A stretch of DNA of 38,067 bases from Desulfobacteraceae bacterium (GTDB lineage: Bacteria > Desulfobacterota > Desulfobacteria > Desulfobacterales > SURF-7): the NCBI GenBank assembly GCA_003599865.1, contig QZKS01000022.1, positions 1 through 38,067 on the forward strand, written 5' to 3'. Made by a program: the position numbers and the translations under genes. The notes beneath the pieces are model-generated. The model saw only the letters and a list, made by a program, of their open reading frames with translations. It did not search any database and had not been told where the DNA came from. The stretch's first letter is position 1, and each line of letters begins with the position of its first letter. Below, in pieces: positions 1 to 38,067 of this stretch.

Positions 1-945
1 TTGTCTCTTTTTACCGGAGGATCAACAGGAAGGCCTAAAATCTGGCAGAAAACCATTCGCAACCTGTTTTCCGAAGCATTTTACCTGTCCGAAAAATTCG
101 GCTTCTCTTTGGATGATCGAATCGTCGCAACTGTCCCGCCATATCATATTTATGGAATTCTGTTTTCCGTCCTCGTTCCCCTTGTTTCTTCCGCAAGTGT
201 CATGGCAGACACCCCGACTTTTCCCCATGAAATCATAAACGCCATTGTCCGGCAAAAAGCCACAGTTCTAGTCAGCGTCCCCATACACTATAAAACCCTG
301 GCCGGCAGTACAATGCCAAACCATTCATTACGCATGGCATTTTCCTCTGCCGGTGCACTGGACAAAACAGACGGCAAAAATTTTACCGGACAGACCGGAA
401 CCGGGATCACGGAAATTTATGGTTCGACGGAAACAGGCGGCATCGCCTATCGATGCAGGGCTATGGATGATGCTGCGCTTACGGTATTTGAAACCGTGGA
501 TGTGGAGATAATTGATGAACAGATTCATGTCCGTTCCGACTATATCTCTCCCAATGTATCCCGGGATGAGGATGGATTTTCCCGGACCGGTGATCGCGGC
601 GGGAAATTTGATCCTGACCGGTTCATCCTTTACGGCCGTTCGGACGGGATTGTCAAAATCGGCGGGAAAAGGGTGGATCTGGAAGAAATCCGGGAAAAAA
701 TTCTTTCCATCCCGGAGGTGGCAGATGCATTGATCCTGTCCGCTCCGGGCAGCAAAGGAAGAGAACATGAAATCGCCGCTGTTCTGGAAGGAAAAATTTC
801 CCCCAAACAGGTCCGGAAGCAGTTATCCAAAAAACTGGAACCCTATGCACAGCCCAGGAATATCAAGGTTGTCGATCGGATACCCCGGAATCATATGGGA
901 AAATATGACATGGAAAAAATTCAGAAACTATTCCAACCATCATGA
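1..945 (+). CDS. Adenylate-forming acyl-CoA synthetase-like enzyme, 5' truncated by window edge
   Basis: This is the C-terminal 314 residues of an ANL-superfamily enzyme, which activates a carboxylic acid as acyl-AMP before transfer to CoA or a carrier protein. The visible part opens directly in the ATP-binding P-loop (FTGGSTGRPK, residues 4-13), so about 100-150 N-terminal residues must lie outside the window and the TTG at position 1 is not a real start. Further motifs are YGSTETGG (about 140), TGDRGG with the hinge-region GRSDGIVKIGGKRV (about 197-226), and the catalytic C-terminal Lys in HMGKYDM near 303. It ends 14 bp before the end of the convergent patatin gene, with no terminator visible between. 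The substrate cannot be told. It is less like the acyl-CoA synthetase at 14794-16410 than typical fatty acyl-CoA ligases are to each other. Confidence 0.85.
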   Translation: MSLFTGGSTGRPKIWQKTIRNLFSEAFYLSEKFGFSLDDRIVATVPPYHIYGILFSVLVPLVSSASVMADTPTFPHEIINAIVRQKATVLVSVPIHYKTLAGSTMPNHSLRMAFSSAGALDKTDGKNFTGQTGTGITEIYGSTETGGIAYRCRAMDDAALTVFETVDVEIIDEQIHVRSDYISPNVSRDEDGFSRTGDRGGKFDPDRFILYGRSDGIVKIGGKRVDLEEIREKILSIPEVADALILSAPGSKGREHEIAAVLEGKISPKQVRKQLSKKLEPYAQPRNIKVVDRIPRNHMGKYDMEKIQKLFQPS

Positions 946-959
946 TTATTCCGGATGTA

Positions 960-2036
960 TCATATGGGCATGGGCTTTGCCAGTTCCCGTATCCGGCCGC
1001 TTTCAACCGCATCCCCAAAATCATCGGCAAGCCGCCTGCTCTCATTGATCACGGACAGCCAGTAAGAAATGCGTGCCTTGTCTTGGTTTTTGAACAGAAA
1101 AAAATCATTCCGGTCCGGAATTTTCCGATAGCGAAGCCGGTTTAAAAAATCTTGGGACGGTGCCAATAGGATCACATTTTCCATATTCCCGGGACAGGGT
1201 TTTCGGAATGGCAGTTTTTTGTCGAGCCATCCCGGAATCATCCGATCCGTATAATGGGGATACAAAACCAGACCGCTGTTTTGATCGGAAAAATCGATAT
1301 CAAAATGATAATCCAGAATGCCGCCGTCACGATACATACCAGGAGAAATCCCGGGAATATCCATGACACCTTCCATCACCAGCGGAATCGAACCGGATGC
1401 CAGCAAGGCTTTTCTGAGATTTTGTTCTGTCAGGATTGTTTTTTCAATGGGAAATCCGCTCATATTGAAAAACGGCGGTTTTTCTCCGGGATGATAAAAA
1501 AAAGCCCGCTTGAAAAAAAATTTTAAAAAATCGCGCCGTATCATATTCAATAATGCAGCAGCCAAAAGCCCCGGACCCAGAATGGCTTTATGGTCACTTG
1601 CCATCACATGACGGCATTGTACCGCCATGATATTCAGACGAAAAAAAGGATGAGCCAGTATCTCCCGTATCCCGTTGTCATTCAAAAAATCATCCAGAAT
1701 CCGGCTGATGATCCGGGAGACCTCTCTTGGATCTGGTTTGGTTTTGTAGGCCTGCCGGATATAGGAATATTGAAATCGGTCCATAGCTGCCATCGGGTCT
1801 TTTTGCGACACCGCCGCAAACCGCCATGAGCCGATCGATGAACCCAGCAGATACAGCGGTTTTTTTCTGCCGTTCAGCCAGGATGAAAAAATCATCCGGT
1901 CCAGATGGTTCAGAACAAGCCATTTGGGACCGCCGGCCGCTCCGGCAATGACACTCACATCTTCCTGGGAAAGTCCCTTGTCACGGATATGCTGAAGAGC
2001 TTTTGGCCCGGCATAAATGGTAAGCTGGCGATTCAT
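960..2036 (-). CDS. Patatin-like phospholipase family protein
   Basis: The 358-residue protein carries the patatin signature: an oxyanion-hole stretch AGAAGGPKW near the N terminus, the nucleophile elbow GSSIGSW (GxSxG), and a DGG motif (YRDGGILDY) that supplies the Asp of the Ser-Asp dyad. Such enzymes hydrolyse acyl esters of lipids. No signal peptide is seen, so a cytoplasmic or inner-membrane-face role is likely. The start at 2036 is chosen because GGAAAGGA lies just upstream; an in-frame ATG at 2069 would add 11 residues without a ribosome-binding site. The gene is divergent from etfB, and its lipase activity could release fatty acids for the acyl-CoA genes around it, which is inference from context only. 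Confidence 0.82.
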   Translation of the reverse strand: MNRQLTIYAGPKALQHIRDKGLSQEDVSVIAGAAGGPKWLVLNHLDRMIFSSWLNGRKKPLYLLGSSIGSWRFAAVSQKDPMAAMDRFQYSYIRQAYKTKPDPREVSRIISRILDDFLNDNGIREILAHPFFRLNIMAVQCRHVMASDHKAILGPGLLAAALLNMIRRDFLKFFFKRAFFYHPGEKPPFFNMSGFPIEKTILTEQNLRKALLASGSIPLVMEGVMDIPGISPGMYRDGGILDYHFDIDFSDQNSGLVLYPHYTDRMIPGWLDKKLPFRKPCPGNMENVILLAPSQDFLNRLRYRKIPDRNDFFLFKNQDKARISYWLSVINESRRLADDFGDAVESGRIRELAKPMPI

Positions 2037-2193
2037 GCATTCCTTTCCCGGATCACGCCGGATCTGCAACGTACGGAATTCATCTCATCTCCCCTTGTTG
2101 CCCTTTTCATAATTTACGGAACAAATAATATCTCATGTATCAATTTCCGCTACAATAACCGGAATCACGGCTGAAAGTCAAAGAAAAATATAG

Positions 2194-2241
2194 CGAGCGC
2201 TCGATTTTTTACTTGATCAAAACCGTTTTGCCCGGTAAGAT
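2194..2241 (+). promoter_or_regulatory. Promoter and operator-like palindromes upstream of etfBA
   Basis: A sigma70-type promoter is visible: TTGATC at 2213-2218, a 17-bp spacer and TAAGAT at 2236-2241, about 55 bp before the etfB start. A perfect palindrome CGAGCGCTCG lies at 2194-2203, just upstream of the -35 box. A second perfect dyad, CAAAAC-C-GTTTTG, fills 2218-2230 inside the spacer. Dyads at these places are typical of repressor operators; the TetR regulator at 23041 is one candidate binder, but nothing in the sequence proves this. Confidence 0.5.
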
Positions 2242-2296
2242 ATGGTCAAAAAGATTAACAACCAACCAATTTCCGGCAAGGAAGACAACCGACAAT

Positions 2297-3076
2297 ATGA
2301 AAATCCTGGTGTGCATCAAACAGGTTTTCTGCTCAGAAAACGAATTAAAAATCCGTCCGGACGGGAAATGGATTCAGGAAACCGATTCAACGGATTTTCG
2401 AATGAACCGGTTCGATGAATATGCGCTGGAAGAAGCACTGCTCATCAAAGAAACCCATACCGATGCAACCGTTGATGTGATTTCCGTCGGACCGGAGCGC
2501 GTAAAGGAGGTCATTAAAAGGGGATTATCCAAAGGCGCTGACAATGGAATCCACATCTGTTATCACCAATCAGGCTACTGCCCTCCTCAGGCCGTTTCCC
2601 GAATGATTGCCGATTATGCAGAGTCACAATCATATAATCTCATCCTGACCGGCGTAATGGCTGAAGACGACATGCAATGCCTGGTCGGACCCATGACGGC
2701 CGGCCTGCTTTCGATCCCCTGTGCCGTGTCCGTCATAAAAGAAAAAATTGATATAAAAAATAAAATAATTACAGTTCATTGTGAAATGGAAAACGGAAAG
2801 GTGGAAGAAGTACTCATTTCAATGCCGGCGGTGCTGACCATTCAAACCGGGATCAACCGGCCAAGATATCCGTCCCTCTCTAATATCCTGAGGGCAAATT
2901 CAAAAGAGCTGACGGTTGTTGATGGATTTTTTCCTGAAGAACCACCTGATCACCATGAGCTGCTGTCCATTGGCTATCCGGTTACGTCATCCAGAATATC
3001 CATGCTGGAAGGTTCCGCTGAAGAAAAAGCGCTGCAGCTGTTATCCATCTTTCACAAAAAATCCTTATTAAAATAG
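2297..3076 (+). CDS. etfB: Electron transfer flavoprotein subunit beta
   Basis: The 259-residue protein begins MKILVCIKQV, the standard N terminus of EtfB, and has the NRFDEYALEEAL segment and the nucleotide-binding region typical of the family. EtfAB is a soluble heterodimer with FAD that takes electrons from acyl-CoA dehydrogenases and passes them to a membrane oxidoreductase. The open frame extends 28 codons upstream of the chosen ATG, but this extension runs through the promoter and lacks family similarity; an AAGGAAG sequence lies about 11 nt before the chosen start. It is followed after 9 nt by etfA. The three acyl-CoA dehydrogenases in the window are its natural electron donors. Confidence 0.93.
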   Translation: MKILVCIKQVFCSENELKIRPDGKWIQETDSTDFRMNRFDEYALEEALLIKETHTDATVDVISVGPERVKEVIKRGLSKGADNGIHICYHQSGYCPPQAVSRMIADYAESQSYNLILTGVMAEDDMQCLVGPMTAGLLSIPCAVSVIKEKIDIKNKIITVHCEMENGKVEEVLISMPAVLTIQTGINRPRYPSLSNILRANSKELTVVDGFFPEEPPDHHELLSIGYPVTSSRISMLEGSAEEKALQLLSIFHKKSLLK

Positions 3077-3085
3077 GAAGTGCCT

Positions 3086-4072
3086 GTGAATCGACAAATC
3101 ATATTCATTACGGAAACCATTCAGAACCAGATGACGCAACCGGTAAAGGAGTTGATCGGCTTTGGCGCTTCCCTGATCCCTGATCATGAATATCAAAGCC
3201 TCCTGATTGTTCCGGGTCAGGACGTGGCCGAATTGGCAAAACAGATCTCTTCCGAAACCGGCATTCATACCCTTGCAATCGAGCATGAGGATTTCAAATT
3301 CCCCAATCCTCATCTTCTCGGGAAAATATTGCCGACGGTGATACAAAAAAGCATGCCCTCCTATATCTGTATGAACCATAATGTGCGAAACTGCCATTTG
3401 GCTGCAACACTGGCAATACGCATTAATGCCGCATGCATAACAGGTGTTGAATCCTTTGAAATCCAAAATGGATATCCGGTGTTTACCCGAATGATGTTTA
3501 ATGGAAAACTGGCAGCAAAAACCGCCTGCAAAACCGAACCGATCATATTGACAGTGATTCCGGGTGCATTATCCGATTCTTTGATCCCCAATCGGAAAAA
3601 CGGAAAAGGCACAATCCATGTCATGAAAACAGATGACCTGCGATCCGGATACCACCCCCAAAAAGTCTATGAGACCATTGCCAAGGATAATCGTCTTGAA
3701 GAAGCGGATGTCATCGTATCTGCGGGGATGGGTATTGAAAAAGAGGAAAATATGGAACTGATTCGAAAGACCGCATCCATTTTTACAAACGCAGCAATTG
3801 CCGGTTCTAGAATTGTATGCGATCATGGGTGGTTGCCATATGGATGTCAGGTCGGGGAAACCGGAAAGCAGGTGACGCCCAAATTATATGTCGCCTGCGG
3901 CATTTCCGGGACAATACAGCATACTGCGGGTATGAAAAAATCAAATTGTATTGTCGCCATCAACAAAGACCCGAATGCCCCGATTTTCTCCATAGCGGAT
4001 TATGGCGTGGTTGAGGATCTCAAGACATTTCTTCCCATCCTTATCGCCAAGCATGATGAACAAAAAAATTAG
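3086..4072 (+). CDS. etfA: Electron transfer flavoprotein subunit alpha
   Basis: This 328-residue protein carries the C-terminal FAD-binding signature of EtfA: GSRIVCDHGW, QVGETGK, ACGISGTIQHTAGM and AINKDPNAPIF with ADYGVVED (residues about 240-315). Together with EtfB it accepts electrons from acyl-CoA dehydrogenases. The GTG at 3086 is preferred because AGGAAG ends 5 nt before it; a GTG at 3080 overlaps that site. It forms a two-gene operon with etfB and converges on the PilZ gene, 10 bp away, with no evident terminator. The length is normal for the family, and no extra ferredoxin-like domain is present. Confidence 0.93.
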   Translation: MNRQIIFITETIQNQMTQPVKELIGFGASLIPDHEYQSLLIVPGQDVAELAKQISSETGIHTLAIEHEDFKFPNPHLLGKILPTVIQKSMPSYICMNHNVRNCHLAATLAIRINAACITGVESFEIQNGYPVFTRMMFNGKLAAKTACKTEPIILTVIPGALSDSLIPNRKNGKGTIHVMKTDDLRSGYHPQKVYETIAKDNRLEEADVIVSAGMGIEKEENMELIRKTASIFTNAAIAGSRIVCDHGWLPYGCQVGETGKQVTPKLYVACGISGTIQHTAGMKKSNCIVAINKDPNAPIFSIADYGVVEDLKTFLPILIAKHDEQKN

Positions 4073-4082
4073 CCGAAAAAAA

Positions 4083-4430
4083 CTACCCTGCACTCTCAAT
4101 AAAGTTTTTTATTCTTTTTTCCAATTCCGGCTTTTTATGAGTGGCAAACTCTGCACCGCATACCCATTCCGCCCGGACATCGGCTTCCGGTTCAATCTCC
4201 GAGATGTGGGATATGTGCCTGGCAAAACCGGTAATCTCTATAGGGTCTTCATGGTTGAGCAGCATTGTATCCATCTCTTTTCCGATTGTAACTTCCCGAG
4301 GAGCATTGATTGAAAATGCAACTCCGCGCTCGCTGATGTTGAAAATTTTGCACGGCCGGTCATGAAAAGTAAGGCTCAACTGCTTTACCCTTACCCTGGC
4401 TGACTTGCGCTGATCTTTTTTCGGATTCAT
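4083..4430 (-). CDS. PilZ domain protein
   Basis: This 115-residue protein is a single PilZ domain. The two c-di-GMP-binding elements are visible: an N-terminal Arg-rich stretch RKSARVRV (RxxxR) at residues 8-15 and NISERG (the D/NxSxxG element) near residue 38. PilZ proteins bind cyclic di-GMP and act as effectors or adaptors for motility, surface attachment or polysaccharide synthesis. The rest of the domain includes a clear beta-barrel pattern ending in EWVCGAEF. The partner cannot be deduced, because the neighbours (etfA and a MaoC hydratase) are metabolic genes. Confidence 0.8.
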   Translation of the reverse strand: MNPKKDQRKSARVRVKQLSLTFHDRPCKIFNISERGVAFSINAPREVTIGKEMDTMLLNHEDPIEITGFARHISHISEIEPEADVRAEWVCGAEFATHKKPELEKRIKNFIESAG

Positions 4431-4872
4431 GGCATCACTTCTTTTGTTGTAGTTTTATGATCAATAGGTTGAAATATTTTTCTCCTGTAAAAAAACCAAT
4501 ATGGATTCCGCTGTAAACAGCGAAAAAAAGCAGTTCTGATTCATGATATGTTCCGGGCAACAACTGGTGAAAAAAATATGAACCACAGAGGAGGAATCGA
4601 AGAATATACAAACATTCTACAGAAATTAGGTAAAAAAGTCAATTCTGCAACCTGCCTGCAGATTGTCATATTGATATGCTCGCAAAAGGGGCAAACGCCT
4701 GCTTGTTATTTCACCGGCAAGTTACACACATGGAAAAACCGCTTGACATTTTCAGTAAATTCAAATAATTTTATCCATCATTTGATGGTAACAATTTATT
4801 GATAAAAATACTCATAAAATCAAGTGGGTTATTTTTACCTTTCCAATTAACCTTCAATCAAAAGGGGAAAAA
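4431..4872. other. 442-bp intergenic region between the divergent PilZ and hydratase genes
   Basis: This AT-rich stretch contains the promoters of two divergent genes. The only open frame of note (4548-4802, 84 residues) has no recognisable domain, lacks a convincing ribosome-binding site and overlaps the promoter for the gene at 4873, so it is not called. A short hairpin CGCTG-TAAA-CAGCG at about 4509-4522 is followed by A residues and is not a terminator. Confidence 0.5.
4743..4771 (+). promoter_or_regulatory. Putative sigma70 promoter of the MaoC hydratase gene
   Basis: A perfect -35 box TTGACA at 4743-4748 is followed after 17 bp by TAATTT at 4766-4771, a moderate -10 match. This would leave an untranslated leader of about 95 nt before the ATG at 4873. 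The -10 assignment is uncertain because the surrounding sequence is all AT-rich. Confidence 0.4.
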
Positions 4873-5718
4873 ATGGCACTCACGATAAACAACGATATTA
4901 TTGGCATGCAGTTTGATCCTGTTGAAGTTTCATGGACTTCAAAAGACACGATTCTTTATGCTCTGGGAGTAGGAGCGACACCGGATCATGATCTTGAGTA
5001 TGTGTATGAGCCAAAAGGACCGAAGGTAATCCCAACCTTCGGTGTCTGCCCGGGTCTGAATCTGATGCTGGGAGTGATTGAAAAAGTGGAAATAAACCTG
5101 ATGAACCTTCTGCATGGAGAACAAACGACGATTCTGCATCGCCCGGTTCCGCCCAATGCAAACGCTCGCGGTATTGCTAAAATCGTCGAAGTCTGGGACA
5201 AAGGAAAAGCAGCTGTTATTGGGCTTGAAGGCACAGTCGAAGACGATAACGGTCCTATTTTTACCAACAAGTCAACTCTTTTTATTCGCGGAGCCGGTGG
5301 ATTTGGTGGTGATCGGGGGCCTTCTGCAAAAGATCTCAACGTCCCGCCTCAAAGAACACCCGATCATACGGTAGAAGATATTACCCTTCCACAGCAGGCT
5401 GCCATTTACCGACTGTCCGGAGATCCAAACCCCATCCATATTGATCCTGAGTTTGCAGCACTTGCCGGTTTTGAAAAACCGTTCCTTCATGGCCTGTGTT
5501 CATATGGATTTGGTTGCCGGGCCATCCTCAAAACACTCTGCAACAATGATCCGAGTCAATTCAAAAGTATTCAAGGCCGGTTTACCGATCAGGTATACAT
5601 GGGTGATAAGCTGATTACAAAAATCTGGAAAACTGAAAATGGCGAAGCTCTTTTCCAGATGGAAACACAAAAAGGGAATGTGATACTGGGTCAAGGAAAA
5701 ACAACCTTTACACCTTAA
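4873..5718 (+). CDS. MaoC-family (R)-specific enoyl-CoA hydratase, hydratase-2 type
   Basis: The 281-residue protein has the double hot-dog layout of hydratase 2, the enzyme that adds water to trans-2-enoyl-CoA to give (R)-3-hydroxyacyl-CoA. The catalytic motif lies in the C-terminal hot dog, about residues 177-215: YRLSGDPNPIHIDPEFA with the Asp/His pair, then GFEKPFLHGLCSYGF. The length matches a full two-domain hydratase 2, and the whole C-terminal half resembles the hydratase domain of peroxisomal MFE-2. GGGG lies 6 nt upstream of the ATG. It is a single-gene unit with its own promoter and terminator. Its product matches the substrate of the MFE-2-like dehydrogenase at 26243-27151, so the two probably act in sequence. 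Confidence 0.9.
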   Translation: MALTINNDIIGMQFDPVEVSWTSKDTILYALGVGATPDHDLEYVYEPKGPKVIPTFGVCPGLNLMLGVIEKVEINLMNLLHGEQTTILHRPVPPNANARGIAKIVEVWDKGKAAVIGLEGTVEDDNGPIFTNKSTLFIRGAGGFGGDRGPSAKDLNVPPQRTPDHTVEDITLPQQAAIYRLSGDPNPIHIDPEFAALAGFEKPFLHGLCSYGFGCRAILKTLCNNDPSQFKSIQGRFTDQVYMGDKLITKIWKTENGEALFQMETQKGNVILGQGKTTFTP

Positions 5719-5727
5719 TCAATGGAC

Positions 5728-5781
5728 ATGTGCCTGTCGTTTTGGAGGGTTTTATAGAAACCGGCGATAGGCACATTTTTT
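5728..5781 (+). terminator. Rho-independent terminator of the hydratase gene
   Basis: A 12-bp stem pairs 5728-5739 with 5765-5776 (ATGTGCCTGTCG against CGATAGGCACAT, with one G-T pair). The loop is 25 nt and contains a smaller GGTTT/AAACC hairpin. The stem runs into a T tract ending at 5781. It lies 10 bp after the stop codon. Confidence 0.8.
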
Positions 5782-5821
5782 CCCGCTATTTGGAATCATT
5801 CCATATTCGATCTGAATTGCG

Positions 5822-6901
5822 TTATCGCAACCGTCTATTTTTCATTTCCGTTTCCAGCCTGGACAACAAAAAATGATAACGGGTGTCTTTGGGCTTAAAA
5901 TCCAATGCACTTTGAATATCGACAAACGCTTGGGATAAATTTCCTTTTCGACTCCAGGCATCACCTCTGTCACAATAGACACCTGCTACCCGCGGTATCA
6001 ATTTTTCTCTGGATTGCAAATCTTCAATGGCCCGTACTGTATTTCCCTTCATTCTCCAGGTTTGTTCCCGGTTATCATAGCCGTCTACACACAATAAATA
6101 CAATTTCAATGCCTTACTATAATCTTCAATGGCTTGAAAAATTTTTCCCTTTTTCTTCCAATAGTTCGCTTGATGAAAATATGCATCTGCCAGGCGTGGA
6201 TTGATTTCAATGGCTTTGGTAAAATCTGAAATTGCATTATCCAATTCGCCGATCATTTTCCAGGCTTCTCCTCGTTTGAAGTATGCTTCCGGAAGTTCGG
6301 GCTGAATTGATAGCGCCTTCTGATAATCACGAATTGCCTGCTGATACATTCCCATTTGATTCCAGACATTGCCGCGATGAAGATATGCATTATAAAATAA
6401 CGGCTTGAGCTCCAATACCCGGGAAAAATCTTTTAAAGCCGCTCGCAATTCACCATTTTCAGCCAATAGTTGTCCCCGGTTGAAATAGGCATCCAAATTG
6501 TCCGGATCCAACAGAACTGATTTAGTAAAATCAGCCAGCGCGCAATGGATATCACCCATTTTTTCAAAAACGCATCCTCGCTGATAATAGGTTTTCGATT
6601 TTTCAGGTTCTATCTCTATTGCATTGGAAAAACCCTCCAGCGATTTATCAAAACGTCCAAGCATTGAGTTGTAATTACCGTACCAGACCCATTCGGCAGC
6701 ACTTGGCTGCCTTTCTGTGTCTGTTTTTTCCAGCAAACCGTGAGACAGTGTACAGCCACTCAGAAAAAGGGAGATTGCACATGAAAACAGGATGGAAATC
6801 AATACAGCTTGATAATGGTAATGACACTCCAAAAAAATGATTTTGTTTTGAACTGTACCAGGATGATTTACAAAATGATAACAAGCTTGAGCTCTCTTCA
6901 T
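5822..6901 (-). CDS. TPR-repeat lipoprotein
   Basis: The 359-residue protein has a long basic and polar N region, a hydrophobic segment at about residues 31-46 and a lipobox LSGC at 47-50, which predicts export and lipid attachment at Cys50. From residue 68 to the C terminus there are about eight consecutive 34-residue TPR units, each with the W/Y-G-Y-A-F-A-P pattern, for example AYFNRG...ALKDF and AYFKRG...AISDFTKAIEINP. TPR arrays mediate protein-protein contact; no catalytic domain is present. AAAGGGAG stands before the start. It lies downstream of glnD but 364 bp away, with operator-like dyads in between. A role in the cell envelope is likely; the partner is unknown. Confidence 0.82.
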   Translation of the reverse strand: MKRAQACYHFVNHPGTVQNKIIFLECHYHYQAVLISILFSCAISLFLSGCTLSHGLLEKTDTERQPSAAEWVWYGNYNSMLGRFDKSLEGFSNAIEIEPEKSKTYYQRGCVFEKMGDIHCALADFTKSVLLDPDNLDAYFNRGQLLAENGELRAALKDFSRVLELKPLFYNAYLHRGNVWNQMGMYQQAIRDYQKALSIQPELPEAYFKRGEAWKMIGELDNAISDFTKAIEINPRLADAYFHQANYWKKKGKIFQAIEDYSKALKLYLLCVDGYDNREQTWRMKGNTVRAIEDLQSREKLIPRVAGVYCDRGDAWSRKGNLSQAFVDIQSALDFKPKDTRYHFLLSRLETEMKNRRLR

Positions 6902-7265
6902 ACAAACTCCCTTTCAGTCGAAATTCAGAAACCAGACAGGAGATGAAATCCACATGAAATTAATAGTTTATATGAATGAGGGTTAACAAAAGTCATGCCA
7001 ATAATGATATTATCTATATTTTATTTATAATCAAATAGTTATAGTTTTAAAACATAGGCGGAATGATTGTGTCTGACAATTTTCGGCCCAAAAACATGAC
7101 AAAAATTGTCAGCGCAACTCTATTGAATTAAAGGCAATATAGGGGAAAGGCATCACGATGATATTGATAGGGATAAAAAACAATCGGCCCGAGTGAATGG
7201 GATCAATTCGAAAAAAATCTTTCTCTGTTTTTTGAAATCGATAATCAGTATAGAAAATATGAAAA
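6902..7265. other. 364-bp intergenic region between glnD and the TPR lipoprotein
   Basis: This is AT-rich non-coding sequence. Short open frames on both strands (7109-7294, 7193-7399) have no recognisable content and overlap the 3' end of glnD. The only structure seen is the cluster of TGACAA dyads at 7067-7112. No T-tract terminator for glnD was found. Confidence 0.5.
7067..7112. promoter_or_regulatory. Cluster of TGACAA/TTGTCA dyads, candidate operator
   Basis: Three overlapping inverted repeats are visible: TGTC-T-GACA at 7070-7078, TGACAA-AAA-TTGTCA at 7097-7111, and a perfect 11-bp repeat joining 7073-7083 (CTGACAATTTT) to 7102-7112. The cluster lies about 170 bp upstream of the TPR lipoprotein gene, on the side where its promoter would be. 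The absence of a following T tract argues against a terminator. Confidence 0.4.
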
Positions 7266-9890
7266 TTATGATACGGCAGACAATACCCGATCAACAGACT
7301 GTTTCAAGGCTTTTACTTCATCCGGATGATCAATTTTTTCTCCAAAAGCATTGCGGATATAGAAAATATCCACAACCTGGTCTATTTTGGTTGCGATGAT
7401 TGCAACATGGACATTATAACCTTTTTTAAAAAAAACATCGGTTATCCGATAAAGAAGCCCTGGCGAATCACTTGTAAACACTTCAATGATCGTAAAGAAA
7501 CTGGAACTCTTGTTATCGATATTAATTCGATTCGGTCTTCCTGAGTGGCGGGATTGATGGGTGGGAGGCGCTGTCTTTTTCCTTTTCATTTCAGAATCAA
7601 GGTCCAGACTTCCAATCAATACCTGTTCTAAATTTTTTTCCGCCTTCTTCCATTTTTCGTTCTCAAACACCTGATCAGCGGGAGGCTTGACGCGAAAAAT
7701 GTCAAGGACAACCCCATTCCGCCATGTGTAGGCTTGCGCATCCAGGATGTCCAAGCTATTCATGGTAAATACCCCTGCTATTTTAGAAAATAGTCCGGGC
7801 CTGTCTTTGGCGCATACGGTTACTTTTCTGGTATCTGATTTCCGGTCATATCGGATGTCCCAAACAAACTCCCTTTTTCCGAGTGTTTGATATAATTCTT
7901 TATGCGCATAAATATCATCGGAGCTTACATATAGTTTGTACCGAGGTGAGAGGATATCAAAATGACCTTCGAGAGATTTTCTTTCATCCTCACTTTTCGA
8001 CAGACCGATCGTGTCGGCCTTTTTTTTCATTACGGTTTCTACTGCTTTGGATGTCGCAAGTTCTCCTTTCTCAAGAATCTTCAAAACCTTAAAAAACAGA
8101 TCCCGGAGAAGCGTGGAAGTCCAGTCATTCCATGCTTTCGGTCCGGTAGAAATGGAGTCCCCGACTGTCAGCAAATACAGCATCTTTAATCTTTTTGGAT
8201 CCACGATTCTCCGGGCGCAGGCGATAACGGTTTCTTCATCATGGATATCTCTTCGTGTAGCGGTTTTGATCAAAAACAGATGTTGGCTGACCAGAAAAGA
8301 TACGGTTTCGATCTGATTTGGCTTATAGCCGAATCTTTTCATGACTTTCTTTACAATCTCCGCTCCTTTTTCAGAGTGATTTCCATCATCTTCCCCCTTC
8401 CCGATATCATGCAGCAGCGCCGCCCAAAGCAGAAGTACTCGCTTTGCTCCAATCTCTTGATACAACCTGTGACAAAGATCAAATTCATCGTTATCATTTC
8501 TACCGGCAAAACTTTTTATGGTTCTGACCGTAAAAAGCGAGTGACGGTCAACCGGATACAGATGATAGGTATCATATTGAATACGGTTGACTATTTTCTG
8601 TAGTTCCGGGATATAACAGGAAAGAAATCCGGTGTTCAGCATTTCATTCAATACATTATACTTGACCGCAGGTTTTAGCAGAATTTGTTCAAAAATTTTC
8701 ATATTTTCAGCAGCGCTTCGAAATTGCTTGTTGATCAAATGGGAAAAGTCCTTGATCAATCGTTTGGCCTCAGAACTCAGCGGGATTTTCAAACGTGCAC
8801 TTTCTTCAAATATTTTCAAAAAAAGAATGGGGTTGGCCATCAGCAACTGACTCGACGAGAAGTAAAGCATATTTCCCGATACGGTTAACCCATCTACTTT
8901 ACTTTTTTTCGCCGGTGATTTTCGTTTCGGTTCCGTCACATATGAATATCCAAACTCGGAGAGGACCATGAGGTTGTACTGTTTGATCAACTCCATCCGG
9001 CCGTGAAGGGTTCCGAGAAATCTTTCAACCGCCATCTGCTTGCCAATCATTTTAAACCCCATTACTTTTGACAATTTTTCTTGAAAACTGAAAGAAAGCT
9101 GATCCATTTTCCGGCCAAAAAGATGATGCAGATGATTGCGAACCAGCCATATAAAAGCCAAGGCACGAGTCAATGACTCATATTCATCATGGGATAGATG
9201 ACCGTTATACTCCAGATCTCTGGGTATTGTCAGCCGTGATTTTATCTTTGTAATCCAGAGCATGGTATGGTAATCCCGCAGTCCTCCTTGCCCCTCCTTG
9301 ATATTGGGCTCTAAAAGATAGGTTGAATCTCCGAATCGATGATGACGTTCCATATTTTTTTTCACCAGATCGGAAACCAGTTTTTTGGACCGTCCCTGAA
9401 TCAACAAGGTACTGATCTTTTCTTTCAGTTCAAAATACAAAGTTGACATACCACATAGGAACCTGGCATCCAGAAGCGATGTAAACACATCCATATTCGC
9501 ATGAGCCAACTGTAAGCATTCTTTCATGGAACGTGTTGAATGCCCGACATCATATCCAAGATCCCACAACGGATAAATAATCTCCTGAATCAGTTTTTCA
9601 GCTTCAGCAGGCACGTCATTCTTGAACAGAAACAACAGGTCAATATCAGAACACAAACACTGTTCTTCCCTGCCATATCCTCCTAGTGCAATAATGGCAT
9701 ACGGATTTTTAAAAATATTGAGTACAGGACCGATTCGACTGCCTTCAAAGCTTTCATAAAAATAATGGTCTAAAATCTCAGAATGGTTTTTGATAAAAAA
9801 TTGATTATCCCCTTTTAAAAAAAGCGAAACAAGATCTTCCTTTTCTTTTCGAAATTTCAGTAATATTTGATTATCCATATTTATTTGCAT
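7266..9890 (-). CDS. glnD: [Protein-PII] uridylyltransferase / uridylyl-removing enzyme
   Basis: The 874-residue protein has the full GlnD architecture. The nucleotidyltransferase domain carries GGYGREEQCLCSDIDLL at residues 70-86 with the catalytic Asp pair, then GGLRDYHTMLW at 202-212. The HD domain has ALLHDIGKG at 491-499 and NHSEKG just after. Two ACT domains lie at about 700-760 and 800-860. GlnD senses glutamine and controls PII proteins by adding or removing UMP, linking nitrogen status to glutamine synthetase. The length is standard. An ATG five codons in (MDNQIL) is an alternative start, but the first ATG has a GGAA site. No glnB, glnK, glnA or amtB gene is nearby. Confidence 0.95.
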   Translation of the reverse strand: MQINMDNQILLKFRKEKEDLVSLFLKGDNQFFIKNHSEILDHYFYESFEGSRIGPVLNIFKNPYAIIALGGYGREEQCLCSDIDLLFLFKNDVPAEAEKLIQEIIYPLWDLGYDVGHSTRSMKECLQLAHANMDVFTSLLDARFLCGMSTLYFELKEKISTLLIQGRSKKLVSDLVKKNMERHHRFGDSTYLLEPNIKEGQGGLRDYHTMLWITKIKSRLTIPRDLEYNGHLSHDEYESLTRALAFIWLVRNHLHHLFGRKMDQLSFSFQEKLSKVMGFKMIGKQMAVERFLGTLHGRMELIKQYNLMVLSEFGYSYVTEPKRKSPAKKSKVDGLTVSGNMLYFSSSQLLMANPILFLKIFEESARLKIPLSSEAKRLIKDFSHLINKQFRSAAENMKIFEQILLKPAVKYNVLNEMLNTGFLSCYIPELQKIVNRIQYDTYHLYPVDRHSLFTVRTIKSFAGRNDNDEFDLCHRLYQEIGAKRVLLLWAALLHDIGKGEDDGNHSEKGAEIVKKVMKRFGYKPNQIETVSFLVSQHLFLIKTATRRDIHDEETVIACARRIVDPKRLKMLYLLTVGDSISTGPKAWNDWTSTLLRDLFFKVLKILEKGELATSKAVETVMKKKADTIGLSKSEDERKSLEGHFDILSPRYKLYVSSDDIYAHKELYQTLGKREFVWDIRYDRKSDTRKVTVCAKDRPGLFSKIAGVFTMNSLDILDAQAYTWRNGVVLDIFRVKPPADQVFENEKWKKAEKNLEQVLIGSLDLDSEMKRKKTAPPTHQSRHSGRPNRINIDNKSSSFFTIIEVFTSDSPGLLYRITDVFFKKGYNVHVAIIATKIDQVVDIFYIRNAFGEKIDHPDEVKALKQSVDRVLSAVS

Positions 9891-10194
9891 TACGATTCCG
9901 TTAAATTAAATGAAAAGATATTCATCAAAAAGTCGTTTGCTCCCTTGTCATATGAAAAAATGGTTTGCTGGGAAATACTGCCAAAAAGCTTGCAACATAC
10001 AAGCCAAACCAGAACCAGCATTTTCAACTTATCATTTCAATAGATTAAAAACAATGCTCTGAAAATTTTCTTACAATTATGTAATTCATGCTGTTTCTTA
10101 ACAAAAATGTTATTTTTGGTTTGCAAATGAAAGGATCTTGCCGGAGCAAATCTTTTTTTCCGGAAAGTGGCCAGTGAGGTGCTTCCTGCGTTGG
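9891..10194. other. 304-bp intergenic region upstream of glnD
   Basis: No gene is seen here. It should hold the glnD promoter on the minus strand, but I found no convincing -35/-10 pair. A short inverted repeat GCTTG-N7-CAAGC lies near 9988-10004. No strong terminator for the phosphatase gene was recognised. Confidence 0.4.
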
Positions 10195-11196
10195 TTATTC
10201 CAGCAAATCTTTCCGTAATACTTGAATTGTATCGGATTTTAATCCGGCCTTACGCAAAAAATATTCTTCCGCAGAACCATACTTTTTCCGAATATGATCC
10301 AGCAGAGCAATAATGGCATCCTTGGGGGCCGTGAGATACGGATTAATTTTTTCCCGTTCAACGCCGTAAGTCTTAAAATAAGCGAATAGTTTTTCCAGAA
10401 AATCAGCGAGAAAAAAATTGGAAATCCCATGATCGTGGATAATGGTTTCCTCAGGTACTCCAAGCAGTAGAAGCAAAAGGGCTGCAAACGTTCCGGTTCT
10501 GTCTTTTCCGGCAGTACAGTGAAAAACGAGAGGTCGGTTCTCCGCTATGGAAAGACAATTCATGACCATGCCCCATGTTTGGGCATATTGATCAATATTG
10601 GTAATATATCCATCCCTCATAAAGGACTCAGTTAGCCAACCGGTATCTCCTTTCTTCAGTCTTTCCAGCGCTGACAATGTATCAAAGCTGTGGCTGGAAA
10701 CAGGAAGATGAAAAAAAACGATGGAACCGTCACGTGGAAGACGATCAGGAGACCTCTCCATCTCGGCCTTACCCCGAAAATCAAAAACTGTTTTTAATCC
10801 CATTTGATTCAATATAAAATGATCTTTCTGTGTTAATTTTGACAGAGAATCTGATCTAAAAATTTTCCCCCATTTGACATGTTTTCCCGTATCGGTTTTG
10901 TATCCGCCAAGATCCCTAAAATTCAAAGTACCTTCCAGATGTACCAATCTTTCCGCCGAAATAATTCTCTGGCCATTTTCCGATATGATGGAAAAATATC
11001 GCCGGAAATCAAAGGCGCGATCCTTACACGCAAACTCGTTTTTCCCCTTCAGTTTTGCAATCGGGTTCAAATAGTCAATATCATCCGGCGTATTACCGGA
11101 ATAAATGGACACAGTCCGGTCCTGATGATCCGAAACCCAGCTGATCTTCAGAAAACCATCCTGATCTCTATCCACACCTACATGACGAATACTCAT
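10195..11196 (-). CDS. Tyrosine/dual-specificity protein phosphatase family protein
   Basis: The 333-residue protein carries the phosphatase P-loop HCTAGKDRTG (the CxxGKDRT form of C-x5-R) at about residues 226-235 and the upstream family motif LNFRDLGGY near residue 91. These mark the bacterial tyrosine-phosphatase family that includes lipid- and protein-directed members; the nucleophile is the Cys of HCTAG. The N-terminal 80 residues look like a small beta-rich domain with no assigned function. The ATG at 11196 is preferred (GGA 7 nt upstream) over a GTG at 11214. No signal peptide is present. The substrate is unknown; neighbouring glnD gives no clue. Confidence 0.83.
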   Translation of the reverse strand: MSIRHVGVDRDQDGFLKISWVSDHQDRTVSIYSGNTPDDIDYLNPIAKLKGKNEFACKDRAFDFRRYFSIISENGQRIISAERLVHLEGTLNFRDLGGYKTDTGKHVKWGKIFRSDSLSKLTQKDHFILNQMGLKTVFDFRGKAEMERSPDRLPRDGSIVFFHLPVSSHSFDTLSALERLKKGDTGWLTESFMRDGYITNIDQYAQTWGMVMNCLSIAENRPLVFHCTAGKDRTGTFAALLLLLLGVPEETIIHDHGISNFFLADFLEKLFAYFKTYGVEREKINPYLTAPKDAIIALLDHIRKKYGSAEEYFLRKAGLKSDTIQVLRKDLLE

Positions 11197-11336
11197 AATA
11201 GATTCCAATTCCACGATTTTTTATCCGGACCTTCATAATCCCACGCAGCCTTTTCAAAAGAAAAAACCATCAAAACTATTACAAAATATCTTCTGTTTTA
11301 TGCAACCACATTTTCCGGTTGGCGGAAAATCAGTCT

Positions 11337-11396
11337 ATAAAAACAGAAGCCATCCCAAAAGATTTCAATCTCTCGACAATCTTTTGCAATGGCTTC
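11337..11396 (-). terminator. Rho-independent terminator of the SCP2-DUF2148-acyl-CoA operon
   Basis: The stem pairs GAAGCCAT plus CAAAAGAT (11346-11363) with ATCTTTTG plus ATGGCTTC (11379-11396): 16 base pairs with one 2-nt internal loop and a 15-nt apical loop. On the minus strand it is followed by TTTTT (11343-11339). It lies about 40 bp beyond the stop of the SDR gene. Confidence 0.88.
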
Positions 11397-11434
11397 TTGC
11401 TTATGGCGAATTCGAAAAAATGACTCCGTACAAA

Positions 11435-12208
11435 TCATTCAGATGAAAACGTTAATGATCGCACCAGAAATCGAGTGATGTGACTATTCCCTATTTTTGT
11501 TAAGAACATCAACAATTTCAAATGCAAGCTTACAATCCAGTGAACCCTGCGCCCGCATACCGCTTTCCAGACGATCTCTGCAACCTGATCCGGTGAAACT
11601 CTTACTCCCAGCTTGCCGACGCTGGAAGCTTTCTGTCTGGCATTCATGATCATGGGTGTAGTAACATAAGGTGCCATAATATCACACACCCAGATTCCCT
11701 GATCTTCAAATTCAATATTCAAAGCTTCCGTAAGACCCCGAACGGCAAATTTTGTGCTGGAATAAACAGCCAGTTCAGGCGTGCCATAAACCGCAGATCC
11801 GGAAGACATGTTGATGATTCTGCTATTTTCCGTATTCTTGAGAATAGTAAAACCCGCATCAATACAGTTCAAAATACCAATTAGATTGATATCCACCATT
11901 TTTTTCTGAATGTTCAGCGGTATCTTTTCATGGTGCCCCATCTGGAGAATGCCGGCACAGTTAAAAAGAGCATTCATTTTCCCGTCTGTCTTTTCGGAAA
12001 AAAAACGGATTGCATCTTTCACGCTTTGCGGATCAGCTACATCCATCTTTTTCATGCATGCTTTCTGTTCATCAAATTTTGAAAAAAAAGAAGTCAGATC
12101 CTTTTCATTAACGTCAAACAATCCGACATACCACCCTCTGCGGTAAAACAATTCAGCAGTGGCCTTCCCAATGCCGGACGCAGCACCGGTTATGGCGATA
12201 CTTTTCAT
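11435..12208 (-). CDS. Short-chain dehydrogenase/reductase
   Basis: This 257-residue classical SDR has the NAD(P)-binding motif TGAASGIG near residue 7, NCAG near 86, an active-site Ser in NMSSGSA, and the catalytic YSSTK at about 150. The final 35 residues are rich in hydrophobic and basic residues. It is the last gene of the seven-gene operon that begins with SCP2, 36 bp after the thiolase. SDRs in such operons usually oxidise hydroxyacyl-CoA or related alcohols, but the substrate cannot be read from the sequence. GGGAG precedes both the ATG at 12208 and a TTG one codon upstream, so the start could be either. Confidence 0.87.
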   Translation of the reverse strand: MKSIAITGAASGIGKATAELFYRRGWYVGLFDVNEKDLTSFFSKFDEQKACMKKMDVADPQSVKDAIRFFSEKTDGKMNALFNCAGILQMGHHEKIPLNIQKKMVDINLIGILNCIDAGFTILKNTENSRIINMSSGSAVYGTPELAVYSSTKFAVRGLTEALNIEFEDQGIWVCDIMAPYVTTPMIMNARQKASSVGKLGVRVSPDQVAEIVWKAVCGRRVHWIVSLHLKLLMFLTKIGNSHITRFLVRSLTFSSE

Positions 12209-12244
12209 CAACGTTCATTTCTCCCAAAGCAGATAAGATCCGGA

Positions 12245-13483
12245 TTATACTTTTTCAAGAATATGAATGCACATGGCAGCTTCTTCCACACCGATATTGC
12301 CCCCTCCGTTTTCAGCAAGTCCCAGTCTCGCCCCTTCCACCTGACGCTTTCCAGCCTCACCACGCAACTGAACACCGATCTCATAAATCTGAGCCAGACC
12401 GGAGGCTCCGATCGGATGGCCGCGGCACTCCAACCCACCACTTGTGTTTACAGGTTGTTTACCGCCAAGTCTTGTGGCTCCGGTCTCCGCATAGGGTCCA
12501 CCATCACCGATTGAACAAAAACCCATTGCTTCCGTTTGATGGAGCTCCCCATATGCGGTTGCGTCGTGGAGTTCTGCAAGACTGATATCAGATGGCCCGA
12601 CACCGGCGGTGCTGTAGGCCTCTTTTGCCAGACGCTCTCCAATATCTTCACCATCGAGCCCTCGATCTGAACCGGTACCCAGCACAGATGCCCTTATTTG
12701 AATAGGACGGGCACCGGACAGCTTTTTTAAAAATTTTTCGGAACAGACAATGGCTGCGGCTGCACCGTCACCGACGGGCGCACACATGGCCCGTGTCAAA
12801 GGATAGGCAATCGGCTTATCCGCTAAAACCTCTTCCATGGTCATATCCATTTGATACTGGGACATGGGATTTAATGAACCGTGCCAATGGTTTTTTGAAC
12901 AGATCAAAGCCAGCTGCTTCTGTGTAGAGCCGTAGGTACTCATGTGCCATCTTGCACCCATGGCATATGCATCCATAAATATACTTCGGCCCTCTCCCGG
13001 CCGGGTCTGATCCGCGGGAATTTCTACTGTAAATGTTTTATTCAGCTCTTCCATTGTCTTTAGCTGTTTTTCAAAATTACCGACATCCATGCAGGTAGCA
13101 TAGGCTGAAAGCGACAATGCCTTATTGGGATTGGTTATTTTTTCAGATCCCAGGGCAATGGCCACATCATACATTTGAGCCCGGATACCGGTATATGCGA
13201 GGTGAAGCGCTGTTGATGCTCCGGCACAGGCATTTTCAACATTTGTTACCGGAATCTTCTCAATTCCCATGGAACGGAGAGCAACCTCACCTCTTATGGA
13301 ATGCTGATTATCAAACATGCCCCAAAAGGTATTGGAAAAAAAAGCCGCCTGCAAATTCTCTTTTTCCAGTCCGGCATCTTCCAGCGCCAGGCGTGTAACT
13401 TCGTGAGCCATATCACGAACGCCACGGTCCGGATACTTGTTGAACCGAATCATCCCAAGTCCTATAATATAAACATGTTCCAT
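12245..13483 (-). CDS. Thiolase family protein (SCPx/acetyl-CoA acyltransferase type)
   Basis: This 412-residue thiolase keeps all catalytic elements: the nucleophilic Cys86 in ENACAGAS, the His306-Asp307 pair in ELHDATAYGEL, and Cys353/His356 in GGLECRGHPIGASGL. It belongs to the thiolase branch with an HD motif, as in SCPx, rather than the NEAFA type. Thiolases cleave 3-ketoacyl-CoA with CoA to give acetyl- or propionyl-CoA. AAGGAAAAG lies directly upstream of the ATG. It sits between an acyl-CoA dehydrogenase and an SDR, the expected order for a beta-oxidation operon. It has no DUF35 partner adjacent, unlike the thiolase at 28891-30099. Confidence 0.92.
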   Translation of the reverse strand: MEHVYIIGLGMIRFNKYPDRGVRDMAHEVTRLALEDAGLEKENLQAAFFSNTFWGMFDNQHSIRGEVALRSMGIEKIPVTNVENACAGASTALHLAYTGIRAQMYDVAIALGSEKITNPNKALSLSAYATCMDVGNFEKQLKTMEELNKTFTVEIPADQTRPGEGRSIFMDAYAMGARWHMSTYGSTQKQLALICSKNHWHGSLNPMSQYQMDMTMEEVLADKPIAYPLTRAMCAPVGDGAAAAIVCSEKFLKKLSGARPIQIRASVLGTGSDRGLDGEDIGERLAKEAYSTAGVGPSDISLAELHDATAYGELHQTEAMGFCSIGDGGPYAETGATRLGGKQPVNTSGGLECRGHPIGASGLAQIYEIGVQLRGEAGKRQVEGARLGLAENGGGNIGVEEAAMCIHILEKV

Positions 13484-13509
13484 TCTTTTCCTTCCTTCAT
13501 TTTGTTTGA

Positions 13510-14727
13510 TTATAGATGGTGGGCTCCTGTTATCATCAGGCTGTCATTCGCACCGTCTTCAATAAGCCCGGCACGAGCATCCCGGAAAAACTTTTCAATC
13601 GGATATTCACAACTCAATCCGTTTCCGCCAAAAATCTGAATGGCCTCGCTGGTGACTTCCAGTGAGACATTGGTACAAAAAACCTTTGATGCAATCGAGT
13701 ACTCAATCATAGGCGGCGTATTGTTATAATTATAGATCATGGCGGAACGAGATAAAGCCCTTGCCGCCTCAATCTTCATAAACATATTGAACAATTTATG
13801 TTTGATCAACTGATGCTCAAAAAGCGGTTTCCCTCCTTGAATACGTTTTTTCGAATAGGCCAGCGCTTCCTCATATGCGGCCCTTGCGACACCGACAAAC
13901 ATCGCCCCCATACCCGCATTGGCTGTAGAAAGTGTGATATCCAGCATGGAATCGTAGCTTTCCTCGTCTACAAGCATGTACTCCTTTGGTACCCTCACCT
14001 GATCAAAAAAAATTTCCCCCTGATTCAGGGCACGTTGCCCCATCTTGTTGAGCGGCTTGCCCCTGCGCACACCGGGACGATCAAGGGGGATAATACAGAT
14101 TCCACCACCGGACATGCCTTTGGAAGGATCAATGGTCAGATAGGCAAGGGTCTGGTTGGCGATGGTACCATTGGAAACCCATGCAGACTTCTGTCCTTCG
14201 ATAACCCATTCATCACCATCAAGTCGGGCTGTCACTTGTCCGGAAATATTTGAATCCGTAAATTGAGGCGTATATGGACAAAGCGTATCCGTTCCATGCT
14301 CCGGCTCCGTGATTCCCCAGCATCCGATAATGGAAGCATCCTTGCATTGACAAAATGGTTCGATAATTTCATCAATCAGACGTTCCGAAGGAACCATGGA
14401 TGCAAAAAAAGCAGGAAAGCAGGAAACCCCCAGACCGATAGCAAAGTCAACACTTCCCCAGGCAAGTTCTTCCAGCACGATGTGTGTTTCCAAGGGATCG
14501 GTTGCCAATCCTCCATAGGTATCCGGGATAAAAATCGTATGGTACCCCAGGTCATATCCTTTTTTCATTGTATTCCAGAACAAATCACTTTGTATTACTT
14601 CCTCCGGCGCCATTTTATCAAGCTCAATACCGGCAGGCCGTAAAACCTCCTTTGCAAAACGATGCGTTTCTTCCTTGATGGCATTTTGTTCATCCGTCAG
14701 TTCGATATTCAATTCTTTATAACCCAT
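13510..14727 (-). CDS. Acyl-CoA dehydrogenase with Asp at the usual catalytic Glu position
   Basis: The 405-residue protein has the acyl-CoA dehydrogenase fold with the FAD and substrate motifs GCWGITEPEHGTD (about 136-147), WVIEGQKSAWVSNG, and the C-terminal QIFGGNGLSCEYPIEKFFRDARAG. In most family members the C-terminal motif continues IYEGT, where Glu is the catalytic base; here it reads LIEDGAND, so by ungapped alignment the base position is Asp (about residue 391). The enzyme introduces a double bond into an acyl-CoA and passes electrons to EtfAB. AGGAG precedes the ATG; a GTG one codon upstream is also possible. It lies between the acyl-CoA synthetase and the thiolase. The ring or chain substrate is unknown. 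Confidence 0.9.
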   Translation of the reverse strand: MGYKELNIELTDEQNAIKEETHRFAKEVLRPAGIELDKMAPEEVIQSDLFWNTMKKGYDLGYHTIFIPDTYGGLATDPLETHIVLEELAWGSVDFAIGLGVSCFPAFFASMVPSERLIDEIIEPFCQCKDASIIGCWGITEPEHGTDTLCPYTPQFTDSNISGQVTARLDGDEWVIEGQKSAWVSNGTIANQTLAYLTIDPSKGMSGGGICIIPLDRPGVRRGKPLNKMGQRALNQGEIFFDQVRVPKEYMLVDEESYDSMLDITLSTANAGMGAMFVGVARAAYEEALAYSKKRIQGGKPLFEHQLIKHKLFNMFMKIEAARALSRSAMIYNYNNTPPMIEYSIASKVFCTNVSLEVTSEAIQIFGGNGLSCEYPIEKFFRDARAGLIEDGANDSLMITGAHHL

Positions 14728-14793
14728 CACGATCTGCTCCTTTCATCCAAAAAAGACATCGGATTATGACTGGTTTTATTCCATTAAACAATC

Positions 14794-16410
14794 TCACGAT
14801 CGGTAATCATCAAATTTATAGACATTCTCACCATCTGTTTTGAACTGCCCCCTCAGTACCCGGTCCAATGCTTTTTCCGATATGGTTTTCGGGATCTCAT
14901 CAACAATCTGAAGGTATGATGGAATAAAATTTGATTCTATGTCTGTTTTGCACTTCTCATAAATTATCTTTGGATCAATTGATCTACCTGGAACAGGAGC
15001 GATTGCAGCCACAAGATCACTCTCTCCGGGGGCACCGGAAGCGGATGGAATACCGTAAACACAAACTTCACTGACATCAGGATGTTCACCAATAACCTTC
15101 TCAATGTGGTCCGGTTGGATAAAATCTCCTGCTCGTCTGAGTTCACTTCCTTTTCGACATACAAAATAATACCAACCCTCTGCATCTTTTCTCACGAGAT
15201 CGCCGGTTCGCAACCAGCCGCCGCGGGTTTTCTTTTCTGAAGCATCTGGAAGATCATGATAATCCACCTTGGTTTCCCCGCGGGTCATTTTAATAATCAG
15301 CTCTCCGGTATCTCCATCGGGAACCTGCTCATCATTTTCATCAACAATCCTAAATTCCATCATTCCGGGTAGTGGTTTCCCAAAAGAGCCGATCGGCCCC
15401 CTGCCGGGCGGTTTGTAAGCAAATCCCCCTTCAACAGCTGCATACCACTCCAGAATCTTCACATCAAAACGCCTCTCAAAATCTTTCCAGATGGAAGCAG
15501 GGGTTCCTGCACTGATAACCGTCTGAACCGGATTATCCTTATCGTTCTCCTTTTCCTCCTGGTTATAAATCCCTGCCATCATACCACCCAATAAAGAAAA
15601 AGAAGTACAGCCATATTTCCTACAGATGTCCCATATCCCACTCTTGGTAAAACGAGCACTGAAAACTGCCTTTACTCCAGTACTCAGACTTGGAAATAAT
15701 GTCACCGCCTGAGCATTGCCATGGGTTAAAGACAAACCGGAATATAAAATATCATTTGGTTTATATTTCCAGACAAGCTTTGTGGCAATATTATACAGAC
15801 CAAAGCGGTTGTTCCGGATCATTACTCCTTTCGGGTCTCCTGTTGTTCCGGAGGTATAAATAATCTGCATGGGATGGCGAACATCCATGATTTGTTGCGA
15901 AACCGTATCCCAGGAATCTTTTTCCAGAATTTCATTCATGGATGGATAATCCGAAGAAACCGATACGTCATGCTCAGGACGATAGATCGCACTGACCAAC
16001 TTGATATTCGGTAACCGGCTAATCACCTGAGTAAGCTGAGGCAGCAATTCTCCGGAGACAAACACTGCCTTTGCGTTGGAATTGTCTAAAAGAAATCGCA
16101 ACCTGTCCCCGCGGCTCCGCGGGTCAATGGGCACCATTATCGCGCCTATCACCGGCCCTGCGAGCATCGAATAAACAAATTCGGGATGATTCCTCATAAA
16201 TACCGCATAGGTATCACCTTTTGTCACACCACTATCCAAAAGCAGGCGGGCAACCTTATTGGAATTTTCATACAAGTCCTTATACGTAAGGATATCATGG
16301 GCATAATCTCCATTTTCAAAAATAAGGATTTCCTGATCGGGCTTATCCTCGGCTTTCATTTCAATAAGATGAGAAGCTATGGCCTGATTCAAATGGGCTT
16401 TTGAACTCAT
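14794..16410 (-). CDS. AMP-dependent acyl-CoA synthetase
   Basis: The 538-residue protein has the ANL motifs in order: the P-loop IIYTSGTTGDPKGVMI (about 183-198), WYAAVEGGF in place of the usual YGxTE, TGDLVRKDAEGWYYF, and CRKGSELRRAGDFIQP as the hinge. The C-terminal Lys of PKTISEKALDR is the likely adenylation Lys. It would make acyl-CoA from a free acid and ATP, feeding the operon. The start at 16410 is preferred over an in-frame ATG at 16590, because GGGGGAG lies 7 nt before it and the upstream extension overlaps the DUF2148 gene. The Thr-to-Val change in the YGxTE motif is unusual. It resembles the CaiC-like group in general form; the substrate is not determined. Confidence 0.9.
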   Translation of the reverse strand: MSSKAHLNQAIASHLIEMKAEDKPDQEILIFENGDYAHDILTYKDLYENSNKVARLLLDSGVTKGDTYAVFMRNHPEFVYSMLAGPVIGAIMVPIDPRSRGDRLRFLLDNSNAKAVFVSGELLPQLTQVISRLPNIKLVSAIYRPEHDVSVSSDYPSMNEILEKDSWDTVSQQIMDVRHPMQIIYTSGTTGDPKGVMIRNNRFGLYNIATKLVWKYKPNDILYSGLSLTHGNAQAVTLFPSLSTGVKAVFSARFTKSGIWDICRKYGCTSFSLLGGMMAGIYNQEEKENDKDNPVQTVISAGTPASIWKDFERRFDVKILEWYAAVEGGFAYKPPGRGPIGSFGKPLPGMMEFRIVDENDEQVPDGDTGELIIKMTRGETKVDYHDLPDASEKKTRGGWLRTGDLVRKDAEGWYYFVCRKGSELRRAGDFIQPDHIEKVIGEHPDVSEVCVYGIPSASGAPGESDLVAAIAPVPGRSIDPKIIYEKCKTDIESNFIPSYLQIVDEIPKTISEKALDRVLRGQFKTDGENVYKFDDYRS

Positions 16411-16465
16411 ACTGTATCTCCCCCTTCTATTCCGCCAAAAGGTACTGAAATATGGAATATCATGC

Positions 16466-17116
16466 CTAATCTTCAACAGCGCCAATGAACCCTCGGTTAT
16501 ACGTGGGGAACTCTTTGGCGAAAATCTCGTCCCAGTGTTCTTTAGTCCAGAATTCATGGCGATCAAAATATGGATTTTTCTTGGAAACACTTACGGAAAT
16601 ACTGATCACGATATCGACATCGGTTATTACACCAAGAGCCAGCGCACTGAAAGCAAGTGTGCTGAAAACCCTGCAATGCAAGCCCAAACGGTGTGCCATA
16701 GCGGCTGCTGAATTTGCCGCGATCCCTAAATTCAAATTTTTAAACATACAGCTTGGGCCATTAGCCGTTAGTGATTCCACTTCTTCTGCTTTGTTCAGCT
16801 CTGCACATGTTTTATAACCACAGGCACCACAATTATAATTAAAATCCGATTTTCGTTTATCACCGATAACCATCAGGGAGCAAGGTTCTTTGATCAGTTG
16901 TGCAAGGTGTCTTCCATCTCTTGCAGCGAGAGGGGACATATCTCCCAGGGAAAAGCAGTATTCCGCGATCTGTTCAAGGTCTTCTCCCTCAACGGTGATA
17001 ATTTTTACCGTATTTCTATCTTTAAACCGAAAGCTGTTATGGGCTGCAACCGCCATGAGTTCCACTGCACGATCCAATCCATTGCCTATAAGTTGAGACA
17101 TTTCTTTGATTGCCAT
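16466..17116 (-). CDS. DUF2148 (ferredoxin-domain) protein, copy A
   Basis: The 216-residue protein matches the DUF2148 family. It has a four-Cys set C96-G-A-C99-G-Y-K-T-C104 and C123 that resembles the CGxCGxxxC...C Fe-S motif of RnfB-like proteins, so a [4Fe-4S] cluster is plausible. No biochemical role is established for the family to my knowledge. The ATG at 17116 is chosen because GGAGGAG lies just upstream; an earlier in-frame start at 17143 is less likely. The gene is next to a second DUF2148 gene of different sequence (17240-17911), both between SCP2 and the acyl-CoA synthetase. A redox role linked to acyl-CoA dehydrogenation is inference from position. Confidence 0.82.
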   Translation of the reverse strand: MAIKEMSQLIGNGLDRAVELMAVAAHNSFRFKDRNTVKIITVEGEDLEQIAEYCFSLGDMSPLAARDGRHLAQLIKEPCSLMVIGDKRKSDFNYNCGACGYKTCAELNKAEEVESLTANGPSCMFKNLNLGIAANSAAAMAHRLGLHCRVFSTLAFSALALGVITDVDIVISISVSVSKKNPYFDRHEFWTKEHWDEIFAKEFPTYNRGFIGAVED

Positions 17117-17239
17117 TATCTCCTCCATATCCATAAAGGACATCCACCCTGATCTGTCCTTTGTTATGATTCATTCATGATATTCAATCGGTTGGTATCC
17201 AGTATCCGATTATCATCCATGGCAAATTCGCTTCACGGA

Positions 17240-17911
17240 TCAACTATAAATCGATCGGAACTGAGGCCATAACCGTTGAATCATTCTGTCATTCATGCTT
17301 CTCTGATTGATCTCAGCATATCGTTTGGGAATATCTCTGAACGGACTTTTCTCGGTAACGGAAATTCCTACTGCAAGCGCAAATCCTGTATTCCGTGGCA
17401 ATATTTTCAAACGCATCGCTGCTGCTCCTACAGACCAGAATACCCCATAATCAATCCCCAGATTTCTTGCCTGGGAAACCATGCCATCAACTGCATAAGC
17501 TATATTTGTCGCCCGAAAGGTACACAAGGGTCCCCTGAAGGCTACATCCGGATCATCCGGCAATTTATCTTCTTCTTTAAGATATTCGCAGACCAGCTTG
17601 CCGCAAAGATTACAATTGATGTCTGCAGGATCAGAGACACATCTCAGGGAAGTGGCAATGAGAACAGCATCAGCATCCCGAAGCATTGCTGCATCACGTG
17701 CAAAAAAATCCCAGCTTTTTTTGATGCCCGCCATCCTTTCCATCTCTTGGCAGACATCTTCTATTTCGCAATCATCATCCAGAATATGAATTGAACATTC
17801 CCCAACACCGCCGACCCTGGGCGAAGTTGTTCCGGATGCCAGAATTAACCTTGCTGCAGTCTTGACGGCAAGCAATCGATCGGTTTCAAATTGTTTAATA
17901 CTCCTCTCCAT
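17240..17911 (-). CDS. DUF2148 (ferredoxin-domain) protein, copy B
   Basis: The 223-residue protein is a divergent paralogue of the neighbouring DUF2148 protein. It keeps the same spacing of Cys residues: C100-x2-C103-x4-C108 and C130, compared with C96/C99/C104/C123 in copy A, so both could bind a cluster. The two share the ending pattern ISV(S/T)xKxPxFD/RD, and the middle segment GPLC(T)F in B parallels NGPSCMF in A. GGAGGG lies before the ATG. It follows SCP2 after 15 bp and is separated from copy A by 123 bp. Two unequal copies side by side suggest a heterodimer, which is inference only. Confidence 0.78.
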   Translation of the reverse strand: MERSIKQFETDRLLAVKTAARLILASGTTSPRVGGVGECSIHILDDDCEIEDVCQEMERMAGIKKSWDFFARDAAMLRDADAVLIATSLRCVSDPADINCNLCGKLVCEYLKEEDKLPDDPDVAFRGPLCTFRATNIAYAVDGMVSQARNLGIDYGVFWSVGAAAMRLKILPRNTGFALAVGISVTEKSPFRDIPKRYAEINQRSMNDRMIQRLWPQFRSIYS

Positions 17912-17926
17912 TGTTTTTCCCTCCTG

Positions 17927-18343
17927 CTATTCATTTTTCTCAATTGAAAGTCCAAAACTTTTCGCATGTTCAGGATACATTTCATATGCAGGCTTCAACA
18001 AGGGTAGAAGTTTCAAAACCTTGGGCATCGGTCCTTTAGCCTTAATCAATCCTTTGGCCAAAGCTACCGGCATGGAAATGTGTTTCAGCCAGAATTTATG
18101 ACAGGTATCACCGCTCAATGTCATTTCAACGGTGGCTTTTGAATCTGTGTCACCCCAGATCACTTCTCCGATTTTACCATCTCCGGGTGTTATCCACAGC
18201 TGATCTTTTGGATCTGTGATATTAAACTTAATGACAATTCCGGTTGCTGCAAACTTGGGACCAAACTCAGGATGAGTAACAAGCGCTTCAAATAACCCTC
18301 CCAATACGGAATGCATGATCTCTCTGTTTTCAAACGCTGCCAT
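17927..18343 (-). CDS. SCP-2 sterol/lipid-transfer domain protein
   Basis: The 138-residue protein is a stand-alone SCP2 domain: the beta-sheet core IVIKFNITDPKDQLWI, the segment KATVEMTLSGDTCHKFWL, and the helix MPVALAKGLIKAKGPMPKVLKLLP. SCP2 domains bind acyl-CoAs and other lipids in a hydrophobic tunnel. In peroxisomes this domain is fused to MFE-2 and SCPx; here it is free. It is the first gene of the seven-gene operon, right behind a strong promoter, and AAAGGAGAG precedes the ATG. It may carry acyl-CoA substrates to the enzymes downstream. Confidence 0.87.
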   Translation of the reverse strand: MAAFENREIMHSVLGGLFEALVTHPEFGPKFAATGIVIKFNITDPKDQLWITPGDGKIGEVIWGDTDSKATVEMTLSGDTCHKFWLKHISMPVALAKGLIKAKGPMPKVLKLLPLLKPAYEMYPEHAKSFGLSIEKNE

Positions 18344-18418
18344 AATTCTCTCCTTTCAAAAAAATGGATAGTTTGTAAATTCGATTGGTTGCGTAAATTT
18401 CCGACCGCTTGGATTAAA

Positions 18419-18438
18419 AACCGGACATCTGGTCGGTT
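18419..18438. promoter_or_regulatory. Imperfect dyad overlapping the SCP2-operon promoter, candidate operator
   Basis: A 20-bp imperfect palindrome (AACCG...CGGTT arms, 7 of 10 positions matching) starts just after and overlaps the -10 box on the minus strand. A further CCGACC copy lies at 18401-18406, matching the GGTCGG at 18431-18436 in inverted form. The position fits a repressor that blocks transcription start. The binder is unknown; a TetR-family protein is one possibility. Confidence 0.4.
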
Positions 18439-18465
18439 TATAGGTAAAATTTTTTATTGTGTCAA
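18437..18465 (-). promoter_or_regulatory. Sigma70 promoter of the SCP2-DUF2148-acyl-CoA operon
   Basis: On the minus strand a perfect -35 box TTGACA (18465-18460) is followed by a 17-bp spacer and TATAAA (18442-18437). It lies about 95 bp upstream of the SCP2 start. The -35 box includes the TGA stop of the upstream fapA-like gene (18464-18462), so the promoter is embedded in the end of that gene. Confidence 0.72.
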
Positions 18466-20639
18466 GCTTTTTTAAATGCCGACATGCCGGATGCTTTTAT
18501 AATTTCGATTTTCCATTTTTTTTCCGATTCACCATACTGCACCTCTTTAATCATAACATTTTTCTCTGTCTCATCCAGTGTCATAAGGGCATGTGGTCCA
18601 AAAAGTTTCGTACCGCCATAAATCTCTCCCCTGACAACAACAACCGGATTCCCGGGCTCTTTTTTCGACCATTCCGACACATCACTTTTCTCTTTGCCTA
18701 TTTTCTCGATTAATGTAATTTCCGTTTCTATTTTTGTCATGGATGCTGAGATTTCTTCCAGAATACGTTCCTGCTCTGAAAAAATTTCCCCGATCTTGTT
18801 TCCAATATCTTGCGATTTCTCTCTTACCTTCTCCATTACAAGCATTATTTTTTTTCTCTCATCCTCTGCCTTCTGAGCTTCTGCTGTTTTCATTTTCTGC
18901 GACAATGCATTTTCCAACATTTTCGCACGATCCTGGGCCTGCGCAAATTCGGAAATTTTTACATGTAACCGCCTCTGTTCTTCCAAAAGACTTTCATATT
19001 GCGCCTGTTCTTTTTCTAATTCTTCTCTTCTCTTTTGAATCTTATAATCCAATCCCTGAATAATTTTTCTGATATGCTCATCCTGGCCTACTTTTATCGT
19101 GCATGGAGGAGAAACGTCCGTTCCAATCTGCTTGGTATCAATACCCTCCTTTGCCGTTATTAAGGAGGAAATGATCTTTCCTCTTTCAATAATACATTTT
19201 CCACTTGTTCGTATTTTGGAATCAAGAATTTCCTTATCTACAACCACATCACCGTATGACTTAATGTTGGCATCCTTTACATATCTTGCGATAACCTGGC
19301 CTTCGGTTTGGATACCGGCACCAAAAATCCCACCATCCACCGTCAGATCACCTTTCAGATAAATCATTGCTCCATGTATCTCCTTTGCTGTAAGATTCCC
19401 CCCTCTGACACTGAATCCATCCTTTACCGCACCCTCCACATTGATATTGCCATCAAATTCTATATTTCCTGTATTATAGTCCACATCACCTTTCACATTA
19501 AACTCGTCAAAAACAGACAGCTTACCGGTAATCGTCACATTTGGCTGGCCTTCAACCTTTGCGAATACTTTTAAACCGTCGTTCGATAATTCAACTCCGG
19601 AATCGCATATCAGGTCCTTATCTTCCGGTTCAGAAACAGGGATTGATATGCCATAGACATTAAAACCATCTCTGCCTGGCTGCGAAGGTACTTTCTCTGC
19701 AATTAAATCCCCGGCATTTACACGCGGGATAGCCCCTCTATCCTTATAATCAATTGTGCCATCTTCATTGATCCGACCGGCACCGAGATAATCTGTGTCA
19801 AAAAAATATGTTATGCAGGCAGCCTTTCCTGGTACCGGCCTTTCACCCTTTGCAATAACCAGTTCATCATTGCCTTTCTTCACTGTATTCAAAAACGACT
19901 TTATTTTTGCCATATCAACAAGGTTATAATCAATCCCTCCATCTTCCAGCAGATCTTCGATCTCATCCATGGAAACCGGCTTTGAAAAATCACCCGAGAA
20001 GACAATCTTGGCCTCAAATTTGTCCTCGGAAATAATCAATACTGCCTTACTTCCCTCAGACTGATCATCCGGAGATTTCAATATATCACCATCGGCTGTC
20101 AATTTCTCAAAACGGCCTGCTGATGTAAGGGATTCTTGAATGACCATCTTTTGCGTTTCATTGCCACGGTCATCAGCGCCAACTCCGGAATCAAGGAATG
20201 GCTTCATCTCTTGGCCCGTCTCTTTTTTTTCCAGAATTTCCATTTCTTTCAAAATGACTTGGCGTTGCTCTTCCGTAATCATCCCTTGATCAACCATTAT
20301 TTCCCCAATAGAACTGCATGAGCGGTTCTTCATAAATTCTTTTGCCTGCAGACCCATCGCAGCGTCAATCTGACTTTTCGTTACAAATCCTTTCTTTAAC
20401 GCTCGTGATCCGAAACCTTTTGCAAAACTTCTTTTTGTCGCCGTCCGAAGATCCTCAATCAATGATTCCGGTATCATCTTATATTTTAAAAAAATTTCAT
20501 CTATTGGAACTTTATCGCCTGATTTTTCAAGCTTTTTCTGGATGGAATAGGCTTTTGCCAGTTGGGCTTTATCGATTAGTTTGTTGGAAAATGCGATCTT
20601 TGTTATGATATGATCATACCGTCTGATTTTTTCAATCAT
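18462..20639 (-). CDS. FapA/DUF342 family polymer-forming protein
   Basis: The 725-residue protein has the DUF342/FapA layout. From about 210 to 340 there is the family's N-terminal domain (YFFDTDYLGAGRINEDGTIDYKDRGAIPRVNAGDLIAEKVP). A right-handed beta-helix follows at about 370-510, with short Gly-rich repeats such as GNINVEGAVKDGFSVRGGNLTAKEI. A long charged coiled coil occupies about 540-660, and a C-terminal beta segment (GEIYGGTKLFGPHALMTLDE) closes it. The first 140 residues contain two similar helical modules (FSNKLIDKAQLAKA... and KGFVTKSQIDAAMG...) like those at the N termini of type II secretion ATPases. FapA affects flagellar assembly in some bacteria; no flagellar gene is nearby here. 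No signal peptide. Confidence 0.83.
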   Translation of the reverse strand: MIEKIRRYDHIITKIAFSNKLIDKAQLAKAYSIQKKLEKSGDKVPIDEIFLKYKMIPESLIEDLRTATKRSFAKGFGSRALKKGFVTKSQIDAAMGLQAKEFMKNRSCSSIGEIMVDQGMITEEQRQVILKEMEILEKKETGQEMKPFLDSGVGADDRGNETQKMVIQESLTSAGRFEKLTADGDILKSPDDQSEGSKAVLIISEDKFEAKIVFSGDFSKPVSMDEIEDLLEDGGIDYNLVDMAKIKSFLNTVKKGNDELVIAKGERPVPGKAACITYFFDTDYLGAGRINEDGTIDYKDRGAIPRVNAGDLIAEKVPSQPGRDGFNVYGISIPVSEPEDKDLICDSGVELSNDGLKVFAKVEGQPNVTITGKLSVFDEFNVKGDVDYNTGNIEFDGNINVEGAVKDGFSVRGGNLTAKEIHGAMIYLKGDLTVDGGIFGAGIQTEGQVIARYVKDANIKSYGDVVVDKEILDSKIRTSGKCIIERGKIISSLITAKEGIDTKQIGTDVSPPCTIKVGQDEHIRKIIQGLDYKIQKRREELEKEQAQYESLLEEQRRLHVKISEFAQAQDRAKMLENALSQKMKTAEAQKAEDERKKIMLVMEKVREKSQDIGNKIGEIFSEQERILEEISASMTKIETEITLIEKIGKEKSDVSEWSKKEPGNPVVVVRGEIYGGTKLFGPHALMTLDETEKNVMIKEVQYGESEKKWKIEIIKASGMSAFKKA

Positions 20640-20903
20640 TGCATTTCTCTACTGATAAAATATTAGCCGGCATTATACGTAATTATCAGCTTTTTAAACA
20701 TATTATAATCCATCTTCATCTGATTTGTCCAATTTTTGTATTGCTAAGGTACGAGGGGTTTTTGAAGAACGTATTGAAAAAAAATACGTTCAAACAATCA
20801 ATGCATGACTCTCTTAAAAAAATTTACATATTTTATTGGCAGCGATGATGGTCAAATGATTCAACCATCATCGCTGAAATGCATTTTAGGCGTAAATGGA
20901 TAT
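20640..20903. other. 264-bp intergenic region between the PKD protein gene and the fapA-like gene
   Basis: No convincing gene is found. It contains the terminator-like hairpin at 20840-20876 near the PKD end and must hold the promoter of the fapA-like gene on the minus strand. A 69-residue open frame on the plus strand starting at 20639 lacks any recognisable content and is not called. Confidence 0.45.
20840..20876 (-). terminator. Hairpin terminator after the PKD protein gene
   Basis: A perfect 13-bp stem, CAGCGATGATGGT (20840-20852) with ACCATCATCGCTG (20864-20876), closes an 11-nt loop. It lies 28 bp after the stop codon on the minus strand. No T tract follows directly, so termination may be weak or factor-assisted. 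Confidence 0.6.
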
Positions 20904-22751
20904 CTATTGATTTATCAAGGACATGATAAAACAACCGCCATCATCACTTCCATCCGTTTCGGACGAACCCACCACAGTTCCGGTGTCTTCAATAGAAATC
21001 CTGATTTCATCCGAACCCTCTAGTCCGCTTGCATCGGTTACCGTCAAGACGACAACCGCTATCTCATCAGCCGTAACATCCGATGAGGTGACAGACGGTT
21101 GAACAACCAATGGATCCGAAAAAGTCAAAGGAGGTCCTGATTTCTGCACCCATCGATAGGTAATGGAATCACCATCCGGATCACTGGAGTTTGATCCATC
21201 CAGGTCGATGGTTGAACCTTCCACCATTGTGGTCGATGCAGGGCCTGCATCTGCTACCGGAGGTCTGTTAGCACCGGTAGCCACATTGATGATACAGATA
21301 TCAACGGCACTGAGACCGGCCAGATCCGTAACCGTAAGCTCAAATAACAGGGCTTCATCACTCGTGATCACAGAAGGTACCATGAATGAAGGGCTGCTTG
21401 TTGTATAGTTTGAAAGATCGACACGCGTTCCGGATATCTGTTTCCAATGATAACGGATCTGATCTCCTTTACCTGTATCCGGGTCTGATGAACCCGAACC
21501 ATCGAGATTAACCAAGTCACCGGGACCAACCAGTTGGTCGTCGCCTGCATCTGCCACAGGTGGTGAGTTTTTGTCGGTTACGGTGACGAAACATCGATCT
21601 TTTGCCAGCAATCCTTTGTCATCTGATACGGTCAGCTCAAATACCAGTGTATCACCACTGGTACCACCAAAAGGAGCAGTGAAAGTTGGTTTTGCAGCCG
21701 ATGAGCTGGATAAGCTTACGGCCGTTCCGGACAATTGCAGCCATGAGTAAGACTGAATCGAAGCAGACTCAGGATCAAATGAATTGGATCCGTTCAAATA
21801 AACAATCTTTCCTGGAGTAACACCATCCTGATCCGGACCGGCATTTGCTACCGGAGGCCGATTCCCGGAACTCCCGATAACAGTCACAATGGTATCTGCA
21901 TATGATTGCAATCCTCCGGAATCGGTAACCGTCAGTCTGAAAACAAGAGACTCTCCATCTGCAGCTACATTCGGCGCGGTAAAGACGGTTTGTACGGTCG
22001 TGCTGCTTGATAATGCTACCGAAGCTCCATGTGTTTGTCCCCACAAGTATGTAAAGGAACCGCCATCCGGATCATAGGATGCTATCCCATCCAGGGTTAC
22101 CGTATCTCCCTGAGATACGGTCTGGTCAGATCCGATTACAGCAACAGGAGCATTGGCATCATCTGTGATTGCATTGCTCAGCGCTGCAACCGCATCAATG
22201 TCCGCTCCTGCATATGGGGAACCGGACTTTTTTTCATCCAAATCCGTCAATTTAACATAGTAATACTTACCCCAAAGTTCCACACCGGAATCCAGATATG
22301 CATCAATATCAATACCCGAAGTCGCACCGCCAATGTTATCTACCGATATCCATGTTGTACCATCTTTGCTGATGGAAACCGCGGTTGATTCGATTTGATC
22401 TCCAACCTCAAAAAACCAGAGATCAATTTCAGCGTCACCGGATGTGGTTAAAGAATTATTGGTAAACCGAAGGGTAAGGCTTCCGGCATCACCCAGACTG
22501 ACCGATGGAAACGGTGCAACCTGATATGCCGGCAAATTATGATTCTCCGTAAAATCAGGGGCGCCAAGAGCTGCTGCAGGATCATTGTATGGTGCTCCTA
22601 CGTTTGCCCCTGCGGTATAATCTAAAGTATTGTCGGCAAAGCTGGTAGCGCTTTCGATCTCTACACCGTTATAAATTTCCGCACTTACAATGCGTGCAGT
22701 CAAAATGATTAAAACAAAACCAAAAAGCATAAAAATTGTATTTCTAATCAT
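20904..22751 (-). CDS. Exported PKD-repeat surface protein with GGCFI tail
   Basis: The 615-residue protein has a Sec signal peptide (hydrophobic segment then VSA before EIYNG). An N-terminal domain of about 170 residues contains ALGAPD, SLTLRF, EIDLWFFEVG and SKDGTTWISV, as seen in bacterial surface proteins with discoidin-like folds. Four PKD/REJ-like units follow at about 202-590, each opening with a variant of PPVADAGxDQ and containing LDGSxSxDPDG. It ends in a Gly-Asp linker and DDGGCFIMSLINQ, so a single Cys lies 7 residues before the end. GAGGAA precedes the ATG at 22751; a TTG 15 bp upstream is rejected. PKD domains serve in adhesion or carbohydrate contact; a cell-surface role is inferred. 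Confidence 0.85.
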   Translation of the reverse strand: MIRNTIFMLFGFVLIILTARIVSAEIYNGVEIESATSFADNTLDYTAGANVGAPYNDPAAALGAPDFTENHNLPAYQVAPFPSVSLGDAGSLTLRFTNNSLTTSGDAEIDLWFFEVGDQIESTAVSISKDGTTWISVDNIGGATSGIDIDAYLDSGVELWGKYYYVKLTDLDEKKSGSPYAGADIDAVAALSNAITDDANAPVAVIGSDQTVSQGDTVTLDGIASYDPDGGSFTYLWGQTHGASVALSSSTTVQTVFTAPNVAADGESLVFRLTVTDSGGLQSYADTIVTVIGSSGNRPPVANAGPDQDGVTPGKIVYLNGSNSFDPESASIQSYSWLQLSGTAVSLSSSSAAKPTFTAPFGGTSGDTLVFELTVSDDKGLLAKDRCFVTVTDKNSPPVADAGDDQLVGPGDLVNLDGSGSSDPDTGKGDQIRYHWKQISGTRVDLSNYTTSSPSFMVPSVITSDEALLFELTVTDLAGLSAVDICIINVATGANRPPVADAGPASTTMVEGSTIDLDGSNSSDPDGDSITYRWVQKSGPPLTFSDPLVVQPSVTSSDVTADEIAVVVLTVTDASGLEGSDEIRISIEDTGTVVGSSETDGSDDGGCFIMSLINQ

Positions 22752-22972
22752 ATTTTTATTCCTCAATTATCATTCCGTGTGTTTCAAAGCCAATACCATT
22801 ATTTCGGTATCACGATGAAATATATAGCAATCATTGTACCAAAATAACAGCAGAAAACAACCTTTAAATGCCTGAACCATACTCAATCCCATAAAAACTA
22901 ATCAAATTATGTAATTCATAAATAAAAACAAAAATCATCGTGCAAAAAGAATTTCAGACATCAGATTTATGC

Positions 22973-23001
22973 TTGACAACAGAAAACAGATTGGCTAATC
23001 T
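22973..23001 (+). promoter_or_regulatory. Promoter of the tetR-acyl-CoA dehydrogenase unit, with overlapping dyad
   Basis: TTGACA at 22973-22978, a 17-bp spacer and TAATCT at 22996-23001 form a good sigma70 promoter, about 40 bp before the tetR start. A dyad AGATT-GGCT-AATCT at 22988-23001 covers the -10 box and may be the site for autoregulation by the TetR protein. Confidence 0.6.
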
Positions 23002-23040
23002 CTCCATCAATTGATGCAAACAAATTTTGGGATAGAATTG

Positions 23041-23700
23041 ATGGGAAAAGGCATACTTATGGCGACGCCCCTTGAAAAAGCCCGACGCGATCCAAATTCA
23101 ATGAAGGCCAAAATACTGGCTTCCGCACGTAAAATCTTCAGCAAAAACGGATTTTCAGGTACGACAACACGCATGATCGCAAAAGCGGTTGGAATCGACA
23201 TTTCGACACTGTACTATCACTGGGGTGAAAAAGCAGACCTTTACAATGCTGTCCTGATGGACACTCAAGAGGAGCTGAGACAGGAATTGAAAAGGATTGA
23301 GAAAATTATCCATGGAAAACCCCTTCCCAATCGCCTTGAAATTGCCATCAATGAGTCCTGTGACTATCTTTTTCAGAACCCGGAAATCACCAATCTGATC
23401 CTTTTGAATTATTTTACCAAACCAAAAGGAAAAGATATCACCGAGTTCCATTTTATCGATATCATAACAGGAATAGCAATTTCAATGGGGCTTGCCATGG
23501 ATAAAGATAAAATCACAAAACAGGCAAAGGCCAGGGTAATGGCTGTCATGCTATCCCTGTTCAATTTTATTGCGGGCAAAAAATTTTTAAGCCCCATCAT
23601 CGGTGCGGAATGCCGGGATTATTTGGATGTTGTAAAGGAAACCTTGAATTTTATTCTGATACCCGCATTCATGCAGGAAAAAAAAATAAATGAATCATAA
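23041..23700 (+). CDS. TetR/AcrR family transcriptional regulator
   Basis: The 219-residue protein has an N-terminal TetR helix-turn-helix: ILASARKIFSKNGFSGTTTRMIAKAVGIDISTLYYHWGEKADLY, about residues 25-67 (shown in part by its motif GTTTRMIAKAVG). The C-terminal ligand domain is all-helical and not assignable. Family members near acyl-CoA genes often respond to acyl-CoA or fatty acids. It heads the plus-strand set of two acyl-CoA dehydrogenases and an SDR, so it probably controls them. Two starts are possible: ATG 23041 (GGGA upstream) and ATG 23059 (AAAAGG upstream); I chose the longer. A perfect-looking promoter lies immediately upstream. Confidence 0.85.
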   Translation: MGKGILMATPLEKARRDPNSMKAKILASARKIFSKNGFSGTTTRMIAKAVGIDISTLYYHWGEKADLYNAVLMDTQEELRQELKRIEKIIHGKPLPNRLEIAINESCDYLFQNPEITNLILLNYFTKPKGKDITEFHFIDIITGIAISMGLAMDKDKITKQAKARVMAVMLSLFNFIAGKKFLSPIIGAECRDYLDVVKETLNFILIPAFMQEKKINES

Positions 23701-23803
23701 GGTGTTCCCATAAAAAGTCAGCAAAATAATGCCCAGTTACACAGCAAAAAAACGCATAAAAAATCTTCCCCACAGGAAGACAACGGGTCAGGAGTAAGAC
23801 AAA

Positions 23804-24955
23804 ATGTTTGAATTTGATAAATCCCAACAACAGATTCAGAAAGCCGTGAAAGCATTTGCAAAAGGAGAGTTTGACAAGGAAGAAATCCAGGAGCTGGAGA
23901 AAAGGAAGGAATACCCGACAAAAACATGGAAAAAGGCAGCTGAATTAGGATTTATCGGCATCCATTTTCCGGAAGAGGTATCCGGTGCCGATCTTGGAAT
24001 CTTTGAAAATGTAATTGTCACAGAGGAAATGTGCCGGAAAGATTCAAGCTTGGGAATCACCATTTCCCAGGCCGGATATGCTTCTGAATGTATTCTCCGA
24101 TTTGGAAATGATCATCTGAAAAACAAATATCTTCCCCGAATCGTCGAAGGAGAAGCTCTTTCCGGCGGGGCATTCATGGAGCCGGACTGCGGTCAAGATC
24201 TCACCAAAATTTCGACAACAGCAACAAAGGATGGCGACAGCTGGGTGATCAATGGGAAAAAGACATTTGTATTAAACGGGGGTTCAGCGGAATTTTATAT
24301 TGTTCTCTGTCAGACCAGTCCGGACTCACCTGTTACAAAAGATGGTACCAGTCTGATTTTGGTTGAATCAGCAACAGAGGGGCTGGCAAGCAAGGATCTT
24401 GGAACCAGACTCGGAATCAATATGATGAACATGTCTGAACTGACATTTAAAAATGCGAGGGTCCCCGCAATCAACCTAATCGGTGAGGAAGGGAAAGGAT
24501 ATGATCATCTTCAAAAATTCTTTTCGGAAAGCAGAATTCTTCTTGCCGCGCAGGCTATCGGAACCGCTCAGGGTGCCTATGAGAGAGCTTTGGAGTATAT
24601 CAAGGGGAGAGAACAATTCAACCGGCCGATTGCAGCATTTCAGTCGGTCAGACACAAAATAGCAGACATGTGTGTCAAGATCGAATCGGCAAAATTGTTG
24701 ACATATGAAGCCGCCCAGAAATTCGATGCCGGGAAAATCGATCCCAAATTCTCTGCAATGACCAAAATTGCAGCCACCAATGCTGCTATGGAAGTAACCA
24801 ATGAAGCTGTTCAATTGCTGGGTGGATATGGCTATATGACGGAATATGAAATCGAGCACTTCTATCGCGATGCCAAGGTATTGCAGATCAGAGAGGGAAA
24901 TTTCACTATATTAAAGGATATAATAGCGAATACAACTATCGGAAAATTAAAATAG
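23804..24955 (+). CDS. Acyl-CoA dehydrogenase with canonical catalytic Glu
   Basis: The 383-residue enzyme has the usual acyl-CoA dehydrogenase pattern: AFMEPDCGQDL (about 123-133), WVINGKKTFVLNG (147-159), and the C-terminal LLGGYGYMTEYEIEHFYRDAKVLQIREGN, where Glu364 occupies the catalytic-base position of MCAD and short-chain enzymes. Basic REQFNRPIAAFQSVRHKIADM follows the family pattern. It passes electrons to EtfAB. GGAG lies about 10 nt upstream of the ATG. It begins 103 bp after tetR and ends 31 bp before the next acyl-CoA dehydrogenase, so the three likely form one transcript. The acyl specificity cannot be told. Confidence 0.93.
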   Translation: MFEFDKSQQQIQKAVKAFAKGEFDKEEIQELEKRKEYPTKTWKKAAELGFIGIHFPEEVSGADLGIFENVIVTEEMCRKDSSLGITISQAGYASECILRFGNDHLKNKYLPRIVEGEALSGGAFMEPDCGQDLTKISTTATKDGDSWVINGKKTFVLNGGSAEFYIVLCQTSPDSPVTKDGTSLILVESATEGLASKDLGTRLGINMMNMSELTFKNARVPAINLIGEEGKGYDHLQKFFSESRILLAAQAIGTAQGAYERALEYIKGREQFNRPIAAFQSVRHKIADMCVKIESAKLLTYEAAQKFDAGKIDPKFSAMTKIAATNAAMEVTNEAVQLLGGYGYMTEYEIEHFYRDAKVLQIREGNFTILKDIIANTTIGKLK

Positions 24956-24986
24956 CTTCGTGATAGGGATTAGGAGAAGGACAATC

Positions 24987-26132
24987 ATGGATATTTTACA
25001 CTATACAGGCGAACATAATGATTTCAGACAGCGTCTTCGACATTTTCTGCAAAAAGAAGTAACACCTTATGCAGACCAATGGGAAAAAAATCATATTGTT
25101 CCAAGAGAAATCTGGAATAAAATGGGAGAAAACGGCTTCCTATGTACAAGCGTTCCCAAAGAATATGGAGGGCTTGGTGGAGATTTTCTCTATTCGGCAA
25201 TCGTTTGTGAAGAGATAGCTGCAACCGGTCAGACCGGACTTGCTGCACCACTGCATAGCGATGTTGTTGTTCCCTATTTGCAAGAATATGGATCGGAAGA
25301 ACTGAAGAAAAAATATCTCCCCGGATGTGTATCCGGAAAAATCGTAACCGCTGTGGCCATGACGGAACCAGGTGCAGGAAGTGATCTTTCTTCCCTGCAG
25401 ACAATCGCTGTAGAAGATGGCGATGATGTTGTCATATCCGGCTCAAAAACATTTATATCAAACGGTATTCTCTGTGATATTGTTATCGTCGCCGCTAAAG
25501 ACCCGGCAGTGGCAGACCCCTATCAGGCACTTTCCCTCTATATTGTGGAGGCAGGAACACCCGGTTTTGAAAAAGGAAAACAGCTTGAAAAAATGGGTTG
25601 GCACAGCCAGGACACCGCTGAGCTGTTTTTTAACAATTGCCGGATTCCAAAAACCAACCTTCTTGGAGAGAAGGGTTTTGGCTTCCTGATGCTGATGGGA
25701 AAACTTCAGCAGGAAAGACTGGTCTGTTCCATGGGAGCCGTTTATGGAGCGGAAGTATGTATGAAACAGATTGTGGAATATTGCAAAACAAAAAAAGATG
25801 GGGCCGGGAAACCGTTATCCAAGTCTCAGGCGATTCAATTTGCATTGGTGGAAATGGCTGCCGATCTAAAAATCGGCAGAACGTTCGTAGACAAACTGAT
25901 CGCCGATCATATGGAAAAAAGGGATATTAAGACAGAAACCTCTATGGCAAAATTCTGGACAACGGAAATGTCAAACCGTGTTTTGGGAAAGGCGCTTGAA
26001 ATTATGGGGGAAGATGGGATGATAGAAAACAATTCAATCCCTCGTGGATGGCGGGATGCCAGGGTCACATCCATTTTTGCCGGAACAAATGAAATTATGA
26101 AATTTATTATTTCCAAACTGATGCAGCTGTAA
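24987..26132 (+). CDS. Acyl-CoA dehydrogenase, long-chain (LCAD/IVD) active-site type
   Basis: This 381-residue enzyme differs from its neighbour in the active site. The usual catalytic Glu position is Ala365 (SIFAGTNEIMK), but Glu243 in KLQQERLVCSMG matches the helix-G Glu that serves as base in long-chain and isovaleryl-CoA dehydrogenases. The segment WHSQDTAELFF and the ending AGTNEIM also match the long-chain group. FAD motifs AMTEPGAGSDLS (about 124-135) and ISGSKTFISNG are present. The ATG at 24987 has GGAGAAGG upstream; a GTG at 24960 is rejected. It probably acts on long or branched acyl-CoA, with EtfAB as acceptor. It is cotranscribed with the preceding dehydrogenase. Confidence 0.93.
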   Translation: MDILHYTGEHNDFRQRLRHFLQKEVTPYADQWEKNHIVPREIWNKMGENGFLCTSVPKEYGGLGGDFLYSAIVCEEIAATGQTGLAAPLHSDVVVPYLQEYGSEELKKKYLPGCVSGKIVTAVAMTEPGAGSDLSSLQTIAVEDGDDVVISGSKTFISNGILCDIVIVAAKDPAVADPYQALSLYIVEAGTPGFEKGKQLEKMGWHSQDTAELFFNNCRIPKTNLLGEKGFGFLMLMGKLQQERLVCSMGAVYGAEVCMKQIVEYCKTKKDGAGKPLSKSQAIQFALVEMAADLKIGRTFVDKLIADHMEKRDIKTETSMAKFWTTEMSNRVLGKALEIMGEDGMIENNSIPRGWRDARVTSIFAGTNEIMKFIISKLMQL

Positions 26133-26242
26133 AGTGTTGCCATACATTTGAGTACAACGACTATAAAGGGGAAGCGGTTGACACAGGATGAATAGCGAAA
26201 TCGCTTCAAATAACCACCCAATCAACCATGAGGAGAAAGATT

Positions 26243-27151
26243 ATGACAGAAATTCGATTTGATAACAGAGTCGCTATCGTAACCGGTGCCGGTGCCGGTC
26301 TTGGTCGAACTTACGCATTGGCCCTTGCCCAAAGAGGCGCAAAAGTGGTTGTCAATGATCTGGGCGGTACAAGGGACGGCTCAGGAAAAAGCACCAGTGC
26401 TGCCGACAATGTTGTTGATGAAATTAAAAAAGCAGGTGGAGTCGCCGTAGCCAACTATGATTCCGTAGCAACCGTCGAGGGAGGAGAAAATATTGTTAAA
26501 ACAGCGGTCGATAATTTTGGAAAAATCGACATCGTCATCAACAATGCGGGTATTTTGAGAGATAAAAGCCTTGTGAAAATGACGGAAGCGGAATGGGATC
26601 TGGTTCTGGCTGTTCATCTGAAAGGTGCCTACTGCGTAACACAGCCTGCATTTAAAATCATGAAAGATAATGGATATGGAAGAATCATCAACACTGCTTC
26701 CGGCGCAGGCTTATATGGTAATTTCGGACAAAGTAACTACTGCTCCGCAAAAATGGGTCTGGTCGGACTGATGAACAATATTGCCATTGAAGGGGCGAAA
26801 TACAACATCAAAATCAATACGATCGCCCCCATTGCCGCTTCTCGTCTTACTGAAGACATTATGCCTCCGGATCTGTTTAAAAAACTCAAACCCGAATTCA
26901 TCACACCGCTGGTATTGTATCTTGTCTCCGAGCAAAATCAGGACACCAAAATGATTTTTAACTGCGCCGCAGGCTGGTTCAGCAGAACGGAAGTCGTCTG
27001 CGCGCCCGGAATCTGTATCGGTAATGGGCAGAGAGAAATCACAGCAGAAGAAATTAAAGAAAACTGGAGCAAAATTACCAGTCTGGACAATGCAAAAAGC
27101 CTCGGAAGTGTCGGTGAATCCTTTGCCTTTTTAGGGCCGTTGATTTCCTGA
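26243..27151 (+). CDS. MFE-2-like (R)-3-hydroxyacyl-CoA dehydrogenase (SDR)
   Basis: The 302-residue protein closely follows the dehydrogenase domain of peroxisomal multifunctional enzyme 2: RVAIVTGAGAGLGRTYAL, VVVNDLGGTRDG, VANYDSV, NNAGILRDKSL, YGRIINTASGAGLYGNFGQ and the catalytic Tyr-Lys in SNYCSAKMGL, and it continues to the MFE-2 segments KINTIAPIAASRLTEDIMP and ENWSKI. It oxidises (R)-3-hydroxyacyl-CoA to 3-ketoacyl-CoA with NAD. AGGAG lies 8 nt before the ATG at 26243; an ATG at 26228 is also in frame. It follows the long-chain-type acyl-CoA dehydrogenase after 110 bp. Unlike MFE-2 it has no hydratase or SCP2 domain; those occur as separate genes at 4873 and 17927. Confidence 0.9.
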   Translation: MTEIRFDNRVAIVTGAGAGLGRTYALALAQRGAKVVVNDLGGTRDGSGKSTSAADNVVDEIKKAGGVAVANYDSVATVEGGENIVKTAVDNFGKIDIVINNAGILRDKSLVKMTEAEWDLVLAVHLKGAYCVTQPAFKIMKDNGYGRIINTASGAGLYGNFGQSNYCSAKMGLVGLMNNIAIEGAKYNIKINTIAPIAASRLTEDIMPPDLFKKLKPEFITPLVLYLVSEQNQDTKMIFNCAAGWFSRTEVVCAPGICIGNGQREITAEEIKENWSKITSLDNAKSLGSVGESFAFLGPLIS

Positions 27152-27220
27152 TGCCGGAAATGAGGAAGCTGAAAAGCAATCTTATTATGTTGTAACTCAT
27201 TCTAATTTTAGAATACGGTT

Positions 27221-27334
27221 TAACAAGTGCCGGCCAAGCCCAGCAATGTGTTTATAACTTTTCAAACGGTTTGCTTGAATCTCCTCCAAGCCCAACAAGA
27301 AAAGGAAACAAACTGTACCGGCCGGCACTTGTTA
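27221..27334. repeat. 114-bp element with 15-bp perfect inverted repeats; MITE-like or regulatory hairpin
   Basis: TAACAAGTGCCGGCC at 27221-27235 is repeated inverted at 27320-27334. The element is flanked by TA at both ends of the repeats, as in Tc1/mariner-type insertions. The interior has a near direct repeat (CCAAGCCCAGCAA and CCAAGCCCAACAA) and a dyad TTCAA-N9-TTGAA. No coding sequence is present. It separates the SDR gene from the HMG-CoA-synthase-like gene. Confidence 0.55.
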
Positions 27335-27425
27335 TTTTACAGCAGTTATCTCTAAAAAATGAAACTGTTTTGAGATCACTTCTGTAATCGGAATTGAATA
27401 CACTTAAAAACCACGGAGGTCAATC

Positions 27426-28889
27426 ATGGTTGGTATCACATCTTATGGCGGTTATATCCCCAGATTACGATTAAACCGCGGCGCAATATACGGCGCAAAC
27501 GCCTGGATGGCACCGGGACTGATCGGGTCTGCAGGCGGTGAAAAATCAATGGCGAACTGGGATGAAGACAGTCTGACAATGGCGGTTGAGGCTGCCCGGG
27601 ACTGTATTGCAGGATTCGACAAGACACAGATAGATGCAACATATCTGGCATCCCTCAACCTTCCCTTCCAGGACAGGCAAAACAGCGGAATTCTTGCTGC
27701 TGCATTAAATTTAAAAGAAGATCTGGAAACAGCGGACTTTACAGGATCTACGCGATCCGGCCTGTCTGCGGTGATTGCAGCAATCAACGCGGTCAAAACA
27801 GGAGACTACCGGAATGCACTGGTCGCCGCCGGTGACCGGCGTATCACCAAAATGGCCTACTCACATGAACTATGGGCAGGCGACGGCGCAGCATCTCTTA
27901 TGATTGGAAAAAAAGATGTAATTGCCGAATTTAAAGGCGCTTATACTGTCTCTGACGATTTTATCGATCACTTCAGAGGACAGGGAGAAAAATTTGATTA
28001 CAACTGGGAAGAACGGTGGATCAAGGATGAAGGCATAACCAAGCTGGTCCCGAAAGCAATTCAGGGGCTGCTCAAAAAAACCGGCATAAACGGCAAGGAA
28101 ATCTCCCGCTTCATCATGCCCTGTGTCTTTGGCCGCGTTCCCGCCGAAATCGCAGCCGGTTTCGGCATCACCTCCGACAAAGTAGCTGATAATATGCACA
28201 AGGTTTGCGGTGATACCGGTACTGCTCATCCAATCGTCATGCTGGCCCTGGCTCTTGAAACAGCGTCACCCGGTGACAAACTGCTCATCGCAAATTTCGG
28301 CCAGGGAGCGGTTGCCATGTTGTTTGAGGTAACGGACAAGATTAAAAATCTACGCCCCAGAATCGGAATCTCCGGTTGCCTGGCAGATAAAAAGCCGGAG
28401 CTCAATTATATTAAATTTCTGTCCCATCGAGGCATGCTTCAGCAGGATTGGATGATGAGAGCGGAAGGAAATTATAAAACCGCCCTCACGACCCTGTATC
28501 GAAGCCGTAAGATGATTCTCGGAATGGTCGGCGGGAAGTGCACAAAATGCGGCACAGCCCAATTCCCGAAATCGGAAATGTGCGTGAACCCTGAATGTGG
28601 AGAGATCGGAACCCAGGAGGACTGTGAATTTTCAGACCAGCCGGGAAAAATAAAAACCTATACCTCCGACCTGTTAACCTATACGCTGGACCCTCCGGCG
28701 CACTACGGCATGATCACCTTTGAAAACGAGGGCCGTGGCATGTTCGATTTCACAGACTACGAGGCCGGCAAGATCAAGGTCGGACTACCGGTCAAAATGG
28801 TATTCCGAATTCGGAATTTTGATAAGCCAAGAGGTTTTATACAGTATTACTGGAAAGCAAGACCGGTAATTTCAAAAGAGGAGGCATAA
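27426..28889 (+). CDS. HMG-CoA-synthase-like protein fused to a zinc-ribbon/OB-fold DUF35 domain
   Basis: The 487-residue protein has an N-terminal condensing-enzyme fold like archaeal HMG-CoA synthase (about residues 1-310) and a C-terminal DUF35 unit (about 360-480) with a zinc ribbon, Cys372, Cys375, Cys386 and Cys391, then an OB-fold. DUF35 proteins accompany thiolases in archaeal mevalonate synthesis, in BbsA/BbsB of toluene degradation and in steroid side-chain cleavage. Ungapped alignment of ADFTGSTRSG (103-112) with the family's active-site loop puts Thr109 where the nucleophilic Cys belongs. Acetyl transfer on Cys is therefore unlikely, and the protein may support the thiolase beside it. 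It ends 1 bp before that thiolase. Confidence 0.82.
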   Translation: MVGITSYGGYIPRLRLNRGAIYGANAWMAPGLIGSAGGEKSMANWDEDSLTMAVEAARDCIAGFDKTQIDATYLASLNLPFQDRQNSGILAAALNLKEDLETADFTGSTRSGLSAVIAAINAVKTGDYRNALVAAGDRRITKMAYSHELWAGDGAASLMIGKKDVIAEFKGAYTVSDDFIDHFRGQGEKFDYNWEERWIKDEGITKLVPKAIQGLLKKTGINGKEISRFIMPCVFGRVPAEIAAGFGITSDKVADNMHKVCGDTGTAHPIVMLALALETASPGDKLLIANFGQGAVAMLFEVTDKIKNLRPRIGISGCLADKKPELNYIKFLSHRGMLQQDWMMRAEGNYKTALTTLYRSRKMILGMVGGKCTKCGTAQFPKSEMCVNPECGEIGTQEDCEFSDQPGKIKTYTSDLLTYTLDPPAHYGMITFENEGRGMFDFTDYEAGKIKVGLPVKMVFRIRNFDKPRGFIQYYWKARPVISKEEA

Positions 28890-28890
28890 C

Positions 28891-30099
28891 ATGGCTGATG
28901 GAATCAAAGATAAAGTGGCAATTCTTGGAATGGGATGTAGCCGGTTTGGCGAAAGATGGGACTGCGGCCCGGAACAGCTCATGGTAGAGGCTTTCCAGGA
29001 ATGTATTGCAGATGCCGGAATTGATAAAAGTGAAATCCAGGCCGCCTGGTTTGGCCAATGCTATGATGAAATCGGAACCGGAAAAGGTGCGCTTGGTCTG
29101 CCATTTGCTCTCCGGCTGCCCTATATTCCGGTTACCCGGGTGGAGAATTTCTGCGCCACCGGAACAGAGGCATTTCGAGGTGCGGTTTATGCCGTTGCCT
29201 CCGGAGCTTGTGATATCGCTCTTGCCCAGGGCGTTGAGAAATTAAAAGACACCGGTTATGGCGGATTGCCGGCCATGGATAGTGTCAACAGCGGTTCATT
29301 GGTGGGTCAGGTTATGCCGAACATTTCCGCACCCGGATCTTTTGCACAACTTGCCAGCGCTTATCGAGCCAAACACAACATCAGTTATGAGGATCTGAAA
29401 AAAGCGATCGCTCTGGTATCTGTCAAGAGCCATGCAAACGGTGCCAAAAATCCCAAGGCCCATTTGAGAAAACCGGTAACGCTTGAGCAGGTCATGGCAT
29501 CTCCGATCATTGCCGATCCATTGGGGCTTTTTGATTGCTGTGGCGTAAGCGATGGTTCTGCATGTGCCATTGTAACCACTCCTGAAATCGCGAAAAGCCT
29601 TGGCAAAACCGATCTGATCACCGTCAAGGCTCTCCAATTGGCTGTCAGTAACGGTCAGGAACAGGGATATAAGGATTGGGATGGTTCTTATTTTGCCACA
29701 ACCAGGCACGCTGCAAAAAGAGCCTATAAGGAAGCGGATATCAAAAACCCCAGAGAAGAGATCTCCATGTTTGAAGTGCATGACTGCTTCTCCATCACCG
29801 AATTTGTGACATATGAGGATCTCTATATCTCTCCTGAAGGCGGCGCAACAAAAGATGTTATGGATGGTTTCTTTAATGCGGACGGCAAAATCCCCTGCCA
29901 GATTGACGGTGGGCTGAAATGTTTTGGTCATCCCATTGGTGCATCCGGACTTCGAATGCTTTATGAGATGTATCTCCAGCTTCTGGGAAGAGCCGGCAAC
30001 AGGCAGCTGAGCAACCCGCGTATCGGCCTGACACACAATCTGGGTGGTTTCCCATTTTCCAATGTAAACGCCATATCGATTGTCGGGAGATACAAATAG
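28891..30099 (+). CDS. SCPx-like thiolase, partner of the DUF35 fusion
   Basis: The 402-residue thiolase has the nucleophile Cys88 in ENFCATGTEA, His297-Asp298 in FEVHDCFSITEFVTYEDL and Cys344/His347 in GGLKCFGHPIGASGL. The HDCF stretch and surroundings match the thiolase domain of SCPx, which cleaves 3-ketoacyl-CoA of branched and bile-acid-type substrates. All catalytic residues are kept, so unlike its partner it should be active. GAGGAGG precedes the ATG, inside the end of the upstream gene. The pair resembles the archaeal thiolase/HMG-CoA-synthase/DUF35 complex in gene order. A strong terminator lies 42 bp downstream. Confidence 0.92.
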   Translation: MADGIKDKVAILGMGCSRFGERWDCGPEQLMVEAFQECIADAGIDKSEIQAAWFGQCYDEIGTGKGALGLPFALRLPYIPVTRVENFCATGTEAFRGAVYAVASGACDIALAQGVEKLKDTGYGGLPAMDSVNSGSLVGQVMPNISAPGSFAQLASAYRAKHNISYEDLKKAIALVSVKSHANGAKNPKAHLRKPVTLEQVMASPIIADPLGLFDCCGVSDGSACAIVTTPEIAKSLGKTDLITVKALQLAVSNGQEQGYKDWDGSYFATTRHAAKRAYKEADIKNPREEISMFEVHDCFSITEFVTYEDLYISPEGGATKDVMDGFFNADGKIPCQIDGGLKCFGHPIGASGLRMLYEMYLQLLGRAGNRQLSNPRIGLTHNLGGFPFSNVNAISIVGRYK

Positions 30100-30469
30100 A
30101 ATTAACTCGTGTTTCTCCTATTGTCTTGGTTGATCATGATGATGCCCCCGTACACAAAAAATGTACGGGGGCATCTTTTCTTCGCCGCAAGACTATGGCT
30201 GTCGTTCTTTTTCAGTATATTACATATAGGTTCGAATGGTAAGATTCTTTCCTGCTTTTGTTTCACCCATTCCACAAACCCCATCAAAATAGGCCATACA
30301 CTGACGACAGCAAGCTGTTATTATAGTCTTTTTTTATTGCTTCTCCATTGGTATGGCTCTTGCTCTAACAAGAAAACCAAGACAGGAATGAAGATCGATC
30401 AGACCTGTCAATTGACTTTTGGCATGATTTTATGACCGGAAAGGCTTTATCAAAAAGGAGACGGATATT
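30100..30469. other. 370-bp intergenic region
   Basis: Contains the strong terminator at 30141-30179. Beyond it, 30381-30416 holds GACAGG...CCTGTC arms and a perfect palindrome GTCAATTGAC (30407-30416), which may relate to control of the small gene at 30470. Open frames on both strands run through the terminator hairpin and are not called. Confidence 0.45.
30141..30179 (+). terminator. Strong rho-independent terminator of the thiolase operon
   Basis: GATGCCCCCGTACA (30141-30154) pairs perfectly with TGTACGGGGGCATC (30162-30175) around a 7-nt A-rich loop, followed by TTTT. It closes the plus-strand unit that begins at tetR or at the HMG-CoA-synthase-like gene. Confidence 0.92.
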
Positions 30470-30622
30470 TTGAAAAAAATTCTATCCGATAACGGCGGCA
30501 GACGCAGCAATATTGAACGACGGTGTGTATCTTATGACATATACATTCCGGAACGAAGACAAGGGATTGAAAGAAGGGAAGACACGGATAGAAGGCAACG
30601 GCCGAGGGAGTTGCAATCCTGA
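30470..30622 (+). CDS. Small Arg-rich protein with repeated ERR/DRR motifs
   Basis: A 50-residue open frame starts at TTG 30470, with AAAGGAG placed 9 nt upstream. The product is highly basic and built on repeated Arg pairs: GGRRSNIERR near residue 10, then IPERRQGIERREDTDRRQR at 26-44, so an E/D-R-R unit recurs every 6-7 residues. No domain is assigned. Short proteins with this RRSxxDRR...PERRxGxDRR pattern occur, from memory, in other Desulfobacterales, usually as hypothetical proteins. The gene has its own terminator at 30680-30715. The charge suggests contact with nucleic acid or membrane phosphate, which is inference. Confidence 0.65.
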   Translation: MKKILSDNGGRRSNIERRCVSYDIYIPERRQGIERREDTDRRQRPRELQS

Positions 30623-30679
30623 GTCCGAAATATGAGGAGTGCCTTTTTAGTGTTGCCCGCCGTTCAAGGTGTCTGAAAG

Positions 30680-30715
30680 GGTCATGATCGGAAAACAGAT
30701 CATGACCTGTTTTTT
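30680..30715 (+). terminator. Rho-independent terminator of the small Arg-rich gene
   Basis: GGTCATGATC (30680-30689) pairs with GATCATGACC (30698-30707) around an 8-nt loop, followed by TG and TTTTTT. Orientation is plus, so it ends the small gene at 30470. It overlaps the last codons of the LigA-like gene on the other strand, where it may also act weakly. Confidence 0.8.
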
Positions 30716-32559
30716 GCAGCCCTGATCATTTGAAGATATTCTTCTTCCGTGATGATTACCGCATCCACTTCCTTGGCCTTTTTAATTTTGCCGGCCCCCA
30801 CATTTTCACCGCAGACCAGGTATTCGGTTTTTCCGCTCACTGCGGTTTGCACGTTGGCACCCAGCTTTCTTGCCTGAACCTGCATGTCTTCCCGACTGCC
30901 GGTTTTCATTTTGCCGGTAAACACGATTCCTTTTCCGGCAATGGGGCTGCCCATGGTTTGCTTTTCATGTTCCAGGGGTGTTTTTTCCAGAACAAACCCT
31001 ATATGCAGCATCTTTTCGATTGTATCCCAGACCTTCTCAATACCCTTTTGTATGGATTCACCTGTTTTCTCACCAAATCCGTGAATCTTGACAATTTCCT
31101 CCTTGCGAATATTGCCAAGCTCCTCCAGCCGAAAATGCGACAAAAGGTTTCTGCTGTCTCCGGTACCAAGGTCCGGAATCCCAAAAGCCGCCAAAAAGCG
31201 CCAGTCCTCAACTGGTTTGGAAATACTTGTCTGTATGGCATTCCATAAGTTCTTTGACTGTACCGGTCCAAACCCCATTTCCAGAAAATCCTGTTCCGTC
31301 ATGACATATATTTTTTCAAGACGGGAAAAGCCTTTCATCACAAGCTTTTGAACGGTCTTGATGCCGAACCATTCCGCGGTTCCCAGAATCTTAAAAAAAT
31401 GCATAATCCCCTGCTCCACCTGAGCCGGACATGAAGAAGCCATGCATTTTAAAAAGTCATTGTCCCATACCAGGGAGGAGTGGCAGGATGGGCAGAATCC
31501 GGGAAGTTCCACCTGTTCGGAAGGGATGATCACTTTTTCCAGTTTCGGGATCACCTCTCCGCTCCGGATAATCTCAATCTCCGCTCCCGGACCGATTTTT
31601 TCCGTTCTCACTTTTCCGGCATTGTGTGCGGTGACCCGCTTAATGGTTGCGCCGGAAAGGGACACCGGCACAATTTCCATCACCGGCGTCACGCTGCCGG
31701 TTCTTCCCACCTGCCAGACAATGTTCTTAACGTGGGTGACGGCAGTCTCCCCCTTTGTTTTAATGGCGATCTGCCATCGATAATGATGGGCAGTGGCGCC
31801 CATTTTCTCACGCACAGTCTCATCCATCACGCCGGCGACCATACCATCCATGGGAAAATCCGTTTTGGATGAAAGCTCCCGGGTGATCTCTTCGACCTGA
31901 TCCAATAGTTCTTCCGGAGTTCCGGTCCAGGATTCCAGTTCTGCGTAAGGCACAAAACAAACCGCCCTGTCTTCTATGGCCTTGACTGCGTATTCATTGA
32001 GTTTATCGGAATTGATGATGCCCACCACCAGGTTACGGGGATGCTCAAAATAGGTGGATAAATGCTCATCAAAATAGGATTTTTGGATGACGATTTCACC
32101 GATACCCCGGCCGCGACCGCCAAGAGGGATAATCCCTTTTTCAAATGCGCTGCTGATCTCGTAACCGACCTCGCCATTCCCCCTTGATGCAAAAATTTCT
32201 CCATCATCCCGTCCGGCAAGACCATCCAGCTTCGGGGTCACGATAAACCGGATATCCAATACTCCGATTTCCGAAGCTTCCTTTTTGACACGATTGACAA
32301 ACCGTTCAAGCTCCTCCCGGGAATAGGCTTTTTCAATGGAAAGCATGGGAACCGGGTGACGAATCTCCTTCTTGCCTTCAAACGATTCCGGTTCGACATG
32401 ATGTAAAAATGGGTGGGATGGATCCAAGGTTCGAAGCCTTTCCACCAGCTGGTCATACTCCGGGTCACTGATTAAAAGCTCTCCCTTACGATATGAAGCG
32501 TTATATATTTCCAGCTGCCGGACAAGCTGTTCTATTTCAGTGGTGCTGATTTCAGGCAT
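30700..32559 (-). CDS. Divergent NAD-dependent DNA ligase-like protein
   Basis: The 619-residue protein has the LigA domain order: Ia (ISDPEYDQL), adenylation domain with PKLDG, OB-fold (VGRTGSVTPVMEIVPV), a four-Cys zinc finger (CPSC...CMASSCP), helix-hairpin-helix repeats and a C-terminal BRCT domain (GIVFTGKM). It seals DNA nicks in ordinary form. Here several key residues differ: Glu before KxDG is Thr, the stretch after KLDG is about 5 residues shorter, RGDG is RGNG, and the Lys of motif IV (DGVVIK) is Gly (DGMVAG); the Lys of the next motif (AIK) remains. It may be a second, altered ligase. The start at 32559 is preferred over ATG 32592, which overlaps the upstream gene more and has a poorly spaced site. 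Confidence 0.8.
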   Translation of the reverse strand: MPEISTTEIEQLVRQLEIYNASYRKGELLISDPEYDQLVERLRTLDPSHPFLHHVEPESFEGKKEIRHPVPMLSIEKAYSREELERFVNRVKKEASEIGVLDIRFIVTPKLDGLAGRDDGEIFASRGNGEVGYEISSAFEKGIIPLGGRGRGIGEIVIQKSYFDEHLSTYFEHPRNLVVGIINSDKLNEYAVKAIEDRAVCFVPYAELESWTGTPEELLDQVEEITRELSSKTDFPMDGMVAGVMDETVREKMGATAHHYRWQIAIKTKGETAVTHVKNIVWQVGRTGSVTPVMEIVPVSLSGATIKRVTAHNAGKVRTEKIGPGAEIEIIRSGEVIPKLEKVIIPSEQVELPGFCPSCHSSLVWDNDFLKCMASSCPAQVEQGIMHFFKILGTAEWFGIKTVQKLVMKGFSRLEKIYVMTEQDFLEMGFGPVQSKNLWNAIQTSISKPVEDWRFLAAFGIPDLGTGDSRNLLSHFRLEELGNIRKEEIVKIHGFGEKTGESIQKGIEKVWDTIEKMLHIGFVLEKTPLEHEKQTMGSPIAGKGIVFTGKMKTGSREDMQVQARKLGANVQTAVSGKTEYLVCGENVGAGKIKKAKEVDAVIITEEEYLQMIRAAKNRS

Positions 32560-33278
32560 AAATTTGAAATCATCCTTTGTACGGTTATGCATTGCCTCTT
32601 AAAGCGGCCTGATCCGAATCCGGGCTTCCACTGGTATGTAAACAATTCATCAGACACCACCAGAACAGCCCCGACGTTTACACCACGATAATTTCCAATG
32701 GTACAAAGAGCGGAAAGCTCCATTTCAACGGCTATGGCACCCTTCTCCTGATAGGAACGAACCAGTTCCCGGGTTTCCCGAAAAACCGCATCCGTCGTCC
32801 ACACAAGCCCTTCCCGAAAATCCAGGCTCTCTGCCTTGCAGGATTCTTTCAGTGATTGGAGGATATCCCCGGAACAAAAAGAAACATCACCGGTTTCTTT
32901 TCCATAATGAAGAGAGGTGCCCTCCTCAATATAGGAGCCACGGGGAACCACAATGTCCCCGATCAGGGTTTCCGGTGAAACAGACCCGCAAAGGCCGAAA
33001 AAAATAAAATTCCGTGCTCCCCTTGCAATCAGATTCTCGAGAAGGATGGCCGCATATGGCGCTCCGATGATCGGGCCGATGACTGAGAAACGTTGGTTTT
33101 CAACAACAAACGTGCAAATGCGGCTCATCAGGAATGCCATGGAGTGATCCGGCTTCACCTTTTGAAGATCGCACAACGCCTGCATATCCTTTTGAGAGGA
33201 AACCAGTATTACGACCGATCCCGGATCAGGAGACCGATTACTTCTTCTCGGATGAATCACCGCTTCATTGGAATTCAT
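32532..33278 (-). CDS. Nucleoside phosphorylase family protein (PNP/UDP family)
   Basis: The 248-residue protein has the PNP_UDP_1 fold signatures: GPIIGAPYAAILLENL with the phosphate-site Gly, FFGLCGSVSPETLIGDIVVP, EEGTSLHY, AVEMELSALCTIG (the MExE-like ribose contact) and VVSDEL with the catalytic Asp. Such enzymes cleave nucleosides with phosphate or hydrolyse methylthioadenosine-type substrates. Which nucleoside is used is unclear. GGAAG precedes the ATG. The 3' end overlaps the start of the LigA-like gene by 28 nt, so the two are translationally linked. It is in the same direction as glyS and the 84-residue gene. Confidence 0.82.
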   Translation of the reverse strand: MNSNEAVIHPRRSNRSPDPGSVVILVSSQKDMQALCDLQKVKPDHSMAFLMSRICTFVVENQRFSVIGPIIGAPYAAILLENLIARGARNFIFFGLCGSVSPETLIGDIVVPRGSYIEEGTSLHYGKETGDVSFCSGDILQSLKESCKAESLDFREGLVWTTDAVFRETRELVRSYQEKGAIAVEMELSALCTIGNYRGVNVGAVLVVSDELFTYQWKPGFGSGRFKRQCITVQRMISNLCLKSAPLK

Positions 33279-33303
33279 TTTTCTTCCGAAGGAATATTCC
33301 CTG

Positions 33304-33558
33304 CTATTCCGGCTTGATCAGGCTTTCCAGATTTTCCTTGACCTCATCGATAATTTCGTAAAGAAATTCCATATCTTCGATATTTAACCGGCCTGCTTTT
33401 GCCGGTGCCCGGTCTGTTCCGTCTTTTTTCTTCAGCATCCTGGGTCCGATCTGCACCTTGGGCTGAGCATCTCCGTACTGGTTGATGGATACCAACAGCC
33501 CGGTTTCCTCGCATCGCCACTCCTTTAACTTTTTATCCTTATCCGGATCAAAAGGCAT
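33304..33558 (-). CDS. Small conserved-looking protein of unknown function
   Basis: This is an 84-residue, soluble and highly charged protein without a signal peptide or membrane segment. It begins MPFDPDKDKK, has a central beta-like stretch (GLLVSINQYGDAQPKVQIGPR) and ends in a helical acidic segment (NIEDMEFLYEIIDEVKENLESL). I do not recognise a family. AAGGAGAAGGAT upstream is a strong ribosome-binding site, and the gene lies 25 bp before the nucleoside phosphorylase and 71 bp after glyS in the same direction, which supports it as real and cotranscribed. Confidence 0.68.
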   Translation of the reverse strand: MPFDPDKDKKLKEWRCEETGLLVSINQYGDAQPKVQIGPRMLKKKDGTDRAPAKAGRLNIEDMEFLYEIIDEVKENLESLIKPE

Positions 33559-33629
33559 ATCCTTCTCCTTGTTTTTATTCTCATTGATTTCTGTTATCCC
33601 GGTTTTCCCGGAGCCGCAGGCCGTTTATG

Positions 33630-35708
33630 TTATACGGAAATTCTTGAAAAGTCGGCAATGTCCTTAAACAGTGATTCAACCTCAGACAACAATGCCAGCC
33701 GGTTGTCCCGCACATCCTGATTGTCGGCCATCACCATGACCCCATCAAAGAATGCATCCACCGGTTCCCGCAAACCTGAAATCGCCAACAGGGCCCTGTC
33801 AAAATTTCCTTCCAAAAGATAATCCGCGACCTTCCGGCGCACATCCCGGCAGGCATCATACAAAGCGGATTCACATCTTTCCTCAAAAAAAGACGGGTCC
33901 ACTTCCTTTCCATGAAAATCTTTTGCTTTTTTCAAAATGTTCACCGCCCGTTTAAAGGCAATGGCCAAAGGCTGGAAGTCCTGTTTATTCTTCATATTTT
34001 CCAGCGCCGTTACCCGTTTCCGCAAATTCGGAATATTATCGACGGAAACCGATGCCACGGCCATGATCACATCTTTCCGGAACCCTTCGTCGGAAAGCAT
34101 GTTCGATATCCGATCCCGCAAAAACATATACACCTGTCCGGATATTTCCTGTATTTTATCAGCGTCCTGTTCTCCGAAAAGGCTCACGCTTTTCTCAATA
34201 AGACCTTTCAGGGAAGAAGTAAAATTCATATTCTGAAGAATCTGTATCACCCCGATTCCCTGACGCCGAAGCGCATAGGGATCGGAAGCCCCGGTTGGAA
34301 TCAGACCGGCGCTGAAACATCCGCATATGGAATCCATTTTATCGGCAATGGCCAGCAAAGATCCGGTCTCCGTTTCCGGCAACGATGCGCCGGAATATAC
34401 CGGCCGGTAGTGTTCCTCGATAGCGGTTGCAACCGAATCGCTCTCGCCTTCCAGCTTTGCGTAAACCCTTCCCATGATCCCCTGAAGTTTGGGGAATTCG
34501 ATCACCATATGGCTGACCAGATCCGCTTTGCACAGCCAGGCCGCCCTGGATGCGCTTTTTTTTGCCGCATCATCCTGCCCTGTTTGATCCGCCAGAAACT
34601 CCACCAGTTTCTGCACACGCAACACCTTCTCATATACAGAACCCAGTTTTGCCTGAAAAAGAACCCCCTTTAACTTCTCTACCAGATCCGGCAGTTTTAT
34701 TTTGAGGTCTGTCCGGAAAAAAAACATGGCGTCTTCCAGGCGGGCCCGCAAAACCCGTTCATGTCCCTTTGCCACAAGCTCCATATTTTTGGCACGGGTA
34801 TTGTTCACCGCAATGAAATTCGGTTTGAGCTGCTGATTTTCATCCACAACGGCAAAATATTTCTGATGCTCCCTCATGGCCATGATCAAAACCTCTTTGG
34901 GAAGCTCCAGATATTTTGTATCAAACGAGCCGGCAACCGGAACCGGATATTCGATCAGGTTGGTAACAATATCGGTCAGGTCGTCATCCGGCTGCACTTT
35001 CCCCCCCAGTCCCCCGGCGATAAAGGCTACCGTATTCAAAACCAACTGTTTCCGTTTTTGGATATCCGGCAGGACATGGACGGATTCCAGTGCTTCCACG
35101 TAACGGTCCGGCGATTCAATTTTAATCTTTCCCGGTGCCATGAACGGATGCCCCATTGTCATCCGCCCGCTTTTGAGCCTTTCCATGGAAAAGGGTATGA
35201 CGCTTTCACCCAGCAAGGCGAGTAACGTCTGAATGGGTCTGGCAAACATGATGTTCATATCCGACCACTTCATGGATTTCGGAAAGGGCAGAGATCCGAT
35301 CACTTCCGGCAGGATCGTCTTCAGGATGGTTTTTGTCGCCAGCCCCTTTTCCGTTATGGTCGCCGTAAGATACCGCCCTTTCGGGGTTTCGGAAATCCTG
35401 ATCGCATTAACATGAATCCCCAGTTTTTCTGCAAATTTAACGGCAGGAATCGTCGGCTTGCCGGCTTCGTCAAACCCGACACGTTCCGGCGGCCCGGTCA
35501 CCTCACTGGTGACGGATTCCTGTTTCAAGGCCACATCCGATACAATAACGGCAAGCCTCCTGGGAGTTCCGAATGTCTTTGCCTCCCCGTGTGCAATCCG
35601 GGCATCATCCATTTTTTTCAACAATGCGGCAGACAACGCCTGCAAGGCCGGTTCAATATACCCAGCGGGGATCTCCTCTGTTCCGATTTCCAGCAATAAA
35701 CTCTCCAT
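33630..35708 (-). CDS. glyS: Glycine--tRNA ligase beta subunit
   Basis: The 692-residue protein begins MESLLLEIGTEEIPAGYI, the hallmark of GlyS, followed by KTFGTPRRLAV and EVTGPP. The middle carries FARPIQTLLALLG, YPVPVAGSFDTKYLELPKEVLIMAMREHQKYF, ADLVSHMVIEFPKLQGIMG, and the HD-like DPYALRRQ region, with an anticodon-binding C terminus. It is the beta chain of the alpha2beta2 bacterial glycyl-tRNA synthetase that charges tRNA-Gly. GAGGAA precedes the start. It follows glyQ after 66 bp, the standard pairing. The length is normal. Confidence 0.97.
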   Translation of the reverse strand: MESLLLEIGTEEIPAGYIEPALQALSAALLKKMDDARIAHGEAKTFGTPRRLAVIVSDVALKQESVTSEVTGPPERVGFDEAGKPTIPAVKFAEKLGIHVNAIRISETPKGRYLTATITEKGLATKTILKTILPEVIGSLPFPKSMKWSDMNIMFARPIQTLLALLGESVIPFSMERLKSGRMTMGHPFMAPGKIKIESPDRYVEALESVHVLPDIQKRKQLVLNTVAFIAGGLGGKVQPDDDLTDIVTNLIEYPVPVAGSFDTKYLELPKEVLIMAMREHQKYFAVVDENQQLKPNFIAVNNTRAKNMELVAKGHERVLRARLEDAMFFFRTDLKIKLPDLVEKLKGVLFQAKLGSVYEKVLRVQKLVEFLADQTGQDDAAKKSASRAAWLCKADLVSHMVIEFPKLQGIMGRVYAKLEGESDSVATAIEEHYRPVYSGASLPETETGSLLAIADKMDSICGCFSAGLIPTGASDPYALRRQGIGVIQILQNMNFTSSLKGLIEKSVSLFGEQDADKIQEISGQVYMFLRDRISNMLSDEGFRKDVIMAVASVSVDNIPNLRKRVTALENMKNKQDFQPLAIAFKRAVNILKKAKDFHGKEVDPSFFEERCESALYDACRDVRRKVADYLLEGNFDRALLAISGLREPVDAFFDGVMVMADNQDVRDNRLALLSEVESLFKDIADFSRISV

Positions 35709-35774
35709 AGTATTCCTCTATTGTTCATCCGGTTGCTTCTGCTTCATAATGGTCGGAAGCCGGCCGGAATTTTT

Positions 35775-36647
35775 TTACTGTTTTTTTAAAAGAGGGAAGC
35801 CCATCGCCTCACGCTGATTCAGGTATGCTTCCGCGCACGCCCTTGCAATATTCCGGATGCGGCCGATAAATCCGGTTCTCTCGGTAACGCTGATCGCGCC
35901 CCTTGCATCCAGAAGATTAAAGCTGTGAGAACACTTCAGGCAGTATTCATAAGCCGGCAGTACCAGACCTCTTTCAATGACCCGCAGTGCTTCCGCCTCA
36001 TATTTTGAAAAAAATTCATGAAGCATATTCACATCGGCGACCTCAAAGTTATATGTCGATCCTTCCACTTCCTGCTGATGATGGACATCACCATAGTGGA
36101 TATCCCGGTTCCACTTCAGGTCATACACATTATCGACTCCCTGCAGGTACATGGCGATTCTTTCAAGTCCATAGGTAATTTCCACGGATATGGGATGAAG
36201 ATCAATGCTGCCTGCCTGCTGAAAATAGGTAAACTGTGTGATTTCCATCCCATCCAGCCAGACCTCCCATCCCAGTCCGGATGCCCCCAGTGTGGGAGAT
36301 TCCCAGTCATCTTCCACAAAACGGATATCATGCTCCATCGGGTCGACACCGATTGCCTTCATGCTTTGAAGATACAGTGTCTGGATATTCTCAGGAGACG
36401 GTTTCAGGATCACCTGAAACTGATAGTAATGCTGAAGCCGATTGGGATTTTCGCCGTATCTTCCGTCTGTAGGACGCCTGGACGGCTGGACATAGGCAAC
36501 CTTCCATGGTTCCGGTCCGAGAGCCCGAAGAAGCGTTGTCGGATGAAATGTCCCGGCCCCGACCTCCATGTCAAAGGGCTGAACCAGCACACACCCTTTT
36601 CCGGCCCAATACTTCTGCAATGTCAGTATCACATCCTGAAAAAACAT
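35775..36647 (-). CDS. glyQ: Glycine--tRNA ligase alpha subunit
   Basis: The 290-residue protein has the GlyQ signature: [24 protein letters not shown] at the start (shown in part as [12 protein letters not shown]), [32 protein letters not shown] and [18 protein letters not shown]. It is the catalytic alpha chain that activates glycine with ATP. AAAGGA lies 8 nt before the start. It lies between a GHMP kinase gene and glyS in a minus-strand run that starts with recO; recO-glyQ-glyS order is widespread in bacteria, here with the kinase inserted. Confidence 0.97.
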
Positions 36648-36686
36648 ATTGATTATCCTTTAGTCCTTTATACAAAATAAAATTTT

Positions 36687-37745
36687 TTATCGGTTGACCA
36701 TCAATCCTGCCCGATTGATCTTTGTTTCCAGCATACAGGCATCCTCTCTTTCACACAGGATCTCCTGCCAGATTGATTTCAGTTTTTCAATATCATCCGG
36801 ATCTCCAATCGCCCAGATGCATCCACCGCCTCCGGCACCGGTGAATCTGGCTCCACATTGATTCCGGATTGCCGCTTTCGCCAGTTTTTTGCCCATGTCA
36901 TCCAGGACATCCGGCGTCATTTTCATCCGAATCCCGGTTTCCCGGTTCATGAATTCAGATGCACCTTTATAATTATGTTCCCGGAGTGAATCAATAAAAT
37001 TTTTTGTGCAGGAAACGATTTCACCCCATTCAGGCCTGTACTCTCCGCTGAGAAACTGGTTTACCCATCTGCCGTTGACATCCGCCGACACGTGAGGGGC
37101 TCCGCAATAGGCTACCATAAAATGTTTTTCAAACAATGGATATTCGTGCTCCGGTATGACCGGCTCTTTTCGGAACAGGGGGTCCGTAATCCGGCAAGGC
37201 CAGTGCCATGCGTTGATGCCTCCGTATACGGCGGCCAGCTGATCCTGAAACCCGCACGGCACACCGGCGACACTTTCTTCAATGGCATGTGCCAGCATGG
37301 CAATATCCGCTCCCGACAACCGGTCTTTTTCCCGATCCTGCAGTGCAGAGGATAGGGCCGCAACCAGGGCAACCGCCGCTGCCGATGATCCGCCCAGGGC
37401 GCTTCTGGGCGGAGACGATGAGTCAATCCGGATATGAACCCCCCCGGCCCTGAAATATGCGGCAATGGCAAACATCAGTCCCATGGGATGACGGAACGGC
37501 GCCTGATCGGCCGGAAATTCAGCATCCGGGAATCCTCTGGAGGAAATCCGGATTCGATCCTTTTGATGAGGTGTCAGTTCCACAGCGGTATTCATATCCA
37601 GTGCGATATTGAACGTACAGGGCGACAAATGCCGGAGCGGCAGGTGAAAGGTTCGGATATCCAGGGTTCCTCCCAGATCGATCCGGCAAGGTGCAACCGC
37701 TTTTACGGTTTTTCGTTCAAGGATTTTTTGCAACATGTTTTCCAT
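36687..37745 (-). CDS. GHMP-family kinase
   Basis: The 352-residue protein carries the three GHMP motifs: an N-terminal APCRIDLGGTLD (about 18-29), the ATP-binding PPRSALGGSSAAAVALV (about 112-128), and the C-terminal GARFTGAGGGGC near 300. GHMP kinases phosphorylate small molecules such as sugars, heptose phosphates, homoserine or mevalonate. The N-terminal form recalls the sugar-1-kinase and heptose-7-phosphate kinase branch, but the substrate cannot be decided. AGG lies 6 nt before the ATG at 37745; another ATG three codons in is less likely. It lies between recO and glyQ, an unusual but cotranscribed place. No lipopolysaccharide gene is adjacent. Confidence 0.85.
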   Translation of the reverse strand: MENMLQKILERKTVKAVAPCRIDLGGTLDIRTFHLPLRHLSPCTFNIALDMNTAVELTPHQKDRIRISSRGFPDAEFPADQAPFRHPMGLMFAIAAYFRAGGVHIRIDSSSPPRSALGGSSAAAVALVAALSSALQDREKDRLSGADIAMLAHAIEESVAGVPCGFQDQLAAVYGGINAWHWPCRITDPLFRKEPVIPEHEYPLFEKHFMVAYCGAPHVSADVNGRWVNQFLSGEYRPEWGEIVSCTKNFIDSLREHNYKGASEFMNRETGIRMKMTPDVLDDMGKKLAKAAIRNQCGARFTGAGGGGCIWAIGDPDDIEKLKSIWQEILCEREDACMLETKINRAGLMVNR

Positions 37746-37808
37746 CGATAACCTGTTATTCCTGCTTTCCGAAACAGTCGAATCATCCGGATGCAGGGTG
37801 GTGAAACA

Positions 37809-38067
37809 TTATTTCGTCATTCGAATGTTTCGTAAAAATTTAAGGCTGTTGGGTTCTCTGCCCACCTGAAATAAAACAAACTTTTCCAAAAAATCAAGCC
37901 CCTCCTGAACCGCACGGGGAGTGAACCGAATCCGTTCCGCCTTTTTCAAATCACCGCTGTTCACCCACAGCAGCTGCTTGATCGTCCCGGCAGACAGTTG
38001 CCGCTGATCTTTGCGGGAAGAGGTGCATTGGGAGCAGAGGATTCCACCTTTTGAAAAATCAATATAA
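37809..38067 (-). CDS. recO: DNA repair protein RecO, C-terminal part (truncated by window edge)
   Basis: The last 85 residues of the gene are in the window. Translation of the minus strand gives a GGILCSQCTSSRK stretch with a C-x2-C pair, then LSAGTIKQLLW, FLEKFVLFQVGREPNSLKFLRNI and the stop at 37809-37811. The C-x2-C and the closing helical segment with N-S-L-K-F-L match the zinc-finger and C-terminal helices of RecO, which loads RecA with RecR in recombination repair. The order recO-(kinase)-glyQ-glyS supports this. The 5' end lies beyond the window, so start and regulation cannot be seen. Confidence 0.78.
   Translation of the reverse strand, partial: YIDFSKGGILCSQCTSSRKDQRQLSAGTIKQLLWVNSGDLKKAERIRFTPRAVQEGLDFLEKFVLFQVGREPNSLKFLRNIRMTK

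Follow-up and report, generated by a model that had tools for sequence, protein, structure and literature searches.

Nitroreductases are dimers that carry FMN at the subunit interface, with RRSxR and PSxxNxQPW as FMN-binding motifs. Among the enzymes of this fold is CLA-ER, a reductase of conjugated fatty acids. A nitroreductase-type fold is also present in both MMACHC and MMADHC, which act in animal cobalamin trafficking and are not known to contain an Fe-S cluster. Redox proteins found beside acyl-CoA dehydrogenases are represented by EtfAB together with the ETF-linked Fe-S oxidoreductase. MMACHC and MMADHC form a complex of two unequal related proteins in cobalamin trafficking (PMC4705923).

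In this study, we analyzed a stretch of 38,067 nucleotides from a Desulfobacteraceae bacterium (contig QZKS01000022.1), hereafter called the window, in which two adjacent DUF2148 genes, A and B, are part of an acyl-CoA operon. A and B share with FMN nitroreductases (PF00881; PDB 3e39, 3gfa, 5ko7 (iodotyrosine deiodinase), and 4qlx (CLA-ER)) a predicted fold over approximately 130-150 residues, but differ from them by an added four-cysteine segment, by being two unequal gene products, and by FMN motifs that are mostly gone. By description, A and B would parallel MMACHC-MMADHC as two related but unequal proteins with a nitroreductase-type fold. With EtfAB they share the position of presumed redox proteins beside acyl-CoA dehydrogenases, but A and B have no ETF domain. 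In open-licence PMC literature, DUF2148, COG4739, and PF09918 were not found as terms, and a clan placement in Pfam or InterPro may exist; also, among the papers listed there, no title or beginning of an abstract dealt with the A/B pair. Of the terms nitroreductase, SCP2, and sterol carrier, none occurs in PMC12583861 or in PMC13416013, and the latter does not contain DUF either. Judged from the models, the constant unequal pair with its added Fe-S architecture would be new, while nitroreductase-fold redox proteins as such are of a known kind.

The tandem gene pair and its operon

In the window, the genes of the operon are located on the reverse strand in the order SCP2, A, B, synthetase, dehydrogenase, SCPx-type thiolase, and SDR. 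The conserved block starts with the gene of an SCP2-like lipid-binding protein (17927-18343; PF02036, 24.5 bits), followed by A (DUF2148 type A; 17240-17911, 223 aa; PF09918, 69.7 bits, E 2.1e-19) and B (DUF2148 type B; open frame 16466-17143; PF09918, 83.9 bits, E 7.8e-24), both well over the curated PF09918 cut-off of 25 bits. For B, a start at 17116 (216 aa) is likelier, since GGAGG precedes it and all 59 rows of the B alignment have Met10. Downstream of the pair follow an acyl-CoA synthetase (AMP-binding; 14794-16410, 538 aa from the ATG at 16410; PF00501, E 2.8e-62), an acyl-CoA dehydrogenase (13510-14730; PF00441, E 3e-30), a thiolase of the SCPx/lipid-transfer type (12245-13483; PF22691, E 1.2e-34), whose top NCBIfam match is the 'lipid-transfer protein' subfamily at a score under its cut-off, and, at the block end, an SDR-family dehydrogenase (11435-12211; PF00106, E 8.2e-41). 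Thus, the PF09918 scores and the Pfam matches of the neighbors agree with the initial annotation, which had placed two DUF2148 genes between SCP2 and an acyl-CoA synthetase; its term acyl-CoA operon was right, and beta-oxidation fits.

At E <= 0.001, A and B matched neither PF00881 nor the ETF domains PF01012/PF00766 nor any NCBIfam family, and no DNA-binding or signaling domain was found in them with Pfam and NCBIfam. B matched the FeS domain PF04060 with 20.4 bits, under its cut-off of 23, and A had no match to it. According to the family search, A and B are the only DUF2148 proteins in the window's genome (97% complete).

Further genes of the window were recorded. SCP2 is directly preceded by the gene of a FapA protein (flagellar assembly protein A type; 18462-20639, reverse strand), an arrangement also seen in 3 of the 63 loci described below (L096, L098, L156). 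An EtfB/EtfA-like gene pair (2213-4072, forward strand) is located about 7 kb past the SDR end of the operon on the opposite strand. Also on the forward strand, a second, divergent acyl-CoA cluster (23011-30099) comprises a TetR gene (23011-23700), two acyl-CoA dehydrogenases (23804-24955 and 24960-26132), an SDR-like gene (26228-27151), a gene (27426-28889) whose product has weak ACP_syn_III/thiolase matches as well as OB and ChsH2-type zinc ribbon domains, and one more thiolase (28891-30099); as a whole, this cluster resembles those for the degradation of steroid or aromatic side chains.

As read off the result tables, PF09918 occurs in 17 of 59 genomes around the window's (own included), 13 with a tandem pair and 4 with a single copy, and in 61 of 297 genomes of the phylum, 17 with pairs (24 pairs, six of them in genome G134) and 44 with singles only. 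All 35 distinct pairs of the family search (window included) are arranged in tandem on the same strand, and A comes first in all 32 pairs placed in the tree. By score and position, neither genome set contains a lone A- or B-like copy above the family cut-off; one fragment below this cut-off is present in G059. Searching species genomes with the B alignment, we obtained 63 named loci, some of which duplicate places already in the genome sets and which describe only the short class of pairs (see below), since they were picked by similarity to B. In all 63 loci, A immediately precedes B in the same orientation, and SCP2 is directly upstream of A. Among the loci with room for the respective neighbor, the synthetase is located downstream of B in 61/61, the acyl-CoA dehydrogenase is present in 55/55, the thiolase in 49/50 (48 within 4.5 kb, more distant in L132, none seen in L110), an SDR-type gene at the block-end position in 36/44, and an epimerase/3beta-HSD-like gene in 25/44. 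In 37 of 56 loci with sufficient flank, SCP2 is preceded by a TetR gene, which could encode the regulator of the operon. An EtfB homologue was detected in only one of the 63 loci (flanks up to 8 kb). The neighbor counts were obtained by tblastn; the greedy gene caller had retained antisense ORFs in GC-rich loci. In one MAG, B is interrupted and reads as two separate open frames (L112:4015-4665, forward strand), due to either a sequencing error or a broken gene. According to record titles, MAGs with the operon belong to deltaproteobacteria, Spirochaetes, Chloroflexi/Dehalococcoidia, Bacillota/Clostridia, and Acidobacteria, and Desulfosarcina widdelii PP31 carries it in its complete genome; one scan of viral contigs revealed no relative. 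Chance is excluded as a reason for the A/B pairing, and the conserved pair that had been postulated for this operon indeed recurs in the neighborhood survey.

A tree of 98 proteins (LG+C20 PMSF), including 34 singles and omitting L090, L092, and L093 (6 rows) as well as lower-ranked singles, covered a short class of pairs (A proteins of ~223 aa) and a divergent long class (~255-315 aa). A-short and A-long form a branch with support 100/99, B-short and B-long one with 98/95; the join of the B proteins is possibly long-branch attraction, since two long B branches meet there (program warning), whereas that of the A proteins was not flagged. All 34 singles fall outside the A and B branches. These sequences are most simply explained by a single duplication, after which A and B were inherited together, as would be expected of two subunits. 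The single-copy DUF2148 proteins resemble A and B in belonging to the same family (profile probability 99.8-99.9%) and, in most cases, in their inserted cysteines, but differ in mostly being 165-200 aa long, with a shorter C-terminus, non-tandem genes, and higher family scores. Their flanks are diverse.

Long-class pairs, too, are surrounded by acyl-CoA genes: of 17 such loci, several of which are on short contigs, 9 carry dehydrogenase homologues, 6 thiolase homologues, and 2 ETF homologues (L084, L069). L092/L208 shows the order SCP2-synthetase-A-B-dehydrogenase-thiolase-SDR-SDR; L084 carries genes for a dehydrogenase, an EtfA-like protein, an Fe-S protein with CCG domains, an EtfB-like protein, A, B, and a dehydrogenase; and in L067 an aldehyde:ferredoxin oxidoreductase gene comes after the pair. 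Six long-class pairs (L064-L069) were observed in the single 8.9-Mb assembly G134, for which 8% contamination is listed; L066 and L068 are near-copies, so at least five pairs are distinct, and their surroundings differ. An ORF of a group II intron-type reverse transcriptase/maturase adjoins the long-class pair of L074 (9264-9965, reverse strand).

Cysteine sets and predicted fold

The cysteines of A are C100-x2-C103-x4-C108...C130 (numbered from the first ATG), and those of B are C96-x2-C99-x4-C104...C123 from start 17116, corresponding to C105/C108/C113/C132 from the first ATG. The initial annotation had correctly noted Cx2Cx4C...C in both proteins, with the B set counted from 17116. All four cysteines are invariant in the short class, in 63/63 A rows and 59/59 B rows (window included). 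The A alignment consisted of the window's A and 62 of the 63 A proteins (without the overlong L145), the B alignment of the window's B and 58 of the 63 B proteins (without L103, L112, L119, L122, and L135 due to overlong or broken frames). In the other groups the spacing varies: Cx2Cx3C occurs in 7 of 32 singles, and two more singles miss the fourth-cysteine pattern; Cx2Cx5C is found in 14/14 A-long proteins, and the third cysteine is absent in one of 14 B-long proteins (L073). From its sequence pattern, Cx2Cx4C with the distal cysteine is a predicted [4Fe-4S] site in both A and B.

AlphaFold2 models were built from alignments of 59 sequences for B (pLDDT 84.4, pTM 0.78) and 63 sequences for A (pLDDT 82.0, pTM 0.80). 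For both models, all of the 50 Foldseek matches listed have a nitroreductase fold, with best E-values of 4.2e-5 (B) and 2.3e-5 (A), modest TM-scores of 0.33-0.61, and large rmsd. With VIA-align, all of the 50 matches listed for each model were nitroreductase-like, including 3e39_B for B (Z 12.4, rmsd 2.7, 130 aligned) and 5ko7_A (Z 13.0, rmsd 2.8, 138 aligned) and 3e39_B (Z 12.9, rmsd 2.6, 131 aligned) for A; as a yardstick, models without a clear match reach a best Z of 7 to 8. CLA-ER (4qlx) was among the matches listed for both models. A nitroreductase fold is therefore predicted for A and B. The four-cysteine segment would sit between a core strand and the ensuing long helix, approximately where nitroreductases have a variable excursion.

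As independent, though weaker, evidence from sequence, profile comparison with hhalign of the pooled DUF2148 family and a larger set of nitroreductases resulted in a probability of 92.5% (E 4.9e-7), while 14 control comparisons reached at most 2.3%. Group by group, probabilities against this set were 57-86%; a smaller nitroreductase set had given only 10-45%, with controls up to 3.8%. The larger set consisted of nitroreductases from related genomes (25 of 30 loci gave a protein, 3 were removed) and 11 ferredoxin-nitroreductases; on the DUF2148 side, 32 of the 34 singles were used (without L039 and L052), and the pooled family contained every third short-class row. The confident stretch covers 39 columns ('AAxTAPK...' versus 'EAxxAPSA...'). 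A permissive setting was needed for the full-length alignment, which is collinear ('DLGIAxGSA' versus 'DxGIxxQN') and in which the cysteine segment falls in a gap of the nitroreductases. Neither phmmer with A and B against PDB sequences nor profile searches of PDB sequences with A and B up to E 10 retrieved a nitroreductase. The fold assignment therefore rests on the models and hhalign, and, since there was also no PF00881 match, the kinship to nitroreductases is remote.

The FMN-binding motifs RRSxR and PSxxNxQPW appear in the nitroreductase consensus used here. A-short proteins have kept an ERSxKQF-like N-terminus, which resembles RRSxRxF, and the PRVGG loop, whereas B-short proteins have lost both. 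No RRSxR-like motif is present in B-short, B-long, A-long, or the singles, and PSxxNxQPW is found in no DUF2148 group. The RD(A/G) helix start and the C-terminal K-x-x-F/Y-type motif are kept in singles, A-short, and B-short; A-long keeps KNPxxD, and B-long has none of the RD(A/G), K-x-x-F/Y-type, and KNPxxD motifs. With most of the FMN motifs of nitroreductases gone, one subunit or both may lack FMN. The motifs suggest an asymmetric dimer in which A is the likelier holder of the flavin.

Exchange with ferredoxin-nitroreductase proteins

Searches with the dehydrogenase, synthetase, and SCP2 detected the same operon without the pair in the phylum, and its extra gene encodes a ferredoxin-nitroreductase protein. 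All five replacing proteins scanned contain Fer4 and PF00881 (E 1e-30 to 1e-34), and RRSxR and APS(A/S)GN are present in 11 of 11 ferredoxin-nitroreductases inspected. In L194, the replacing protein is also fused to a Pyr_redox_2/Fer4_20 module, which by its domain content would provide a link to NAD(P)H. This protein of 819 aa (L194:10316-12775, forward strand) unites Fer4, Fer4_20 and Pyr_redox_2 (GltD/NfnL-like), and nitroreductase in one chain, and split matches in L197, L217, L218, L241, and L243 resemble this form. The ferredoxin-nitroreductases of the sister operons (e.g., L199:9500-10582 and L201:3337-4347) are like A and B in operon type and in combining Fe-S with a nitroreductase fold, the latter being predicted for A and B; unlike them, they are single chains in which the nitroreductase motifs are intact and a ferredoxin region lies at the N-terminus, whereas A and B are two chains with one four-cysteine set each.

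To avoid a hand-picked sample, 395 genomes were searched for the thiolase, with up to four candidates per genome scored. This gave 34 matches at E <= 1e-165, none below 68% identity, which are spread over 30 genomes including the window's. With labels assigned at >=60 bits and several loci bounded by contig ends, 14 of these orthologous-thiolase loci have the pair only (both classes), 16 the ferredoxin-nitroreductase only, one has both (L231), and three have neither (L232, L233, L234). This either/or distribution has a Fisher exact p of 1.3e-5, with shared ancestry ignored. In L231, the co-occurrence is on the opposite strand, beyond ETF homologues; in L235, counted as ferredoxin-nitroreductase only, just the end of the gene is present at the contig edge. 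The position of the replacing gene varies (between synthetase and thiolase, behind the latter, or at the block end), and in 10 of the 16 ferredoxin-nitroreductase-only loci it does not adjoin a dehydrogenase. Genome G094 contains both versions as separate operons, the pair on C88 and the fusion on C69.

Around synthetase homologues, 39 loci (from 40 matches) comprised 10 with the pair, 14 with a ferredoxin-nitroreductase homologue, none with both, and 15 with neither; L196, L200, L204, and L225 are cut by contig ends, and L209 has a weak partial match. Because of the 15 loci with neither, the either/or rule applies to the orthologous-thiolase operons and not to every synthetase homologue. Among the window and the 97 loci L061-L157, a full ferredoxin-nitroreductase accompanies the pair only in L132, in an apparent second operon behind the first, and weak partial matches occur in L070, L083, L089, and L099.

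Function of the pair

On balance, we lean towards A and B being a two-subunit [4Fe-4S] oxidoreductase of nitroreductase fold that does the job of the ferredoxin-nitroreductase; cluster, FMN, heterodimer, direction of the electrons, and substrate are all deduced. Since nitroreductases are dimeric with FMN at the interface, A and B would form an obligate heterodimer with one cluster in each subunit and one or more flavin sites. Low-potential electrons, linked to ferredoxin or NAD(P)H, would reach the flavin by way of the clusters or take the opposite route, and the enzyme would act on a lipid or acyl substrate handled by SCP2, synthetase, dehydrogenase, and SCPx-type thiolase, for example by reducing a C=C bond or by removing a group that blocks beta-oxidation. 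As short pair, long pair, and ferredoxin-nitroreductase are all predicted to combine Fe-S with a nitroreductase fold, one function is the economical reading, according to which the pathway has a single Fe-S-wired redox step of nitroreductase fold. Mammalian SCPx acts in branched-chain or sterol side-chain oxidation, and the separate SCP2 and SCPx-type thiolase of the operon recall this protein, an analogy which at most hints at the substrate. A more specific version can be offered only tentatively: the pair may be a new type of heterodimeric flavo-Fe-S enzyme with a [4Fe-4S] cluster per subunit and a shared asymmetric flavin site, exchanging low-potential electrons with a lipid or isoprenoid/steroid-like acyl intermediate in anaerobic degradation, and the at least two pair classes and the six pairs in one genome (five clearly distinct) might then be substrate-specific versions.

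Alternatively, A and B could serve the acyl-CoA dehydrogenase as its own electron carrier, taking electrons from its FAD to ferredoxin or the membrane. The dehydrogenase in 55/55 short-class loci with room and the dehydrogenase homologues in 9 of 17 long-class loci (a set with some truncated loci) agree with this, and a cofactor set of two clusters and a flavin would be appropriate for electron transfer. However, EtfA/EtfB homologues near pairs in L084, L069, L230, and L231 argue against such a carrier and favor a reaction on the substrate, as do four operons with the ferredoxin-nitroreductase instead of the pair (L217, L218, L242, L243), in which two distant dehydrogenases (24-28% identity) stand in for the usual one and the slot is still filled. 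The location of the replacing gene away from the dehydrogenase in 10/16 loci speaks against the carrier as well, and the six pairs of G134 (at least five distinct, 8% contamination) with their varied surroundings fit enzymes specific for different substrates better than a shared carrier. The existence of conjugated fatty acid reductases among nitroreductase-fold enzymes (CLA-ER, 4qlx) also favors a substrate reaction. We therefore consider the carrier unlikely, and a role of A and B as electron partner of the dehydrogenase at 13510, as suggested initially, is unproven; action on an acyl intermediate is more likely than a replacement of ETF. Near the long-class pairs of L084, L069, L230, and L231, the ETF homologues mean that the pair is not simply an ETF replacement, and a general ETF substitute was ruled out as a candidate on these grounds.

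Less probable still is a function without redox catalysis, in which the pair binds a cofactor or lipid or aids assembly in the manner of MMACHC/MMADHC. The degraded FMN motifs would be in line with it, and the two-protein MMACHC-MMADHC complex is a known case from cobalamin trafficking (PMC4705923); the invariant cluster cysteines in 63 and 59 short-class rows, however, and the exchange of the slot with a protein having intact Fer4 and nitroreductase domains stand against it. A lipid-binding redox sensor regulating the operon is very improbable: Fe-S proteins can be sensors and the pair is positioned beside SCP2, but A and B have no DNA-binding or signaling domain detectable with Pfam and NCBIfam, a TetR gene is already located upstream in 37/56 loci with room, and the slot is exchanged with the ferredoxin-nitroreductase. 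Of the two roles considered in the initial annotation, the redox one is thus strengthened by predicted fold, cluster cysteines, and this exchange, while the sensor, for which no such domain was found, is not.

With the two-subunit oxidoreductase as preferred reading, the unnamed domain family DUF2148 gains a predicted fold, a cofactor hypothesis, and a pathway. The pair marks a widespread operon of anaerobic lipid degradation, the redox step of which seems to have two unlike, fold-related solutions. As these two solutions occupy one slot, the function becomes testable: ferredoxin-nitroreductase and A/B should share the same reaction.
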